A stretch of 64,000 nt of DNA, taken from the NCBI RefSeq assembly GCF_024171995.1, contig NZ_JAMTCT010000015.1:1-64000 (forward strand), given 5' to 3'. The notes under the pieces were generated by a model. That model was not told the origin of the DNA. It saw only the letters and a program-made list of their open reading frames with translations, and searched no databases. The position numbers and the translations under genes were made by a program. Every line of letters begins with the position of its first letter. Position 1 is the first letter of the stretch. Shown here piece by piece: positions 1 through 64,000 of the stretch. This DNA comes from Promicromonospora umidemergens. GTDB taxonomy: Bacteria; Actinomycetota; Actinomycetes; Actinomycetales; Cellulomonadaceae.

Positions 1-168
1 TTCTCACGCGCTACCTGCGCGATAGTGCGTGAGCTCCGGATCACTTCCTGGACGCACGCGTCCCTGAACTCCGGTGAATACTTCTGTTCCGCCAACGGGC
101 CATTCCTTCCAGTCAATCCCAAGAATTATATCTTGGGGCCAACTGTCCGAGAACCGTAGGGCGCCTCA
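1..168 (-). mobile_element. IS3-family element end with 5' part of transposase OrfA (cut by window edge)
   Basis: On the minus strand a frame opens at TTG (position 95) and runs off the window start. It begins MAEQKYSPEFRDA and continues with a helix-turn-helix-like stretch containing SSRTIAQVARE. This is the usual start of IS3-family OrfA (HTH_Tnp_1), which binds the element ends and is joined to OrfB by programmed frameshifting. Upstream lies a 5' leader with CGGACAGTTGGCCCC, typical of the element end. The outer boundary is probably near 168, where the neighbouring GIY-YIG frame stops in TGA that could be the terminal TG of the element. The family is fairly sure; the exact end is inferred because the other end lies outside the window. 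Confidence 0.65.
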
Positions 169-498
169 TCCCAGTTCGGGCGCCAACAGCGAGCCGAGCG
201 TCAAACGCAAGGTCGAACCCGAGGCGTTGCCGCGGTAGTGGTTGTGTATGCGCTTCCGTAGGTTCTGGTTGCTTGGTCGGTTGTCGCTGCGCCGGGGCTC
301 ACGCGGCGCGATCCCGACATAGAGGAGGCGCCCGAACTCCGTCTCTTGCGTCCCCTTAAGAGGCATGCCAGGCAGTGCGACATCGAAATGCCAGGCGTAG
401 ATTCCGGACGCTGCTGGCACCGGAGATGGTCGGCTCAGCACATCGGAGCGAGTTGTCAGATGGTTCGGCTGCAAGAGGGCGGCGCGCGACTCGGGCAC
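166..498 (-). pseudogene. GIY-YIG nuclease family protein, 3'-truncated
   Basis: The 110-residue frame contains the paired motifs of a GIY-YIG fold: GIYAWHFD near residue 32, LLYVGIA near residue 58 and a following basic helix NLRKRIHNHYRG. Actinobacterial members of this small family usually continue past GSLLAPELG into a further 40-60 residues. Here the frame stops exactly at that point, at the predicted edge of the IS3-like element, so the C-terminal part is lost. Stand-alone GIY-YIG proteins are endonucleases often found near defence or repair genes; activity of this remnant is doubtful. Confidence 0.65.
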
Positions 499-675
499 GG
501 GTTCGATCGTGCCAGGTCCTCATCTCGTGGAGAAGATCCATGCGTTTGACTCTGGACGAACTTAGGGGGCTTGGCACGTCGTGTCTGACGTCGTCGGCAC
601 CTGGCCGCATGGCGAACCTGAGCGCCTGCGCCTGGACTCACGAACCTCAGGTTTCGCAGCAAACTGCCAGAAACT
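499..675. other. Non-coding stretch upstream of GIY-YIG remnant
   Basis: No convincing coding signal is seen on either strand between the start of the GIY-YIG remnant and the membrane-protein pseudogene. Open frames here lack family resemblance and ribosome sites. Confidence 0.4.
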
Positions 676-1402
676 GTGGCCGACCCCACCTCACCCGACA
701 GGATGCTCACATGCCCATATCGAGCCCTTCGCCCAGCGCTGGTGAAACCGTCGGAAGAACGATCTACAGTGACCTCACGGTCACCTCAAACGCCAAGGAG
801 ATGTGGACGGCCGTTGGGAGGGGCGGCGCCTGACACGAGCCCCACCGTCACCGACTGGATCTCCGCCATAGGGACTGTGGGCGCCCTCGGTGTGGCAGTG
901 ATCATCCTGGCGTTCGACATCTACCGCCGGTGGGCAATGTGGCGGCGTGGTCAGGCGCAGGAGGTTACCGCGTGGCTCGCCCGACCGGAGAAGGATCCCG
1001 CAGCGCGAGTCGTCGCTGTACGTTGCGAACCCCAGTGGCGACCTGATCTATGAGGTCCAGGGCGTTTATGGCTCGAGGGACATCGGAACCCTGGGCGGAG
1101 CAGTGCCTCCTGGACGGATTGCGGAATTCGGCACTGACATCGTGCTGATTTGGAGAGTCCACCCGTGCGGCGTCCGATTCGTAGACGCGCGGGGACTCGG
1201 CTGGGAACGCAGTTCTTCCGGTCGCCTAAGGCGTCACCGCGACGCCGACATTACAGGTCTCTGGGCCTGGCGCAAGCAACAGGAACTGCGAGCCCGAGAG
1301 CGCGACTACGAGAAGTACAAGCGCGACCTCATCGCCAAGCATGCGGCAGACGAGGCTGCTGTAGCGGGCGACGGCGTATCGTCAGGCAACGACCACGCCT
1401 GA
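676..1402 (+). pseudogene. Small membrane protein with C-terminal charged helix, frameshifted
   Basis: One frame gives TVTDWISAIGTVGALGVAV and a transmembrane helix ending IYRRW, then an extracytoplasmic or cytoplasmic domain beginning AWLARPEKD. The homologous continuation SLYVANPSGDLIYEVQ lies in the next frame, so a one-base shift sits near 1010. The tail is a long charged helix (residues RARERDYEKYKRDL). Such proteins (one N-terminal membrane helix plus a VxNPSGxLIY beta domain) are common uncharacterised actinobacterial proteins. The true start is probably the TTG at 814 or another alternative codon just before the TVTDW segment rather than 676. Either a real pseudogene or a sequencing error; function unknown. 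Confidence 0.5.
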
Positions 1403-1421
1403 GGCTCTTCGGGAGGGCAGC

Positions 1422-2522
1422 GTGAACCCTGAGAACCTGCTGGACTGGAGCACGCTCGCCGAACGTGATTGGCCGACGCTGTTGGTTGGCAACGGCTTCT
1501 CCATCAACCTGTACCCCGGCTTTGGGTACAAGGAGCTTTACAAGCAGGCCGAACTCGGTGACGCAGTGAAGGTCTTCGAGGAACTGGAAACCACCAACTT
1601 CGAGGCCGTACTCGACGCGATTCATCACGCAGTGGTTGTCACCACAGCCACGAGCATCCCGGGAGAGTTCATCCAGGTCATCGAGACCATGTACGCAGGT
1701 GTTCGCGATGCACTTTTTGAGGCCGTCAACACCGGTCACGTCAAGTGGTACGAGATTGACGACGTGCGGGCTGAGGTCATCGTCGACGAACTCGCGGGTC
1801 ACCAGCTGGTCTTCGCGACGAACTACGACCTGACCACGTACTGGTCGCACATGAAGGTGAAGTCGCTTCGAGAGAACGCTAACCCGCGCCAGCCCGAACC
1901 GAAGATAAAGGACTGCTTCTATGGTTGGCCCGGCTACCAGTTCGTCGGCCGGGAAAAGGCCGACGGCGAATACCTCGACAAGGTGCCCGTCCTGTACCTC
2001 CATGGAGCGCTCCACCTGTGGAACGACGACACAACCGGCGTCGAGGGCAAATGGACGACCGCGGCGTCCAGCGCAGGGCTGCTTCACGTCAAGTCCCACT
2101 ACGGCCCGACTGAGTCGAAACAACCCCTATTCGTGAGTGAGGGGACGTCGAAGCAAAAGCTCCGGACGATCGCGCGGTCCACCTACCTGCGGTACTGCTA
2201 CGACAAGCTGTGGGACGACGATAGAGACACGGTCGTGTTTGGCCACTCGTTGAGCGATCCCGACAAGCACATCGTCGAAGCGCTCAACGAAGGAGAGCCG
2301 AAGACGATCGCAGTCTCGGTGTACCCAAGCGCGGCGCCCGGGGAGATCAAAGAGATGATCGGTCGCATCGAGCGTGGGCTGGGGAAGCACACGCTCCTGT
2401 TCTTCGACTCGACCACACACCCGCTGGGCAAGTCGGATCTCAGAATTACGCCGCTGGACCTCACCGCGCTGATGGCCTGGGTGAACAAGCAGCAGGCGAC
2501 GGGCACGCCAGAGCCAGCCTGA
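1422..2522 (+). CDS. DUF4917 family protein, SIR2-like
   Basis: 366 residues, starting at GTG preceded by GGGAGGG. The sequence carries a chain of motifs expected of the SIR2-like/DUF4917 fold: LLVGNGFSINL near residue 20 (nucleotide-binding glycine loop), VFATNYDLTTYW near 128, LYLHGALHLW near 190 and VFGHSLSDPDKHI near 272. SIR2-like proteins in this type of neighbourhood bind or degrade NAD and act as abortive-infection effectors. Whether DUF4917 members do so is inference from the shared motifs. The gene lies directly upstream of the EVE-like gene on the same strand and converges on the BREX operon, which supports a defence role. Confidence 0.75.
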   Translation: MNPENLLDWSTLAERDWPTLLVGNGFSINLYPGFGYKELYKQAELGDAVKVFEELETTNFEAVLDAIHHAVVVTTATSIPGEFIQVIETMYAGVRDALFEAVNTGHVKWYEIDDVRAEVIVDELAGHQLVFATNYDLTTYWSHMKVKSLRENANPRQPEPKIKDCFYGWPGYQFVGREKADGEYLDKVPVLYLHGALHLWNDDTTGVEGKWTTAASSAGLLHVKSHYGPTESKQPLFVSEGTSKQKLRTIARSTYLRYCYDKLWDDDRDTVVFGHSLSDPDKHIVEALNEGEPKTIAVSVYPSAAPGEIKEMIGRIERGLGKHTLLFFDSTTHPLGKSDLRITPLDLTALMAWVNKQQATGTPEPA

Positions 2523-2668
2523 ACGATGTCACGTGCCGACCACCGATTTCGGCCGCGGCGACGTCTGCAACGTTCAGGACGACTAAAGCACTCCGGACCG
2601 ACGGGCGTCCGCCCCCATTGGAGAGCCTCAAAGAGCCGCTTGGCGCACCAGCCTGGCAGGATTCGTGT

Positions 2669-3169
2669 ATGGCGTCCTCCTTCTTGCTCGTCATCAGCGA
2701 CCGCGAGGCCCTCGGCTGGATCCTCACCGAGGGCCGCACGGCATTCCCGAGCGCTCGCAGGTTGGAGGTCGCCGCGCTCGCGAAAGGCGACGAACTCTTC
2801 CTCTACACGACGCGCAGCTGCTTCAAGAACCCGACTCGCGACCGCGGTCGCGTGATCGGCATCGCCGACGTCGTGAGCCCGGTCGTGCGCCTCGACGAAC
2901 CAGTCCGCTTCGCTGGTCGGGACTTCCCCGTCGGGTGCGCCCTCCAGATAGGTCCGCTCGCCCCGTTTGGGCACGGCGTCGAGCTGGCTCCGCTGCTGAC
3001 GTCGCTTGCCGCCTTCGACCACACTGAGCGCGCATGGTCAATGAAGTTGCGCCGGCCGATGCTCCGGCTGCCCGACGGCGATACGCAACTGATTCGAGAC
3101 CGGCTCGCGACCGTTGCGACCGGCCTTGAGGGGGAGAGATACGTGCGCTGGTACCTGCCAGTGGCGTAG
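2669..3169 (+). CDS. EVE/PUA-like domain protein
   Basis: 166 residues from ATG at 2669 (the open frame extends back to 2618, but homology begins MASSFLLVISD). The pattern is that of EVE/PUA-like domains: an N-terminal FLLVISD strand, then LAKGDELFLYTT, then GRVIGIADVVSPV, followed by a C-terminal region of mixed strands and helices. EVE domains read modified bases in DNA or RNA and are frequently coupled to restriction or BREX-type loci. It is encoded convergently with brxL, 61 nt away, and follows the SIR2-like gene. The fold assignment is by pattern and moderately confident; the ligand is unknown. Confidence 0.55.
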   Translation: MASSFLLVISDREALGWILTEGRTAFPSARRLEVAALAKGDELFLYTTRSCFKNPTRDRGRVIGIADVVSPVVRLDEPVRFAGRDFPVGCALQIGPLAPFGHGVELAPLLTSLAAFDHTERAWSMKLRRPMLRLPDGDTQLIRDRLATVATGLEGERYVRWYLPVA

Positions 3170-3203
3170 CGTTCGTCTCCGACCACGGTGGTCGGGCCGG
3201 CAG

Positions 3204-3223
3204 GACGTCGCGATTGCGACGTC
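3204..3223. terminator. Probable bidirectional hairpin terminator
   Basis: GACGTCGC-GATT-GCGACGTC is a perfect 8-bp stem with a 4-nt loop in the 61-nt gap between the convergent EVE-like gene and brxL. A second short hairpin (GACCAC/GTGGTC) lies just before it at about 3180. There is no U tract, as is common in actinobacteria. Confidence 0.5.
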
Positions 3224-3230
3224 GGCTGGA

Positions 3231-5375
3231 CTACCGCCGAGTCAAGCCCTCGCCTTCGCGGAGGTACGTGATGCCGAAGCCCTTGAGCTGGCGGTACTTC
3301 TGGTACTTCGTAGCGAGGTCGAACGGGCTGTCGGCCATGCGCTGGAAGATGTCAAGCCCGCGGCCGAGCAGGATCTTCCAACCCGTGTCCGTCGTGATCG
3401 AGCGGTCGTGGATCGCCGTTGGCTCAACCAACTCGACGTCGAAGACGACGCCGAGCACGCCAGCGCTCTTCTTGATCTGCAGGAGATACTCCAACTGCTT
3501 CTGGATCTTCTCGGGACCGTCTTGGTTCTCGACCGTTACGAGTTTCAGGGCGACTTCGTCGGCCGGGTCCTTGCCACGGGCGATCCCCTCGATAAGTTCC
3601 ATTAGGTTCCGGGCCTGGTGGAACATGCGCACGTAAGGGTCGACTATCGTGACCCGCGCGGCGCCTCGCAGGTAAGGGCCGAGCAGCGAGTCGAACGAGA
3701 TGCCACGCTGGCCCTCTTTGTACTCCCGATGCCCCTGGAACAGCGCAGGCTCAGGCTCGGCGGGCTTGTCGGCGTCTGCGAGGTCGGTTGAAGCTGCACC
3801 ACCGCTGAGCGGATCGGTTTCAGTCGCCGGATCCTCCGGCTCTGTCTCCACTCCTCTGCGCCCGCGGTTGTAGTACGTCGGGTACTCGTCTTCCTCAAGT
3901 GTGGCTACACCGTGCCAACTGTCATCGTTGTCGAGGTAGCCGAACTTGACCTCGGCCATTGTGGTGTCGATGCGCAGGATCTGGTCCTTGACCCGCTTGC
4001 GGCCCTCGATGGCGAACCGCAGGATCTCTTCGATCTCATCCTTCGTGGCCTGGCCCTCCGGATAAAGGATCTTCATCAGGCCGGAGAAGGTCTTATGGAC
4101 CGCGTCCCTGTCACGCGTTGAGATGTCCGGCGACAGTGTGAACTGCTGCTGGTAGAGGTCGGAGTAGTCCTGTGAGCGCATCGACTTGAGGACTTCTGCG
4201 ATGTAGTCGACGACGAACCCGTAGCCGTTGGAGAACATCTCGCCGCGGATGATGTCGACTTCCCAGCCGGGGATGTAGTGGTGCAGGCGGTCGAGGTAGG
4301 CGGGGTCGTGGTAGGCCTCGGGCAGCTCGTCGAACAGGTCTGAGTTCTTGAGCATGTACGGCACGGTGTGCGAGGTGTTGCCGACGAAGACCATCGAGGC
4401 TTCGGCGCCGAGTGTCTCGACACCACGGGAGAATGACTTGTTCGCCATGTAGTTCTTCATGATGTCGACGAGCGCCTTGTCGGTGCGCTTCTTCTTGCCG
4501 GCGAACTCGTCGAATGCGACGACGTCCCAGTACCCGACGAGGCCGAGGCGCCCGTTCGAGTTGTTGACGAAGAGCTTGGGGACGGTGACTTCGCCACCGG
4601 AGATCAGCATCCCGTGGGGCGAGAACTCCGAGAAGATGTGGGACTTGCCGGTGCCCTTGGGGCCGAGCTCGACGAGGTTGTAGTTGCGCTCGACGAACGG
4701 GATGAGGCGTACGAGCTGGAAGAACTTCCCTCGCCTGCTAAACATCTCGGGGTTGAAGCCGATGGACTGCATGAGCAGGTCGATCCACTCGTCGGTGTTG
4801 AACCCGCGACGGGCCTCGAGGTACTGGTCGACGTCGAACTTTGACAGCTGGATGGGCTTGATCGAGCCGAGGATCCAGGGGACGAAGCGCTGGTCGTCGC
4901 TGTGGAGATACTCCATGTCGCAGATGCACCACACACCGCCGACAAGCAGCTTTGGATGGGCTGAGATGACCGGCGAGTCGACAATCACGCCCTTGATGCC
5001 GAGGTTGGCGAACTCGGCCTCGTAGACGTCGGCCTTCTCGTTGAGGGTGACGGTGACCTTGTCGATGACCCGGTGCCGACCGCGCTCCTTGATCGTCGAC
5101 TTGACCAGCTCGGACTCGCTGCGGTGCACGTAGTGCTCGGCGAGGATCTTGCGGACGGTGTCGATGCCAGCCTGGATAGTGGCTTCGTCGTCCGAGGCCG
5201 CGTACTGCCCGAGCAGGTACTCCAGGACGTACGTCGGCACGATCGCGTTTCCCTTGACGGCCTTGACCAGGTCCTTGCGGACGACGACGCCGGGGAACAG
5301 AAGGTTGATCTTGAAGTCGAGGTCGCTCTGCGGCAGCGCGCTCGGATCGGGCGTCTCGCTGTCGGTCTCGCTCAT
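3231..5375 (-). CDS. brxL: BREX system AAA+ protein BrxL with MIT_C-like C-terminus
   Basis: 714 residues, last gene of the BREX operon. BrxL is a ring-forming DNA-binding ATPase needed for phage exclusion. Walker A GPKGTGKSH is at residues 238-246 and Walker B VVAFDEFAG at 285-293, inside a region matching the BrxL/Lon-related N-terminal and AAA+ domains. After an acidic, low-complexity linker (about 515-555) comes a domain with YKEGQRGISFDSLLGPYL, VTIVDPYVR and a conserved IHDRSI segment. This resembles the MIT_C phospholipase-D-like domain, not the Lon S16 protease domain usually described for BrxL. The domain swap is inferred by eye. The start is 16 nt downstream of pglZ's stop. Complete and intact. 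Confidence 0.85.
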   Translation of the reverse strand: MSETDSETPDPSALPQSDLDFKINLLFPGVVVRKDLVKAVKGNAIVPTYVLEYLLGQYAASDDEATIQAGIDTVRKILAEHYVHRSESELVKSTIKERGRHRVIDKVTVTLNEKADVYEAEFANLGIKGVIVDSPVISAHPKLLVGGVWCICDMEYLHSDDQRFVPWILGSIKPIQLSKFDVDQYLEARRGFNTDEWIDLLMQSIGFNPEMFSRRGKFFQLVRLIPFVERNYNLVELGPKGTGKSHIFSEFSPHGMLISGGEVTVPKLFVNNSNGRLGLVGYWDVVAFDEFAGKKKRTDKALVDIMKNYMANKSFSRGVETLGAEASMVFVGNTSHTVPYMLKNSDLFDELPEAYHDPAYLDRLHHYIPGWEVDIIRGEMFSNGYGFVVDYIAEVLKSMRSQDYSDLYQQQFTLSPDISTRDRDAVHKTFSGLMKILYPEGQATKDEIEEILRFAIEGRKRVKDQILRIDTTMAEVKFGYLDNDDSWHGVATLEEDEYPTYYNRGRRGVETEPEDPATETDPLSGGAASTDLADADKPAEPEPALFQGHREYKEGQRGISFDSLLGPYLRGAARVTIVDPYVRMFHQARNLMELIEGIARGKDPADEVALKLVTVENQDGPEKIQKQLEYLLQIKKSAGVLGVVFDVELVEPTAIHDRSITTDTGWKILLGRGLDIFQRMADSPFDLATKYQKYRQLKGFGITYLREGEGLTRR

Positions 5376-5391
5376 CTCTGCTCTCTTCCCT

Positions 5392-7890
5392 TCAGAAGTC
5401 GAAGTCCGACGCGAACGAACGCTTCAGCGTATAGACGGCTTTGGCGAAGACCCGCCACTGGTTGGTGTTGGGGATCTGTTCTTCCAGGCGGAACTCGACG
5501 GCGCGGTTGTTGTAGTCGCTCGACTCCTGGCTGAGCAACATCCGGGCGCTCTGGTAGCGGTCGCGCTTTTCGGCTGAGGCTTGGTCGAAGGTCAGGCCGA
5601 CGAGGTTCGAGATCAGGGTTTCGCCGACGTAGAGCCCTGCCCGGAGCGTGCGTGGCTGGACCTTGTCACTGACTGGCTCGGTCTGGAACAGGCGAACGAC
5701 GACCTGTCCGGTGGTGATCTTGTCGGACTCCGGCCAGACCTCGACGTTGACGAGCCGAGTGTCACTCTTGCGCTTCTTGTTGACCGCTAGCACAGGAACG
5801 ACGATCTCCTGAAGCGTCGCCCCGCCGTGAACGAAACGTGAGCCTCCGCCGGCCAGTCGCAGGCGGTGGATCGACTTGGGAATCTGGACTTCCAGGTCGC
5901 TCTCGAGCCCGAGCTGGGCGGCATCGAAGGTGGTGAAGGAGTCGTCGAGCTTGATGCCATTGCCTAGCACGAAGCGCCTGTTGACGACCTTAATGTCGTC
6001 GCCCTGGGGCTGGGTCGACAAGAAGAACGTGTCAGCCAGAGCCTCGTCCTGGAAGAGGAAGCCGTGGTCAGCCGTGATGAAGATGTTGGTGGCATTGGCG
6101 CTGGCCAGCTTCTTCACCAGGTCGACGATGTCGCGCAGCGTGTCCTCGACGGCCTCGAAGACCTGGCGTTCGGTTCCGGGCTTGTCGCCGGTGGCGTCGA
6201 TCCGGTTGTGGTAGACGTACAGAACTCGGTTGGCCTTGTAGAGCTCGCGCCGCTCCTCGGCATTCAGGGCCTTGAAGTCCTCGGCCTGAATGGCCGACCC
6301 ACCCACCGCCTCCAGGATCTTGCCGCGGAGGGTGGTGTTGTTCGTCGGCTGCCCGTCGGCGAGCACGGTCTTGGCGTCAGTCGAGTGCTTGAGCGTCGAA
6401 TGCGGCAGCAGCGCCGCCATGCCGAGCTGGGTGTAGCTCGGAAGCACCCCGAGGACGGCCTCCAGGTTGGCATCGAAGCGGTCCTCCTGCCGGATGAGCG
6501 AGCCGAGCTCGTCGGCCACCTCGTAGCGCAGTGCGTCGGAGACGATGACCACGGCCTTCTTGTCGCCGTCGCGTACCAGCGGCTCGACGTAGCGGGAGTA
6601 GAAGGCGGTCTGGGAGCGAAGCACGGTCGAGCGCCATTTCTCGACATGGTCGACCTGCTGCTGCCAAACATTGCCCAACTCGTAGACGTACTTATTGGTG
6701 TAGCGCTTCTCGACCTGCTCGCGCAGAGCCTCCAGCGGCTTCGGGTACTCGGCCGTGCGCGCAGCGTAGACGAACTGTCGGTACAGCTGGTCGATGCGGA
6801 ACCACTCGCGCCGGTAGCGCTCTAGCCCGTCGTCGAATGACTGCATTCCCAGGTTCAGCGACACCAGTTCGCCCAACAGCTCGGAGGCGCTGGCAACGGC
6901 GGTGTAGAGCTGTTTGTAGCTGTCGATCCAGACACTGCTCTGCCGTGCCCGCACGACCTCAGCCACCTCGCGCGGGCTGACGGTCTGCTCGGCGACCGCC
7001 CGTGCTAGGTCGCTGATGATCTTCTGGTCGGTCTCCTCGAACAGGTCGACGGCCACCAGGTCGCGGAAGCTCGCATCCTCGATCTTCGACTTGTAGCCGA
7101 GGTCCCGGGCTGCCCGCTTGGCTAGCGCGGCCATGGCTTCCTGGCTGTGCCGGTCGTTGCGCAGGCTCGCGAAGTCAAGCTGGATGTTCTGCAGACCGCC
7201 CGGGCGGTCGGACTTGAAGCCCTCGATGGCTCTGCCGAAGGTCCACAGCACTAGGTCGTCGATGCTCGGCAAGGTGGACTCGTAGCCGTAGATGCGCGCC
7301 GCGCCTTGCCAGTAGAAGTCGTCAAGGCCGTAGTCGACAAGAGTGTCGAACTTGGCGTGCTGTCCCTTGGCGTTCTCTGTCAGGAGGGTGCGCGTGATCT
7401 CCAGCAGGCTGTGCGAGTCCTTGAGGCTAAGCACCACTGCGGTCATCTTGGCACGCAGATCAGTGGCGTCGTCCTCGGGGTTGAGGAGCACCTTGAGGCT
7501 CTGGACGCGCTTAGTGGCGTTGAAGAACTTCTCGTGAGCCTGGACGACCTCGTCGATGCCTTTGCCAGCCAGCCCGAGATCTTGTGCGACGAGGGCGGTG
7601 CGGTTGGCCGTGAAGACCCCGTAGGCCAGCTCCAAATCGAGCAGCCAGTTCCCAATTCCGCTCGGCACCGGACCGGAGCGATAGACGAGGAACTTGCCCT
7701 TCGGCTCGTCGTGCAGCAGCTGGTTCTTGATCCCGTACTCGTCGTTCGCTACGCGAATCGTCTGAATGCCCGGCAGGTCGAGACCGTCGAGATCCGCGGT
7801 GTATTGGCCGTCCGGGTCGTGCCAGAAGACGACCCGGCGGTCTTTGAACCACCGCAAGAGATGCGGGCGAACCGCATTGGCGTCACTCAT
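5392..7890 (-). CDS. pglZ: BREX-1 phosphatase-like protein PglZ (type A)
   Basis: About 832 residues. PglZ belongs to the alkaline-phosphatase/metalloenzyme superfamily and is essential for BREX. The metal-site motifs are visible: VIVSDALRYE (residues 452-461, numbering from the alternative start at 7902) and ITADHGFLFQDE (609-620). The N-terminal third, with RVVFWHDPDGQY and the YGLDDFYWQ segment, matches the type A subfamily. The ATG at 7890 overlaps the end of pglX by 8 nt and is preferred over the in-frame ATG at 7902. Both give the same product apart from four residues. No truncation. Confidence 0.9.
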   Translation of the reverse strand: MSDANAVRPHLLRWFKDRRVVFWHDPDGQYTADLDGLDLPGIQTIRVANDEYGIKNQLLHDEPKGKFLVYRSGPVPSGIGNWLLDLELAYGVFTANRTALVAQDLGLAGKGIDEVVQAHEKFFNATKRVQSLKVLLNPEDDATDLRAKMTAVVLSLKDSHSLLEITRTLLTENAKGQHAKFDTLVDYGLDDFYWQGAARIYGYESTLPSIDDLVLWTFGRAIEGFKSDRPGGLQNIQLDFASLRNDRHSQEAMAALAKRAARDLGYKSKIEDASFRDLVAVDLFEETDQKIISDLARAVAEQTVSPREVAEVVRARQSSVWIDSYKQLYTAVASASELLGELVSLNLGMQSFDDGLERYRREWFRIDQLYRQFVYAARTAEYPKPLEALREQVEKRYTNKYVYELGNVWQQQVDHVEKWRSTVLRSQTAFYSRYVEPLVRDGDKKAVVIVSDALRYEVADELGSLIRQEDRFDANLEAVLGVLPSYTQLGMAALLPHSTLKHSTDAKTVLADGQPTNNTTLRGKILEAVGGSAIQAEDFKALNAEERRELYKANRVLYVYHNRIDATGDKPGTERQVFEAVEDTLRDIVDLVKKLASANATNIFITADHGFLFQDEALADTFFLSTQPQGDDIKVVNRRFVLGNGIKLDDSFTTFDAAQLGLESDLEVQIPKSIHRLRLAGGGSRFVHGGATLQEIVVPVLAVNKKRKSDTRLVNVEVWPESDKITTGQVVVRLFQTEPVSDKVQPRTLRAGLYVGETLISNLVGLTFDQASAEKRDRYQSARMLLSQESSDYNNRAVEFRLEEQIPNTNQWRVFAKAVYTLKRSFASDFDF

Positions 7891-10800
7891 TGCTTGCCTC
7901 AAGACCGGGGATTTTCTTCAAGGCGGCGCCGAACTTTGGGTAGTTGGCCTTCACACCGTCGTCCAGGTCAATCGCCAGCTGACGAGAGGCCAGCGGGTAT
8001 AGCACGTCGTGCTCGTACTCCTCGAGTTCCAGCAGCACCTTGCGCAGCCGGTCGGCCTCCTTCTGAGCGGCCGCCTGCTGACGCGGCGTACCGCCACCAG
8101 CTGCCAGGCGCTCCTGCTGCTGCAGCCTGGACGTCAGCTTGGCCCGGAACTCACGCAGGTACTCGTTGAGCACCGTCGACACCGTCGAGGGCACGTAACG
8201 GTGCATGTAGATCAGCGCGTTGAACGAGCCCTTGGGGCTGGAGAACAGCCAGTAGATCGGGCGCTTCTTGTACCGCTGGACGTGGTCCTTGTAGAAGGAC
8301 TTCACGAAGTAGTCGCGGATGTCCTTGACGCCGAGGGACTCGGTTACGAAGCCGAGGTTCTCCTCGAAGTGCTGTTCGCCAAAGGCGGCGCGAAGGAACT
8401 GACGGAAGCGCGCGACGATGTCGTCCTCGAACCAGTCGCCATCCACAATAGGGATGACGTTGTCCTTGTCTGGAGCGAACGTCGGGCTCTGCACCCTGGT
8501 CAAGTAGTCATGCACCGTGGCGCCCTGGTCGGCGAGGATGAGTCCTGGCTCGTCCAGGCTATAGCGACCGAACATGCAGCCGATGGCGTAGGAGACGAGG
8601 TCTTTCATCGCGTCGGTGCGTTCGCGAGCCGAGTACTCCTCTACGGTCTTGCCAGCACCGTATCGGAACGCAACGTTCCTGGTCAACGACACACGGTGGA
8701 GAGGCACATCGACCTCCACCTCGCCTTCGACGCCGTAAGCCTCAGCGACGAGCCGGTTACTCATGGCCTCCAGCCGCTGCTGCTCCAGCGAATCGTCACG
8801 CCATGATGCCGAACACTCTTCAAGGCGCTTGGCGAGAGAACAATTAGTGTCACCGACGAGACGATAGCGCGTGAAATCCCATGACGTCTCGAAGTCGTTC
8901 CAATCGGACTCCGCGCGCCTGATAGCGTCGATCGCGATTCCTCGGACCGCATTTCGGTCCAACTTTTCAGATACCGGAAGAGCACCAAGGTATCCCGGGT
9001 GCAGATTGAGAGTCGGGTTGATCGCACTCAAGAGACTCTGTGCCGTCGTCGAATTCAATACACCGATTGTGAGGAGATCATCGTCGGACTGCAATATTCC
9101 GGCCGCGGCATCAAATAGTGCTCCACGAGGAATCACACGGAATGAGGCAGGACCCGTGGTGACCACAGTCCATCCAATTCCTGGACGGAAAATCCTGTCG
9201 AGATTGAAGTTGTGCGCCCATACTCGCGCCCCGTCCGGAGTGAGTGTCGTTTGAAGTCGTGCGCCATCGTTCTGCCAGTCAACTAGAGTTTCTAGGTTTC
9301 CCGCCCACCGCCGAAAATCACCACCCTTCGCATACGGGAACCACTTGCGGCCCGAGGCAGCACCAGCCTCTCGATCTCTCGCGGCAGTACACGTTTCACT
9401 GGCGGCGACCTCCCACCATTGCCGAACGTAGGTCGCATTCCTTCCGGTAATCATTCCGATCGCAGCGCGCGCGTGCTCAGCGAGCGATCCGAACGCACTA
9501 AACGTGGCACGGAGATCCTGCGGAAGCCAGTACGCGATTGGTGAACCTGGGATCTGCGCGAAGCTGGACGCCGACGCCACGAATCGCTCGTGGGACCGTG
9601 CATCACAAATGGCGTTCAGCGTCACCGCTCGCTTCGCAGCCTCGTTCTCACTGTGGATAGCGCGGACAAAGACCGCACGAAGTGCCGAGTCTCCTCCCTT
9701 AACCAGAACGAATGCCGTTGTTGAGACGACGGACCCACCGATGGAGTCGAACCCGCGTTCCCCGAGGTGGAGCATCGAGGATGGGGGGTTGGTGGCAACG
9801 ATGAGCTTTCGCAACGCCTCGAAGGAGGAGATGAACATCCACGACTGCATCGTGATCATCGCTGTCGAACCGCGCTCAAGAGTGAGACCGAGGCAACGCT
9901 CGATGAACATGGCGAAAAGGTCGGACTTCGAATCCGGGAATTGCTCCCTGGCGAAGGCCGTCAGTCGCGCGTCCATGTTCTTGCTGCCCATGTAGGGAGG
10001 GTTGGCGACCGCAACGTGGTACCGCGAGGACAGGTACTCGGCCTGAAGCACAACCCGCTCTGCCCAGTCCAGAACGTCGGCCAGAAGGATGTCCCCACCA
10101 TCGTCGAGCTGGGCGACGTGCCGCTTGAGACGTGCTGTTAGCTCAGCGTCAGGCTGGATCAGCGAGCCAAGGGTGTCGGCGTGCTCGAATTGGTTCCAGA
10201 AGACCGCCTCGGCGTGCTTGTCCCCACCACGGGTCAGCAGGAAGCCGATCTCGTCCGGCGTGAACTGTATCGGATCGAGGGCGCAGACGTTGGGCTCGAT
10301 CTGCTTGTTGAAGAACGTCCGTTGCTTGGCGCGAGCCTTCATGGTCAAGGCGAAAGCTGCCAGTGCCCCAGCGCGTGGGTCGATCTCCACCCCGTAAAGG
10401 TTGTTGGTCAGGATTAGCGCAGGGATATCAGCCGGGGCGTAACCCTCTGCCTCGTAGATGGCGTACAGCAAGTCGAAAGCGTAGGTCAGCATGTGACCCG
10501 ACCCGCACGCGGGGTCGACGACCTTGATCTCCTCCGGGCTGCCGATCTTAAGGAAGTCGGTCTCCTCGTCGACTGGGGCGATGTAGTACTGCATCTGATC
10601 GACCAAGCGTGAGGCCGGACGGTTGAGCATCCAGAGGCGTCCGAGCGAGTTCTCCACCAGGTAGCGGACGATCCAGTGCGGCGTGAACAGCTGAGTAGCT
10701 GCTGGGATCTCGTCTGCGCCAGCCTTCTTGTTCTTCTTGAACCCGGCGAAGACCTCGTCCTTCCGCTCCGAGATGTAGAACTGGTAGAGCCAGCCGATGA

Positions 10801-11407
10801 CCTCGACGTCCTGGCAGACGTCAGTGGTGAGCACCTTAACGGCGCGGCTCGGTACCGAGTCGTCGGCCAGCAGGTTGGCCGGGATGAGCAACTCGGTGAA
10901 GTCGCCCTCCCGCTCGAACATGAACGGCATGGCGCGGTTCCAGTGGCGGCAGTAGTCCGCGAGCAGCAGGGCATAGGCCTCGCCCTGGGCGTCGTCACTA
11001 CGGCGGGTGCCGTTGAGCAGGGCCGTGACCCTCTCGCGGGTTTTGCCCCCGACCATCGTGGTGTCGATGTTGCCGCGCTTGGCTTCGGCCAGGATCTCGG
11101 GCTGACCAGTCTCGACGCCGGCCTGCGGGGAGACGACGCCGACCCCGGTGTAGCCGTTTGCGTCCATGAACCGGAGGGCGATGATCCGGTTGAACCAGGT
11201 GTAGGCGACCTTGTCGGCGACAGCTGCCTTACCCTCGTCGCCGCCACCGGCGGCCGTGACGGCCTTCTCCAGGGCCTCGACGGCCTTGGGCTGCTCTACC
11301 CGCTCGGGCGAGGCTGGGGCCAGCACAACGGCGATCCGGGCGGTGACCTCGCGGATGAGTGCAGTGCGTGCCCAGGTCGCGAACGACTTCAGCGGTGCGG
11401 TTTCCAT
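7883..11407 (-). CDS. pglX: BREX-1 adenine-specific DNA methyltransferase PglX
   Basis: 1174 residues. PglX methylates N6-adenine at a non-palindromic BREX site on host DNA, marking self. The SAM-binding motif I DPACGSGH is at residues 298-305 and the catalytic NPPY at 469-472, in the order of gamma-class N6-adenine methyltransferases. The long C-terminal half (about 600-900) would hold target recognition. Its base composition is locally lower in GC (around 8.8-9.8 kb, with codons such as AAT, ATA and TCA), suggesting recombination of the specificity region. Start shares one nucleotide with brxC's stop (TGATG). Intact, with no phase-variable homopolymer tract visible. Confidence 0.93.
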   Translation of the reverse strand: METAPLKSFATWARTALIREVTARIAVVLAPASPERVEQPKAVEALEKAVTAAGGGDEGKAAVADKVAYTWFNRIIALRFMDANGYTGVGVVSPQAGVETGQPEILAEAKRGNIDTTMVGGKTRERVTALLNGTRRSDDAQGEAYALLLADYCRHWNRAMPFMFEREGDFTELLIPANLLADDSVPSRAVKVLTTDVCQDVEVIGWLYQFYISERKDEVFAGFKKNKKAGADEIPAATQLFTPHWIVRYLVENSLGRLWMLNRPASRLVDQMQYYIAPVDEETDFLKIGSPEEIKVVDPACGSGHMLTYAFDLLYAIYEAEGYAPADIPALILTNNLYGVEIDPRAGALAAFALTMKARAKQRTFFNKQIEPNVCALDPIQFTPDEIGFLLTRGGDKHAEAVFWNQFEHADTLGSLIQPDAELTARLKRHVAQLDDGGDILLADVLDWAERVVLQAEYLSSRYHVAVANPPYMGSKNMDARLTAFAREQFPDSKSDLFAMFIERCLGLTLERGSTAMITMQSWMFISSFEALRKLIVATNPPSSMLHLGERGFDSIGGSVVSTTAFVLVKGGDSALRAVFVRAIHSENEAAKRAVTLNAICDARSHERFVASASSFAQIPGSPIAYWLPQDLRATFSAFGSLAEHARAAIGMITGRNATYVRQWWEVAASETCTAARDREAGAASGRKWFPYAKGGDFRRWAGNLETLVDWQNDGARLQTTLTPDGARVWAHNFNLDRIFRPGIGWTVVTTGPASFRVIPRGALFDAAAGILQSDDDLLTIGVLNSTTAQSLLSAINPTLNLHPGYLGALPVSEKLDRNAVRGIAIDAIRRAESDWNDFETSWDFTRYRLVGDTNCSLAKRLEECSASWRDDSLEQQRLEAMSNRLVAEAYGVEGEVEVDVPLHRVSLTRNVAFRYGAGKTVEEYSARERTDAMKDLVSYAIGCMFGRYSLDEPGLILADQGATVHDYLTRVQSPTFAPDKDNVIPIVDGDWFEDDIVARFRQFLRAAFGEQHFEENLGFVTESLGVKDIRDYFVKSFYKDHVQRYKKRPIYWLFSSPKGSFNALIYMHRYVPSTVSTVLNEYLREFRAKLTSRLQQQERLAAGGGTPRQQAAAQKEADRLRKVLLELEEYEHDVLYPLASRQLAIDLDDGVKANYPKFGAALKKIPGLEASNE

Positions 11408-14400
11408 CAGAGAGAGATTCGCTTTCCGTCATTCAGGGTCTGGACGAGTGCCGCGCGCAAGGCGTCGATATAGCGGTCGACGTCCTCCTCCGTCTCCAGA
11501 ACGCCCGAGACGCCGGTGGCCGACACAGTCTTGACCGACACGGTCTGCCTCGGCGGCGGGGCGCTCCCGTCATCACCGCCGCTCCCCTGCCGCGAGGCGG
11601 CAAGCTGGTCGAGCAGGCTTGGATAAACGGCCTCCTCGAAGGTCGAGCCGATCTCCCGGATGAGGGCGACTTGGTTCTGAGACCCGACCTGCCATATCAC
11701 CTGGTCGACTCGCCGGCGCACGCTCGCCTGCGATTCTGGTGTCGCGTTGGCGAAGGACGCGTTCTCCTCGAGTCCGGTCTTGCGTACCTCGATCGTTGCA
11801 ACGACGCCAGCGCGAACTGAAGCGACGACTTCGTCGATCTGGGTGCGCAGCTGGTCGGTGGCCTGCTTGAGCTGGGCCATCTTGTTGCCGCGGAAGGCGT
11901 TGGGGTCGTCCAGCGCCGCACGGACCGTCGCGTCACTTCCGGACGGCAGGTAGCCGAGGTTGCTGCTGTGGGTGGTCAGCAGGTCGGCGGCATCGTCGTA
12001 GATGGGCTTCTGCCCGCCGCTGAGGAACGCCCGGATCGGGTCGATGGTGCTCTCCTTGGCGTCGAGCAGGTCGTCGCCAAGGTTGAATTCGGTCAGGTAC
12101 CAGTCGTCGGGCTTGCCGACCACCTGGTCGAGGAGGTCGACTGGGGCAGAGAGCTGGCTGACGAACGGGTACTTGGAACCCGTCATGGTTGCCTTGAGCT
12201 CGTCGCACTTGGCCCTCAGTTTGTCGGCGCCGTGCCGGGCCAGCTCCAGCGGATCCTTGGGGGTGTTGCCTTCGTCGAAGAAGTCAGTGCAGAACTTCCG
12301 GAAGGCAGCCACCTTGCGCTCATCGAAGGTCTTCTGGAGAGACACCACGGCGTGCGCATGCTTCTGGGTGTTGCGTAGAGCTGTGGCGATCTCGGAGCGC
12401 TTCAGCACGTTGCCGTCGACTGTGAGCGTGACCTTCGAGTTGCCAATGAGGTGGGCGATGACCACCTCGATCGAGGAGAGGTCCCAGCCGTTCGGCTTGG
12501 TCGTGAAGGTATCGACGATGGTCTTGACCGTGACCTGTTCACCTACCGCGTCCTTGCGCAGGACGAATGCGTGAACTTCGTCGGCTGGTGTGTCGAGCAG
12601 CGATACACCGGGAAGTGGCAGACCGCCGTCAGGGTTGGCTGCAGTGGTGATCTGCTGCTCGCTGTAGGTGACGCCTCCCAGCAGCCTCAACTGGGTGTAC
12701 GTGCGGCTAATGAGGTCCTGGAATCCATCGGTCACGCGGACGAGCGCGTCCGGGGAACTGGAGGTGATGTCGGCGGCGTTGATGACCAGGGCGGACTTGC
12801 CCACCGAGGCCTTGACCCGCTCGATGAGTTCCTTCTCGCGGTCGATGTTCTGCGCACCCTTGGTCTGAAGTATCTGGCCCTCGATGGCCGAGATCGAGGC
12901 GCTGTGCTTGCGCTTGATGTACTTCTCGGTCTTGATCAACAGCCGCAGGTCCGACAGCACCCGGGCGTCCGGCTCAAGGATGACGCGTAGCTCGTCCTTG
13001 CCCGCGCTGTGCATGCGGATCTCCTCGGGCGTGTACGGGTACTCCGGCGAGATGAAGTGGACCGCCAGCTCGCGCTGCGGCCCGTGGGCCTGGTCATCGA
13101 GCTTGAAGCCGAAGGGGAAGTCCTGCCCGTTCTTGGCGTAGCGGATCTTGTTGGTCTTGATGACGTCGCCGGACAGGATCCTAAACAACCGGCCGCTGAC
13201 CTCGGAGGCGTCGATGTCGACGTTCTTGATCTCCTCCTCGATGACCTGCTCTTCGTTGGTCAGGTACTCGTAGGTGTTGCCGCTTCGCTGGATGTAGGTC
13301 TGGGTCTCCAGAACGGCCAGCGCCTCTTTGACCTGCTCCGACAGGGCCGGAAGGTCGAGGCCGAAGCGGTCGTAGACCAGCACTGTGAGGTTGCGCGGGG
13401 TCGCCTGGAAGCCCTCGACGTACTTGACCAGGAACAACGCCTTGAGTAGGCGGATCGCCAGCTGGTTGTCGAGGTTGCGCTCGGCGACATCGATCGAGCG
13501 CTGGGCGGCCGACTTCAGTGAGGCGCGAATGCCGGCGAACATGCTGTCGAACGTGGCGAGCTGGCCGACCTCGACATTGCCGATTTCCTTGGCGACCTGC
13601 TGGACGACGCCCAGCATCGAGCGCTCGCCGACCGAACTGTTGCGCCCTTCGAAGACGTTGTGGTCCGAGATACCTTCGATCGCGGCCTGGAACAGCGGGA
13701 ACTGGTAGCTGACGAACGGGTAGGTCCCAACGAAGTGGGCTTCGTCCGTGTAATTGCGGTAGGTCTTGGCCCCGTCGACGAAGTCGAACAGCGTCTTGAA
13801 GTTGGCGTGCTGGTCGGCGTAGATCGTGCTCAGCGCGCCCACGCCGGCGTCGTTCTTCTCCAGCAGACGCTTCCGGATAACTTCCTCGACGTCAGCGCTG
13901 GTGAGCTTGAGACGGGTCTTGAAGCGGGCCTGGATCTTGGAGAAGTCGTTGCCCTGCTGCCGGGTGCGGTCGCCGATGACCTTTTCCATGTCCTCCTGCG
14001 AGGTCACGACGACCCACGCCCGGCCAGAGCACTTGGTGTTGAGCGACTCGGCGATGGTCTGCAGGTTGAGCATCAACTTGGTGTCCGAGCCGATGAACTG
14101 GCCGACCTCGTCGACGAAGAAGTTCAGCCGGAAGGTCGGGTCGCCCTGCCTGTCGAGCCATACCTTGACCTCTTCGGCGAAGTCTTCGATCGAAACCGAG
14201 TACGAGGCGCTGTACTGCCGGATGATGCCATCCGCGGTCCCCCCGTTGACCTCGGCGAAGGCCCGGTCGATGCTCGGCCCTTCCAGGGCACTCTGCTCCC
14301 GCCCCTGCATCCAAGGGATGCTTGCGATGCGCTCGAACGCCTCCTGGAATGCCTCGTACTGGCCGCGGTTGTCCAGGTCGCGCTCGAACCGGGCGACGTG

Positions 14401-14889
14401 GCCCTGGTTGCCGTAGTAGCCACGGGACTCGTCGAAGACCTTGACGAACACCTTCAGCAGGGCGTCGGTCTGGTCCTTGCTGATCAGGGTGGCTTTCTGG
14501 TCGATGTTGAACAGCAGGCTCTTCGCCGGGATGCGGTCGGCCTTGTTGAGCAGGCCGGGCAGGAAGGCATCGGGGGCCTTAGCGCGGAAACTGTCGGAGA
14601 CGTTCTGGCGCGGGTAGTCCTGGCCTTCGACGTCGCCCAGCAGGTGGGCGAGCATCTTGAGCATGTGCGACTTACCGGAACCGAAGAAGCCGGAGATCCA
14701 CACGCCGTTGGCGTTGATATAGGAGGTGTATTCCTCGAGGAGGATCTCCAGGCCCTTGGCGGCCTCGTTGGTCAGGACGTACTCGTCGACCTCGGTGCCG
14801 AGGTGCGCGGCGTCATCGGCCTTGATGACGCCCTCAATCGGGCGTTGGATGTCCTTGGCGAAGATCTCGCTGAGCTGCATCGCGCTCAT
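11407..14889 (-). CDS. brxC: BREX system P-loop ATPase BrxC
   Basis: 1160 residues. BrxC (PglY-related) is a large ATPase required for BREX. Walker A GFFGSGKSH is at residues 67-75 and FFVDEVGQFIG (about 258-268) fits Walker B. The rest is the long helical body typical of the family, with no recognisable second domain. The start at 14889 overlaps brxB's end by 4 nt (ATGA). Length and order match type 1 systems. Confidence 0.92.
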   Translation of the reverse strand: MSAMQLSEIFAKDIQRPIEGVIKADDAAHLGTEVDEYVLTNEAAKGLEILLEEYTSYINANGVWISGFFGSGKSHMLKMLAHLLGDVEGQDYPRQNVSDSFRAKAPDAFLPGLLNKADRIPAKSLLFNIDQKATLISKDQTDALLKVFVKVFDESRGYYGNQGHVARFERDLDNRGQYEAFQEAFERIASIPWMQGREQSALEGPSIDRAFAEVNGGTADGIIRQYSASYSVSIEDFAEEVKVWLDRQGDPTFRLNFFVDEVGQFIGSDTKLMLNLQTIAESLNTKCSGRAWVVVTSQEDMEKVIGDRTRQQGNDFSKIQARFKTRLKLTSADVEEVIRKRLLEKNDAGVGALSTIYADQHANFKTLFDFVDGAKTYRNYTDEAHFVGTYPFVSYQFPLFQAAIEGISDHNVFEGRNSSVGERSMLGVVQQVAKEIGNVEVGQLATFDSMFAGIRASLKSAAQRSIDVAERNLDNQLAIRLLKALFLVKYVEGFQATPRNLTVLVYDRFGLDLPALSEQVKEALAVLETQTYIQRSGNTYEYLTNEEQVIEEEIKNVDIDASEVSGRLFRILSGDVIKTNKIRYAKNGQDFPFGFKLDDQAHGPQRELAVHFISPEYPYTPEEIRMHSAGKDELRVILEPDARVLSDLRLLIKTEKYIKRKHSASISAIEGQILQTKGAQNIDREKELIERVKASVGKSALVINAADITSSSPDALVRVTDGFQDLISRTYTQLRLLGGVTYSEQQITTAANPDGGLPLPGVSLLDTPADEVHAFVLRKDAVGEQVTVKTIVDTFTTKPNGWDLSSIEVVIAHLIGNSKVTLTVDGNVLKRSEIATALRNTQKHAHAVVSLQKTFDERKVAAFRKFCTDFFDEGNTPKDPLELARHGADKLRAKCDELKATMTGSKYPFVSQLSAPVDLLDQVVGKPDDWYLTEFNLGDDLLDAKESTIDPIRAFLSGGQKPIYDDAADLLTTHSSNLGYLPSGSDATVRAALDDPNAFRGNKMAQLKQATDQLRTQIDEVVASVRAGVVATIEVRKTGLEENASFANATPESQASVRRRVDQVIWQVGSQNQVALIREIGSTFEEAVYPSLLDQLAASRQGSGGDDGSAPPPRQTVSVKTVSATGVSGVLETEEDVDRYIDALRAALVQTLNDGKRISL

Positions 14890-15488
14890 GCCTCCTGTTC
14901 CAGGATGTTCTTGGCTCGGTAGTACTGGTCGTCCTTGAGCCGACCGAACAGCACGAGCGATGAGCCCAAAGTGTCGGATTGCTCGTAATGTCCCGGGAAG
15001 AACATGAGCATCGGCTTGCCCTTGACCACCGAATGCAGGTTGTTCAGCACGTTGTGCGAACGGATGTACGGGAAGGCCTCACCGATGCCGGTGAGGAAGA
15101 AGATGTCGAACTGCTCCTGCGCGAGCCGGTCGCGGATCGCCGGGGCGATGTGCAGCTGCGGGTCGAGCATCCCCTGGAGCATCTCGCGGAAGTCGGCCTT
15201 GTCGAGATCCGGCTCGGCGGCTAGGACCCGATCCCACACACCTCGCTCCTTGAGCAACTCGACTGACAGGTCGTAGAGGTTGATCTCAAGGACCATCACT
15301 CCAGCCGTTGAGAGCCGATTCTTAACACGCTTCTTCGCTGCCGCGACTTCGAGCGCGTCCTCCGGCAGGTACGGGTAGATGAAGAACGCAATCTCGTTGC
15401 TCAGGCCCTCCATTCGAAGGAAACGGTTGCCGCTCATCACCCTGAACAGGTGCTCTTCATGCTCGGTCAGAGACTTCGCCACCTTCAC
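14886..15488 (-). CDS. brxB: BREX protein BrxB (DUF1788)
   Basis: 200 residues, the usual size of BrxB. Family-like segments include EHLFRVMSGNRFLRMEG near the start, FFIYPYLPEDALEV, ILTGIGEAFPYIRSH-like residues around 140-152 (FFLTGIGEAFPYIR) and GKPMLMFFPGHYEQ near 165. The biochemical role of DUF1788 is not established. It is coupled to brxA and brxC by ATGA overlaps on both sides. Confidence 0.9.
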   Translation of the reverse strand: MKVAKSLTEHEEHLFRVMSGNRFLRMEGLSNEIAFFIYPYLPEDALEVAAAKKRVKNRLSTAGVMVLEINLYDLSVELLKERGVWDRVLAAEPDLDKADFREMLQGMLDPQLHIAPAIRDRLAQEQFDIFFLTGIGEAFPYIRSHNVLNNLHSVVKGKPMLMFFPGHYEQSDTLGSSLVLFGRLKDDQYYRAKNILEQEA

Positions 15489-16180
15489 TGGCTCGTACCC
15501 CGCCGCTCGAGCCGCGGGGTTGGGAAGAACCGGAGGTCGCTTGGCATACGGGCATCGAGCTTCGCAACAACCCTCTCGGACAGCAGAGCCGGAAGGATGA
15601 ATCTGGTCTCGGACAGCAGTTCAGCCTCCTGCAACATCTTGAACACATTCGAGCGCAACTTCAGCAGTGTTGAATCCTTGATCGCGGCCAGCTCCTCATG
15701 CCACAGCGCCTTGGTCCGAACGAAGCTGTCGAACTCCTCGTATCCCAATGTCGAGGCGAGCAGCAGGAACCTCTCTCTGACGACTTCCTCGGCGAACTCT
15801 CCAATGAATTGGTAGCGCCGGCAGGCGGCCACCCACATGAGGTGAGCGCGCTCTGAAGCAGTGGCATCCGCGAGCAGCTCGACCTCGCCGTCCACCAGCG
15901 CCGAAAGCCGCTTCACGGCTTCTCGTGCAAGGCGGACGCTGGTGCGATACGTACGACCTTGAAGGACGTTGCGCTCGATGGTGATGTCGCGTGTCTGCTC
16001 CCAGTCGCGGATGTCGAGGTAGAGGGGGGCGACCACCGTGGCCTCGCGTACGAGGAGCGTGCCGGTCGTGAAGGAGAGCGCATAGCGGCGGGACGCAGTC
16101 GACGCTGCAAGCACTTGACGCCACCTCCCGTCCTCGACCTGCTCGGAACGCGCACCGGTCGGTGCGCGTCGAAGTCCCAT
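15485..16180 (-). CDS. brxA: BREX protein BrxA (DUF1819)
   Basis: 231 residues, first gene of the operon. DUF1819/BrxA proteins are small, helical, DNA-binding proteins with a NusB-like fold. Visible family features are the central LYLDIRDWEQTRDITIERNVLQ segment and the C-terminal LLSETRFILPALLSERVV. The gene starts at ATG 16180 with no Shine-Dalgarno in the five bases between it and a TAGGAT box, which points to a leaderless transcript. It overlaps brxB by 4 nt. Confidence 0.88.
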   Translation of the reverse strand: MGLRRAPTGARSEQVEDGRWRQVLAASTASRRYALSFTTGTLLVREATVVAPLYLDIRDWEQTRDITIERNVLQGRTYRTSVRLAREAVKRLSALVDGEVELLADATASERAHLMWVAACRRYQFIGEFAEEVVRERFLLLASTLGYEEFDSFVRTKALWHEELAAIKDSTLLKLRSNVFKMLQEAELLSETRFILPALLSERVVAKLDARMPSDLRFFPTPRLERRGTSQ

Positions 16181-16185
16181 TTTCG

Positions 16186-16191
16186 ATCCTA
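16186..16191 (-). promoter_or_regulatory. Candidate -10 box of the BREX operon (leaderless)
   Basis: TAGGAT on the minus strand ends five bases before the brxA ATG, so transcription would begin at or next to the start codon. No good -35 hexamer is seen at 17-18 bp. Confidence 0.35.
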
Positions 16192-16468
16192 AGCGCTGGC
16201 GCAGGTCAGGGGAGCTGGCACGTGATGCACCACGCAGCCGACCGAGTGCAGCTGTCTGCCCTCACGAGCATGGTCGTCATCATCACCGGCCTGCTCCAGT
16301 GACAAGGCGCGTCAAGGGGTGAAATCGCGGGTGATGTTTGCGTCGCCCAACGTCAACGCCATCTGTCGTGTCGGTGCCGCACGCTCACGGGACTACGGCA
16401 GGTGCAGTTAGTACTGCAGCAGCACTTCACCCCGGCGATCCCCCTGCTGTGTTCATCCGCTGATTTTG
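16192..16468. other. Intergenic region upstream of BREX
   Basis: No gene is supported here. It separates the divergent brxA and the Cys-rich hypothetical gene and presumably carries the upstream promoter elements of both. Confidence 0.4.
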
Positions 16469-16498
16469 TTGATGTGCCGCCCTGGTCTGGGCTAATGT
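16469..16498 (+). promoter_or_regulatory. Candidate promoter for the Cys-rich hypothetical gene
   Basis: TTGATG (16469-16474) and TAATGT (16493-16498) are separated by 18 bp, close to a sigma-70/HrdB-type promoter. It would give a leader of about 130 nt before the gene at 16634. Confidence 0.4.
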
Positions 16499-16633
16499 CT
16501 CGCTTCAAGGTCATGAGCGACCAGCGATACGCCCTCCGCGTGCTGGTCCGGCAACCGCGCCCCTGTGCGCACGGTGCCCCAGGAGGAAGACCAGCCCACC
16601 CCGCACGGCGGTGGGAAGAGCGACAGGAGCATC

Positions 16634-17152
16634 ATGATCACCCTCGTCCACGAGTCCGGCTTCGTCCAGAAGCAAACCACGGGCGACGAACGCCTGCGAA
16701 CCATGCAAGAGCGTCGCTACCTCCTGGAGCGTGGTCGGCTGTGCTCTGCCTGCCTGACCGGCACCTGGCCCCTAACCCAGTTCCGGATGACGCAATATCT
16801 GTGCGATGGCTGCCTTCGATTCGACCTCAAGATCACTCGCCTGGCAGAGGCCGACACCCGGGCGGTCACGCTCACCGAGACCCAGCGCACGGAATCTCTG
16901 TCCTACCGATCGGCCCAGTTACGTCACGCTTTCGCCGCAGCCACGGATCTCGGCCTGCTGGTCATGCCGATCGGGGACGGTCGGGTCCTTGCCGCCCCGG
17001 ACCTCGCTCAGGTTCTACCGGACGACGCTACGGCGGCCGCTCGACGCTTTGCCTCCTGGATGCGCGCCGTCGCCCCCGAGGCAGCGTCCGAGCGCGATGC
17101 CACCCTGTGCAGAATCGATCAGTTCGTTACCGACGACGACGTGACGGACTGA
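16634..17152 (+). CDS. Hypothetical protein with two CxxC pairs
   Basis: 172 residues from ATG 16634, with AGGAG eight bases upstream; an upstream in-frame ATG at 16565 lacks this. Residues LCSAC and LCDGC, about 22 apart, could form a zinc ribbon. The rest is helical, with DATAAARRFASWMRA near residue 135. No family recognised. It is divergent from the BREX operon, and its end overlaps the minus-strand membrane-protein frame. Confidence 0.55.
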   Translation: MITLVHESGFVQKQTTGDERLRTMQERRYLLERGRLCSACLTGTWPLTQFRMTQYLCDGCLRFDLKITRLAEADTRAVTLTETQRTESLSYRSAQLRHAFAAATDLGLLVMPIGDGRVLAAPDLAQVLPDDATAAARRFASWMRAVAPEAASERDATLCRIDQFVTDDDVTD

Positions 17153-17380
17153 TCGGCGAACCGTGCCCCAACGGGTCGGGCGCGTCGCCACGACGGCCGC
17201 GATTGCGAACTTCACGGCGTTCCACAGGGACACGACGCCCCCGAGTGTCGTAAGCATCGCCATCGCGTCCGACGACGGCGTCCAGTGCCACAGGGCGTAT
17301 GCAACCGCGATATAGGCAGGTGCCAGCGTGACGGCAACCGGCGCGGCCCAACTCTTGCCCGAAGGAAGGAGCATCCGCAC
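17015..17380 (-). CDS. Small membrane protein (two TM helices)
   Basis: 121 residues from GTG 17380 (or ATG 17374). PVAVTLAPAYIAVAYALW and LGGVVSLWNAVKFAIAAVV are clear membrane helices joined by a short loop. The layout resembles the small two-helix proteins annotated 'sulfate permease-like' in actinomycete integrative elements, which sit beside XRE regulators and relaxases as here. The C-terminal third overlaps the opposite-strand gene ending at 17152, so the real end may be earlier or the protein truncated. Confidence 0.45.
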   Translation of the reverse strand: MRMLLPSGKSWAAPVAVTLAPAYIAVAYALWHWTPSSDAMAMLTTLGGVVSLWNAVKFAIAAVVATRPTRWGTVRRSVRHVVVGNELIDSAQGGIALGRCLGGDGAHPGGKASSGRRSVVR

Positions 17381-17537
17381 GAGGAGCCGGCTTGTCGGCG
17401 TGAATGCGGCGTACGACTAAGTCAGGGGCCTCGTGGGCACATCGCCATTGACGATCGTCGTCCGGCTGCCATGTACGCATCAGCAACCGCTGCTCGTTTT
17501 CGAGCGTGATCTGATACTTGACCGCGTCGGGCGTCAT
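17127..17537 (-). CDS. Hypothetical protein, uncertain
   Basis: The ATG at 17537 overlaps the stop of the upstream XRE frame as ATGA, a typical coupled start. The first 48 or so residues (MTPDAVKYQITLENEQRLLM, then HADKPAP) look like a real protein. After about position 17385 the frame runs out of phase with the membrane-helix frame and turns Arg-rich, so a frameshift around 17385-17400 probably separates or fuses two genes. No family recognised. Confidence 0.3.
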   Translation of the reverse strand: MTPDAVKYQITLENEQRLLMRTWQPDDDRQWRCAHEAPDLVVRRIHADKPAPRADAPSFGQELGRAGCRHAGTCLYRGCIRPVALDAVVGRDGDAYDTRGRRVPVERREVRNRGRRGDAPDPLGHGSPISPSRRRR

Positions 17538-17758
17538 GACACTCCAATCCCCGGCTCTTCGAGCGTCAGGCCGAGAGTTGCAGCAAGCCGCGGACGGACT
17601 CACAGCATCGGCTCCGTCGCACCGGTCTCCCAACGGGCGACCGTGGACCGCTGCACCCCGAGCGCGGCAGCAAGCGCCTCCTGCGTCAGCCCGGCGATGC
17701 GTCGCCGTTCGACGATGAACGGACGGCGCACTCGCACGATGTTCGCAACCTCAGCCAT
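17534..17758 (-). pseudogene. XRE-family helix-turn-helix regulator with in-frame TGA
   Basis: Minus-strand frame from ATG 17758: MAEVANIVRVRRPFIVERRR, then GLTQEALAAALGVQRSTVARWETG, a textbook XRE helix-turn-helix. Codon 53 (17600-17602) is TGA, located between EPML and VRPRLAATLGLTLEE. Homologues normally have Trp at this place (TGG to TGA). The frame then continues to a normal stop that overlaps the next ATG. The peptide made would be a 52-residue HTH without its C-terminal part, unless the stop is read through. It follows the relaxase remnant, whose stop overlaps this start. Confidence 0.6.
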
Positions 17759-17955
17759 CTGAGCCACCCCTGGGCGAGTTTGCCGTGGCCGAAGTGCGCG
17801 GCTCCCTGCCGAGCCAGAAGCCGGGCGGCGTACCCGCGTCCACGTAGTAGCGCGTCACCTGGTCCGGTGCCGTGCGGCCCCCGTCTGCGTTAACGACAGA
17901 CTTGAGCACGTAGGCGTACCCGTGCCCGGGGGACCTTGCGGATCGACATCGTCAT
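17751..17955 (-). pseudogene. MobF/TrwC-type relaxase N-terminal remnant
   Basis: Reading MTMSIRKV and then, after a one-base shift, GHGYAYVLKSVV and TRYYVDAGTPPGFWLG, this matches the first 60 residues of conjugative relaxases of the MobF/TraA group (GxGYxYL, then YYxxxGxPPGxWxG). The catalytic tyrosine and histidine region and the helicase domain are missing. The remnant ends in TGA overlapping the XRE ATG. It shows that a conjugative element once occupied this stretch. Confidence 0.6.
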
Positions 17956-18347
17956 GGCGCCACACCCCCTCGTAGAGGAGGTGCTCAACGCCTACACGGA
18001 GCGCTCGGACCACTCTGCCAGGCGAGTAGCCAACCGAAACGCAGTCCCGCAGCCTCAGTCCAAAACTGGCCACGACCATCGAGTCGAACAATCGGGAGAA
18101 CAGGCCCACCTTGCGTCATCGTGGGCCCGCAGTTCAGGCTGTGACTTGAGGTTCACCCGCGCTTCACCCGGCATCATTCTCGGATTGCTTCCTCCGATCA
18201 GACAGGATCTTCGTGCGCCAGGGCGACGAAGGCGCAGAAGATCTGACTCGACCGCCTCGTCGGCACCCGCCGTCCTGGTAACCACCCGGCCGCCAGGAAG
18301 AGCGATGCCCTCGATTTCGTCAACATGACGGCAGGAGTGCTGGAGAC
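17956..18347. other. Intergenic, no gene supported
   Basis: Short open frames on both strands lack ribosome sites and family resemblance. The stretch separates the conjugative remnants from the small membrane gene. Confidence 0.4.
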
Positions 18348-18464
18348 ATGAAGCTGATCAAGAACATCCTCGGAACCATCGTCGTGCTCGCCTTCGTCGT
18401 GGCCATGGCCTGGTTCATGGTCTCGCTGCTGCTGACCCTCGGCCACAACTCGGTGATCGGGTGA
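18348..18464 (+). CDS. 38-residue single-TM peptide
   Basis: MKLIKNILG followed by a hydrophobic helix (TIVVLAFVVAMAWFMVSLLL) and a short polar tail. An AGGAG lies ten bases before the ATG. The stop overlaps the GTG of the next gene (GTGA), suggesting a two-gene operon with the lipoprotein. Too short for family assignment; a small membrane or regulatory peptide. Confidence 0.45.
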   Translation: MKLIKNILGTIVVLAFVVAMAWFMVSLLLTLGHNSVIG

Positions 18465-19180
18465 ACACTGACGTCGTCCGGAAGTTCCGCCGGCAGATCC
18501 CCGAGGCGCACAGGGTCTCGCTCGACACCCGGATCCAACGGTCGTGGAGCCAAAGAGTCGACGCAATCCGGACCGCCTTGCGCGCAGGCAACGAAGCAGT
18601 TGATTCCGCAGCGAGAAGGCTCATGAGTGTTATTGCTCTCACAGCTGTCGTGGCAGCGTCGGTCGCCGGCTGCACCACAGGAAACACCTCGCCATCAAAC
18701 CCAAGTACCGACGTCGTGTCCGTTCACGATCTCGACCAAGCTTCATGCGAGAACCGCGGGGCGGTGTGGACCGGGGCCGACGGTGGCTGTCTGACTCCCC
18801 AGCAAGTCGAGAATTGGAAGACCTCGGGCTGCAGTGATGAGGAGTACAACACCTGCGAGGAGATGGGCTTTCCTGACTTCTGGGACCTGCACGACGAGAA
18901 CGGCAACCCCAACGCCGACGAGGATGGGTCTGCCGGCAGTTGGCTCGCTGACGAACTGAGTGGCGGTCCAGCGCCAGCCGAGCGCACCGAGGAACCGTCG
19001 GTGTCGACGTGGACATGTCACTACTCGGCCTCTTATAACAACGACTGGCATGACGACGTGGTCTGCAGCAACGGAGCCGAGTCGGAACGGCCCTACCTTC
19101 GCGAGTGGGACCACTACGTGACTGAAGCCGAGATCATGGAGTCGGCGCGCGAGTACGAGGTCCACCTCAATGGAGGGTGA
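18461..19180 (+). CDS. Putative secreted lipoprotein, Cys-rich
   Basis: 239 residues from GTG 18461, overlapping the upstream peptide gene by 4 nt. An alternative start is ATG 18623, which would give a compact signal peptide with lipobox ASVAGC. With the upstream start, 54 residues precede that helix, so the two starts imply different topologies. The mature part is acidic and has several Cys residues (QASCENRG, GGCLTPQQ, SGCSDEEYNTCEEMG, TWTCHYS) likely to form disulfides, and resembles no family I know. Confidence 0.5.
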   Translation: MNTDVVRKFRRQIPEAHRVSLDTRIQRSWSQRVDAIRTALRAGNEAVDSAARRLMSVIALTAVVAASVAGCTTGNTSPSNPSTDVVSVHDLDQASCENRGAVWTGADGGCLTPQQVENWKTSGCSDEEYNTCEEMGFPDFWDLHDENGNPNADEDGSAGSWLADELSGGPAPAERTEEPSVSTWTCHYSASYNNDWHDDVVCSNGAESERPYLREWDHYVTEAEIMESAREYEVHLNGG

Positions 19181-19413
19181 CGGCGGCCATCGAAGAGGTA
19201 GAGGTGAGCCGTACCGTCAGCGCAGGAGGACGGCCATGATGACCTCATGAGTGGGAGTCAGGGCATAGCCCCTCGGGTGCAAACGTGTGAAGGATCCATC
19301 TTGCTCAGCAGGACCTGACGGCGTCCGTCATGCTGGTCCCAGTTCATCCTTGACGCAGGACGTGTGGCTCGGAGCTCCCATCGGAGTCCAGGGTCGTCCG
19401 AGGGCGACGTCCA
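19181..19413. other. Intergenic between convergent genes
   Basis: Nothing coding is seen. The stretch lies between the lipoprotein and Mrr-like genes, which point toward each other. Confidence 0.35.
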
Positions 19414-20481
19414 CTAACGACGTAGTTTCGCAACCTGCCAAAGGGTGTACAACGCGATTCCCACCATAAATCCCGCCCAGTCGGCATGACCCTGAAGGAA
19501 AAGCCATACGACGGTGCCGATGTATCCCAGTGACAGCCAGATCTTCCAGCCCCCTACGAGGACGTAAACCGTCCCGACGAGGAGTTGCACGAGTCCCTTG
19601 CCGAGCCGGCTCGCTACATAAACTGGATAGCCATGGTCCGGGTTGCTAAGCAAAGGCAGGCCTGCGTCATCGCGAAGGAACCACCCGACATGGTTGAAGA
19701 CCTTCCGCCAATGCCGCATTGCCCGGTTGATTGATCGTTGGTAGCCCCCCGTGCCGAGTTGCCGCTTGGCAGCCATTGCCAGGTGTTTCTGAGCAGCGGT
19801 CACGGCGTGCTCTAGATCTCGAAAATCGGCGCTATCAGTTTCCTGCGCAGCCTTGGCGGCTGGCGAGGTGTACGTCAGCCGCCCCAGCTCCTCCAACGCC
19901 CCTGACATCACGCGATCACTGCGAAGCCTGATACAGCCGTCTCTGTAGGTGCCAGCCTTCCGGGAGGAGTACGCGCGATCCACACGTGCCTTATACAAAG
20001 GAAGCTCGTGGGTGATCGTGTCGCGCGCACGCATGCGCCGATACGTCGCTTCTGCAGCAGCCTTCGCTGCGAGCTCATTCCGCTGCTGTGTGAGGTAGCC
20101 GGCCTGCAGCTGGCGAGCAGCCCCGTTGCGAGGCCAATAGGTTCCGGCCAAGTTGTACTCGAAGAGCGCAATATCAAGCCTGTTTGCGTCTGAGATCGAA
20201 GGCGCGGTGTATCCGGAGCGCGCGTAGAACACCGACCGTCCCGTCCCAGACACGCCCTTGAGCTCGCGGACATACCTCGCACCGACGGGATTGCCATGAT
20301 CCTTCACCTGTGCAACACCCTCATGCGCATGTACGTCAATGCCGCCATCGGCACCCGCGCCGCTGAGCCGCACGTTCGTGAAGCCGAGCACCTTCTCCAT
20401 GTGATCTGCCGCAGCGCGCTCGGCGGCTTCCCAGCTGTCGATGTAGACACCCAACTGGACTCCCGCGTCGGCAACGCTCAT
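19414..20481 (-). CDS. Membrane-tethered Mrr-like restriction endonuclease
   Basis: 355 residues from ATG 20481 (in-frame GTG at 20505 possible). The N-terminal domain has the Mrr-type PD-(D/E)XK core: a helix AERAAADHMEKVLGF, then ADGGIDVHA, then AQVKDH, followed by VRELKGV. This gives D and Q-x-K active-site residues as in Mrr_cat. A helical middle follows, then about 60 C-terminal residues with two membrane helices (LVQLLVGTVYVLVGGW and YIGTVVWLFLQGHADWAGFMVGIALYTL region). Mrr proteins cut modified DNA; anchoring suggests action on DNA entering the cell. It is isolated, with non-coding flanks. Confidence 0.75.
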   Translation of the reverse strand: MSVADAGVQLGVYIDSWEAAERAAADHMEKVLGFTNVRLSGAGADGGIDVHAHEGVAQVKDHGNPVGARYVRELKGVSGTGRSVFYARSGYTAPSISDANRLDIALFEYNLAGTYWPRNGAARQLQAGYLTQQRNELAAKAAAEATYRRMRARDTITHELPLYKARVDRAYSSRKAGTYRDGCIRLRSDRVMSGALEELGRLTYTSPAAKAAQETDSADFRDLEHAVTAAQKHLAMAAKRQLGTGGYQRSINRAMRHWRKVFNHVGWFLRDDAGLPLLSNPDHGYPVYVASRLGKGLVQLLVGTVYVLVGGWKIWLSLGYIGTVVWLFLQGHADWAGFMVGIALYTLWQVAKLRR

Positions 20482-20838
20482 GTGGAGAACCGTACTGACG
20501 TACACGCACGTGAGTGACCGCCAAGGCGCTCACCAGCGGGTGAAGTAAGGCGCAAGACAAGAACGGTGGGATTCGACGGGGTGCGCCTCCCACCTGCGAA
20601 AACACAGAGGTGCGTCCAGAGGGGCGCCCAGCACGGGGTGCGCCTGAGGGTGCGCCTGCCGGCCATCGTGGAGGCCATGACGACGCCCGCCGTGCGCGGC
20701 TTCCCCTTGCACAACCTGACCCGACCGGTAGTAATGGTCTTAGGATGCGGTGCGAAAGTGCTTGGCACACTATTTTGCGGCTCTCGCAGTGGGCCCCCGA
20801 CCCGGTCTTTCCCGGTTTCCTAGCGCCGCTGCTACTGA
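20482..20838. other. Intergenic, GC-rich direct repeats GGGTGCGCCT
   Basis: No gene is supported. The sequence GGGTGCGCCT occurs at about 20579, 20637 and, partly, 20650, upstream of the Mrr-like gene. It could be a regulatory repeat or chance. Confidence 0.35.
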
Positions 20839-21114
20839 CGTCCGAGGTGCAGCGGGCCAGTCGGACAGGTCACCGACGCCACCCAGACCGCCGAGTACGA
20901 GGACGTCCTCACCCAAGAGGCTGCGCTCGCGGCTGGCCATGGCGTGCTCCGCACGACGGGTCTCCTCACGATGTCCGCGACAGGCCTCGATGCGCTGGAG
21001 CACTCAGCAGCCGCGGTCGAGCAGGCTGCAATCCAGGCGGGGTGGGAGACGGTGACTGTGGGGGCAGCAGGCTGTCGCACACGCAAGAGCTTCCTTGGGC
21101 TACTGACCATCTAG
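20839..21114 (+). pseudogene. Remnant of an unidentified gene
   Basis: A frame opening after TGA near 20838 and closing at TAG 21112 reads GQVTDATQTAEYEDVLTQEA, then AALAAGHGVLRTTGLLTMSATGL, then LEHSAAAVEQAAIQAGWETV. Composition and regular hydrophobic spacing look coding, but there is no proper start codon or ribosome site near its beginning. It is probably the C-terminal piece of a decayed gene; family unknown. Confidence 0.35.
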
Positions 21115-21219
21115 AAACCACCTCGGAAGGTGCCCGGGCCCCTAACCGGACTCATTGCGATCACACGCCCGACCTGGTTCCGGAGTTTCGCGCGTTCATT
21201 CGCACGCCGACCCGGCCCA

Positions 21220-21825
21220 TTAGTCCTCATCGAAAGGCATATCTGCCAACGGACCTAGAAGGGCGTTTCCGAGCATCCTTACGATCCCGCCAACCTCGCT
21301 ATGTCGTTTGATCGAACGGCGCTCTCGCTCGGAGAGTGCCGCCCAGAGTGGAGCGAGTTCGGCCAAGTCTAGCAACTTTATCGATGCCGCTCTAAACTCC
21401 GCATCAACCCTCTTCATCTGATTTACATAGAACGCAGCTATAGCAAAACAACCGAACGCGATCAGCCCTCCAAATAGGGCCCAATCAGGCTGCATTGCAA
21501 GAACAACCGCACCACACGTCGAAAGAAAGGCCAGCGGCGCCCAGATACCATATCGGCCGATCTCGCGCCGCCATGCCAGACGGATGGCGGCACGTCGACT
21601 GTCGAGATAAGACTCCCATTCGGGACCGGGAGTGCCATTAGAGGAGAAGTAAGGGCGAACTCGCTCCAAGAGGAACGCGTTAGCACGGAATCGACGATCT
21701 GCGCTCACTCCAGCAGGATCCCACCAGCGGACGCCCCTGGCAGTGGTAGCAAGGGGTGAAGTTGGCCCGAGCCCGAGCGTCTGCACTCCGGCACGATCGG
21801 CAACGATGCGACCCTGGTCACTCAT
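21220..21825 (-). CDS. Two-TM membrane protein, partner of the PD-(D/E)XK gene
   Basis: 201 residues from ATG 21825 (GTG 21834 also possible). A cytoplasmic N-terminal part ends in LAWRREIGRYG, then two hydrophobic helices (IWAPLAFLSTCGAVVLAM and LFGGLIAFGCFAIAAFYVN), then a helical tail with LSERERRSIKRHSE. It begins about 40 nt after the nuclease-like gene on the same strand, so the two are probably co-transcribed. No family recognised. The local GC is lower than its neighbours. Confidence 0.55.
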   Translation of the reverse strand: MSDQGRIVADRAGVQTLGLGPTSPLATTARGVRWWDPAGVSADRRFRANAFLLERVRPYFSSNGTPGPEWESYLDSRRAAIRLAWRREIGRYGIWAPLAFLSTCGAVVLAMQPDWALFGGLIAFGCFAIAAFYVNQMKRVDAEFRAASIKLLDLAELAPLWAALSERERRSIKRHSEVGGIVRMLGNALLGPLADMPFDED

Positions 21826-21865
21826 CAGCTTCACGACGCCGACGAACGGCTTTTCGACACGACGG

Positions 21866-24217
21866 TCAGGATGTCTCAACAGACTTGACGATGGCGTGTG
21901 TCGCATCGATGAGCTGCTGGACCGTCGGCCGTGCGACCTTCTTAGCGCGGTAGAGGAAGTTGGGGTCGTACTTGTTGAAGCCGCGCGGGCTCCCGTCCGC
22001 AGGCAGCGCTGGCCGAACCGCTGCTGCCTCCGAGCCGAAGATCGGGTCGATGGGCGCGAAGTCGAACCACTCCTCGTGCTCGGCTGCGAAAGCGCGGCGG
22101 GCGTCGAGGTTCTCAGGGCCGCTGAGGCTTGACGAAACGATGAGGGCGCGACGGAAGTCACCACCTTGCATTTGCCAGCCGACGGCGCCATCGATCTCAA
22201 CGGAATTCATGGGCACGTTGCGAAACCACTCGATCAGCGGTTGCCCCTTGGAAAAGCCGCCCTTGGCTGATCCTCCGTGGTCCTTGGTCTCGGCTGCGAT
22301 TGTCTCGGCTACACAGTGAGCTCGGAACTTGCGCAAGCGCATGGCGAGTTTCTCGTCACCGACGGCCGTTTCGAGCTCGAGCGGGAGATCGGCTGGTTCG
22401 CCCAGGTCCTGAACGATAACCGCCTCAGCCAGGCCGGCAAGGACACGGATGACCCGCGTGTACCTGTCTACGGTCTCAGCCTCGTATGACGACGGCGTGC
22501 GGGCCATCGCGTGCTCGATCCGGTCGGCCAACTCGTCGTAGCCGAGGAAGGTCCACCCGGGAAGGCTGTCGATCCAGTTGGGTTTGAAGACGCTGAGCAG
22601 GACCGCCGTGCTCGACCCGAGTCCTTGCGCTTCCCAGGGATCAAGGACGTCGTGGCGGTACCGGTCGAGTTGCTCGACGGTGGGAACCGAGAAAACCTTG
22701 TTCTCGATAGCCAATCGTTCCTTGCCGGGGAACGTCATGATCAGGTCGAGGTCGCGGTGCTCACGCTGAACGTCGCGAGTCTCCTGGATCCCTGGCGGCA
22801 GGTCTGAAGCGAAGACCTCCTCAGCTGCCTGGGGAAATGCCTTGAAGAACCACGCAAGCAGATTGCTGTGGAACAGCTCAAGGCTGCCGTACATGATCGC
22901 CGCCAGCGGCTCTGCCCGTAGCCGGCCTGCAAGATCGGACAGTTGTGCCACCAGTCTGACCTGGGCGCCCGACTGCGAACGGAGATTTGCTCCATCGCTG
23001 ATCGGTTCGGCCTCGACTGGCATTGGAGTCGATCGATGTTCCGCCGAATCTGGAACGAAACGTGCCGCACCACCGAGCAGGTCGCTTGTCACTGCTTCAG
23101 CTGGTTGTGCTGACCAGTGGTCCCGGCCGGTCGCGCCGTATCCGCGGACAAGTGCGTCGACGATCGCGTTGCTGGCGTCGGCCAGCTGGCCGGGCAGGTG
23201 GAGGAACAGGGAGAAGTTCTCATTCCCATTTCCCGGGACGGGCGCGCCCCATCCCAGGGCTTCCAGTGCCTTGACCTGTGTGTCCGCCAGAGCAGCGTGG
23301 GCCGGAAGGAACTGGTTGCTCACCGCGTCCAGATGGAGCCATGGCTCGACGATCTGCCCCTGCACGTAGCACTCGACGCCTGGGTGACGGTTCGACTCGA
23401 ACGAGATCTTGAACGACTGCGCGCCGAACTCTTGATGCGTCTGCACGACCTGCTGCACGGCTGCTCTCACCGAATCTAGGCCGTCGTTGACCAGCCCCGT
23501 GCCAGCAACAGGCTCAGGCGATGTGCCCAGTAGCGCTGCTGCGACATCCGCGACACGACGACGTCGCGCGTACTCGACGCCAACGTCGACTACCCCGGCG
23601 GGTCCCCAGGCCCGACCGCCGTCATGCACGAGCGCGAGCGCTTCACCACCACGCTCCAGCACCCAATACTCGTACACCTCCCGCGGCACATCGGCATCGA
23701 AACCACCGAAGTCCGGAAGATGCGCCGCGAAACGGTCGGGGACTGACAAACCTGAGGAGATATCGGAGGAGTCCAGAAACAGACTCCGGCACCGGATCGG
23801 GAGTTCGTCAAACATCGTCATCGTCACCACGTGGGTGACCAGCCGGTAGGTAAGCGACCGCGACACGGACCCGCCTGGCTGCTCGGGCGCATAGCTTGCC
23901 GCCGCGTCGAGCGCGTCGACGAAGGTACGAAGGCGCGGCGCTCGAACAAGATCGAGCCAGGGCGTGTCCGAGAAGGTGCCCGGCCGTGTCGTCGACTCGC
24001 CCAGATGCGCCGCTCCTCCTGGAGTGCGATTGAACGACCAGACCCAATCGAAGACCGAACTATCGCGATCCCCCAGCCAGCGACCGACCCACAGCCGATC
24101 CGACTGCCCTCCACTCGGGCGGACCTCGACGATCTGCAAGTCCGGATGACGTCGTACGAGCTCGCTCGTGACCGCCCATGACGCTGCATGAGCCCACCAA
24201 TCCTGCACGTCGGTCAC
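21866..24217 (-). CDS. PD-(D/E)XK nuclease-superfamily protein with TY-Chap-like domain
   Basis: 783 residues from GTG 24217, chosen because AGGAGGAG lies just upstream; an in-frame ATG at 24265 lacks this. The central part, with ALGWGAPVPGNGNENFSLFL, recalls TY-Chap domains of actinobacterial conflict proteins. The C-terminal half contains LELFHSNLLAWFF, then DLDLIMTF...LAIENKVFS, fitting the PD-(D/E)XK core (D, then E-x-K), and a helix with SVFKPNWIDSLPGW. Proteins like this are seen as stand-alone nucleases in defence islands. The following membrane gene is likely its partner. Confidence 0.6.
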   Translation of the reverse strand: MTDVQDWWAHAASWAVTSELVRRHPDLQIVEVRPSGGQSDRLWVGRWLGDRDSSVFDWVWSFNRTPGGAAHLGESTTRPGTFSDTPWLDLVRAPRLRTFVDALDAAASYAPEQPGGSVSRSLTYRLVTHVVTMTMFDELPIRCRSLFLDSSDISSGLSVPDRFAAHLPDFGGFDADVPREVYEYWVLERGGEALALVHDGGRAWGPAGVVDVGVEYARRRRVADVAAALLGTSPEPVAGTGLVNDGLDSVRAAVQQVVQTHQEFGAQSFKISFESNRHPGVECYVQGQIVEPWLHLDAVSNQFLPAHAALADTQVKALEALGWGAPVPGNGNENFSLFLHLPGQLADASNAIVDALVRGYGATGRDHWSAQPAEAVTSDLLGGAARFVPDSAEHRSTPMPVEAEPISDGANLRSQSGAQVRLVAQLSDLAGRLRAEPLAAIMYGSLELFHSNLLAWFFKAFPQAAEEVFASDLPPGIQETRDVQREHRDLDLIMTFPGKERLAIENKVFSVPTVEQLDRYRHDVLDPWEAQGLGSSTAVLLSVFKPNWIDSLPGWTFLGYDELADRIEHAMARTPSSYEAETVDRYTRVIRVLAGLAEAVIVQDLGEPADLPLELETAVGDEKLAMRLRKFRAHCVAETIAAETKDHGGSAKGGFSKGQPLIEWFRNVPMNSVEIDGAVGWQMQGGDFRRALIVSSSLSGPENLDARRAFAAEHEEWFDFAPIDPIFGSEAAAVRPALPADGSPRGFNKYDPNFLYRAKKVARPTVQQLIDATHAIVKSVETS

Positions 24218-24574
24218 GACTCCTCCTACCTGCCGATACGAATCTCGACCACGGTAGGACGACAACCACAGTCACGGCGGGCCGCGCCGAGAAGTTCATC
24301 CGGCCCTGCCCCGCCGGTGAACCGAGAACCGAAGGCGCCAGCACACCTCCTCGAAAGACATCACCACGCGGGATGAGCAGATGGGGAGACGTAATGACGA
24401 CGCTGGAGGACCGACTGGTCGAGAATGACGTCGATGTCGTGGGGCATCCTGCGTTTGACGGGTCGCCGACGCCCAATCCTTCGCCAGAGTTCCCGCCAAC
24501 CAGCGGTGCACGGCGAGTCACGCCAATCAAGAGCTCACTCGGCCCCCGCGACGGTGAAGCGGATGTGAGCGGCC
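24218..24574. other. Divergent intergenic region
   Basis: Contains an ATG at 24394 with GGGGAGA just upstream (MTTLEDRLVENDVD), which opens a frame overlapping the next gene. About 45 residues look plausible before it turns Arg/Pro-rich, so it is not called as a gene. Promoters for both flanking genes should lie here. Confidence 0.35.
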
Positions 24575-25129
24575 ATGGACCTGCTCGACGAGCTCGACCT
24601 CCTCGACTCTCCCGCCACCGACTCAGCCACCAACGCGCGCGTCCCACGCGATCAACGCTGCCCCGACTGCAGCAAGACCGCCCATGGTCCCGCCGGCGCA
24701 CTCAACGCCAGCAGCTGGCGCACCGACGCCGGGCACCTGGTCGTCTCACACTGCGACTGTGGTCGCTACCTCTGGTACGAGGTCCACGAGCTCGCATTCG
24801 GACCACCGGGAGGCCTGGCTGACTGGGAGACCCTGACCACGCTGGACGACGGCACCTTGTTCATCAAGCCCCTGGGCCCCTGCTACACCGCAAACCTCCC
24901 GCCACGCCCAGCCGAACGGTGGGTACCCGCAGCCGGGTTCCCGTACCGACCAAAGCCCGGGGCCGATGACGCCGCGACCGCTCGCTGGCACTCGCACCTC
25001 GAACGGGTACGGGCCGCACAACGCGACCACGAACCGCCGTCGGGCACACCCGGGCCCAGCCAGGCACGTCCAGCGCCGACGCGCAAGCGCACCTTACGAA
25101 CGGACGGAACGCCCGCCGCGGGCCCTTAG
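24575..25129 (+). CDS. Hypothetical actinobacterial protein, Cys-containing
   Basis: 184 residues starting MDLLDELDLLD. Four cysteines in two pairs (CPDCSK and HCDCGRYLW) suggest zinc binding. The rest contains WYEVHELAFG and a Pro/Arg-rich, probably disordered tail from about residue 130. Family not recognised. It is followed 16 nt later by the next plus-strand gene, probably in the same transcript. Confidence 0.5.
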   Translation: MDLLDELDLLDSPATDSATNARVPRDQRCPDCSKTAHGPAGALNASSWRTDAGHLVVSHCDCGRYLWYEVHELAFGPPGGLADWETLTTLDDGTLFIKPLGPCYTANLPPRPAERWVPAAGFPYRPKPGADDAATARWHSHLERVRAAQRDHEPPSGTPGPSQARPAPTRKRTLRTDGTPAAGP

Positions 25130-25145
25130 GCGAACAGAGTCAGCC

Positions 25146-25460
25146 ATGGCAACCGCGGAACAGCTGGATCTGGAGGACGCCGACGCGATAGAACACCACG
25201 CCACCCTCGACGCTGACGCCGGGTACGCGCTTCTCGCTGAGAAGACCTGGGCCGCGCTACGCGCCCTCGGAGTCGAACGGGGGCGGATGCTCTTCCTTGG
25301 CGACCACGCCCACACCTTCACCGGCATCCCCGTACCCGACACGGTCTACGGTCACCAGGAGGAGGCCGTCAACCGAGCAGGTGGCGTGTCCTTGGCCCTG
25401 CCGTCTCAGCAGGAAACTTGCCTTCGAGGTCTCGGATTTGCGGCCGAGCGCCAGCGTTAA
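25146..25460 (+). CDS. Hypothetical protein, probably 3'-truncated
   Basis: 104 residues from ATG 25146. The first 80 (MATAEQLDLEDADAIEHHA, then GYALLAEKTWAALRALGVERG, then FLGDHAHTFTGI) look like a real helical protein, but the last 25 overlap the end of the ankyrin gene and look like antisense sequence. The original C-terminus was probably lost when the ankyrin gene was joined here. Confidence 0.4.
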   Translation: MATAEQLDLEDADAIEHHATLDADAGYALLAEKTWAALRALGVERGRMLFLGDHAHTFTGIPVPDTVYGHQEEAVNRAGGVSLALPSQQETCLRGLGFAAERQR

Positions 25461-27054
25461 GTAGGACTCTGACGAGGTCCGGATCATCGACAGACGCGGC
25501 GAAGTACAGCGGTGTCGACCCGAGGGTCGTCTGCCGGTTCACATCGGCACCCGCAGAGATGAGCAACTGGACTCCGTCATGGTCCCGCCGCTCGATCATC
25601 ATGTGTAGCGCCGAGTGCCCGAATCCGCCGCCGCCCAGGAAGATGGCCGCGTTAGGCGCGTCGACGTCGGCACCCGATCGGATCAACTCTCGAGCCACAA
25701 CCCTCCGCTCGTCAACGAGTGCCGTGAGCAGCGGCGTCTCCCAGTGCTGGATCGGGTCGCCGTATTCGATCAATGCGGAACCGTTGATTGGCGCGCCTTG
25801 GCGCAGCAGCAACTGGACCTCCGCCGCGGTCTCGACGTAGTGCAGCCCGTAACTTCCCTCCCGAGCACCGAGCTCACTGACAAGTGAACGGGACACGAAG
25901 GCCTGTTGTTCGACGCGAGCCGCGTCGAGCGACGCGTATTCCACCATGAGACGGGTACGAACGGCCTCAGGGTCGTGCGAGTCCCCCACACCGCTCCAGA
26001 CCGTCGCGCGTCCATACGGCGTGAGGTACACGACGCCCCAGCCGTCGTGCACATTAACTGCCTGACGGACGCGCTCGACTGGAGGGAGCTCGATCCTGCC
26101 ATTGACACGCCGAAGCAATGCGTAGCCTGCGTCGTACATCGGCTTCGGGTCCGCACCGCCCCGGAGCAGCTCAACGATGACTTTCTCGAAGTCGGTGGCG
26201 GACGTTCCCTGGGGTCGCCGGGTGCCGGGAACCGCCAACGTGGCGGCCGCCATGAGCGGGGTTGGACTAGTTCCGTGCTGAGGACGATTGGCGTCGGCAC
26301 CAAGCGAGATCAGCAGCCGGGTCGTCTTCCCGTGCCCCCTCGACGCGGCGTAATAGAGGACCGGATCGCCGTCATTGTCGACCGCGTTGACGTTGGCTCC
26401 CAACTCCCGAAGGGCCATGAGAGCGCCATTCTGACCTGCACCAGCGGCCAGCATCATCGCGGTGACGCCCCCGACGCCCCCGGAATCCACCGTCACGCCG
26501 TACTGCCCGAGCGTGGCGATGCCGCCGCTCCATCCCGCCTCCGCCAATGCGTGCAGGATCGTGAACCCAGGCATGCCCGAAGCCGATGTGCTGCGTGCAT
26601 TCGCGTCAGCACCCCTGGACAGGAGCAACTCGAAGAGGCCTGCGTTCTGGCTTCCGGACACGTAACGCAGTACGCAGTCACCGTCGTCATCGACTGCGTG
26701 GATGTCGGCGCCACGATCGAGCAGGCCGCGAACCTTGACCTCGTCGCCGATAGCAGCCAGGTGCATCAGATCGGTCTTGCCCGCGGCCCGTTGGGGAACC
26801 AGCTGGCGCTGCCGCACGGAGTTGGCCGCTACGTCGTTGATGGGCGCCTCGGCGGCTGAACGTTGGTCGGCATCTTCCGCGCCTCCTTGCCTCTGACTGG
26901 AGAGTTTGGTGGACGCTTCACCAACTGTGCGGCGGCGACTGGAGTTGGCTTGCTGGCGCTCAGCCTCCTTCCGCTTGGCACGGAAGCCCGCGATTAGCGC
27001 CGCCGCGACCAACAGCGTGAGGATGACGACAATCACGGTGGCACCCGATTCCAT
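25369..27054 (-). CDS. Membrane-anchored ankyrin-repeat protein
   Basis: 561 residues. An N-terminal membrane helix (VIVVILTLLVAAALIAGF, residues 7-24) is followed by a charged linker. Ankyrin repeats start near residue 90 (TDLMHLAAIGDEVKVRGLL, then GADIHAVDDDGD; later ones include GANVNAVDNDGDPVLYYAA and GADVNRQTTLGSTPLYFAA). A non-repeat middle (about 310-410) separates two repeat blocks. Ankyrin proteins mediate protein binding; anchoring suggests a cell-surface or membrane scaffold, possibly in conflict or toxin contexts. No operon partner is evident; the gene upstream (27225) is about 170 nt away on the same strand. Confidence 0.7.
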   Translation of the reverse strand: MESGATVIVVILTLLVAAALIAGFRAKRKEAERQQANSSRRRTVGEASTKLSSQRQGGAEDADQRSAAEAPINDVAANSVRQRQLVPQRAAGKTDLMHLAAIGDEVKVRGLLDRGADIHAVDDDGDCVLRYVSGSQNAGLFELLLSRGADANARSTSASGMPGFTILHALAEAGWSGGIATLGQYGVTVDSGGVGGVTAMMLAAGAGQNGALMALRELGANVNAVDNDGDPVLYYAASRGHGKTTRLLISLGADANRPQHGTSPTPLMAAATLAVPGTRRPQGTSATDFEKVIVELLRGGADPKPMYDAGYALLRRVNGRIELPPVERVRQAVNVHDGWGVVYLTPYGRATVWSGVGDSHDPEAVRTRLMVEYASLDAARVEQQAFVSRSLVSELGAREGSYGLHYVETAAEVQLLLRQGAPINGSALIEYGDPIQHWETPLLTALVDERRVVARELIRSGADVDAPNAAIFLGGGGFGHSALHMMIERRDHDGVQLLISAGADVNRQTTLGSTPLYFAASVDDPDLVRVLLNAGARPQIRDLEGKFPAETAGPRTRHLLG

Positions 27055-27224
27055 GGCGTGAAGTTATCGGTGGGGCGACCATGTAGGAAGCGATCAGCGC
27101 CCGCCAGCAGCAAGATCACCCTCGGCGTGCCGCGCCTCGATCCTCACGGTCAGTGCCGGCCGTGAGGAGTCTCGACCCACCCGACTGGCGCATGACCAGC
27201 ACTGGTCCCCCTCCGAGGCATGGG

Positions 27225-28388
27225 TCAGATGCCGTCGAGCATCACTCGCAGGTATTTCTCGTTGTCCGGACGAGCGGTTCCGAGCCCGGCCCCCTGCCAG
27301 GCAGCGACCTCGCGTGCGGATGCACGCACATCGGCGTTGGTTTGGTTGATGTAGATGCGGCGGTCGCCCTCCAGGCGCACGACCTTCCCGTAGCCGCGCC
27401 AGGCGGCGGCCGGGTCCTCCAAAGTCAGCCCCAAAGCCGCGCACACACGAACGAGCGGCTCGACATCCCTCTGGGCCGGACCCGGAACGGGCTCTTGCAG
27501 GGAGTCCGGTCGCGGTGAGGCCTTCGTTGCACCGCCGATGCCGTGGAGGTCGTCCCTCTGAGAGCCGTCAGACGGGTCGTGAATGATAACCAGCGGCGCA
27601 ATAGCAGCGGCCGGCGAGGTTCCAATGCCCTCGAAGGGAGACACACCTACCCGCCGAAACTCATGCGCGAGCGCAGGCAGCACCTTCTGCCACCGGCCAC
27701 GCCTAGCATAGGTCGACGGGTGCCCGACCATCAGCAGCGGCACTGTACGGTCCAACGCCGTTACACGAGCCTGTGCCGACCTGAAGATGCAGGCATCCGA
27801 CAGCCCGTTCGGCGTGAAGATCTCCGGGGGCGGAGCGTTTACGGAGTAGGTCCCAGTGTCACAGTGCTCGGCGACGAACAGCTTGTGGGCCCCACTTCCT
27901 AAGAGAAGGATCGCGCGGGGATTGACCGCCTGCAGGATCTTCCGCAGTACGGGTGCGCTCTCGTGCGCCGCGACCTTCGGACTCACGGATAAAGCGCTGG
28001 AGCTGCGCGACCGACGAAATATCACGTTAGTTGCTGGCACCTGTCTCACTTCGTCTTCTGACGAAGTTCCCAGAGTCGTCGAGAGCAGGTCGTGCATCGG
28101 CCCTGCCAGCGAGTACTGGCGACCATAGTGGCGAAACATGACGTAGTCATGCTCCCCGTTCTCGAAGAACGACTCCGATGCGTTCAGGTCGGAACCATCC
28201 GTCTCGCCACCCGGGTTTAGACCGAGGACGAGCAGCGGGAACGGATGGATGTGCGAGTAGAAGATCTTGTAGAACCGCCGTTCCGTGATCCCTGATCCCG
28301 CACGGAACTCCGCATCCAAGGCACGCATGTCGACCGGCACCTCGTGCGCATCGGTGGGATCGGCCGTTGGCGTGTGGCCGCTCGTCAT
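27225..28388 (-). CDS. Uracil-DNA glycosylase-superfamily-like protein
   Basis: 387 residues from ATG 28388, overlapping the 2H-phosphoesterase gene by 4 nt. LLVLGLNPGGETDGS near residue 50 and LMVGHPSTYARRG near 230 are in the places of UDG motif A (GxNPG) and motif B (HPS). Between them lies an AVNPRAILLLGSGAHKLF strand-helix, as in UDG folds. About 80 extra residues after position 305 form a small separate domain. Catalytic residues are only partly conserved, so it may recognise or cleave a modified base rather than uracil. The pairing with a 2H-phosphoesterase is unusual. Confidence 0.55.
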   Translation of the reverse strand: MTSGHTPTADPTDAHEVPVDMRALDAEFRAGSGITERRFYKIFYSHIHPFPLLVLGLNPGGETDGSDLNASESFFENGEHDYVMFRHYGRQYSLAGPMHDLLSTTLGTSSEDEVRQVPATNVIFRRSRSSSALSVSPKVAAHESAPVLRKILQAVNPRAILLLGSGAHKLFVAEHCDTGTYSVNAPPPEIFTPNGLSDACIFRSAQARVTALDRTVPLLMVGHPSTYARRGRWQKVLPALAHEFRRVGVSPFEGIGTSPAAAIAPLVIIHDPSDGSQRDDLHGIGGATKASPRPDSLQEPVPGPAQRDVEPLVRVCAALGLTLEDPAAAWRGYGKVVRLEGDRRIYINQTNADVRASAREVAAWQGAGLGTARPDNEKYLRVMLDGI

Positions 28389-29068
28389 CGTGAACCAAGC
28401 GGCACATCGGCGACGACTTCCCACTCGTACATCTGGTTGTCCCGGTTGAGGCGGATGAGCTGGACCGTCGTGATCGGGATAGCAACCGAGTCGAGGTCTC
28501 GCAGTAGGGCAACCTGCTCACGGATCCGGCCGATCGGAAAGTCGGCGTTGCTGTAGGCGATGGAGACGTGTGGGTAGAACTCCGGGCGCTCAGGAACCTC
28601 GTCCCAGACGTCCACGACGTCCACGACGTCCACCTGGATGTTGTCGCGGACCGCGCTCACTGCGGACCAAGGACGGACTAACAGGCCAGTCGCTTCGTCG
28701 TCGGCTTCGATCAGGCCGAGGGACAGATCGAAAGCAGGGACCGTCGCGAGTCGCTTGGTTGCAGCGCGGGGAATGGCGTCGACATCATCGTCGGAGACCT
28801 CGTCCGTGAAGCCGAGCCCCTGCATCGTCAGGTGCAGCCAACGGTGTGGGATGGGCTCGAGGCTTCCCACGCCCACTGGCCCGTCCTGGAGTCGGGCTAC
28901 GAGGTCGTGCAGGAGTACGGCGGTGGCGTCGTCAAACGTAAGGCTCCACGTGTAGAAGGAACGACCGACGGACCAGTCGGGACGCCACCTCCAGTGGTTT
29001 ACAAGGCGTTCCAAGCGCACGAACTCCTCCCAGCGGGCGGCGAAGCTTTCCAGTTCAGGTGCCGGCAT
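28385..29068 (-). CDS. 2'-5' RNA ligase-like (2H phosphoesterase) protein
   Basis: 227 residues from ATG 29068 (GGAGG six bases upstream; an ATG at 29074 is too close to it). Two H-x-(T/S) signatures, HLTMQG near residue 84 and HVSIAY near 170, define the 2H phosphoesterase fold, which acts on RNA 2'-5' linkages or cyclic phosphates and nucleotides. Three near-identical 9-bp units GACGTCCAC around 28610-28630 encode VDVVDVVDV within the protein. Its stop overlaps the UDG-like gene's ATG, so they are co-translated. Confidence 0.65.
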   Translation of the reverse strand: MPAPELESFAARWEEFVRLERLVNHWRWRPDWSVGRSFYTWSLTFDDATAVLLHDLVARLQDGPVGVGSLEPIPHRWLHLTMQGLGFTDEVSDDDVDAIPRAATKRLATVPAFDLSLGLIEADDEATGLLVRPWSAVSAVRDNIQVDVVDVVDVWDEVPERPEFYPHVSIAYSNADFPIGRIREQVALLRDLDSVAIPITTVQLIRLNRDNQMYEWEVVADVPLGSR

Positions 29069-29598
29069 GCGCATCCTCCAGGGCCGTACTACGCCCGGAG
29101 ATCAGATCCCGGACGTCACGAATCACAGGCAGAGCCTGCCACGGAGCAGTGGCTTCGATGAACTCCTGGCACCCGAAATCACCCCGCAGCACTAGCAATC
29201 GGCAAGGGTTCCCGGGCTAGTGATTTTCCCGCCCTGATGGCCGTACGACGCAGGTACCCGCGTTCGTCGATGCTGGCCTCGTCACACCAGTCGGACCCGC
29301 ACGATGGCGCGCCTGCGGCCGCATCAACCGGTGGCAGCAGGTCCCTGACCTCACACCTCAAGCCTGACGGCCGGGCCTGTAGGCGCGGCGGCGAATCCTC
29401 CAACGCCGACCGCCATCTGTAGCAACAGGTTCACCAAACTGCTGGCCCACCCCCCGCCACCAAGCGGTCCCCCTGGTCTCGTGAGGCCTTCCAATCCAAA
29501 GCGCCACTTTCCCGTTGTGGAAACCCGACCCCCTTGCCCCACCGACACACACACCGAAGAATCGAATGCGACAGCAGGCCGGCCAAGGGGGAGCAGCC
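29069..29598. other. Intergenic, about 530 bp
   Basis: Divergent gap between the 2H-phosphoesterase gene and the DUF6879 cassette. Short frames on both strands have no ribosome site or family likeness. Promoters for both sides must lie here, but none is obvious. Confidence 0.4.
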
Positions 29599-29793
29599 AT
29601 GAAGGTAACCACGCTCGCGAGCACGTGCGACAAGAACGACTGCCCGACGATCTACGAGACCGACAGGGGCACGATCCTGGTACAGGGCGAGACCCCGGCT
29701 GACCACGGTCTGACGATCCCGTCGCACGAGACCCTGGTCGAGATCCCCTTGGATCTGATCCGGAAGGCGTTCGGTGGCCGGCTTGGCGCCTAA
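29599..29793 (+). CDS. Small hypothetical protein of the DUF6879/XRE cassette
   Basis: 64 residues: MKVTTLASTCDKNDCPTIYE then GTILVQGE and IPSHETLVEIPLDLI. Proteins of this size and type regularly precede DUF6879 and DUF5753/XRE genes in actinomycetes. It overlaps the next gene by 20 nt. Role unknown; probably acts with the regulator pair. Confidence 0.65.
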   Translation: MKVTTLASTCDKNDCPTIYETDRGTILVQGETPADHGLTIPSHETLVEIPLDLIRKAFGGRLGA

Positions 29794-30301
29794 GACCCTG
29801 GGAGACCTGTTCGACCAGTTCCAGCGCGAAGCCTTCCGGCTGGAGACCCTCGACGACTACAGCCGGTCCGGCAACGTAGACGCCTACCAGTTGTTTGTTG
29901 ACAGCCAGGACAAGCCCGCCGACTACAACACGGACTGGCTCGACGAAGTCCGCAGCCACACCGGCGCTGGTCAGCGCATGTACCGCGTCCATGTTCTTCG
30001 CCGGCCGCTGACGCCCTACCTGCGCTTCGAGCTCGGCTGGGGCTACGTCACCAATGCCACGGCGGGCGAGGAGTTCTTCATCCTCGACGTCACTGACCAG
30101 CCCACGCCGCTACCTGAACATGTCGGGGACTTCTGGCTCTTCGACTCGACCACGCCGGCCAGGTTCAATTACAGCGACGGCAAGTTCATCGGCGCCGACG
30201 TGCTGGCAGATGACCACGGCCCGGAGTACGTCGCCTACCGGGAGACCGCCTTGGCGCACGCAGTGCCGTTCGCAGACTGGTGGGCGAAGTACGGCGAGTG
30301 A
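29774..30301 (+). CDS. DUF6879 family protein
   Basis: 175 residues from GTG 29774. LGDLFDQFQREAFRLETLDDY, YRVHVLRRPLTPYLRFEL and EEFFILDV are typical of DUF6879, a family nearly always next to XRE/DUF5753 regulators. Function unestablished. The GTG of the next gene overlaps its stop (GTGA). Confidence 0.75.
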   Translation: MAGLAPKTLGDLFDQFQREAFRLETLDDYSRSGNVDAYQLFVDSQDKPADYNTDWLDEVRSHTGAGQRMYRVHVLRRPLTPYLRFELGWGYVTNATAGEEFFILDVTDQPTPLPEHVGDFWLFDSTTPARFNYSDGKFIGADVLADDHGPEYVAYRETALAHAVPFADWWAKYGE

Positions 30302-31131
30302 ACCGTTCCGAGCTGGGCGCAGCGCTGCGGACTCTACGGCAGGCCTCTGGTACGGAGGCCAAGACCGTGGCCCGCAGCTCTGTCATGTCAGCGAGCAAGC
30401 TGAGCAAGATCGAGACGGGCAAGCTCTCCCCTAGCGCAGACGACGTCGACCGGATCCTGACCTCCATCGGTGTTTCCGACGAGGTCAAGGCGGAGTACAT
30501 GGAGGCCGCTCGTGCGGTGGCCACCGAGGCAACGGCTTGGCGCCTGATCCAGCGTGCTGGTCTACACAAAGCGCAGAAGCAGCTGCAGGCCGTCGAGGCC
30601 GATATGGATCTGCTGCGGGTGTTCCAGCCCGCGCTCGTGCCAGGTCTGCTGCAGACGCCGGAGTACATGCGAGCGATCTTGTCTCGGCACGACGACCTCA
30701 CCGAAGAGACGGTGCGACGCACCATGAGCGCACGGCTCGAGCGCCAGGAAGTCCTCTACGACGAGGACAAGACGCTGCGCTTCGTCATTACCGAACCGGT
30801 CCTGCGGTGGTTGATCGTGCCGACGCCGGTCATGGTCGGGCAGCTGGACCGACTGGTTTCCCTGACTCGGCTGCCAAACATCGGCCTGCGGGTCGTGCCG
30901 CTGGCTGGCGCTCAGCGGGATATCCCTAACCACGCCTTCGTCGTCCGCGACGACCGCTCCGTGAGTGTCGAGACCGTGCATGCGAAGGTCGTGGTGACCG
31001 ACCCCCGAGACGTCGCTCTCTACGTCACCAAGTTCAATGGGTTTGCCGAGCACGCCGTGTCTGGCGAGGCTTTGAAGCCATTCCTCGAAGGCATCCGAGA
31101 TGACCTTTTGCGGCAACGGGAAAGCGGCTAG
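30298..31131 (+). CDS. XRE-family regulator with DUF5753 domain
   Basis: 277 residues from GTG 30298. Residues 1-70 form an XRE helix-turn-helix (LGAALRTLRQ, then SASKLSKIETGKLSPSADDV), and DUF5753 follows from about 95 (FQPALVPGLLQTPEYMRAIL, then RQEVLYDE and LPNIGLRVVPL). Such proteins regulate development and small-protein partners in filamentous actinomycetes. The three-gene overlap order with DUF6879 is standard. Confidence 0.85.
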   Translation: MNRSELGAALRTLRQASGTEAKTVARSSVMSASKLSKIETGKLSPSADDVDRILTSIGVSDEVKAEYMEAARAVATEATAWRLIQRAGLHKAQKQLQAVEADMDLLRVFQPALVPGLLQTPEYMRAILSRHDDLTEETVRRTMSARLERQEVLYDEDKTLRFVITEPVLRWLIVPTPVMVGQLDRLVSLTRLPNIGLRVVPLAGAQRDIPNHAFVVRDDRSVSVETVHAKVVVTDPRDVALYVTKFNGFAEHAVSGEALKPFLEGIRDDLLRQRESG

Positions 31132-31193
31132 TACCGACCCGATAAGGGCCTCAGGATCATTCCCAGAGCAAGTGCACCTGGGGAGGTCCGACA

Positions 31194-32342
31194 ATGGAAA
31201 AGCCACCGGCAGGAACGGCAACGCATCTGATTGCGCTCGACATCGACGGCACGCTGATCGGTCGGGACGGCAAGGTGCCGTCTGCGACGGTGCAGGCGTT
31301 GGAGCTGGTGCGCGCCAGTGGACATCACGTCGTACTCGCGACCGGAAGGTCGCTTGTTGGGCTGCTCGCAGCCGCCCGGAGGCTGGGCCTGACCGAGGGC
31401 TGGGCCGTCTGTTCCAACGGAGCCTTGACGGTACGCCTAGACCGAGCGGCATCGTCAGGACACGAAGTGGTGGAGGCCCACACCTTCAGCCTGGGATCGG
31501 TAGTCCGCCAGGCGAACCGGCTGTCGCCCGGCGTAGCCGTTGCAGTCGAGGAGGTCGGCTGGGGTTGGCGCGTGAATCACGAGTTCGGCGCTGGACTGCT
31601 CAACGGACCCCAGAAGCTGACGCCGCTCGAAGATCTCCTGGCCGGACAGGCTTCGCGGGTCGCCCTCCACGCCAACCGGGTCGCCGACCACGCGGATGCG
31701 CTACGTCACCTCGGAGTCACCGTGACACCGGCGGGCCACAACTGGCTCGATGTCACGGCAGCCGGAACAAGCAAGGCGACCGCGCTGGAACAGATCCGGT
31801 GCCTACTCGGAGTCGCATCCGAGCGCACCGTTGCGGTCGGGGACGGCTTCAACGACATCGCCATGCTGGGATGGGCGGCGCGTGGCGTCGCCATGGGACA
31901 CGCACCCGACACCGTGCGCGAGGCAGCTGGCGAGACCACCGGGACCATCGCGGAAAACGGCGCAGTCCCGATCCTCCTGTCGCTGGTCCCGGCCCCGGCA
32001 CGCCGGCCTGGCTTGTCACCGCTGGGAGCACAGCTCGCCGCAGCCGTCCACACCGCCGTCGAACGTGCGCCGGGCCCTCTCGTGGTCCGGGTCTGGCACG
32101 GCTCCAGTCCCGACCTCGCCGGATGTGAGGTCCACACGCTTCGGTCGGGACGGTGGGTTCGGCAGGCACCGGTCCCTGCCGGCAGAGCCTCCAGCATGCG
32201 CGACGTCGAGCGCGCTGCTCGCGAGGCCGGGCTCACCTACCCGCGTGGAGACGAGGGACGACGACGCGCACACTGGCGCACAACCGCACCCGGGTCTGAA
32301 TCGGGACCGGCCGAGTTCGAGCTCCCACTGACCCATGCCTGA
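31194..32342 (+). CDS. Cof-type HAD-IIB hydrolase
   Basis: 382 residues. HAD motif I is ALDIDGTLIG (about 15-24), motif II VLATGRSL, and motif IV GDGFNDIAMLGW near 220. The cap domain lies between residues 80 and 180. The last 110 residues (after NGAVPILLSL) are an extra region not part of the HAD core, with WHGSSPDLAGCEVHTL. These enzymes dephosphorylate small phosphorylated metabolites. Start is ATG 31194 with GGGGAGG nearby. Confidence 0.75.
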   Translation: MEKPPAGTATHLIALDIDGTLIGRDGKVPSATVQALELVRASGHHVVLATGRSLVGLLAAARRLGLTEGWAVCSNGALTVRLDRAASSGHEVVEAHTFSLGSVVRQANRLSPGVAVAVEEVGWGWRVNHEFGAGLLNGPQKLTPLEDLLAGQASRVALHANRVADHADALRHLGVTVTPAGHNWLDVTAAGTSKATALEQIRCLLGVASERTVAVGDGFNDIAMLGWAARGVAMGHAPDTVREAAGETTGTIAENGAVPILLSLVPAPARRPGLSPLGAQLAAAVHTAVERAPGPLVVRVWHGSSPDLAGCEVHTLRSGRWVRQAPVPAGRASSMRDVERAAREAGLTYPRGDEGRRRAHWRTTAPGSESGPAEFELPLTHA

Positions 32343-32414
32343 CAAGCATCTCTCGATCAGAGGAACCACAGCGTCAGCATGTTGCACACTGCCAACAGGC
32401 CGGGGATGATCGCT

Positions 32415-32612
32415 ATGCACAAAGAAGTTCGTAAAGCAGTCGATGAGGCACGACGCGCCGGCTTCACCGTGCGTGAGTTGAGCGGTCACACCTGGGGCCA
32501 TATCGAGTGCTCGTGCGGATCGCACGTCAAGGTGTTCTCCACCGGCCGCAATCCCGAGAACGGCGCACGGCTGATCCGTAAGTTCGTCGAACAGCACAGG
32601 AAGCACGTGTGA
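32415..32612 (+). CDS. HicA-like small protein
   Basis: 65 residues from ATG 32415; an upstream in-frame ATG at 32379 is less likely. MHKEVRKAVDEARRAGFTV, then GHIECSCGSHVKVFSTGRNP, resembles HicA mRNA-interferase-like toxins, with a histidine in the GSH position. The stop overlaps the partner gene's GTG. The toxin role is inferred from size, His position and pairing. Confidence 0.45.
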   Translation: MHKEVRKAVDEARRAGFTVRELSGHTWGHIECSCGSHVKVFSTGRNPENGARLIRKFVEQHRKHV

Positions 32613-33124
32613 TGACTGAATTCGAGTTCTCTCTGGTTCTGGAACGCGAACCGGATGACGCCCAGGCCGAGGCCATCGCGGCCAACGTGCCGTCCGTTAC
32701 CGGCCTGGAAGGCGGTGGACCCGTATCGCTGGCACACGCGGTCGTCGACGCGCTCGACTTCGCGACAGCGGTCACGTCGACCGTGCAGCAGATCGAAGCG
32801 TTCGGCGTGCTTGTCGTGGGGCTGCAGACGGACGACTTGATCTCGATCAAGGAGATCGCCGCCCGCACAGGCCGCACCAGAGAGTCTGTACGCCTGCTGG
32901 CGACCGGGAAGCGCGGCCCAGGAGGATTCCCCTCCCCGATCTCCCCTGAGCCATGGAGCCTGTACTCATGGACTGAGGTTGGAGGTTGGTTCTCCGAACA
33001 CTTCCGTGAGCAGGACTTCGACCTGGACCGTCAGGCCACCGCAGCCGATCACTTCTTGCGTGGAAGGCACATCACACGCGCCGAACCCAACGCGGATTCC
33101 TGGGCTCAACTCCTGTCCATCTGA
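32609..33124 (+). CDS. HicB-like/antitoxin-type partner with HTH
   Basis: 171 residues. The N-terminal half (MTEFEFSLVLEREPDDAQAE, then VTSTVQQIEAFGVLVVGLQT) fits a small alpha/beta domain as in HicB-like antitoxins. A DNA-binding helix-turn-helix follows (SIKEIAARTGRTRESVRLLATGK). It overlaps the HicA-like gene by 4 nt and starts GTG or ATG three bases later. Probable antitoxin-repressor of the pair. Confidence 0.5.
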   Translation: MMTEFEFSLVLEREPDDAQAEAIAANVPSVTGLEGGGPVSLAHAVVDALDFATAVTSTVQQIEAFGVLVVGLQTDDLISIKEIAARTGRTRESVRLLATGKRGPGGFPSPISPEPWSLYSWTEVGGWFSEHFREQDFDLDRQATAADHFLRGRHITRAEPNADSWAQLLSI

Positions 33125-33158
33125 ACGCGACGAGGCCGAGCACGGATCAACCGACTTC

Positions 33159-33773
33159 CTGGAGTCCACCATCGAGACGATCGCCCCCGACCTGTGGCTA
33201 ACCTACGACGGCGTCGGCCTCGGCCCTCTCCGCGCCGACCTGGCCGAAACCTACTGGCGCTGGGAAAACTCACTGCCGGTCATGGCCGGCTACGCCCGCC
33301 AGACCCCGGAGTCCCTCACCGAACGAAGTGCCGGTCTCGAAGCCCGGCTCGAAGGCAGCGCCGACCAGACTCGCTTCACCATCTACCGCCACCACGACGA
33401 CACCTGGGCACCGGTCGGGATGACGTCCCTGCTCATCGACGACCGCTACCGCACCGGCGAGTTCTTCATCTACATCGGAGAGCCCGACAACCGCGGGCAT
33501 GGCACCGGCACCATCGCCACCACAATGGTCCTGGACTGGGCCTTCCACGTCACCGCGCTGCGCTGCGTCTACCTCGAAGTCCTGGCCAACAACGCTGCCG
33601 CCATCCACGCCTACGAGAAGGCCGGCTTCCGCACCGTCGGCACCCGCCGCCGCACCGGCTCCCGGCTCAGCCAACCCGCTAGCGAAGTCATCATGGACGC
33701 CATCCCCGAGGAATACACCGGGCCACGACTGGTCGAGGCCGCCGTCCTCGGTAACCGGCAGTCCCTACGATGA
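33159..33773 (+). CDS. GNAT acetyltransferase
   Basis: About 204 residues. The core (YIGEPDNRGHGTGTIATTMV, then LEVLANNAAAIHAYEKAGF) is a standard GNAT acetyl-CoA loop and beta4-alpha4. No ATG, GTG or TTG is found near the homology start (ESTIETIAPDLW); a CTG at 33159 is used here. The frame is open as far back as 32979 but would overlap the previous gene. The 5' end may be damaged. Likely N-acetylates an amine substrate; identity unknown. It overlaps the next GNAT gene by 4 nt. Confidence 0.55.
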   Translation: MESTIETIAPDLWLTYDGVGLGPLRADLAETYWRWENSLPVMAGYARQTPESLTERSAGLEARLEGSADQTRFTIYRHHDDTWAPVGMTSLLIDDRYRTGEFFIYIGEPDNRGHGTGTIATTMVLDWAFHVTALRCVYLEVLANNAAAIHAYEKAGFRTVGTRRRTGSRLSQPASEVIMDAIPEEYTGPRLVEAAVLGNRQSLR

Positions 33774-34477
33774 CGAGCCCCGCTCGGTCCGCCCTGAGCG
33801 CCGTCATGCCGACGTTCGGGCTTCAGGTCCGCTGGGACGACCTGGAGCTGCGCCTGGCCGACGACATAGAGCTGCTCACGCTCGCCAGCCTCGCCGCCAA
33901 CGGCGTGCACAACCCCGAGGCCGCCCCGTTCTCCTGGCCGTGGACCCGAGGCACAGATGAAGAGGTCGAGCGGAACGTCCTCGCCCACCAGTGGAAGAAC
34001 CGGTGCAGGACCGCAGCCGACGACTGGGCACTGTCGTTTGCCGTCTTCCAAGAGGGCGTGGTGGTCGGGGAGCAACAGATCTCTGCGAAGAACTTCCAGG
34101 TCATCCGCTCAGCGCTTACCGGGTCATGGCTCGGGCTTCGACACCACGGCCACGGCATCGGCACCCGGATGCGACTCATGGCGCTGCACCTGGCCTTCGA
34201 AGGCCTCGATGCCGCAGAGATGATCAGCGAGGCCTACGACGACAACCCTGCCTCGAACGCCGTCTCCCGCCGCCTCGGGTACGTGGCGAACGGATCGCGG
34301 GCCACAGCCCGAGAAGGAAGCTCCGTCATCGAGAACAGCTACCGCATGACCCGGGAACTATGGGACGCCCGTCCGGACGACCTGCGTCCCGAGATCGCAC
34401 TCGAAGGTGTCTCGCCGGTCCGCCGGCTGTTCGGAATCGATCAACCGAAGCAATCGACTCTCAGGGAGAACGCATGA
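33770..34477 (+). CDS. GNAT acetyltransferase
   Basis: 235 residues. WLGLRHHGHGIGTRMRLMAL is the acetyl-CoA-binding loop, then EAYDDNPASNAVSRRLGY is typical for GNAT. Substrate unknown. It overlaps both neighbours by 4 nt and continues the GNAT-methyltransferase run. Confidence 0.7.
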   Translation: MTSPARSALSAVMPTFGLQVRWDDLELRLADDIELLTLASLAANGVHNPEAAPFSWPWTRGTDEEVERNVLAHQWKNRCRTAADDWALSFAVFQEGVVVGEQQISAKNFQVIRSALTGSWLGLRHHGHGIGTRMRLMALHLAFEGLDAAEMISEAYDDNPASNAVSRRLGYVANGSRATAREGSSVIENSYRMTRELWDARPDDLRPEIALEGVSPVRRLFGIDQPKQSTLRENA

Positions 34478-35685
34478 CGCAGACCGACGCGCGGACCGGC
34501 ATCGAGGTTGACCCGACGTTGAGCTCCGAAGCCTTGCGCGAGCGGATGATCGCCGAGCTCATCGAGTCCGGCTTTCTCACGGACCCGGCGATCGAGGCGG
34601 CGTTCCGTGCCGTGCCGCGCGAGGTGTTCGCGCCGGCTGACACTCCGGCAGAGCTGCCGTACGCGATCCACGATGCCTTGCGGACGCGGTTCGCAGACGA
34701 CGGCAAGGCCTTGTCCTCGTTGTCCGCGCCAGTGATGCACGCGGGCAACCTGGCCCAAGCCAAGGTCCAGGCAGGTCAGCGAGTGCTGGAGATCGGGTCC
34801 GGAGGCCCGAACGCCGCCATGCTCGCCCACCTCGTCGGCTCCAAGGGCACGGTCGTGAGCGTCGACATCGACGAAGGAGTCACCGCCCGCACCCGCGCCG
34901 GCCTCGAACAACTCGGCCTGGCCGACCGCGTCGAGGTGGTCACTGCCGACGCCGCTGAGCATCTTGGTCGTGGTGTGTTCGACCGGATCATGGTCACCGT
35001 CTCACCCTGGTCCTTGCCCCAGACGTGGGTCGACCAGCTCGCGCCCGACGGGATCTTGGTCGTCCCGCTCCAGATAGCACCAGGGCTGCAGCGCATCATC
35101 GGGTTCCGCAAGCAGGACGGGCGACTGATCTCGGAGTCCACCGTGCCGGGCGGCTTCGTCCCGCTGCAGGGCGCGGGGTTGTTCAACCCGCCGTCCGTCC
35201 AGCTGACCGGCCCGTCGGGGAAGCCCGTCACGTTCAAGTTCGCCAGTGAAATTCCCGGGGAGTTCGGGGTATCGGACCGCGTCCTGGCGTCCGACCCGGT
35301 CGAGGCCTGGTCCGGCGTGATCTACAAGAACCGCACCATCTGGCTCGACCTGCTCACCTATCTCCTGGTCCAACCGGGCGCCTGTGCGATGGAGGCCGAA
35401 GAGGCTGCAGACCGTGGCTCGGACATGTCGTTCTATCCGGCCCTCGTCGACGGGGAATCGTTCGCTGCCCTGCACCGTCGCCCCGCCACCGAGACCCCAG
35501 ACCTGTCGTGGCCGACGACGACCGGACCGCACATCGAACTCGTCCACGGCTTCGAGCACTCGATCGTTCGTGTCCGCAGGGGAGCAACTGCGCCTTTACC
35601 GGCGCCGCTCCCCCGCGCGTTCTTGAAGCAGGACACCTGTACAGCTACGCCCAGCTCGGGGAGCACTTCGAGCACGGTGGATTGA
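34474..35685 (+). CDS. FxLD-type (PCMT-like) methyltransferase, chimeric 3' end
   Basis: 403 residues from ATG 34474. The N-terminal part is a protein-isoaspartate-methyltransferase-like Rossmann domain (LEIGSGGPNAAMLAHLVG, then VSVDIDEGVTARTRAGLE). Actinobacterial FxLD-type versions accompany lanthipeptide-like clusters; no precursor peptide is seen here. Around 35585 the natural C-terminus (HGFEHSIVRVRRG) gives way to an out-of-frame stretch that encodes an HNH-endonuclease piece in another frame. The last 30 or so residues are therefore artefactual. A partial second copy lies at 50483-50942. Confidence 0.65.
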   Translation: MTQTDARTGIEVDPTLSSEALRERMIAELIESGFLTDPAIEAAFRAVPREVFAPADTPAELPYAIHDALRTRFADDGKALSSLSAPVMHAGNLAQAKVQAGQRVLEIGSGGPNAAMLAHLVGSKGTVVSVDIDEGVTARTRAGLEQLGLADRVEVVTADAAEHLGRGVFDRIMVTVSPWSLPQTWVDQLAPDGILVVPLQIAPGLQRIIGFRKQDGRLISESTVPGGFVPLQGAGLFNPPSVQLTGPSGKPVTFKFASEIPGEFGVSDRVLASDPVEAWSGVIYKNRTIWLDLLTYLLVQPGACAMEAEEAADRGSDMSFYPALVDGESFAALHRRPATETPDLSWPTTTGPHIELVHGFEHSIVRVRRGATAPLPAPLPRAFLKQDTCTATPSSGSTSSTVD

Positions 35686-35903
35686 TGCTACGCAGGGACA
35701 TCCATCGGCTCTTCGACGACGGCCTGCTCTCGGTGAACCCCATGAGGCTCCGGATCGACGTCGCCTCCGACCTGGACGAATACCCCCAGTACGCCAACCT
35801 CCACGACCAACTGCTCACGACGCAGCTCCGAACCGAGCAGATCAAGTGGCTCGACAGCCACTGGCACGAACATCGTGAGCCGTCCCGGCTCGATCGAACC
35901 TGA
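35586..35903 (+). pseudogene. HNH endonuclease C-terminal fragment
   Basis: In the frame +1 relative to the methyltransferase: CAFTGAAPPRVLEAGHLYSYAQ, then GLMLRRDIHRLFDDGLLSVN and WLDSHWHEHR. This is the well-known C-terminal HNH module of actinobacterial endonucleases (C-x-H-x-H chain). It has no start of its own and is joined to the methyltransferase tail by a rearrangement. Nuclease activity is unlikely unless a ribosome re-initiates. Confidence 0.6.
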
Positions 35904-36065
35904 CCGCGGTTGGTCAAGGCTTCCATCCTCGACGTCTAAATCACGTGGTGTGGCGCCATCCCACATGGCACCCTCGGCGACATCTAGCTGCTCGCGCTCT
36001 CGCCGAGTGCTGGAGTCGAGAGGACCAGGCGCTCCGGCGCCACGAACGTCCACCAGGAGGCACAC

Positions 36066-36659
36066 ATGTCGGCCGTCGACCTACGCGAGCCGGTGCCAGC
36101 CGAGCTGCGCACCAACGAGTTCGTCCTGCGCCCTATCACCGCCGACGACGCCGCGATGGATCACGCCGCCGTCATGGAGACGCGCGAACATCTCCGGCTG
36201 TGGGAGCAGTCGTCCTGGCCGGACGACGACTTCACCGTCGAGGCGAACCGCGCGGACCTCGTCGACCTCGAACAACGCCACGCTGCGGGCCGCGCCTACA
36301 CGTACACCGTGCAGGACCCAGTCGGTACCGAGTGCTTGGGCTGCGTCTACGTCTTCCCCACGCACGCCACCTTCCTCGCCAAGGCGACGGTGACGCCGCT
36401 CTGCGACGACGCCTGGGCAGATGTGCAGGCCGTCGTCTACTTCTGGGTGCGCCGGTCACGCATGGAGACCGGCTTGGACGAACGCCTGCTCGCTGCGCTG
36501 CGCGCCTGGTTCACCGAGGCATGGAACCTGGAGCACAAGGTCTTCGTCACCAACGAACAGTTCACGCAGCAGGTCGACCTCATCCAGCGCACCGACCTGG
36601 TGTGCAAGTTCGAGCTGGTCGAACCCGGCAAGAACGGCACCTACCTCGTATACGGCTGA
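36066..36659 (+). CDS. GNAT acetyltransferase
   Basis: 197 residues from ATG 36066 (AGGAGG about six bases upstream). NEFVLRPITADDAAMDHAAV opens the GNAT domain. The core is more divergent than the two genes upstream, with TECLGCVYVFPT and a C-terminal WNLEHKVFVTNEQFTQQ. Not coupled to its neighbours. A hairpin follows at 36672. Confidence 0.65.
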   Translation: MSAVDLREPVPAELRTNEFVLRPITADDAAMDHAAVMETREHLRLWEQSSWPDDDFTVEANRADLVDLEQRHAAGRAYTYTVQDPVGTECLGCVYVFPTHATFLAKATVTPLCDDAWADVQAVVYFWVRRSRMETGLDERLLAALRAWFTEAWNLEHKVFVTNEQFTQQVDLIQRTDLVCKFELVEPGKNGTYLVYG

Positions 36660-36671
36660 GACCCACTAAGC

Positions 36672-36692
36672 CGCTGTCACCGTGTGGCAGCG
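36672..36692 (+). terminator. Hairpin after the GNAT gene
   Basis: CGCTGTCAC-CGT-GTGGCAGCG forms a 9-bp stem with one G-T pair and a 3-nt loop, starting 13 nt after the GNAT stop. Likely terminator. Confidence 0.45.
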
Positions 36693-36776
36693 CACAGACT
36701 CCCCCAGACTTGCCGGCGTCCCGTCAATTCAGGACGGCACCTCACACAACCCGATGGGAACTGCCCCAGGAACGGT

Positions 36777-37053
36777 TGACACGTCTTCTTTGATGAGTCA
36801 GGCCGCGAGGGCCAGGGTCTGGTCAGCGGGCCGAGTCCCCCGAGTGTGACCACCAGGCGGGCTCCGTCTGCAGCAGGAAGTCCAGACCCTGGGCGATCTC
36901 GCGAGGGTCGTCCGGCACGACCGCGGTTCGGACCACGCTCGCCCCACGACCGGAGGCCTGGCGGCACACCCACCCGCTGTTGCTGTCCGTCGTCGACCCG
37001 TCCAGGATCTCGTCTCCTACCACCAGCAGAGCGACCCTCATGTGTTCTGTCAT
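36777..37053 (-). pseudogene. CinA/MoaB-like (molybdopterin-binding) remnant
   Basis: MTEHMRVALLVVGDEILDGSTTDSN, then VVRTAVVPDDPREIAQGLDFLL, matches the molybdopterin-binding (MoaB/CinA) N-terminal domain. After about 76 residues the expected LVVTLGGLGPLT lies in another frame (near 36850), and the gene then ends. Frameshifted and truncated. Confidence 0.5.
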
Positions 37054-37059
37054 CTCGCA

Positions 37060-37316
37060 GTGCTGTCATGATCGCGACAACCGCGACGGCCAAGGAAGCA
37101 ATGGCGAGCCCGAGTGACGCCCACTGCATCGTCTTGAGTTTTTTCCTGGATCTTGATGTCGTACGACAGGCTCGCGAGCTCAAGAATCGTGGTCGAGTGT
37201 TCGCCGATCTCGTCGACTCCCTCGCGCATCGCACCGAGGACAGTCTCTAACAGCCCGAGGTAGTAGTCGTCGATATGGCGGTCCAGGTGGGCATACAGGC
37301 CAGCATGACGTGGGCT
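37060..37316 (-). pseudogene. Frameshifted 3' end of a helical, membrane-anchored protein
   Basis: One minus-strand frame reads IDDYYLGLLETVLGAMREGV, then LELASLSYDIKIQEK. The continuation MQWASLGLAIASLAVAVVAI is in the next frame, giving a C-terminal membrane helix. The 5' part is missing. It looks like the end of a membrane-associated cytoplasmic protein; origin unknown. Confidence 0.4.
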
Positions 37317-37411
37317 GGTTGTCTGGCTACGGAGTTGAGTTCCAGCAGCGTTTGGAGATGAGTTCGAGCAGCGGTCGCGCGCGATGCCGTGTGCAGCGGA
37401 TGGAATGGAGA

Positions 37412-37885
37412 TGGCCGCAGAGTCTCGGGCACAGTTGTTCGTAGCGATCCGGTGGGACTACCGCGCGGGTGCGTCCCAAGCGTTATCTGGAACGTATGTA
37501 CGGCGTCTCGTTCCACACGATCAGGGCCTTGCTGGACTCGGCGTTTCCACGGCCCAGACGCCCGTTGCCGGACCGCGGTTCGCGACTGGACGAGTTCAAG
37601 TCGCTGATCGACGAGTGGCTGCGGGCGGAAGGCTCGGCCCAAGCAGCGGCACACGGCCAAGCGGATCTTCGACGGCGGCGCACGAGCACGACGCGGATGT
37701 CTCGTACTTCATCGTCAAGAAGTACGTCGCGATGCATCGTGAGGAGATCCGTATCGAGGCGGGGCCGGGAGCTCGCGCGCACGTTCATCCCGCAGAGCCA
37801 CGTGCCCGACGCGGAGGCCGAGGTCGACTTCGGTGACGTCACGACCGAGCTGACCTGGCACGAACGGCGTTCAAGCTGGGCGTAG
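37412..37885 (+). pseudogene. IS21-family transposase (IstA) fragment
   Basis: Pieces of IstA in at least two frames: RAQLFVAIRWDYRAGAS, then KRYLERMYGVSFHTIRALLD, then RIFDGGAHEHDADVSYFIVKKYV, and ARTFIPQSHVPDAEAEVDFGD. The DDE domain is not reached intact. Several frameshifts; a dead IS copy. Confidence 0.6.
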
Positions 37886-37998
37886 GCCTCTCCAGATGTG
37901 CCAAGAGCCTCGACACAGCCCGGGACGGGACCATCATCCATCCGCTATGGCGCAAGCCCGGACCGAGCGATACTCGTGAGGCGACCTGCTCCTACCCT

Positions 37999-38343
37999 TC
38001 AGCTGGCCGCAAGCCAGACGGCGCCACCGATCATGGTCAGCAGCACAGCGACCACCAACCAGAATCTCGTGCTCTCGTACCAGCGCAACCTTCGATAATA
38101 AAACAGGTTGCCGTTGACGTTCTGGACATAGCCCCTGTCCTCGATGTGCTTCGCGTGCTCTTCCTCTTCCTTCCGCGTGCGGCCTTCTTTCTCGATGGCC
38201 CGCATCCCGGCCCACTCCGCCTCGGTAAAGTACTCGAAATCCGCCGCTGCGGATGACCTGGCATCCCGACCAGACTCATCGGGGCCCGGGACGCCGAACA
38301 ACGACAGTCTTCGCAGCCTGGCTTCCTCGGTGTCATCTGCCAT
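37999..38343 (-). CDS. Small C-tail-anchored membrane protein
   Basis: 114 residues from ATG 38343. A charged N-terminus with two helices (FEYFTEAEWAGMRAIEKEGR, then KEEEEHAKHIEDRG) is followed by LFYYRRLRWYESTRFWLVV, leading into a single membrane helix ending AVWLAAS. Family not known. It lies between IS21 and ISAs1 debris. Confidence 0.5.
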   Translation of the reverse strand: MADDTEEARLRRLSLFGVPGPDESGRDARSSAAADFEYFTEAEWAGMRAIEKEGRTRKEEEEHAKHIEDRGYVQNVNGNLFYYRRLRWYESTRFWLVVAVLLTMIGGAVWLAAS

Positions 38344-38572
38344 CTCGGAATTATCGCTAGGGACTGCTCTCCAGGGGAAGACCCCCCATCTCAACAATGT
38401 GCCCTCTGGGACCGTAGCCAGGGCGACGACAAGGTCGTGGCTATAGGAGCGGCGTAGGGCCTGCTGCCTAGCGTCCTTGCAGCTGAGACGAGGTGCGAGG
38501 GCGTGTCCGGGTTCGAGTTGGATCGGTAGTTCTCACACTGCCCGGTCTGCCTCGAAGGAACACGCTTTCGCG

Positions 38573-38930
38573 ATGTCATCGTCTCGTCTTCTTGCCCCTG
38601 CGTCCAAGCCCGTCTCACGTGAGGCGCACTTGCTCGCCCTGTTGGAGGGCGCGCCTGACCCGCGAGCGTTGGGGGGTCGGCGGCACTCGGTGGCCGGCCA
38701 GGTCGCGGTCGCGGTGTGTGCGGTGATGACCAACCCGCAAGGCTTTACTGCGATCGCGCAGTGGGCTGCTGATGCGGGCAAGCGACGCCTGGCCCGCCTG
38801 GGGATGAGTCGTGGTGCTGCCGGTGAATCCACGTTCCGGCGTGTGTTCGCCATGCTCGACACCGCGACCCTGGACCGTGCGCTCGGTGCTCCCGCGCAGG
38901 ACGAGGACCTCGGTGTCCCATTTCCTCCAC
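38573..38930 (+). pseudogene. ISAs1-like transposase N-terminal fragment
   Basis: From ATG 38573: LLALLEGAPDPRALGGRRHS, then VAVAVCAVMTNPQGFTAIAQ, and GMSRGAAGESTFRRVFAMLD, as in ISAs1-family transposases. The frame ends where the immunity-gene duplication begins at about 38934; the DDE domain is missing. Confidence 0.6.
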
Positions 38931-38933
38931 CGT

Positions 38934-39800
38934 GGAGCCCATCCCGTTACGGACACAAACGATTAATGACCTGGCCGCTACTCCACGAAGATGTACTCGG
39001 AACCGCCGTCCTCGAAACGATGGGCCGCCGTCAAGGTGCCGTGAGCAACGCGGACAATGTGCCGATGCGGCTGTCCGAATCGAACTCGACATGCAGGAAG
39101 TGGTCGTTCGCCTCGTACCTGACAAAATTGGGACCGACGCGTTCTGGCACTCCAAAGAAATCTGCAACCTCACCACGAGTCGCTGTGGGAGACAATCCGT
39201 CGATCAAGGCAGAAGGCCTCGGGTACAGGCCGTAACCGTGATCTTCTTCTTCGGGCTGTGTTCGCACGATGACCGCCGACAGGATGTCGTCCTTGAAGAG
39301 GATGTCGGTTCCAGCCGCTACGAAGGTGTAGTAGGTCGACCGACCGTTACCCAAGTCAAACTCTTCGATCGTCATGTCGGGACCGACCAGGACGAACGCC
39401 TTGAGGATCCGGTCGTCGCCGCGCCGCAGGCCCAGCACGTCCAGCATCACGGCCATCTCACCGATGACGGTCTCCACTAGATCCCTCGCTTCTTGTTGAG
39501 CTCGCGCAGTTCGTCGAACGCCTTGGCCACTGCCTCAGGCGAATATCCCTCGTTGATCATGTTCTGACTCTGTGTAGCGTAATCCCGCTCGGCGGCCACA
39601 CCGAGATCAGTCGCATCTGCTTCGATCCGCGTCTGACTGTTCCTGCCTTTGTAGGTGTCGCCCTTGGCGTGGACTTCCTTTGGCAATTCGATCGCGTTAC
39701 CTTGCTCGTGAATTTCTCGAATTTCGTGCGGCTTCAGGTCACGACCAAGCTCGATCTCCTTGGCCCTTTGCAATGCGGCCGACGACGGAATGTGATCGTG
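38934..39800. repeat. Duplicated toxin-tip/immunity segment, copy 1
   Basis: Pairs with 50935-51880. From the shared string CCGTTACGGACAC (about 38944 and 50943) through the immunity gene and toxin tip. Direct orientation, about 12 kb apart. Confidence 0.65.
39031..39477 (-). CDS. Immunity protein of the polymorphic toxin (copy 1)
   Basis: 148 residues from GTG 39477, whose G is shared with the toxin's TAG. MAVMLDVLGLRRGDDRILKA, then FGVPERVGPNFVRYEANDHF and a C-terminal ...TLSALLTAP. It is closely similar to the product of the 51032-51478 gene (matching LRYEAND, FGVPERT and TATR). Position directly after the toxin tip and 1-nt overlap are the classic layout of a cognate immunity gene. Family name unknown to me. 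Confidence 0.7.
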   Translation of the reverse strand: METVIGEMAVMLDVLGLRRGDDRILKAFVLVGPDMTIEEFDLGNGRSTYYTFVAAGTDILFKDDILSAVIVRTQPEEEDHGYGLYPRPSALIDGLSPTATRGEVADFFGVPERVGPNFVRYEANDHFLHVEFDSDSRIGTLSALLTAP

Positions 39801-41246
39801 CTCCATGCCGTCGCCGACCTTCGCACGTTTCTTGAGATCTTTGTACGTTCCGACATCGAGGGCTTTAACATGGTCGCTGTTGTGAACGAGCACAACGTGT
39901 GCACCAACCCGCACATAGTAGTTGTGGTGGGTCTCGACGTGGAAGTTGTAGACCATCTCCGCGTCAGCTTCGGTCCGCTGCTCGGTGTCGGTGGCCTCGA
40001 CCGGGACCGTCGTACCCTCCGGGGTGACCAGAAGGTCGCCGACCCTCAGGAACGCGGCGTCCAGCCAGCCGCGGCCCTGGACCATGAACGGATGCTCCGC
40101 GGTGGTGGAGACCCGCTCACCATCGATCGTCAGGTGGAACAGCTCGGTTGAGGTGCGGACGAACGTCTCGACGACCAGCTGCAGCTCATCCCGGCCGGTC
40201 TCGAGGTCACGGGCCCAGACCTTGTCCCCGACCCGGATCTCCTCGATCGCCCTGGGCCCGTCTGGAGTATGGATCAGGGTCCCGGCCACGAAGCACTTCC
40301 CGAACCCGAACTTGCACCACCCCTTGCTCATCGCCTGCCGGAACCCGCCCGACTTCGCGATGGTCTTCGACAACCCCATCGCGGCCTTCGCAGCACCACC
40401 CAGACCGATCAACGACAACGCCGCGCCGGCGATCGCGATCCCGGCCTCCGCCCAGGAGCGTTCACCCGTGGCCGCGAGGGTGATGTTCGCGACCGCGCTG
40501 ACGATCGCCGCGACTGCCGCGATGACGATCAGCACTCCCGCCAGGGCGGTGCCGACCACAGGGATGAACGCGACGATGATCGCGAGGATCCCCGCGATCG
40601 TGGAGATCATGTCGGCGATGTCCGCGATCGCGGCGACGAGCTTGGAACCCCAGTTGTCCCACCAGCCGTCGTTCAGATCATCATTGCTGGTGATCTCCTC
40701 GATCTGATCGATCGCGGAGTTCGCGGCAGTGTCCCGGTCGGATACCGCGGTCTCGATCGCGCTCTTCGCGGACGAGATCACGCCGGCGGCCTGGTCGGCG
40801 TCCCCGCCGGCCTGCTCCGCCTTCTGCTCGTACTCCTGCTTCTCGGTCTCGTCCTTCGCCGAGTCGGCCAGGTCCTGCCATCGGTCCTTCGACCCCCGCG
40901 CTGAGTCCGCAGCATCCTGCGCATCCCTGGCCCGGTCCAACGCCGCAAGCGTCTCCGACTGCACGCGTTCGAGCGACGACGCGTATCCGGCCAGGGCGTC
41001 ACCGGCGGCGACGTACCGGGAATGGGCCTTACGGATCTCGCTGATGGTGTCTTCCTTGGCATCCATCAACGAATCAACGGCATTCGAGACCGTGCCGTCC
41101 ACATCCAGCCGGCTCATCGAGGACGCCGCGTTGTCGATCGACCGGGCAACCTCTTGGTACTCCTGCCCGCCCGAAAGCACCAGCACTGGATCACCTGGCG
41201 TCGGATCCGCATCCAGCCCTACCGGCGACCAATCAGACGGCCTCAT
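39477..41246 (-). CDS. Polymorphic toxin: T7SS-signal, TM, HINT, HNH-like tip
   Basis: 589 residues from ATG 41246 (GGAGGGGG upstream). N-terminal about 1-110 fits the T7SS-secreted-protein signal domain (RPSDWSPVGLDADPTPGDP, then VQSETLAALDRARDA), followed by coiled coil. Membrane helices (IADMISTIAGILAIIVAFIP, then VLIVIAAVAAIVSAV) lie about 210-265. A HINT pretoxin domain follows: CFVAGTLIHTPDG, then VGDKVWARD, and ending HHNYYVRVGAHVVLVHN. The last 130 residues are the toxin tip, with MEHDHIPS, HEIREIHEQG and LPKEVHAKGDTYKG, an HNH-like nuclease pattern. Probably exported by a type VII-like route. The tip recurs as an orphan at 51448-51924. Confidence 0.75.
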   Translation of the reverse strand: MRPSDWSPVGLDADPTPGDPVLVLSGGQEYQEVARSIDNAASSMSRLDVDGTVSNAVDSLMDAKEDTISEIRKAHSRYVAAGDALAGYASSLERVQSETLAALDRARDAQDAADSARGSKDRWQDLADSAKDETEKQEYEQKAEQAGGDADQAAGVISSAKSAIETAVSDRDTAANSAIDQIEEITSNDDLNDGWWDNWGSKLVAAIADIADMISTIAGILAIIVAFIPVVGTALAGVLIVIAAVAAIVSAVANITLAATGERSWAEAGIAIAGAALSLIGLGGAAKAAMGLSKTIAKSGGFRQAMSKGWCKFGFGKCFVAGTLIHTPDGPRAIEEIRVGDKVWARDLETGRDELQLVVETFVRTSTELFHLTIDGERVSTTAEHPFMVQGRGWLDAAFLRVGDLLVTPEGTTVPVEATDTEQRTEADAEMVYNFHVETHHNYYVRVGAHVVLVHNSDHVKALDVGTYKDLKKRAKVGDGMEHDHIPSSAALQRAKEIELGRDLKPHEIREIHEQGNAIELPKEVHAKGDTYKGRNSQTRIEADATDLGVAAERDYATQSQNMINEGYSPEAVAKAFDELRELNKKRGI

Positions 41247-41593
41247 CAAGGACCCCCTCCCCCCATTTGCCCGACATGAAAGCTTTCTCCGCAATGTGGC
41301 AAATGGTAGGCAAGGAAGCATCGGTCCAGCAATGAAAGTTCCGCGACCTGGTCGATCGACCTGCAACCATGCCGGGAGAACTGCAGCCGACGCCCGACGC
41401 GCTGGCCCCGTTCATGGAACGGTCTCCCCCCTACGGCCCGCGGCACCAGTCGTGGTAGCGGGCCAGCCCCCGGCTGGGCGCTACATGGACCCTGACTTAC
41501 CCCTACATGGCCCCAGCTCTCGACGATCTGGAACGTCGCCTTCTTCAGGTCATCGACCTTGTCGCTTCCACTGATCCGGAGAACGCGCGTCCA
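41247..41593. other. Intergenic upstream of the toxin gene
   Basis: No gene is supported. A minus-strand frame at 41400-41590 reads DDLKKATFQIVESWGHVG and may be a remnant, but lacks start and end signals. Toxin-gene promoter presumably here. Confidence 0.35.
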
Positions 41594-41980
41594 TCAGGTC
41601 TCGTCGACCGGCTGACGGCGCCAGAACGTGGGACGCCACCAGTACAGGCTGGTGTCGTCCTTCGGCCACGGACGTTCGGAGACGCCCCTGGGCTCGAACG
41701 AGTCGATCATCAGATCGATCGCGCGCCAGTCTGCATCGAGCGGCTCGTCGTCGGTCGGCTGGTGCACCAAACGGATGAACCGGGGCTCCATCGCGCCCAG
41801 CTTCGCGTACAGCTGCTGCGCTTCGATCAGGGACGGGCCGTTCGCCCCGCCCGTCCGGTCGGGCCAGCGCAACTGGATCGCGTCGTCCTCCCAGAAGCAG
41901 ATCCCGCAGATCGCGTGCGACCCCGGCGGGTCGTCGAACACCAGATGCCCACAGCACGAGCACGGGAACCGGGCGCTCAT
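41594..41980 (-). CDS. CPCC-type cysteine-rich protein
   Basis: 128 residues from ATG 41980. MSARFPCSCCGHLVFDDPPGSHAICGICFWEDD matches the CPCC family (Cys-rich, probable zinc binding), here CSCC. C-terminal DTSLYWWRPTFWRRQP. It overlaps the upstream gene by 4 nt. CPCC genes are common among toxin-locus immunity genes. Confidence 0.6.
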   Translation of the reverse strand: MSARFPCSCCGHLVFDDPPGSHAICGICFWEDDAIQLRWPDRTGGANGPSLIEAQQLYAKLGAMEPRFIRLVHQPTDDEPLDADWRAIDLMIDSFEPRGVSERPWPKDDTSLYWWRPTFWRRQPVDET

Positions 41981-42318
41981 CGGTACTCCGCGACGACGTC
42001 GATCGTTCCGACGATATTCGCGTTGAGCTCGTTCAGGTCCTCGGCCGGAATCCAGTACTCCAGGATCGTCGCCCCGCCGACCTGCTGGACCTCGTACCGG
42101 TCCAGGAACTCCTTGCGCACCTCGAACCGCGTCACGAACCCGGCGCCGGAGTGCTTGACGTTCCAGTCCCGGGCGATCCGCGTCGCGTAGTCCTCGTTCA
42201 GCACCGGGTAGAAGATCGGCTGGTCGGTCAGGCGCGGCGGCCACGCACGCCACCCCGCGGCCTCGACCAGGGCCAGCTCCTTCGGACCCGTCGGCCGCCA
42301 CAACGTCACCGTCTCCAT
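41977..42318 (-). CDS. Crystallin-J1-like/immunity-type protein
   Basis: 113 residues from ATG 42318 (AAAGG nine bases upstream). METVTLWRPTGPKELALVEA, then PPRLTDQPIFYPVLNEDYA and EVQQVGGATILEYWIPAEDL. Homologues are often annotated ADP-ribosylation/crystallin J1 and occur as orphan immunity genes in actinobacterial toxin loci. The CPCC gene follows by 4-nt overlap. Confidence 0.55.
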   Translation of the reverse strand: METVTLWRPTGPKELALVEAAGWRAWPPRLTDQPIFYPVLNEDYATRIARDWNVKHSGAGFVTRFEVRKEFLDRYEVQQVGGATILEYWIPAEDLNELNANIVGTIDVVAEYR

Positions 42319-42511
42319 GTCGCGCATCCTTTCAGGCCTCTGCGGCGGCAGTCACGGTCATTGCAACGGCCCGGTGCGAACCGATCGGCGGACGGTGGTG
42401 CCAGATTGGGCAGGGCCATATGTCCTGCCCAGACGCTCCAGCACCAGCCGCGGCTCGGCAGTGAGCCCGGCCTGGTTATTCGTTCGTCCGCCGCTCTTGG
42501 TCGTTGACATC

Positions 42512-43954
42512 ATGTGCGGCGTGCTAGCTACCGCCGAGATCGCCGACCGTCTCTCAGACGGCGCCGCTGCCGTGCTCTCACGTGCACCGGGTCCGCTAGC
42601 GGAGATCGAAGACTGGCTGCTGCTCGCGTCGGCGCGTGAACTGCTTCGGATCGACCGTACGGCACGGTTCTGGCGGCACCGCGACGCGCTGGGATCGGCC
42701 GGCCTCTGGGAGGGCGGAGCACTCGGAACGTCCGGCCACCTCGGAGCTTCCCTCGCGAGCATGCACGGCGACGGCCGAGTCCGGGAAGCCGCCGTCGGCA
42801 TCCTCTCGCGGACCGATGCCCCGCTGGCTGACCGCATGCTCTCCGTCCGCCTCACTGATCACGTGTGGCCCGTCCGAGAGGCAGCCACCAGGGCTGTGCT
42901 CCGCAGGACGTCACTGACCCAGGCGGACCAGATCGTGCCCGTGCTGCACCTCATCGAGGGACGCACACGAGGCGCCGAGGTCCTGCCCCTCTACCTGCAC
43001 GCGATCGCTGGGGTTCACGGAGAAGCCGCACTGTGGTCGCGCCTGCGCGGCTCGACGACACCCGCAGTCCGGCGCACGGCCTTCCGGCACAGTCTGACCA
43101 ACGAGCTGCTGAGCGTCAGTGACGCCGTCGCCACGCTGCCACTCGAGCATGACCGCATCGTCCAGAGTCTCCTGGCGCACGCCATCGCCGACCGAGCCGC
43201 TCCCGACGTCGTGGCCTCAGCTCTCCTGAGCGACAGGTCGGCCGAGAGCCGTGTGCTCGGCCTTGTCCGCCTGACGGCTGACCTGCTCGACCCCGCAGAC
43301 GTGGAGCGGCTGCTGGTCGATCCTGGTGTCCTGGTCCGGTTGTGGGCACGGCAGCGGTACCAGGAGCAGGGTAGAGACACGCTTTCGGCGTATCAGGATG
43401 TCGCACGCGGTTCGGGTCCCGCGGCTGTGCGTGCCCGTGCCTACCGTGGCCTGGTCGAGGCTGGTGGCACCGTGGACCGGGAGGTGGCGCTCGATCTGGT
43501 CGTCAGCACCGAGCCGCCGCTGAAGAAGGCCGGTCTTCACCTTCTCGCCGGCAGCGCGTTTCCTGCTGACGCCCCACTGTTGTTCGAGGTGCTGCGGACG
43601 GGCACCAACCGTGTCGCGCGGCTCGCGTCCGAGGTTCTCCTCGAGATGCCTGCCGCGTGGTCGGACGCCGACCTGCTCCCGCTGGCGTCGTCTCCGGGCC
43701 CGGACCTCCGACGTCGGGCATGGTGGCTCAAGCGCAACCGCAGCGGCTGGGACCAGACGATCGCGGACCTGGAGATCCTGCTCGACCACGACCCGGTTCT
43801 CGCCGCGCTCGGCCGCAACATCACCATTCCGGAGTTCGCTCAGCCCACCGAGCTACAGCGCGATCAGCTCATGGCCCTGCTCCCGCGGGTATGGCCCGAG
43901 ACCTGGCGCAAGAGTCGCGTCGCGTTCGCCGCCGGGCTGCGAAGCGACGCATGA
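42512..43954 (+). CDS. HEAT-repeat protein
   Basis: 480 residues from ATG 42512. Tandem helical repeats such as GDGRVREAAVGILSRTDAPL, LTDHVWPVREAATRAVLRRT, then VRARAYRGLVEAGGTVDREV, and VLVRLWARQRYQEQGRDT. HEAT proteins are flexible binding scaffolds; partner unknown. The stop overlaps the next ATG (ATGA), so it is co-translated with the following gene. Confidence 0.6.
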   Translation: MCGVLATAEIADRLSDGAAAVLSRAPGPLAEIEDWLLLASARELLRIDRTARFWRHRDALGSAGLWEGGALGTSGHLGASLASMHGDGRVREAAVGILSRTDAPLADRMLSVRLTDHVWPVREAATRAVLRRTSLTQADQIVPVLHLIEGRTRGAEVLPLYLHAIAGVHGEAALWSRLRGSTTPAVRRTAFRHSLTNELLSVSDAVATLPLEHDRIVQSLLAHAIADRAAPDVVASALLSDRSAESRVLGLVRLTADLLDPADVERLLVDPGVLVRLWARQRYQEQGRDTLSAYQDVARGSGPAAVRARAYRGLVEAGGTVDREVALDLVVSTEPPLKKAGLHLLAGSAFPADAPLLFEVLRTGTNRVARLASEVLLEMPAAWSDADLLPLASSPGPDLRRRAWWLKRNRSGWDQTIADLEILLDHDPVLAALGRNITIPEFAQPTELQRDQLMALLPRVWPETWRKSRVAFAAGLRSDA

Positions 43955-44625
43955 AGCTCGCCGGACAGAGATGGCGCACCCTCGTCAGCACCGTCGCGCT
44001 GGGTGGCAAGCCGTACCGCGTGCTCCGGCCGGCCTTTTCGAAGGCTCACGCGCCGTTGTACGACGGCGCCGAGCGCGGAGCCCCGCAGATCGTCGTAGAC
44101 AAGGCTGCCGCGTTCGAGATCGCCTGCGCATGGTGGCTCGCCGCTCGGTCACCGAACAGCCTGATTCATCTCCCACTGCGCCAAGCAACCGACGAGTGCG
44201 CGTCCTGGACCGAAGGGCGGCCCTCTGACCTTGTACTGATGCACCACAGCCTGCAGTTCCCGGTGAAGCAGTGGAAAGAACTTCGCGGCCGGGCTACCTC
44301 ATGGACTCCGCACACGGTGCGACTGCCCGCACAGCCGTTCCCCGAGATCACTCGGTCAGATCACGACCGCCGATGGCACGACAGCTTCCACGACCATTTG
44401 TTGTGGGAGACCGCCGCGGACACGCTGTTCGTGATCGGGAGTCGCCCCGCGTTCGAGCTGGCTTCCAACCAGGTGCGGGAGCTTGCCGAGGACGGCCCGG
44501 CGCACATGGCCCGAACCCCCGAGGCTCACTGCTGCGCAGAGATCGACATCGGACGAACGTTGCGATACAACCGCCGCAATCCCTCTGAACGGCTTCACAT
44601 TACCTATTGCGAGACTCACCGATGA
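43951..44625 (+). CDS. Hypothetical protein downstream of the HEAT gene
   Basis: 224 residues from ATG 43951. MKLAGQRWRTLVSTVALGGK, then ASWTEGRPSDLVLMHHSLQF and HCCAEIDIGRTLRYN. No recognisable family; several His/Trp near the centre. It overlaps both neighbours by 4 nt. Confidence 0.5.
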   Translation: MKLAGQRWRTLVSTVALGGKPYRVLRPAFSKAHAPLYDGAERGAPQIVVDKAAAFEIACAWWLAARSPNSLIHLPLRQATDECASWTEGRPSDLVLMHHSLQFPVKQWKELRGRATSWTPHTVRLPAQPFPEITRSDHDRRWHDSFHDHLLWETAADTLFVIGSRPAFELASNQVRELAEDGPAHMARTPEAHCCAEIDIGRTLRYNRRNPSERLHITYCETHR

Positions 44626-44816
44626 ATCCTGCGTGGGCGGCCTGGACTCCGGACGATGACAGGGCTGCTCGAATCGCTGACGACCTGCGTCACTCACCGG
44701 GTCACATAGGCACACCTGTTTTCGGCGTGGTCGAGAACAACCCGAAGGCCGCCACGTGGATCGAAAGCCGGATGGAAGCACTCGGCGTCCGCGGCTACGT
44801 TCGGATCACCTCATGA
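44622..44816 (+). CDS. Small hypothetical protein
   Basis: 64 residues from ATG 44622: MNPAWAAWTPDDDRAARIAD, then PVFGVVENNPKAATWIES. Coupled to the previous gene by a 4-nt overlap; family unknown. Confidence 0.45.
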   Translation: MNPAWAAWTPDDDRAARIADDLRHSPGHIGTPVFGVVENNPKAATWIESRMEALGVRGYVRITS

Positions 44817-44826
44817 TCGGAGAACC

Positions 44827-44925
44827 ATGGCAGGCCTTTTGGTAGACGTGGACCTGACTGGCAAGGTTGATCCGTTCGGATATCAGTATTCGCCCAAGCG
44901 CGATCTAGCCTGTGCTCCGGCATGA
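44827..44925 (+). CDS. 32-residue peptide or truncated gene head
   Basis: ATG 44827 with GGAGAACC upstream: MAGLLVDVDLTGKVDPFGYQ, then a short tail. It overlaps the next ATG (ATGA). May be the head of a lost gene. Confidence 0.35.
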   Translation: MAGLLVDVDLTGKVDPFGYQYSPKRDLACAPA

Positions 44926-45401
44926 CCGGCGAGCACGAGGGGTTTCACTACGCCCCGCTCCATAGGAAGCCGGGAGACCCTGAACCCGCTCAGCGGCTAC
45001 CGTTCGACCTGTCCGGCCTGCGGGTGACCGGGACGCTTGCCCTCTGCGACGTCGACAAGACGCCGACGGAAAACGTCGGGCCGAGCATCAGCGTCAAGAT
45101 CACACAGTACGTGCGCCTGTCCGACGAGTCCCTGATACGTCTCGACATGGACCGCGGCGTCACCTCTGTCAGGCACGGAGCCGGCGAGCACGTCTCCTGG
45201 AAGCGCACAGCGCACGACGTGATCACAGAGATCATGGACCTGGTGCAGGGGGACGACGACGACAACCCTGGTACCCATCCATGGGACGAGCTCGCGGAAG
45301 CGGCCCGAATGCGAGGCATCGACGTCGACGGCGCAACACTGAGCGGACTGCCGTACCAGGTCCTGCTCACGGACGAGCTCACCGTCCTGTTCGAGTTCTG
45401 A
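44922..45401 (+). CDS. Hypothetical acidic protein
   Basis: 159 residues. RVTGTLALCDVDKTPTENVG, then QYVRLSDESLIRLDMDRGVT, and LVQGDDDDNPGTHPWDELAE. An acidic, single-domain protein in an immunity-rich stretch; no family recognised. Start ATG 44922 overlaps the small upstream peptide. Confidence 0.5.
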   Translation: MTGEHEGFHYAPLHRKPGDPEPAQRLPFDLSGLRVTGTLALCDVDKTPTENVGPSISVKITQYVRLSDESLIRLDMDRGVTSVRHGAGEHVSWKRTAHDVITEIMDLVQGDDDDNPGTHPWDELAEAARMRGIDVDGATLSGLPYQVLLTDELTVLFEF

Positions 45402-45688
45402 CCTCACCTCCGGCAGGGCGTCTCATGCCATGCGCGCACCGGTGCTCCGCGGCCCGCGCGCCGCGCAAGGCCCAGATTCAGAGATGGCTACCGGCAGTTA
45501 CCTCGCCGTGGCAGTCTCGCGGCCGTGCCGACTCCAGCCGCCCCGTACCAACCTCCGCCGGCTCGAACCTGGCCGTCAGCCGTCGAAGGTGCGGCCCGTG
45601 CCCGGGGCTGCTTTGCGCTGTGTCCGTTCCAGCGATATCTCCGACCAGCATGGCGGCGCGACAGCGCGCATGGTGAAGGATTGCCGCT
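45402..45688. other. Intergenic
   Basis: About 290 bp; short frames without ribosome site. Nothing supported. Confidence 0.35.
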
Positions 45689-46489
45689 GTGACCAGGGTC
45701 TGGCAGGACGAGGATGGGCAGCAGTATGCGATCGCACCAACGACCGACGACGAGGGCGTCCGCGGACGGCGGCTGCTCATCGCAGACGCCGATGGCGACC
45801 TTGATGTGGCGTTGGAGGTCCTGTCCAAGCCGCCAGCGCCCATGCAGGAGATAACCGCGACGTGGCACCGACCCGTACAGCCATTGCTGCTACAGAGGTT
45901 CGCAACCGACGTCGTGACCGAACTGCTCGACGGTGTCGTACGTCGAGGGCAGACCGGGTGGCTGCAGACGAACATCGCGTACGCGTTGTCGTGGGCCGGT
46001 CTGGAGGTCAGCCGCTGGTGGGGCCCGGAATGGCCTCTGGTGGAGGACGGAGCCGCGGGGAACGCCTACTCGGAACCGGACGCCGACGCGGTTCCCTTTG
46101 CGTGGCTGGGTCTGGCGCTCAATACCGGCGACGTCGAGATCGACATCTACCAGGACGACGCCTACTTCGGCCTCTGTTTCGAACCGCAGGCGCGTCGTGT
46201 GCTCACCGACAACGACCCTGGGTACTTCAGGCTCCATGAGTCGCTCCCGTTGCCAATCGGCCGGATAGAACAGGTAAGGGTCACGATCGACACGACGACG
46301 CTGGACGACCCGTTCTCGGACATCGTGCTTGCAGAAGCTGTGCTCATGGTCGGAGGACAACCTGTCCCGCTGATCGCGGCCGAGAACTACGGACCCAACG
46401 AGTGGCACAGGCTGGACGAGTCCGTCGTGATCCTGCGTGATTCGGCAGCGCTGAAGAATCTCGATTGGCACCCGCCTCGACCAGTGTGA
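45689..46489 (+). CDS. Hypothetical protein
   Basis: 266 residues from GTG 45689. LLLQRFATDVVTELLDGVVR, then YALSWAGLEVSRWWGPEWPL and TGDVEIDIYQDDAYFGLCFE. Single-copy alpha/beta protein; position in a toxin/immunity stretch suggests an immunity role but nothing proves it. Confidence 0.45.
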   Translation: MTRVWQDEDGQQYAIAPTTDDEGVRGRRLLIADADGDLDVALEVLSKPPAPMQEITATWHRPVQPLLLQRFATDVVTELLDGVVRRGQTGWLQTNIAYALSWAGLEVSRWWGPEWPLVEDGAAGNAYSEPDADAVPFAWLGLALNTGDVEIDIYQDDAYFGLCFEPQARRVLTDNDPGYFRLHESLPLPIGRIEQVRVTIDTTTLDDPFSDIVLAEAVLMVGGQPVPLIAAENYGPNEWHRLDESVVILRDSAALKNLDWHPPRPV

Positions 46490-46609
46490 ACGCGGAGGTG
46501 ACGGACGTGGGACCTGCTTCGGTCCTCCAAGTGCACGACCACCGCACTTCGCTACCGGGCCGCTCGCGGGAAGCCGGGACGCTCGTCCACGGGAGCGGGA
46601 ACCCTCATG

Positions 46610-47170
46610 TCACCAGGCGAGCCTCTGAACACCGAAGAACGCCTTCGCTTCTCTCTCAGATGCTGTCGCCCTCTCCACACCAATGCATTGTGTCGTTCGA
46701 AGGTTCGGCCATTCGCCCTGGTAGAGATCATCCAGGCACTCGACCAAAGACTGACGGGCCAAAGCAGCGTGCCGTCCGCCTCCGAGCCGTTCGAGATGGT
46801 CGAACGCATCGATCCCGGCTCTGCAGAACGCTTCGAAGAACGTGCACTTGTCGGCGACTGCCCGGCACCGGTCCTCACCACGCCCACAGACCACGACCAC
46901 CAGATCATCAGCCTGGAGTGCGATCCCGACCGGGATCGGCTGGTCGGGGAATGACGCCGTCGCGTACGACGCGCCCTTGCCGATCGCGGTGACCAAGCCG
47001 GCCAGGTGCATCCACAGTGGTTCGATGTCGTCCCACGACTCTGGCCCGATGACCGTGTGCCCGTTGACCACCAGAAGGACCGCGCCGCCCTCGTACCCGC
47101 TCCAGTTCTTGGGCACCGGAGACTCCTCGATCGGCACGAACTCGCGGTCGACAGACAAGTAGGTCCGCAT
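46610..47170 (-). CDS. Hypothetical immunity-like protein
   Basis: 186 residues from ATG 47170: MRTYLSVDREFVPIEESPVP, then LLVVNGHTVIGPESWDDIEP and QPIPVGIALQADDLVVVV. Looks like a small single-domain protein; no family recognised. Confidence 0.5.
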   Translation of the reverse strand: MRTYLSVDREFVPIEESPVPKNWSGYEGGAVLLVVNGHTVIGPESWDDIEPLWMHLAGLVTAIGKGASYATASFPDQPIPVGIALQADDLVVVVCGRGEDRCRAVADKCTFFEAFCRAGIDAFDHLERLGGGRHAALARQSLVECLDDLYQGEWPNLRTTQCIGVERATASEREAKAFFGVQRLAW

Positions 47171-47324
47171 CTCGACGGTACCGAGCCAGGGCCGTCGGCG
47201 ATCTGGTCTCATCGAGAGTCCATCCGTGTCGTCACGCGCAAATGGTGAGCTGGAATCTGCGGGGCACCCACCGTGAGTTCGTCAGCGACGGGCTTCGCGA
47301 ACGCCATCGGCTCCCTATGCCTGA

Positions 47325-48458
47325 TCATGCCCGTGCCGCCCGGAATCTTTGCTGAAGATCTTGCGCCACGGCGAGTAGCTCCTCGAATGCCTCGGTAGCC
47401 CATGTCGGCGGAGTCACCGGCGGAGCGCCACCAAGGTGGGCGATCGCAGCCGCCACGATCTCGAACGACTGGTCCCGACGGGGCACATCGACGATCCGGT
47501 CAAGGTAGGTCTCCATCGCTCCGATGGCATCCGGCCCGGTCAACAGCGCGCTGACAGCCGCAAGCGGCAGCGCTGAGTCATCCCGGTTCGACCCGGCCAT
47601 ACCGACAAGGACGGCCTCGTGGCCCTCCTCCCTCGGCACAGCCAGGGCGAACCATGCACCCATGGCCATCCGCCGCCAGTCCCCTGTGCTCAGCAGCCAT
47701 TGCACCTCGTCGGCCGTGACCTTAGCGCTCGCCCGTACGAGGGACCGTTCCACCCGGGGCAGGTACGCAGTGGAGTTGGCACCACTCATCTGGAAGTAGA
47801 ACGGCACGACGAATCGCCGATCGATCCGCTGTGATCCGCGCCGTTCGGGCCAGCTATTCCGGCGGACCTCGGCGGGGTCCTGTCCGAGCTCACGCACCAC
47901 GCGATCGATGTCGTTGTCCGCCCCGTTCGGCTTCGGCGAGTATCGCGGGGAGACCGCCAGCTGTCGCAACCCGTCAGACAGCCAGACCACGTCCCAATTG
48001 TTCGCGATGCCGATCTGCGCCCGGCCAGCGTCAATCTGCAAGCCCGCCCGAGACATCGACCACCGCGGTCCCGCTTCGTTCCTACCGCTCCACAGCTCGA
48101 CCCTGTCCGCGAGCACGACCAGCGCTGCCGGGCTCCCGCCGGACGCGTTCGGTCCGACTGCCTGCAGGCCGAGCTCCTTGCCCAACACACGAGAAGGTGC
48201 GAGTGCCACGGCTGGGATCACGGTGCCATCGGGACGCAGCTTCGACGCGTGCCCCATCACCTGGCCGATCTGCCGGGTCAGCCGCCCCAGGAGCGGGATC
48301 AGCCCCACGGGCGCGACGATCATCGACAGAATGAGAACGAGCCAGTGGGGCAGCCCGGCTACGTCCGCCAGCAGGAGAAGGAACACCAGCGCGGCGAGCA
48401 AGGCCACGACCCAGACGGCGATCATTCGATTCGCCGTCCAGAAGAAGTTCGACCGCAC
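47325..48458 (-). CDS. Two-TM hypothetical protein
   Basis: 377 residues from GTG 48458; an open frame to 48713 is unlikely to be translated. VRSNFFWTANRM leads into two close membrane helices (IAVWVVALLAALVFLLLLAD, then WLVLILSMIVAPVGLIPLL). The rest is a cytoplasmic domain, ending FEELLAVAQDLQQRFRAA. Function unknown; may be an immunity-type membrane protein. Confidence 0.5.
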   Translation of the reverse strand: MRSNFFWTANRMIAVWVVALLAALVFLLLLADVAGLPHWLVLILSMIVAPVGLIPLLGRLTRQIGQVMGHASKLRPDGTVIPAVALAPSRVLGKELGLQAVGPNASGGSPAALVVLADRVELWSGRNEAGPRWSMSRAGLQIDAGRAQIGIANNWDVVWLSDGLRQLAVSPRYSPKPNGADNDIDRVVRELGQDPAEVRRNSWPERRGSQRIDRRFVVPFYFQMSGANSTAYLPRVERSLVRASAKVTADEVQWLLSTGDWRRMAMGAWFALAVPREEGHEAVLVGMAGSNRDDSALPLAAVSALLTGPDAIGAMETYLDRIVDVPRRDQSFEIVAAAIAHLGGAPPVTPPTWATEAFEELLAVAQDLQQRFRAARA

Positions 48459-48752
48459 GCCCACACCGCCTCTCTGCCGCGTCGCCAGCGCGAGTCTGCC
48501 ATCGCGCCCAGCGCCCGCAGAACCATCCGACTCGGGAATCACCCTGCACACCTGCTTCCCAAACCCCTTTGGGAGACCACCGATGTGCACCAACACCCAC
48601 GCTCGCGACCAGGAACTGTGTGCGCGGGTGCGACGAACCAGTAGTGGTCCATGCGCCTGACCACCGCGCTTACGGTTCGCAGCGACCCCAGGCCCGTACG
48701 GGTCAGGTGTCAACCATCCCTGTGTCAGGTCCCAGCGAAGCCGAGGCGCCCT

Positions 48753-49040
48753 CTATCGGCCGTCAAGCACGCTCAAAATGCTCTCAAGCCAGTCACGCGT
48801 CGTGACACCATCCCGGCGTGGATCGTAGGCGGCACCCGCCGCCGTAAGCCAGGCCGCATCCAAGACCGCGTCATCAGACATCTGCGCAAGCAGCCCGACG
48901 ATCTCGCGTCGAAGCCCGCTTATGGTGCCCTCCCCCTCAGAAGCACGGAACTTTCGCACGACCTCAATTGGTGCACTCGCTTCGAGATCATAATCCGCGT
49001 GAAAATAGGTAGATCCCAGATATCGCAATTCTTCCATCAA
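48753..49040 (-). CDS. CdiI-type contact-dependent inhibition immunity protein
   Basis: 95 residues. LRYLGSTYFHADYDLE, then ISGLRREIVGLLAQMSDDAV and AAYDPRRDGVTTRDWLE match CdiI_2-like immunity proteins (small helical bundle). It binds and neutralises a toxin tip; the cognate toxin is not nearby, so it is an orphan immunity gene. Confidence 0.7.
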   Translation of the reverse strand: MMEELRYLGSTYFHADYDLEASAPIEVVRKFRASEGEGTISGLRREIVGLLAQMSDDAVLDAAWLTAAGAAYDPRRDGVTTRDWLESILSVLDGR

Positions 49041-49072
49041 CCATCTGCCAATCTAGGGAATGAAGGCACAAT

Positions 49073-49420
49073 GTGATAACCGTCCGGCATCAACCGTTCG
49101 TCGACTACCTCATCCAGGAACTCAGTGAGAACTCGGCTTCAAGTACAAGCTTGCCGAGCTCGAAGTGGTCCTGGTCAAGGCTGGATCTACCTGGAAGGTC
49201 GAGGCCCGCGAAGGGTACCCGGGCCTGGAGCGGCGAGTTCGTTGGGTGTGCCGAAGGCTGCCGAACGCGTCATGGCGAACAGCTCTTCCGCGGCGACATC
49301 CTGTCGCAGGGGTGGCACGCGGCGTTCGACGTGAACCAGGACCGTCCAAGGCGTACGACAGGGCACTCAAGGCTGTCGATGCGTCGATGAGGTCGAAGGT
49401 GTCGCCCAGAGATGATGACG
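49073..49420 (+). pseudogene. Multiply frameshifted gene remnant
   Basis: VDYLIQELSENS, then (next frame) FKYKLAELEVVLVKAGSTWK, then YPGLERRV, then in other frames AWHAAFDVN-like and PSKAYDRALKAVDASM. These are successive parts of one actinobacterial family of unknown function. At least three frame changes; dead. Confidence 0.5.
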
Positions 49421-49469
49421 GCTTGACCAAGATGAAGAACGTACGCCGACATCGTTGGTGTTGCTGGGG

Positions 49470-49670
49470 GTGGTGCAGACGCTTATCGCGGCCAGCCAGA
49501 CCGGCACGCCGACGCCGCCGAGCACTTTCACGTGTCCGTCAAGACGCTGCGCCGCCGAATCGCAGACGGCACCATCGCGGGCTACCGAGTAGGCCGGCTC
49601 ATCCGGGTCGACCTCGATGAGCTGACGCAGAGCCTTGTTGGCGCGATCCCCTCAGCGCGTTCCGTGTGAA
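49470..49670 (+). pseudogene. Excisionase (MerR-like HTH) remnant, copy 1
   Basis: HFHVSVKTLRRRIADGTIAG, then YRVGRLIRVDLDELTQ, is an excisionase-type winged helix. The N-terminal part (VQTLIAASQ from GTG 49473) lies in the neighbouring frame, so the gene is frameshifted near 49510. Copy 2, nearly identical over about 105 bp, is at 51885-52059. Confidence 0.6.
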
Positions 49671-49985
49671 CCCCGGACCGATCGCGGCAGCGCGGACCGT
49701 GCGACCGCAGCGGCTGGACCTCCTCGCGAGGGAGGTCCAGACACTCGAGCATCAAGCGGCCCTGCCCCTTTTGGACTTTGCACGCTCCACCTCCAGCCGG
49801 ATCTCCTCCCCCGCCGTCACACTCATCCGGGCAGCGAGCTCGATGTCCCGAGCCATCGTCGCCTTCTGGTAGCGCAGCACCACCGTCACGTCGGAGTGCC
49901 CACAACGACGCATGACCTCGGCCGAGGTCGCCACCTCCTGCGCAATCCGGGTCAGCCCCGTGTGCCTCAGGCCATGGAACCTATA
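49515..49985. repeat. Direct repeat A1 (excisionase-integrase remnant)
   Basis: Nearly identical to 51908-52360 in the same orientation, offset about 2.39 kb. The pair brackets the IS630 piece, the methyltransferase fragment and the orphan toxin/immunity cassette. Confidence 0.65.
49752..49985 (-). pseudogene. Tyrosine integrase C-terminal fragment, copy 1
   Basis: GYRFHGLRHTGLTRIAQE, then RRCGHSDVTVVLRYQKATMA: the H-x-x-R, H/W-position and catalytic Tyr of tyrosine recombinases. Convergent with the excisionase remnant. The N-terminal part is missing; an IS630 piece follows. Confidence 0.65.
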
Positions 49986-50019
49986 GCCGCTCCCAGCCTG
50001 TGCTGCCGATGATGCCCGG

Positions 50020-50480
50020 GACCCGCAGCATGTGACCCACGACTACGTCCGGGCCGGCACCACGGCCCTGCTCGCCGCCCTGGAGATCGCCTCCGGCAAG
50101 GATGATCGGCTCGCTGCACCGCCTTCACCGGGCCGAGGACCCTGGGCAAGCAGACTCGCGCCGACCTGGACATCCACCTCGTGCCGGACAACTACGCCAC
50201 GCACAAGACGCCGGCGGTCCGGACCTGGATCGTGGCCCATCCGCGGTTCCACCTGCGCTTCACCCCGACCGGGTCCTCCTGGCCCAACCTCGTCGAGAGA
50301 TGGTTCGCCGAGCTGACGAACACGCAGATCCGCCGCGGCGTCCACAAGTCTGTCCAGACCCTGGAGAAGGACATCCGCGACTGGATCGCGACCTGGAACA
50401 CCGGCCCACGGCCCTACGCCTGGGCCAAGACCGCCGACGAGATCCTCGAACGACTCGCCGGATATGAACAAGACTCCTGA
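50020..50480 (+). pseudogene. IS630-family transposase C-terminal fragment
   Basis: THDYVRAGTTALLAALEIAS, then after a shift and deletion DIHLVPDNYATHKTPAVRTW, then GSSWPNLVERWFAELTNTQI and TLEKDIRDWIATWN. This is the DDE_3 C-terminus; the catalytic E is in ERWF. Frameshifted and without ends. Confidence 0.65.
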
Positions 50481-50482
50481 CT

Positions 50483-50942
50483 CACTAGGTCATGGTGTGT
50501 TCGACCGGATCATGGTTACCGTCTCTCCCTGGCCCCTGCCCCGGCCTGGATCGAGCAGCTCGCGCCCGACGGGGTCCTGGGTCGTCCCGCTCCAGTCGCA
50601 CCAGGGCTGCAACGCAGCATCGCGTTCCGCCATCTCAGAGTCGACCGCGCCAGGCGGCTTCGTCACCCCCTGCAGGGCGCGGTGTTGTTCGACCCGCCGT
50701 CGACCCTGCTGACGGGCCCATCTGGCAAGCCGGTCACGTTCAAGTTCACCAACGAGATCCCCAAGCCGTTCGAGGTATCGGACCCTGTCCTGGCCTCCGA
50801 CCCGGTCGAGGCATGGTCAGGGGTGATCTACAAGAACCGCACCATCTGGCTCGACCTACTCACCTACCTCCTGGTCCAGCCGGGCGCCTGCGCGATGGAA
50901 GCCAAGGACCCCGCAGACCGCGGCTCGGACATGTCGGGCCGC
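50483..50942 (+). pseudogene. Partial second copy of the FxLD-type methyltransferase
   Basis: GVFDRIMVTVSPW, then (next frame) LFDPPSTLLTGPSGKPVTF, then GVIYKNRTIWLDLLTYLLVQ, nearly identical to residues 160-320 of the gene at 34474. Frameshifted near 50560-50680. Abuts the IS630 remnant on one side and the immunity-gene duplication on the other. Confidence 0.75.
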
Positions 50943-51880
50943 CCCGTTACGGACACGAGCGGTTTATGACCCCGCCGTCACTCTACGAAGATGGGCTCGG
51001 AGTCACCGTCCTCGAAACGATGGGCCGGCTGTCAAGGTGCCGTGAGCAACGCGGAGACCATGGTGATCCGGTCCTGCGCGTCGAACTCCAGGTGCAGGTA
51101 CTGGTCGTTCGCCTCGTATCGCAGGAAAGTGGGACCGGTCCGCTCCGGAACGCCGAAGTGCTCCTCAACCTCGGAGCGGGTGGCCGTCAGCGGCAGGCCC
51201 TCGACGAGGTCGGCCAGCCGTGGGTACGGGTCGTACCCAGACTCCTCGGTGTCAGGCTGCACCCGCACCATGAAGGACGTGAGCACGTCGTCCGTGAAGT
51301 GCACGTCGGTGCCGGTAGATCGGAAGACCAGGTAGGTCGAGGTCTCGTCGCCCCAGTCGAGCTCCGTGGTCTCCATGCCGGAGCCCAGCAAGACGAGCGC
51401 GTCGAGGATCCGGGCGTCTCCCTTGCGTAGCCCGAGCACGCTCAGCATCACGGCGATGTCGCCCGTGACCGTTGCCATCCGATCCCTCGTCCCTGATTGG
51501 CTGTTCGCAGTTTATCGATCGCCGCGGCCACGTCCTGGGGCGAGAATCCGGCAGCGATCAGGTTCTTGGTCTGGGTGGCGTAGTCCCGCGCGGCGGCCTT
51601 GCCCAGATCGGCGGCATCTCCCGCGATCTTCGCGGGAGTGTTCTTACCCTTGTAAGTGTCTCCCGCACGGTGCACATCCTTGGGGACCTCGATCGTGTAG
51701 CCCTCGTTGTGGATCTTCAGCTCCTCGTCCCTGCTCAGCGAACGGCCGAGCCTGGTCTCCTCGGCCTTCCTCAGGGCTGCTGACGACGGGATGTGGTCGT
51801 GCTCGAGACCGTCGCGGACCTTTTCGATCTTCTTCAGGTCCTTGAGCTGTCCGTCGTCGAGCGCCCAACGCCCGCCCATC
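50935..51880. repeat. Duplicated toxin-tip/immunity segment, copy 2
   Basis: Partner of 38934-39800, same orientation. Confidence 0.65.
51032..51478 (-). CDS. Orphan immunity protein (copy 2)
   Basis: 148 residues from ATG 51478. MATVTGDIAVMLSVLGLRKG, then FGVPERTGPTFLRYEANDQY and a C-terminus ending LLTAP. Clear paralogue of the 39031-39477 product, sharing almost all strongly conserved positions. It follows an orphan toxin tip; the toxin frame now reads 30 nt into this gene because its stop was lost. Confidence 0.7.
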   Translation of the reverse strand: MATVTGDIAVMLSVLGLRKGDARILDALVLLGSGMETTELDWGDETSTYLVFRSTGTDVHFTDDVLTSFMVRVQPDTEESGYDPYPRLADLVEGLPLTATRSEVEEHFGVPERTGPTFLRYEANDQYLHLEFDAQDRITMVSALLTAP

Positions 51881-51924
51881 CCACTCGCTTGATCCCGTTG
51901 GCCGGCGCCGCCGCCCACTTTCAC
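51448..51924 (-). CDS. Orphan toxin-tip cassette (HNH-like)
   Basis: Frame of 158 residues; the homologous part begins ALDDGQLKDLKKIEK and runs through LEHDHIPSSAALRKAEETRL, then VPKDVHRAGDTYKGKN, to DKLRTANQGRGIG. This is the C-terminal tip of the toxin at 39477-41246 without its delivery and HINT domains. It starts precisely after the position of the HINT-domain end in the full toxin. There is no start codon that makes sense by itself; it is a silent cassette that could be recombined onto a full toxin. Confidence 0.65.
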   Translation of the reverse strand: MKVGGGAGQRDQASGMGGRWALDDGQLKDLKKIEKVRDGLEHDHIPSSAALRKAEETRLGRSLSRDEELKIHNEGYTIEVPKDVHRAGDTYKGKNTPAKIAGDAADLGKAAARDYATQTKNLIAAGFSPQDVAAAIDKLRTANQGRGIGWQRSRATSP

Positions 51925-52059
51925 GTGTCCGTCAAGACGCTGCGCCGCCGAATCGCAGACGGCACCATCGCGGGCTACCGAGTAGGCCGGCTCATTCGGG
52001 TCGACCTCGATGAACTGACACAGAATGTGGTCACGATCCCGTCAGCACGTTCCGTGTGA
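51885..52059 (+). pseudogene. Excisionase remnant, copy 2
   Basis: LIPLAGAAAHFHVSVKTLRR, then ADGTIAGYRVGRLIRVDLDE: a near-perfect copy of the remnant at 49470-49670. This copy keeps the N-terminal helix in frame. No clear ATG; the TTG at 51890 may start it. Confidence 0.6.
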
Positions 52060-52360
52060 ATCCGGACCGATCCCGGCAGCGCACACCGCGCGACCACAGC
52101 AGCTGGACCTCGCGAGGAAGGCCCAGCCGCTCGACCAGCAAGCAGCCCTGTCCCTTTCGGACTCTGCACGGTCCTTCTCCAGCCGGATCTCCTCCCCCGC
52201 CGTCACACTCATCCGCGCGGCGAGCTCGATGTCTCGGGCCATCGTCGCCTTCTGGTACCGCAGCACCACCGTCACGTCGGAATGCCCACCACGCCGCATG
52301 AGCTCGGCCAGGGTCGCTCCCCCCTGCGCAATCCGGGTCAGCCCTCTGGCGCTGCCGGGC
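51908..52360. repeat. Direct repeat A2 (excisionase-integrase remnant)
   Basis: Second copy of the repeat at 49515-49985, same orientation. Confidence 0.65.
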
Positions 52361-52610
52361 ATGCCTGTTTGATCCCACCGAGGCCCTTGGTCGCCACGTA
52401 GATGCGCCCCTCGCCCGGGTGAACGTCCCCGACCGTCATGCCCAGCGGCTCCGAAGCCCGAGCCCCGCTGGACAGGAACATGCTGAACAGGGCCCTGTCC
52501 CTGTTGCATTCGAGCCTGGCGAACAGGTCGTCCAGGACGTTGTTCGATCCCCGCAAGTCTTCATGGACGCAGACACGACGGAGTTTCGAGTTCACCCTTC
52601 TGAGCCCATG
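52042..52610 (-). pseudogene. Tyrosine integrase remnant, copy 2
   Basis: One frame gives NNVLDDLFARLECNRDRALF, then SSGARASEPLGMTVGDVHPG (mid part). The other frame gives GLTRIAQGGATLAELMRRGGH, then VTVVLRYQKATMARDIELA. The two are joined by a deletion removing the region with the conserved box around HGLRH. C-terminal part about 90% identical to 49752-49985. Dead. Confidence 0.6.
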
Positions 52611-52642
52611 ACGTGCCTCGCGCAAGCCGCGACGATGCTGCC

Positions 52643-52945
52643 ATGGACTCCATCCAAGCCTCAGTTGCCGCCGCCACACCGCGCGACCCAGACGGGCCAG
52701 AAACCTTCGACGACGCGCTGAAGTTGTTCGGACTGGACGACGCATGGCTGCGCGACTGGATCGTCGCGACTCTGGATTCGCTGTATGACCGCACCGGCTG
52801 GGAGAGCGCCGTGTTCTGGATTCCCCCGTACAAGGGCTACGTCGCGGTCGGGCATCCTCGAGTCCGCACCGCGTACGTCCGTCGCGCCAGCATCCAGTAC
52901 CCAGATCGAGATGATTGGCCGATCATCCGATACCCGAGTCGGTGA
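52643..52945 (+). CDS. Hypothetical protein
   Basis: 100 residues from ATG 52643 (an in-frame ATG at 52613 is possible). MDSIQASVAAATPRDPDGPE, then DDALKLFGLDDAWLRDWIVA and WIPPYKGYVAVGHPRVRTAY. Unrecognised; next to the integrase remnant. Confidence 0.45.
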   Translation: MDSIQASVAAATPRDPDGPETFDDALKLFGLDDAWLRDWIVATLDSLYDRTGWESAVFWIPPYKGYVAVGHPRVRTAYVRRASIQYPDRDDWPIIRYPSR

Positions 52946-52955
52946 GCTGCTGGTG

Positions 52956-53450
52956 TCAGCGCACCATACGGATCAGAGCGAAGTTGAGGTCATCGATGAA
53001 CCGGGCGCCGTCCGGCAAGAAGCCGTGTTTCTCGTAAAACCTGCGGGCGCGTGGGTTCGCATCAGCCACCCAGAGCTCAGCGGGTGCAGTGGGCGGTAGG
53101 ACTGCGCCGAGCAGGAGGGCACCGATCCCCGTCCCGTGACGCTCGCTGAGCACGTAGAGCGCCAACAACTCATCAGATCGGACTGGCAGCGGGACGCCGC
53201 TCTTCCTCCGGGTAGCTCCGGCCTTGGCGAAGCCCACCACCTGTTTGTCGACAACAGCGACCGAAAGATTCCCGGGCGCTTCCTCGGACAGCCGTTCGTG
53301 CCACCGCTGCGCGCGGCCATCGACGGTGTCGCTCTCCCAGTGCGCGACCGGGAGCAGGTCGGAGTACGTCTGCACCCAGGAGGTGTGGTGGACGACGGCG
53401 ATCGCCTCGGCGTCGTCGAGGACCGCAGGTCGCACCAGTGGCTCGCTCAT
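52956..53450 (-). CDS. GNAT acetyltransferase
   Basis: 164 residues from ATG 53450. LVRPAVLDDAEAIAVVHHTS starts the domain; YVLSERHGTGIGALLLGAVL is the acetyl-CoA loop; ADANPRARRFYEKHGFLPDG is the beta4-alpha4 region. Good GNAT signature; substrate unknown. Confidence 0.7.
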   Translation of the reverse strand: MSEPLVRPAVLDDAEAIAVVHHTSWVQTYSDLLPVAHWESDTVDGRAQRWHERLSEEAPGNLSVAVVDKQVVGFAKAGATRRKSGVPLPVRSDELLALYVLSERHGTGIGALLLGAVLPPTAPAELWVADANPRARRFYEKHGFLPDGARFIDDLNFALIRMVR

Positions 53451-53928
53451 CCGCTCACGATGGCACCCGACAAGCCTCGTCCGCGAAGCCTTTTCCTGGC
53501 CTTCTGCCGCACACCGCCACGTAGCGGACCCACGACGACGTGAGCTGGTGTGCGCCCTCTGACCTGCTGATACGCCTCGCACACCAGCAGGTGTGCGCCC
53601 GCGTGGTGTGCGCAGAGCGTGCGGTCGTTCGCCACGATCAACGCATGGACGTAGATCTCCGCCGCCTCAGCCGAACCACGGATGCCAGCGCGTGCGCCAT
53701 GCCGTCAGGCCTGTTGACCTGGACGGAGCAACCCAGAAAGTCTTCATTCCGGGTACCCGAATTTGCACGAGTTGGGGGACACACGTTCTCCCTGGTCACG
53801 CCCATGTCCCCCACTCCAACGGCGCCCAGGTGGAGACATCAAGTGGTACGTCAAGTAGTACATACCCGATGCATAGTGGCGAGCGTGGAGCAGACACACG
53901 CAGGTTCAAGCGGGACACTTCGGACATG

Positions 53929-53957
53929 CGCGGTGGTGGCAAATTGCCACCACCGCG
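53929..53957. repeat. Palindrome 1 of 3
   Basis: CGCGGTGGTGGCAA-A-TTGCCACCACCGCG: 14-bp perfect arms around one central base, followed by CGTGACCTGC. A small perfect palindrome GCAAATTTGC follows at 53964-53973. Confidence 0.65.
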
Positions 53958-54035
53958 TGACCTGCAAATTTGCCCAGGCATCCGGCAGCGACCTTCAGAG
54001 GCCCAGACGAGCCCGCAGGACAACCCGGACATCAA

Positions 54036-54060
54036 CGGTGGTGCCAATTTGGCACCACCG
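54036..54060. repeat. Palindrome 2 of 3
   Basis: CGGTGGTGCCAA-T-TTGGCACCACCG: 12-bp perfect arms, followed by the same CGTGACCTGC. Compared with palindrome 1, the inner G-C pair is swapped on both arms, a compensatory change. Confidence 0.65.
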
Positions 54061-54133
54061 CGTGACCTGCGCGGACTCGTGCGCGACCAGCAAAACGCCC
54101 GCCGGCGAGCACCGTGAGGACAAACAGGGCAAT

Positions 54134-54162
54134 TATGGTTCCGCCAATTTGGCAGGACCATA
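54134..54162. repeat. Palindrome 3 of 3
   Basis: TATGGTTCCGCCAA-T-TTGGCAGGACCATA: 14-bp arms, 12 matched, followed by a diverged CGACCTGC. The centre is 100 bp from palindrome 2 (which is 105 bp from palindrome 1). Confidence 0.6.
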
Positions 54163-54199
54163 CGACCTGCACAAACGCTCCAGCCTCAGTCGCGGATCG

Positions 54200-54660
54200 C
54201 TAGTCGGCCCGGCCGAAGGCCAGCAAATCGGTGCGCATCTGTTGAGTCTCAAGTTCCTGCCCGTGGGTGCGGTCCCGGATGTCCAGAGCTCGCAGCACCA
54301 GAGCACGGTCCGCCTCGCCGATCTGGCCAGTCAGCCGCAGCGACGTAAACCCGGCACCAATGACGATGTCAGGTCGACGTCGTCCTCGTTCAAGTCGGCC
54401 GGCACCAGCGGAGCGTCCTCGAACCACTCGGGCGCGATCTGTGCCGACGTCGAACCGCTGTCCAGCTTGTCGGCCTGCTTCACCCAGCCGGCCAAGAGAT
54501 CCCAGCCCTCGTCGTTGCCGATCGGCGCGAGGTCGTCGCCCGGATCGTCGTAGATCGGGTCCCGAAAGTGCGCGGCGAACTCCGAGTGCTTCGGCCCCAG
54601 ATCAAAGACCTCGTCATCAGTCTCGACCCTCTTCAGAAAGCGCCTGAACAGACTTGCCAC
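54200..54660 (-). pseudogene. Hypothetical protein, frameshifted
   Basis: First 85 or so residues: MASLFRRFLKRVETDDEVFD, then DPIYDDPGDDLAPIGNDEGW and DLNEDDVDL. The continuation DIVIGAGFTSLRLTGQIGEA, then ALDIRDR, is in the next frame, shifted near 54372. It ends DLLAFGRAD. A single-base error or true pseudogene; family unknown. Confidence 0.5.
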
Positions 54661-54797
54661 GGTTCACCTCAATCCTTCGCTGAACTGGGCCCGACATGGA
54701 CCGAGACGTCACCTCGATCGAGCTCTGGTCGCCCGAGGGGCGGCAGAACCTGCTCGCTGTCTGGATGACTACACCGACCGGTCGATACCGTGGCCGG

Positions 54798-56105
54798 GTG
54801 AGCGACGATCATGACACCACGTCACCCTCCACGACGACGCACAGTTCCCCGGCAGTGCTCCAGATCCGGATCGATCTCGACGACACCAAGCCACCCACCT
54901 GGCGTCGGCTGAACCTGCGGGCCGACCTCACGCTCGACGTCGTACACCAAATCATCCAGGACGCGTTCAGATGGGAAGACTCGCACCTGCACCGGTTCGC
55001 GCTCGGCGGCAGCGTGTGGGACCGCGACGCCCAGCTCTTCCTGTGCCCGTTCGACGTCGCCGAGGGCGAGGAGGAAGGAACCCCGGAGGAACAGGTCCGC
55101 CTCGACCAGGTCCTGAACGATCCCGGTGACGTCCTGCGGTACGTGTACGACTACGGCGACGACTGGCAGCTCAGGCTGCGACTTGAGAAGGTCCTGTCCG
55201 CAGATCCGGGTACTCCGCCGGCGGTGTGCGTGGACGGACGGCGCGCGGCACCACCGGAAGACTCACGATTCGAGTACATGAACGATGGCCTCGCTGCTCT
55301 GGTCGAGGACCCTGACCGGTTCGAGCCCGCCGAGGTGAACGAGCAGCTCGGTCGGCCCTGGTACGCGCTACGCGCCCGTGACGTGCACCCGCGGCTGCTG
55401 GAGCTGGTGAACATGCTCTCGATCACCAGCGAGGGCGCCGAGCTCGGCGCCCGGCTCGCTGCCCTCCCGGACTCATCGGAAAGGCCGTTCGACGACGACC
55501 TCAGGACCGCGCTCAGCGCCCACCTGTGGTTCCTTGACCGGGCCGGGGACGGCGGCATCCCCCTCACCCCGGCGGGCTACCTCCGCCCGGCAGTCGTGGA
55601 AGAGGCCGCCACCCTGATCCCCTCGATGTCGGACTGGATCGGCAAAGCCAACCGGGAAGACCTCACCTACCCGGTCGCGAAGTTTCGAGAGTCGCTGGTC
55701 AAGCGCCTCCGGCTGCTGCGCAAGTACAAGGGAGCGCTGTACCTCACCCGTGCCGGCGCCGCTGCCCGCGACCGGCCCGCGGTGCTCTTCGAGCACCTCG
55801 CCGCATCGATCACCCCGCCACAAGAGCGCGATCGGTCTGTCGTCGACGCCGACCTGCTCATGCTCGCCTATGCGGCTATCACGCCCGACGGCGAACTCCC
55901 CTTGGACCGGATCGCCGCCCACCTGACCGACCTCGGCTACCAGTACGACGACGGTCAGCCGATCGCCAGATACGACGTCCTCCACTACGAGACCAACGTC
56001 CACGACATCCTCGTGAACATCGCCGAACCGCCAGCAGGACGTCGACCACGGAGCCAGATCAGCGCGGTCGCGTCGGCCCTGGCCAGGACGGCCCTGCAGC
56101 GCTGA
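54798..56105 (+). CDS. Plasmid pRiA4b ORF-3 family protein
   Basis: 435 residues from GTG 54798 (frame open to 54696). The first 140 residues (LQIRIDLDDTKPPTWRRLNL, then IIQDAFRWEDSHLHRFALGG, and YVYDYGDDWQLRLRLEKVL) are the PRiA4_ORF3 domain, found on mobile elements and of unknown function. The rest is a mostly helical extension with HEAT-like spacing. Stand-alone; downstream hairpins not obvious. Confidence 0.75.
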   Translation: MSDDHDTTSPSTTTHSSPAVLQIRIDLDDTKPPTWRRLNLRADLTLDVVHQIIQDAFRWEDSHLHRFALGGSVWDRDAQLFLCPFDVAEGEEEGTPEEQVRLDQVLNDPGDVLRYVYDYGDDWQLRLRLEKVLSADPGTPPAVCVDGRRAAPPEDSRFEYMNDGLAALVEDPDRFEPAEVNEQLGRPWYALRARDVHPRLLELVNMLSITSEGAELGARLAALPDSSERPFDDDLRTALSAHLWFLDRAGDGGIPLTPAGYLRPAVVEEAATLIPSMSDWIGKANREDLTYPVAKFRESLVKRLRLLRKYKGALYLTRAGAAARDRPAVLFEHLAASITPPQERDRSVVDADLLMLAYAAITPDGELPLDRIAAHLTDLGYQYDDGQPIARYDVLHYETNVHDILVNIAEPPAGRRPRSQISAVASALARTALQR

Positions 56106-56256
56106 GGCCCAACACCGTTGTCCGAGACTCTGACGCCACAGGTCCAGCCATCAGCGACCTACTCGCACGAGGAAGAAATCGGGCAGCCAGTCCGTTCGCG
56201 TAGTAGATTCAACTACGTGAACCAGGAGCAGGGGGCAGCAAGAACCAGATCCGGCC

Positions 56257-56439
56257 GTGACGCCGAACTGGAAGCACCGGGCCGACTACATCCGCACCAG
56301 GTCGACCAGGAAGGAGTCGTCCGGGGAGACGAACATCGAGCCGGAGTGGGCCGACGAGGCGTTCACCGATCCACCAGGACCAGACTCGGCCCACGGCCGA
56401 CAACGAGAACAACGACGCGAGCAAGAAGGAGGGGGTGTG
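56257..56439 (+). pseudogene. BrnT-like toxin remnant
   Basis: MTPNWKHRADYIRTRSTRKE, then NIEPEWADEAFTDPPGPDSA, the N-terminal part of a BrnT-type toxin common in actinobacteria. The middle is deleted so that the frame runs into the antitoxin gene without a stop. Non-functional as a toxin. Confidence 0.55.
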
Positions 56440-56775
56440 ATGAGTGAGAAGACGCCGATCGAGGAGCTGCTGACCGAGGTCTCCGCCGAGTCCGAGGCCC
56501 GTCGGCACGACCCACTGCCCGAAGGCGCCCTTGGCGTTCGGCAGGGTGATGGCGCCGCCCCGCGAGTGCTGTCCGTGCGCCTGACCGACCTGCAGTATCA
56601 GCGCCTGGTCGCCGCCGCAGCTGAGAAAGACCTGCCGGTCTCGACCATGGCACGTCTGGCCATCCTCGAACAGCTCGACAGCTCCACGCGCCCGGCATCT
56701 GGACCGATCGACCTGAACGCGATGACCGAGGCGCTGCGCAAGGTCATCCGCCCCGAGTTCCTCAAGGCCTCCTGA
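56440..56775 (+). CDS. Antitoxin of the collapsed pair (RHH-like)
   Basis: 111 residues from ATG 56440: MSEKTPIEELLTEVSAESEA, then VLSVRLTDLQYQRLVAAAAE and ISTMARLAILEQLDSS-like residues typical of ribbon-helix-helix antitoxins. It is in frame with the toxin remnant upstream, so a fusion protein could be made. It may also be made alone. Confidence 0.55.
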   Translation: MSEKTPIEELLTEVSAESEARRHDPLPEGALGVRQGDGAAPRVLSVRLTDLQYQRLVAAAAEKDLPVSTMARLAILEQLDSSTRPASGPIDLNAMTEALRKVIRPEFLKAS

Positions 56776-56900
56776 GCCCTACCGGATCAAGGAAGTCCAT
56801 TCAGATCAGCGCAACCACGTCGACGCTGGCCAACACGGCCCTGCGGCCTAACGGCCACCTCGCTACCGGTCGCTTGACTCAGGCCCTTCGCGACACCCGT

Positions 56901-57044
56901 TCACCACAGGCCCCAACGCTTGCGGCGCTTGCTGCTCCCCCACACTCCCTTGGCCAGGTTCTTGCTACGACCCTTGGTCGTGCTTCCCCACAGGCCCCGC
57001 TTCCAGCTCTTCGCACGAGATTTCCGACCCCACAGACCAGCCAT
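56901..57044 (-). CDS. 47-residue basic protein with GLWG repeats
   Basis: From ATG 57044 with AGGGGG seven bases upstream: MAGLWGRKSRAKSWKR, then GLWGSTTKGRSKNLAK, then GVWGSSKRRKRW and GLW. Three full repeats of about 16 residues beginning G-(L/V)-W-G followed by Lys/Arg. Very basic, no family known to me. It lies 116 nt after the AIPR gene on the same strand. Confidence 0.5.
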   Translation of the reverse strand: MAGLWGRKSRAKSWKRGLWGSTTKGRSKNLAKGVWGSSKRRKRWGLW

Positions 57045-57159
57045 CAGCGACCCCCTCGCGTAAGGACGGGCATCCAGACTACGCACGCCTCCCGCCCACG
57101 AACACGATAGATCGTGCGCCAACGAAGACATCAACCACCGGCGTGATCACCGTCAGTCC

Positions 57160-58893
57160 TCACCGACCGGTGATGCTGGTCAGCTCCCTGCGGGCCCGCT
57201 CGGCGAACCGCTCGTTGCGCACCGCCTCACCCAACGGCACCCCGGCCTCCCGTTCGGCATCGATGGCCCGCTGGATCACGGGCAGCAGCTCGTGGACGAC
57301 CAGCTTTTCCGCGGCCTCCGCGTCCCAGACCACGTCAAGAATGCGGGTGCACGCCTTCGTGACCGCCTTGTCGTGGGTCGGCACGGCCCCCGGTCCGAGC
57401 AGCTTCTGTCGGATCAGCGCCATCAGGTGGTACTGGGTGGGCCGGTAGCCACGGTTGACGCGCTGGTTGCGGATCAGCCACTCCAGCCGATACCAGGTCG
57501 CCGCGGCAGTGTAGTAGAGGATCGGCTGCTGGTCAGCGGCGTACAACTCCTCGCCACGCGCCTTCATCAGGTCCTGGTAGCGGCCCACACGAGACGGTTC
57601 GTCCATGAACATCGCCAGGTACGCGCGGCTGAGCTGAGGACGGCTGATGACCCGGGTCTTCTCCACGTCCTTGCGTTCGCTGTACTGCTTCGCGCGACGT
57701 TCGTAGAAGAGCCGGTGCGGCTTGTCCCAGCCGAGGGTGAAGAAGTCTTCCAGCTGCTTGTGGAAGTCCTGCCGCGCGGCCAGGTCCTCAGCACTGACCG
57801 GAGTCTGCTGGTTGGTCGCGGCCACGATGCCCTGAATCACGTCCTCGTCCTTCGAGTGCACGATGTGGACGCTGACGTACACCTGATCGGTGAGCTGATC
57901 GCGTTCGTGGAACAGCACGTGGCAGGTCTGGCATCCGTTGACGATCTGGAAGTCGTCCAGCACGAAGTTGTCGCCGACCCGGTTCATCTTCCGGGTCACG
58001 ATGGTGATGCCGTTGTTCATCACGGCGAACCTCTGCCGCTTGACCGGGTCCCGCAGGGTGTCTCGTATGCCGCTGTTGACGGCGTTGTATCCCTGGAAGG
58101 CCCGGACGTTGCTCTCGAACAGGTTCTCCCGCAGCTTTCCCGAGTCGTCCTCCAGCACGGTGCGCACCAGCTCCGAAGCGCCGACCAGTCCCACGAACGA
58201 CTGCTCGACACCCGGAGCCGTCGGCATCGCGAACTGCTTCGGCACCGGCACGGTGACCTCGACGGTGCTGATCGCCTGCTGGTACAGCGCGCGCAGCTCC
58301 GGCCGGTTCACACAGCGCACCTCGACCGTCTCGAACCGGTTGAGCTTGCCCAGATGCCTCTCGGCCGATCGCGCCTTGCGGTGGACCATCTCCGCTATCT
58401 GATCACCGGTGGTCACATAGCGGACGTGCAGCTCCGGCAGCCGGCCGGCCAGCCGTGCGGGGTCCTGGTACACGGCGTCCAGGCATTCGCGCAGGCCCTT
58501 CACGTCGTCCGACACCTCGTACGGGATGGCTTCCGCCCCGCACAGGTGGCCAAGATTCTCCGCGAGGTCCGAGATCACCTTGGTCTCGAACTTGCTGCTG
58601 GTCTTGGCCTGGATGATCACCACCTGCACCTGCGGCCGCCTGCGTTCCTGCATCGCCACCTGGACGTCCGTCGGATCCCGGTACATCTGCCCGTCGATCA
58701 GCACCGCGTAGGCGTCGATGCCGAGGTCGTTGCCCCCGCCCGTGCGGTATGTGTCGGGGTTGAACGGCTCGTTGTAGTACGAGTTCAGCACGCAGTAGGC
58801 GGCGAACGCCTCGAACGCCTCTGCCTCAGGCAGCTCGGTCAGGTCCTGGTCCTGCTGGAAAGCCTCGAGCAGACTCTGGATCACTCTCTCCAC
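57160..58893 (-). CDS. AIPR-family protein with PD-(D/E)XK core
   Basis: 577 residues from GTG 58893 (AGAAGGGG upstream). GNDLGIDAYAVLIDG (D60) and VVIIQAKTSS (Q95-A-K97) form an N-terminal PD-(D/E)XK nuclease site. The middle has AVNSGIRDTLRD, NNGITIVTRK and FQIVNGCQTCHVL, the AIPR signature. AIPR proteins are abortive-infection effectors. It is 33 nt after the HerA-like gene. Confidence 0.8.
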   Translation of the reverse strand: MERVIQSLLEAFQQDQDLTELPEAEAFEAFAAYCVLNSYYNEPFNPDTYRTGGGNDLGIDAYAVLIDGQMYRDPTDVQVAMQERRRPQVQVVIIQAKTSSKFETKVISDLAENLGHLCGAEAIPYEVSDDVKGLRECLDAVYQDPARLAGRLPELHVRYVTTGDQIAEMVHRKARSAERHLGKLNRFETVEVRCVNRPELRALYQQAISTVEVTVPVPKQFAMPTAPGVEQSFVGLVGASELVRTVLEDDSGKLRENLFESNVRAFQGYNAVNSGIRDTLRDPVKRQRFAVMNNGITIVTRKMNRVGDNFVLDDFQIVNGCQTCHVLFHERDQLTDQVYVSVHIVHSKDEDVIQGIVAATNQQTPVSAEDLAARQDFHKQLEDFFTLGWDKPHRLFYERRAKQYSERKDVEKTRVISRPQLSRAYLAMFMDEPSRVGRYQDLMKARGEELYAADQQPILYYTAAATWYRLEWLIRNQRVNRGYRPTQYHLMALIRQKLLGPGAVPTHDKAVTKACTRILDVVWDAEAAEKLVVHELLPVIQRAIDAEREAGVPLGEAVRNERFAERARRELTSITGR

Positions 58894-58926
58894 GGTGGGT
58901 CCCCTTCTTCCTCTCGTGCGCGGACC

Positions 58927-61900
58927 TCACACCTGCCGGGCGCGGTCGATGACCTCCTCGACGGTCAGCGGGCTCGACGGGTGGTAGCTCAGGCAGATGG
59001 GGGTGCGAATCTTCTGAAATGCCAGCCCCTCGGCAACGGCATAGAACTCACCGGTGCCCAGCCGGGAGATGTCTGGTACCGCACTGGACTTCGCGGCTGC
59101 CATCTCCCTGGCAGCGGTGATCTGCGACGGACTGTTGAGGAACCCGTACAGCTGCGTGGCGGCGTTGCCGGAGATCCGGTTGTGGATACCGCGTGGCGCC
59201 TGCGTGGCGAACACCAGGCCGAGTCCGTACTTGCGGGCCTGCGAGGCCAGCGCGAGGGTGCTGTGCGTGCTCGCGGTCAGCGAACCGGACGGAGCGATGG
59301 TCTGCGCCTCGTCCATGACCAGTAGTCCACCGAGCGGCCGGTCCCCGGCGGGGTTCCGCTTGATCCAGGCGAACAGAGCCATCTGGAGCTGGTTGACGAA
59401 GCTCTGCCGTTGCTCCTCGGTAGGCAGGCCGATCAGGCTGATCACCGAGATCCGGGCACGTTTCCCCGCCTCGGGGGTGAGCAGCACGCCGGGGTCCACC
59501 GGTTCACCGACCCCGCCGAACAACGGATCGTTGATCGTGGCTGCACGCAAGGTCTGCGCCATGTCCGCGGCCATCTCGTGCGCTTTGGCCAGTCGCGTCA
59601 CGCCATCGGGCAGGTCACCGAGCAGATCCAGGAAGTGGCTGAGCCCTTCGCCGCCCTTGCGTGCGAAGTACTGCAGCGCCTGGTTGAGAACGGCCCGTGA
59701 ACGCTCGGCCTTCGCAGTCGGACCGTCGGCGCGGGCACGCGGTGCGAGCGCGGCGACCGCCGTGTCAACGGCCTGGCGGAACTCGTCCGGGTCGTCGGCA
59801 ACCGCGGCGAAATCGGGCAGCGGGCGAAACGCCAGCGGCCGACCGGATTCCCGGCGGGGCGTCCAGACCACGACATCGGTGTTGCGAAGGTAGTCGTCGG
59901 CGCGGGCCGCGTCATGGGGTCCCCAAGCATCCGGTGGCTGCGGCCACGGGTCGCCAAGCCGCGCCAGGTCATTGTTGGGGTCGAGCACGATCGCGGACAC
60001 GCCACGCAGAGCGCACTCCTCGACCAGCCGGCGGATCAGCACTGTCTTGCCCGATCCGGACCCGGCGAAGATCGCCGTGTGCTTCCGCAGCGACTCCAGA
60101 CTGATCGTCACCGGCGCACCGGTGTCCATCCGGTCACCCACGTGCAGCGTCAACGGATCCGCTGCCGCCTGGCCCGGAGCCACCACCACCGGGTCGGTGG
60201 TGTCAGGGGCAACGAACGGCAAGGTTGCGGCGGACGGTTGCGGCATGGGGACCGGCCCTGGTTCAGGACGCGGCGGTTCCGGGTCGTCCCTCGGATCGCC
60301 GAACACCGCGCGCAGGAGCGCGGTGCGTCCGGCCGGGCGGCGGCTGAGCAACCATGCCCTGAACCGGGCCGGTGGCTGGGTGCCAGCGAGTCGCTCCAAG
60401 GCCGCGAACGTGCGAAGTCCGGTCTCCAGCGTCTCCCTCGACAGCTCGATCACGACCCCGCCGGCCGCCTCGAACTCCTGGACCTTCTGCCGGGTCTTGT
60501 TGCCGTTCGACCACTCACCGGTGCGCAACAGGAAGACTTTACGTTTCTGCGCCGATGGGTCCAGCCCCGTGGCGATCAGGACCCGGTCGATCCGATTGAT
60601 GACCGCCCGCCCGTCTCGCCACCCGATCGCCCGGAACGACCAGTAGATCTTGTCTTCGGTGTCCTCGTCGATGATCCGGTGCACTTCAGCGTGCAGGGCA
60701 GGATTTCCGGCGGCCATCGTCTCCAGAGGCAGCACATAACGGAGGCGTTCTTCACCCTGCTCGACGATCCACCACTTCAACGCTGAACGGATAAGGCGCG
60801 GTACGTGCTGATCTTCCTGCTTCGGGTCGAGTGACTTTGCGACGTCCGCGATCACGCTCGTATCGTTCACCAAGGCGGTCAGCTGCTCGTCGATCTCGGT
60901 GAACGCACCCTGATCTGACGGCAATGGCGCAGGCCCCGGTCGCGGCGTAGGCGTGTCCTTGCCACTCGGCTCGGCAATGCTGGTCAGCTCGACGACGTGG
61001 TTCGCGCCCAGGCACGCCCGGAGGTGGGTATCGATCTGGCGGATGAGGCCGCGAGCAGTGAACAGGCCAGAGTCGGCGAACGCTTCCGGCCGTACCGGCC
61101 AGGTTGGATAGGGCGGGGTAAATCCGACCTCGCCGAATTTGAGCGCGAACCGCCTTTCGATGAGCGTCCGCCCGATCACTGCTGACGGGACGGTGTCCAG
61201 CTGCTCGGCGTGGCGGAACCGTTGCTCGACGGAGCCCAGCGAATGTTGGTGGATTCGCTTCCAGACCGGCTCGGTGCAGGCAACCAGAACCAGTGTCCGA
61301 CGAGTGACCTCGCGCAGCTCCATGAGCCCGCTGCCGACGTCGTCGAACATCTGCTTCCTGGGCAGACCCATCGATTCAGGTTCAGCGTCAGGTCCCTCGG
61401 ACGCGGCGCCGTCGGCCGCTCGATCCGATTGCTGGATAAGCGTGTCGATCTGGTCCAGGGCGATCACGCTCGGCCCGGTGAGCGCGATCAGCTTGAAGAG
61501 CTCACCGACCGTCTCGTGCGGCTTCCTAGAGGCGGCGCGAATACCCCATTCGGCGCGTTCGCCTACCACCAGCTCGTCTTCCGCCGACAGTAGATAGGCG
61601 CTGCCGACCTCCCTGATCGCCAGCGACCTGCTGGCCAGCAGCGTCAGGGCTCGCAGAGTGTGTCCACATTCGAAGGCGAGCTGCTGGTCGACGTCGTCCA
61701 GCGCCTCGACGATGCCGTCGAGTCCCGACCGGGTCGGTTCGTCGTGCCCCATGAGCTGCCGGTGCAAGGGTTCGGGCAGATCGAGTCTTTGAGACAGTCC
61801 CCGTCGCAGGGCTTCACCCTGCTTGACTCCGTCACGGCCGGGTCGCAGCAGGCCGCCGAGCACGTCGTGCACCACCTTCTGCCAGAAGGCCCGCTCGTGG

Positions 61901-62184
61901 CGCAGGTCAAGGGCGAAGAAATAGCCGCCCGCCGCCATGACCCGCGACCGTACGGCCGCGACAAGGTGAGTCTTTCCCGAACCGGGCTGTCCGGTGACGA
62001 CCACGCCGAGCGGGCTCTCCGCGGAGCTGGCCTTGGCGTCGCGGAAACCGTCCATGACCGTACCGAACGCCGAACCGTTGAGGCCTGCGACGTGGGTCTC
62101 CGGGTCCTCCCACACGCCGTCCCTGCTGATCGCCCAGTTGACCCTGGTCAGTTCCGCCAGTGCGCCGCGCTCGATCTCCCTCAT
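58927..62184 (-). CDS. Dual P-loop ATPase, AAA + HerA-like
   Basis: 1085 residues. First P-loop GQPGSGKTH at residues 65-73 with a Walker B SVIALDQIDTL near 250 (AAA/ORC-like N-terminal half). Second P-loop GSGSGKT near 700 with IVLDPNNDLARLGDPW after it and LLVMDEAQT near 955, as in HerA/DUF87 translocases. Two motors in one chain suggest a DNA-translocating sensor that loads or activates the AIPR nuclease. ATG overlaps the wHTH gene's stop (ATGA). Confidence 0.8.
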   Translation of the reverse strand: MREIERGALAELTRVNWAISRDGVWEDPETHVAGLNGSAFGTVMDGFRDAKASSAESPLGVVVTGQPGSGKTHLVAAVRSRVMAAGGYFFALDLRHERAFWQKVVHDVLGGLLRPGRDGVKQGEALRRGLSQRLDLPEPLHRQLMGHDEPTRSGLDGIVEALDDVDQQLAFECGHTLRALTLLASRSLAIREVGSAYLLSAEDELVVGERAEWGIRAASRKPHETVGELFKLIALTGPSVIALDQIDTLIQQSDRAADGAASEGPDAEPESMGLPRKQMFDDVGSGLMELREVTRRTLVLVACTEPVWKRIHQHSLGSVEQRFRHAEQLDTVPSAVIGRTLIERRFALKFGEVGFTPPYPTWPVRPEAFADSGLFTARGLIRQIDTHLRACLGANHVVELTSIAEPSGKDTPTPRPGPAPLPSDQGAFTEIDEQLTALVNDTSVIADVAKSLDPKQEDQHVPRLIRSALKWWIVEQGEERLRYVLPLETMAAGNPALHAEVHRIIDEDTEDKIYWSFRAIGWRDGRAVINRIDRVLIATGLDPSAQKRKVFLLRTGEWSNGNKTRQKVQEFEAAGGVVIELSRETLETGLRTFAALERLAGTQPPARFRAWLLSRRPAGRTALLRAVFGDPRDDPEPPRPEPGPVPMPQPSAATLPFVAPDTTDPVVVAPGQAAADPLTLHVGDRMDTGAPVTISLESLRKHTAIFAGSGSGKTVLIRRLVEECALRGVSAIVLDPNNDLARLGDPWPQPPDAWGPHDAARADDYLRNTDVVVWTPRRESGRPLAFRPLPDFAAVADDPDEFRQAVDTAVAALAPRARADGPTAKAERSRAVLNQALQYFARKGGEGLSHFLDLLGDLPDGVTRLAKAHEMAADMAQTLRAATINDPLFGGVGEPVDPGVLLTPEAGKRARISVISLIGLPTEEQRQSFVNQLQMALFAWIKRNPAGDRPLGGLLVMDEAQTIAPSGSLTASTHSTLALASQARKYGLGLVFATQAPRGIHNRISGNAATQLYGFLNSPSQITAAREMAAAKSSAVPDISRLGTGEFYAVAEGLAFQKIRTPICLSYHPSSPLTVEEVIDRARQV

Positions 62185-62819
62185 GGGCGCCCGATAGACA
62201 TGAGGTGCACGTCCGTGCCTCCCATGCGCAGCGCGGCTGCCCTGTCTGCCTCGGTCAGCGTCTTCTGGTCGAACTCAGGATTGAGCCGCACTTCCCGTTC
62301 CAGGACCAGACGCAGCAAGGTGGCGTCCAGGTCGGCACGCGGTATGTCGGCGACGGTGTGCCGCAGCCGCGCAAGGCCGACCCAGGAACCTGGCGTGGCA
62401 GCCAGTGCGGCGTACGCGGCACGGATCCGACCTATGATGTCGACGGCGGGCACGGTCGGCTCGTCATCCAGGGCGAAGATGTCCGCGACACGCAGATCGG
62501 ATCGCGCCATGAAGGCTGCGAACCGGCGGGTCAGCGCGTATTGCAGCCGCGTGGGTTTCGACGCACGCTCCGGAGCGGGGCTGCCCAGCTCTTCCCCACA
62601 GCGCCGCCAACCCTCGTCCGTGAGCTCGTGCATCCACGCCCGGTACCGGCCCGTCTGCCACGCCCTGATGTAGCCCAGGTCGACCAAGCGCTCCCGCGCC
62701 CTCTTCTCGATCGTGATACCCAGCTCATCTGCTAGCCCAGCGTTGGACACCTCCCGGGTCAGCGTCATCAGCGCGAGCAGCGCCGACCGTTCCGGCAGGT
62801 TCAGCTGGGTGTCCGACAT
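62181..62819 (-). CDS. Winged-helix-like protein, first gene of the AIPR operon
   Basis: 212 residues from ATG 62819 (frame open to 62957). MSDTQLNLPERSALLALMTL, then SNAGLADELGITIEKRARE and LVDLGYIRAW: a winged helix. The C-terminal half (VGLARLRHTVADIPRADLD, then LRLVLEREVRLNPEFDQ) is a second small domain. It could be a sensor, regulator or DNA-binding subunit. Confidence 0.65.
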   Translation of the reverse strand: MSDTQLNLPERSALLALMTLTREVSNAGLADELGITIEKRARERLVDLGYIRAWQTGRYRAWMHELTDEGWRRCGEELGSPAPERASKPTRLQYALTRRFAAFMARSDLRVADIFALDDEPTVPAVDIIGRIRAAYAALAATPGSWVGLARLRHTVADIPRADLDATLLRLVLEREVRLNPEFDQKTLTEADRAAALRMGGTDVHLMSIGRP

Positions 62820-62984
62820 GGCGCAAACGTACCTGGATTCCGACTTGACGGGCAGTGTCGTCGCAGGCCACGGCGCAAAACTCACCCGCCTGGTGAGTCT
62901 GGGGCCGGGTGTGGAGCTCCGCTTCACCAGATTGCCCTCTTCGAAGTGCCCCGACACTCCAGTGAGTGACCAGCTCAGCCCTAG

Positions 62985-63242
62985 TCACTGTGGCGTCCCG
63001 AGGCTCCCTGAAGGGAGCCACTCGACGTCCCAGCCATCCTCGGTCACGGCGAGCTCGAATTCGCTCATGCCCATGAACCACCAGTCACCGATCGTGGTCA
63101 GAGAGCCAGCCTGACCCTCGCAGATGATCGCGATGATCGCGCCGCTCTCGTCCGCTTCGGCAACGACGAACTTGCCCATGTACGGGCCAGCAGTGAAACG
63201 GGCGTCGCGTCGACTCGTCGAGCTCACCGTAGGGATCGACAT
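62985..63242 (-). CDS. Small immunity-like protein
   Basis: 85 residues from ATG 63242 (in-frame start at 63275 possible): GKFVVAEADESGAIIAIICE, then TTIGDWWFMGMSEFELAV. It begins four bases after the next gene ends. Function unknown. Confidence 0.5.
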   Translation of the reverse strand: MSIPTVSSTSRRDARFTAGPYMGKFVVAEADESGAIIAIICEGQAGSLTTIGDWWFMGMSEFELAVTEDGWDVEWLPSGSLGTPQ

Positions 63243-63246
63243 GCGC

Positions 63247-63669
63247 CTACCGCTCCACGTTCTGCGCGGCGGCACCCTGACCGATCACACCGTCGCGAAA
63301 CGCCTGGAAGTCCGCCCACCCGTCTCTGCCGCCTTCCTCGATGAACTCGCCAGACGAGCAGTCGAGCGCACTGCACCCGAGGACGTGCGCGGTCTCGCGG
63401 ACCACCTGGACGACATCGTCGCCACCACCGCGCACGTGCAGCATGATCGACCGGACCGGGTCCTCGCTGCCGATGTTGAACTCGATCGACCAGCCCGACC
63501 GCTCGAGGTCGCCCCACGTCGGGTCACTCAGGTCCAGGTCCGCGAACGCAGCCTGCAACCGGCTGAGAACCTCGGCGACCGAACCGATTGGTAGTGGCTC
63601 GTAGTCGCGTGGGATCTCCTCGATCGTGGTCTCGGGCGGTGCGTTGAACAGGCTGATGTCCCAGCTCAT
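63247..63669 (-). CDS. Small immunity-like protein
   Basis: 140 residues from ATG 63669: MSWDISLFNAPPETTIEEIP, then PTWGDLERSGWSIEFNIGSE and IMLHVRGGGDDVVQVVRETA. Typical size and composition of polymorphic-toxin immunity proteins; family not certain. Confidence 0.55.
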   Translation of the reverse strand: MSWDISLFNAPPETTIEEIPRDYEPLPIGSVAEVLSRLQAAFADLDLSDPTWGDLERSGWSIEFNIGSEDPVRSIMLHVRGGGDDVVQVVRETAHVLGCSALDCSSGEFIEEGGRDGWADFQAFRDGVIGQGAAAQNVER

Positions 63670-63839
63670 CGTGCGGCTCCTTCTCGACGTCTCGCAACGA
63701 CACGCACCGTAGCGGTACCCGCCGACATTCCCGCTGAAGTCGACGTCGGCAAGCATGAGGTTCGCCTCCACCGTGAACACGCTCTGTGGCGCGACGCGGA
63801 GGGTGTCGAGGCAGGTCTCGGAGTCGCTGCCGATGGTGA

Positions 63840-64000
63840 TCAGACGCAGTCCCAGGTGATGCGGCCTTCGAGTGTGTCGTGAGAGAGGAAGACGTAGGCG
63901 GTGCCGCCGCCGAAGTTCAGGGCGTACGGGTCATCGTCGGTTCCTTCGGCGCCGTCGAGCTGGAGGAAGAACCGCCACGACAGGCCGGGCGGGACCGAGG
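63840..64000 (-). CDS. C-terminus of a DUF1963/YwqG-like protein (cut by window edge)
   Basis: Reading from the window end: WRFFLQLDGAEGTDDDPYAL, then NFGGGTAYVFLSHDTLEGRI, ending TWDCV. Pattern fits YwqG-like immunity proteins. Only the last 53 residues are present. Confidence 0.5.
   Translation of the reverse strand, partial: SVPPGLSWRFFLQLDGAEGTDDDPYALNFGGGTAYVFLSHDTLEGRITWDCV

What the first reader, a model, noticed from the sequence alone, without database searches (positions are those of the whole stretch)
57160..62819. wHTH / dual-ATPase HerA-like / AIPR nuclease operon as a candidate defence system
Three tightly coupled genes combine a winged helix, an AAA plus HerA motor in one chain and an AIPR protein with an apparent D60...Q95-x-K97 nuclease site. 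The single-chain AAA-HerA layout next to AIPR is not one I can match to a named system.
Basis: inference. Interest (0 to 1): 0.75.

Follow-up and report, generated by a model that had tools for sequence, protein, structure and literature searches.

The report
Nuclease-swapping Orc-HerA defence module
A bacterium carries a mobile three-gene cassette that probably grips invading DNA with a ring-shaped DNA pump and cuts it with an attached nuclease; relatives elsewhere keep the pump but carry a different nuclease, so it looks like an unnamed variant of a recently predicted class of anti-invader systems.

Summary
On the minus strand lie three tightly coupled genes: a winged-helix protein (212 aa), a single-chain AAA-HerA protein (1085 aa) and an AIPR protein (577 aa). 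The proposed nuclease residues D60/Q95/K97 are invariant in 14 of 14 partner AIPRs and in 11 of 11 of a set with eight divergent plasmid AIPRs; the modelled N-terminus matches restriction nucleases best, but modestly. The AAA part resembles Orc/TnsC proteins; its Walker B has Gln where a catalytic Glu is usual in 90 of 90 proteins, so it may be an ATP-binding switch rather than a second motor. The conserved unit is the winged-helix/AAA-HerA pair (89 of 89 loci); the nuclease is exchangeable: AIPR 15, DUF559 41, both 0, neither 33. All AIPR rows fall in one clade. DNA similarity to the nearest relatives stops at the module's outer edges, so it moves as a cassette; a BREX operon lies in the same window. 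I found no exact named system, but PMC10853773 (2024) predicts the class: HerA/FtsK capture systems with Orc/Cdc6, wHTH and nuclease. I call it a new variant of that kind. The defence role is inferred; nothing here tests it.

The parts
62181..62819 (-). winged-helix (wHTH) protein P0003, 212 aa; first gene of the module
   Evidence: ORF; homologue next to and upstream of the AAA-HerA gene, same strand, in 88 of 89 loci by tblastn and in the remaining one, L006, by gene clustering; residues 1-80 as a profile match RosR/AspA/MarR-type proteins weakly, E 1e-3 to 5e-3
58927..62184 (-). AAA-HerA protein P0002, 1085 aa: Orc/TnsC-like AAA+ (about 1-407), helical and alpha/beta middle (about 425-630), low-confidence linker (635-673), HerA translocase (about 675-1085)
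57160..58893 (-). AIPR protein P0001, 577 aa: predicted PD-(D/E)XK nuclease (about 1-210; E28, D60, Q95-x-K97), ParB-like region (about 224-366), helical C-terminus
57136..62897 (.). extent of DNA similarity to the nearest relative (cassette boundaries)
   Evidence: 85.5% over 5778 aligned positions with P. kroppenstedtii (L020); no other part of the window matches its held 23 kb at E 1e-10

Best explanation
It is a mobile three-gene anti-invader module. A winged-helix protein and a single-chain Orc/TnsC-like AAA+ plus HerA protein form the conserved platform; the AIPR protein is its exchangeable nuclease. Most likely mechanism: the Orc-like AAA domain, with ATP bound but hydrolysed slowly or not at all (Gln at the usual catalytic-Glu position), and the winged-helix protein place the complex on foreign or replicating DNA; the HerA domains form a hexameric ring that pumps the DNA; the AIPR nuclease, docked on the ring, cuts what is pumped. 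Cutting could restrict the invader alone or kill the cell. Shown here: gene order, domain identity, motif conservation, nuclease exchange, cassette-like mobility. Inferred: hexamer, complex formation, ATP switch, DNA cutting, trigger and outcome.
Confidence: 0.6

Rival explanations
1. Abortive-infection device: AIPR (AbiU-like) is a toxin that the AAA-HerA/wHTH pair keeps silent and releases on infection; the HerA ring is a sensor or scaffold rather than a DNA pump feeding a nuclease.
For: P0001 matches PADLOC's AbiU model at 2.8e-113; no HerA gene is annotated beside the AIPR gene in the eight plasmid regions read (4-5 kb flanks), so AIPR can occur without this platform; PMC3506569 (passages) files AbiU1/AIPR among abortive-infection proteins; DUF4297-HerA acts by abortive infection (PMC11291478, section title in the outline, and discussion).
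Against: Exchange for DUF559, another nuclease family, and full conservation of the HerA motor motifs (90 of 90) favour DNA translocation coupled to cutting. This rival is partly compatible with the main reading: cutting could itself be suicidal.
Confidence: 0.25
2. A mobile-element or chromosome-maintenance function (plasmid or conjugation interference, DNA segregation or repair) not aimed at phages.
For: Homologues on a Methylobacterium plasmid and a Tsukamurella plasmid; 22 of 89 loci without a recognised nuclease or WD40 neighbour, several mycobacterial ones sharing the same flanking genes; the HerA part also matches coupling protein TrwB and VirB4.
Against: Sporadic presence, nuclease exchange and cassette boundaries are unlike a housekeeping gene. 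I saw no conjugation gene among the window proteins that I scanned, but these were only 22 of its genes.
Confidence: 0.12
3. The gene order is accidental: an AIPR gene happened to land behind an unrelated HerA operon.
For: AIPR also occurs without a HerA neighbour.
Against: Same order and strand in 15 of 15 loci, with gaps of 2-40 bases in 14; the fifteenth, L066, keeps only a fragment. The three genes match as one block. AIPR is rare, 16 of 296 genomes, own included. The 15 loci share one origin, so they are not independent.
Confidence: 0.03

Closest known systems
HerA/FtsK capture systems with Orc/CDC6 ATPase (Rakesh, Aravind and Krishnan 2024, PMC10853773; abstract, sections 22 and 26 whole, other passages)
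   Same: Orc/CDC6-type AAA+, HerA/FtsK, wHTH and a restriction-type nuclease in one or several chains, in mobile neighbourhoods; predicted anti-invader role
   Different: AIPR and DUF559 are not named in its main text (0 occurrences); the inactive nuclease domain that they describe could not be identified here; their figures and supplements were not seen, so this family may or may not be among their examples
SIR2-HerA and DUF4297-HerA (PMC11291478: abstract, outline and discussion)
   Different: Here HerA is fused behind an Orc-like AAA domain, has a wHTH partner, and the effector is AIPR or DUF559
AbiU1/AIPR
   Same: P0001 is an AIPR protein (Pfam 5.1e-46; PADLOC AbiU 2.8e-113)
   Different: The AIPRs in the eight plasmid regions read have no HerA gene annotated beside them (one, L107, follows a DUF499 gene). 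PMC3506569 (passage) describes an N-terminal HEPN RNase domain, whereas sequence and model here point to a PD-(D/E)XK nuclease
DndFGH and BREX-related capture systems (PMC10853773; PMC12839542, passages)
   Same: HerA/FtsK with further ATPase, wHTH and nuclease parts
   Different: No DndH in the window's genome at E 1e-20; no PglZ or BrxC in this module (the BREX operon of the window lies some 41 kb away)
MADS (mad8)
   Same: HerA part hits PADLOC mad8 at 8.8e-22
   Different: The mad8 model matches 293 of 296 genomes and 14 of 14 controls at E 1e-15, so the hit is generic

Membership tests
HerA/FtsK capture system, Orc/CDC6 type | Orc/CDC6-family AAA+ ATPase | tested here: met
HerA/FtsK capture system, Orc/CDC6 type | HerA/FtsK domain with Walker motifs and Q sensor | tested here: met
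HerA/FtsK capture system, Orc/CDC6 type | wHTH component | tested here: inconclusive
   N-terminal profile of P0003 matches RosR/AspA/MarR-type DNA-binding proteins first, but only at E 1e-3 to 5e-3; Pfam finds nothing; no structure predicted for P0003
HerA/FtsK capture system, Orc/CDC6 type | active restriction-type nuclease of one of the two families that they describe | tested here: inconclusive
   conserved D-QxK (AIPR) or D-ExD (DUF559) sites; whether either is one of their two families is not known
HerA/FtsK capture system, Orc/CDC6 type | inactive REase inserted between the AAA core and a C-terminal wHTH | tested here: inconclusive
   an alpha/beta domain lies at about 495-580 in the model; its profile finds nothing in PDB and the fold search barely tested it
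HerA/FtsK capture system, Orc/CDC6 type | HerA domain falls in their clades 2, 4 or 5 | not tested
AIPR / AbiU | AIPR domain | tested here: met
   Pfam PF10592 158.2 bits against a cut-off of 25; PADLOC AbiU 2.8e-113
MZA | MzaE at the NCBIfam cut-off | tested here: not met
   59.3 bits against 1050
SIR2-HerA / DUF4297-HerA | SIR2 or DUF4297 effector beside HerA | tested here: not met
   neither is among the Pfam hits of P0001 and P0003 (for P0002 25 of 31 families were shown)
MADS | mad1-mad7 beside mad8 | tested here: inconclusive
   none among the PADLOC hits of the three proteins or among those shown for ten further window proteins; other window genes not scanned with PADLOC
DndFGH | DndH | tested here: not met
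   no match in the window's genome at E 1e-20

The most novel reading that the evidence does not exclude
An unnamed, widespread immune platform: one conserved winged-helix/Orc-HerA pair that swaps nucleases over evolution (DUF559, replaced once by AIPR), in which the Orc-like half is a hydrolysis-poor ATP switch that controls a HerA pump, and in which AIPR/AbiU1 proteins are DNA nucleases with a ParB-like domain rather than HEPN RNases.
Probability: 0.35. Interest if true: 0.65.

Novelty: new variant of a known kind. Interest (0 to 1): 0.5.

Why it matters
If right, it gives a compact, testable example of a predicted class of DNA-capture defence, with natural nuclease exchange showing that platform and blade are separable. 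It would also re-assign AIPR (AbiU1), a defence protein first studied in Lactococcus (recalled), from predicted RNase to DNA nuclease, which is directly testable.

Tried and rejected
MADS membership: the PADLOC mad8 hit was set aside after a control showed that the model matches 293 of 296 genomes and 14 of 14 control genomes. DndFGH, MZA, SIR2-HerA and DUF4297-HerA were considered and not met (Membership tests).

HEPN at the AIPR N-terminus (PMC3506569, passage): the model there gives an alpha/beta fold with D-QxK and its best, though modest, matches are restriction nucleases, so I set HEPN aside; it is not formally excluded.

The whole-P0003 profile against PDB listed only calmodulin-type chains in the 60 rows shown of 205, E 4e-4 to 2e-3, which I take for a chance or composition effect; the N-terminal 80 residues alone put DNA-binding wHTH-type proteins first. 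Foldseek of the AIPR model gave nothing at E 0.001 or better. P0001 by sequence: no PDB match at E 1. Middle domain of P0002: no PDB match by profile; in the fold search the HerA and AAA parts filled the list. Phage records and viral contigs: no relative of P0002. Genes upstream of the pair in L032 and L094 (731 and 743 aa) gave no nuclease in Pfam: none, and weak HTH/TPR hits.

Papers: in the listings of nine searches and the passages that I opened I saw no paper naming an AIPR-AAA-HerA operon; many listed papers were not opened. PMC9122126, the only paper holding AIPR, HerA and defence together, mentions the two in separate places, in passages. Passages only were seen of PMC12839542, PMC3506569, PMC2292703, PMC10952713, PMC7159879 and PMC9122126. 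A MADS paper was not found with the terms.

Rows dropped: L001-L004 and L008-L012 (genome search) and L013 were left out of the neighbourhood counts because they are short flanks of, or the same place as, the window, L014-L019 or L020; 89 loci remain (80, three, six). Of 15 AIPR loci, two (L026, contig end; L066, fragment) were left out of the residue counts.

Full report
Observation. The first two share four bases and a 33-base gap precedes the third. Pfam assigns AIPR to P0001 (5.1e-46) and AAA plus DUF87/HerA to P0002, and nothing to P0003. PADLOC calls P0001 AbiU (2.8e-113, residues 3-502) and gives P0002 weaker HerA-type hits, the best mad8 (8.8e-22). The mad8 model turned out to be generic: it matches 293 of 296 genomes of the phylum and 14 of 14 control genomes. 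The N-terminal 80 residues of P0003, as a profile, put RosR, AspA, ZitR and MarR DNA-binding proteins first, at E 1e-3 to 5e-3, with ribosomal eS10 and others below; winged helix is therefore likely but not firm.

The conserved unit. A P0003-like gene lies next to and upstream of it on the same strand in 88 of 89 by tblastn, and the remaining one, L006, has it by gene clustering. The third gene varies. By tblastn within the held stretches: AIPR in 15, a DUF559 protein in 41, both in 0, neither in 33. Of these 33, 11 have a divergent protein of about 1290-1370 aa, WD40 repeats by Pfam in the one tested, so 22 have none of the three. All 15 AIPR genes lie downstream of the HerA gene and all 41 DUF559 genes upstream of the winged-helix gene, each on the same strand. 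The AIPR gap is 2-40 bases in 14 of 15; in L066 only a fragment was found, and L026 ends inside the gene. On a 90-row tree of P0002 homologues all 16 AIPR rows (window included) sit in one 19-row clade, SH-aLRT 100, and form one side of a branch against the 52 DUF559 and WD40-type rows. The simplest reading is that DUF559 is older and AIPR replaced it once; the root is a midpoint and the search was the quick one, so this is inference. The absence of double carriers has a hypergeometric probability of 2.9e-5, but the rows are related, so this is not a true P value.

Mobility and context. The DNA similarity between the window and P. kroppenstedtii (L020) covers 57136-62897 at 85.5%, and nothing else of the window matches its held 23 kb; with Amycolatopsis xylanica, of another family, it covers 57164-62867 at 80%. 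So the three genes travel as one block. Presence is patchy: 3 of 59 relatives and 6 of 396 genomes across the phylum, own genome included in both. AIPR is rare, 16 of 296, own included. The window also holds a six-gene BREX operon at 3234-16114. There was no match in phage records or viral contigs.

How it most likely works. By analogy with DUF4297-HerA, where a HerA hexamer and its nuclease assemble into an active complex that cuts dsDNA (PMC11291478, abstract and discussion), and with the model of PMC10853773, in which an Orc/Cdc6 ATPase localises the machinery and HerA pumps the invader's DNA to a nuclease (sections 22 and 26), I propose: wHTH and AAA parts load the complex, HerA pumps, AIPR cuts. 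None of these steps is shown here. The main rival is an abortive-infection toxin held by the pair. Against any nuclease-based reading, 22 of 89 loci carry neither nuclease nor the WD40 neighbour, 14 of them in the mycobacterial clade.

Known or new. The class exists on paper: HerA/FtsK capture systems. The words AIPR and DUF559 do not occur in the main text of PMC10853773, and in the listings and passages of nine paper searches I saw no named system of this make-up; papers outside the open library, figures and supplements were not seen, and most listed papers were not opened. I therefore file it as a new variant of a known kind, with membership in the published class not settled (wHTH weak; nuclease family, inactive nuclease domain and HerA clade untested or inconclusive).

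Noticed in passing
window 3234-16114 (-): Six-gene BREX operon: BrxA, BrxB, BrxC, PglX, PglZ and BrxL by PADLOC.
   Followed up: partly
window 39480-41246 (-): 589-aa protein with a putative T7SS signal and a pretoxin HINT domain: looks like a secreted polymorphic toxin.
   Followed up: no
window 21869-24217 and 25372-27054 (-): Proteins with hits to PADLOC candidate families PDC-S26 (3.7e-9) and PDC-M72A (5e-28).
   Followed up: no
window 57044-56901 (-): Just downstream of AIPR, a possible 47-aa very basic peptide with repeated GLWG/GVWG motifs, read by eye.
   Followed up: no
window about 49600-52750: Fragments that look like an IS630-type transposase and a tyrosine recombinase, read by eye; no Pfam match for the one recombinase-like ORF tested (52341-52745).
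   Followed up: no
L015, L029, L035, L038, L044, L047, L053, L056, L058, L060, L070: One 12-row clade of the pair (11 of 12) sits beside a divergent protein of about 1340 aa; in L015 it has WD40 repeats and the small gene next to it is Trypco1; its N-terminus looks trypsin-like by eye.
   Followed up: partly
L017, L042, L067, L076, L081, L087, L095 and other mycobacterial loci: The pair without a recognised nuclease, flanked by the same oxidoreductase-like gene (by eye) and others in several species: perhaps a fixed insertion site or another role.
   Followed up: no
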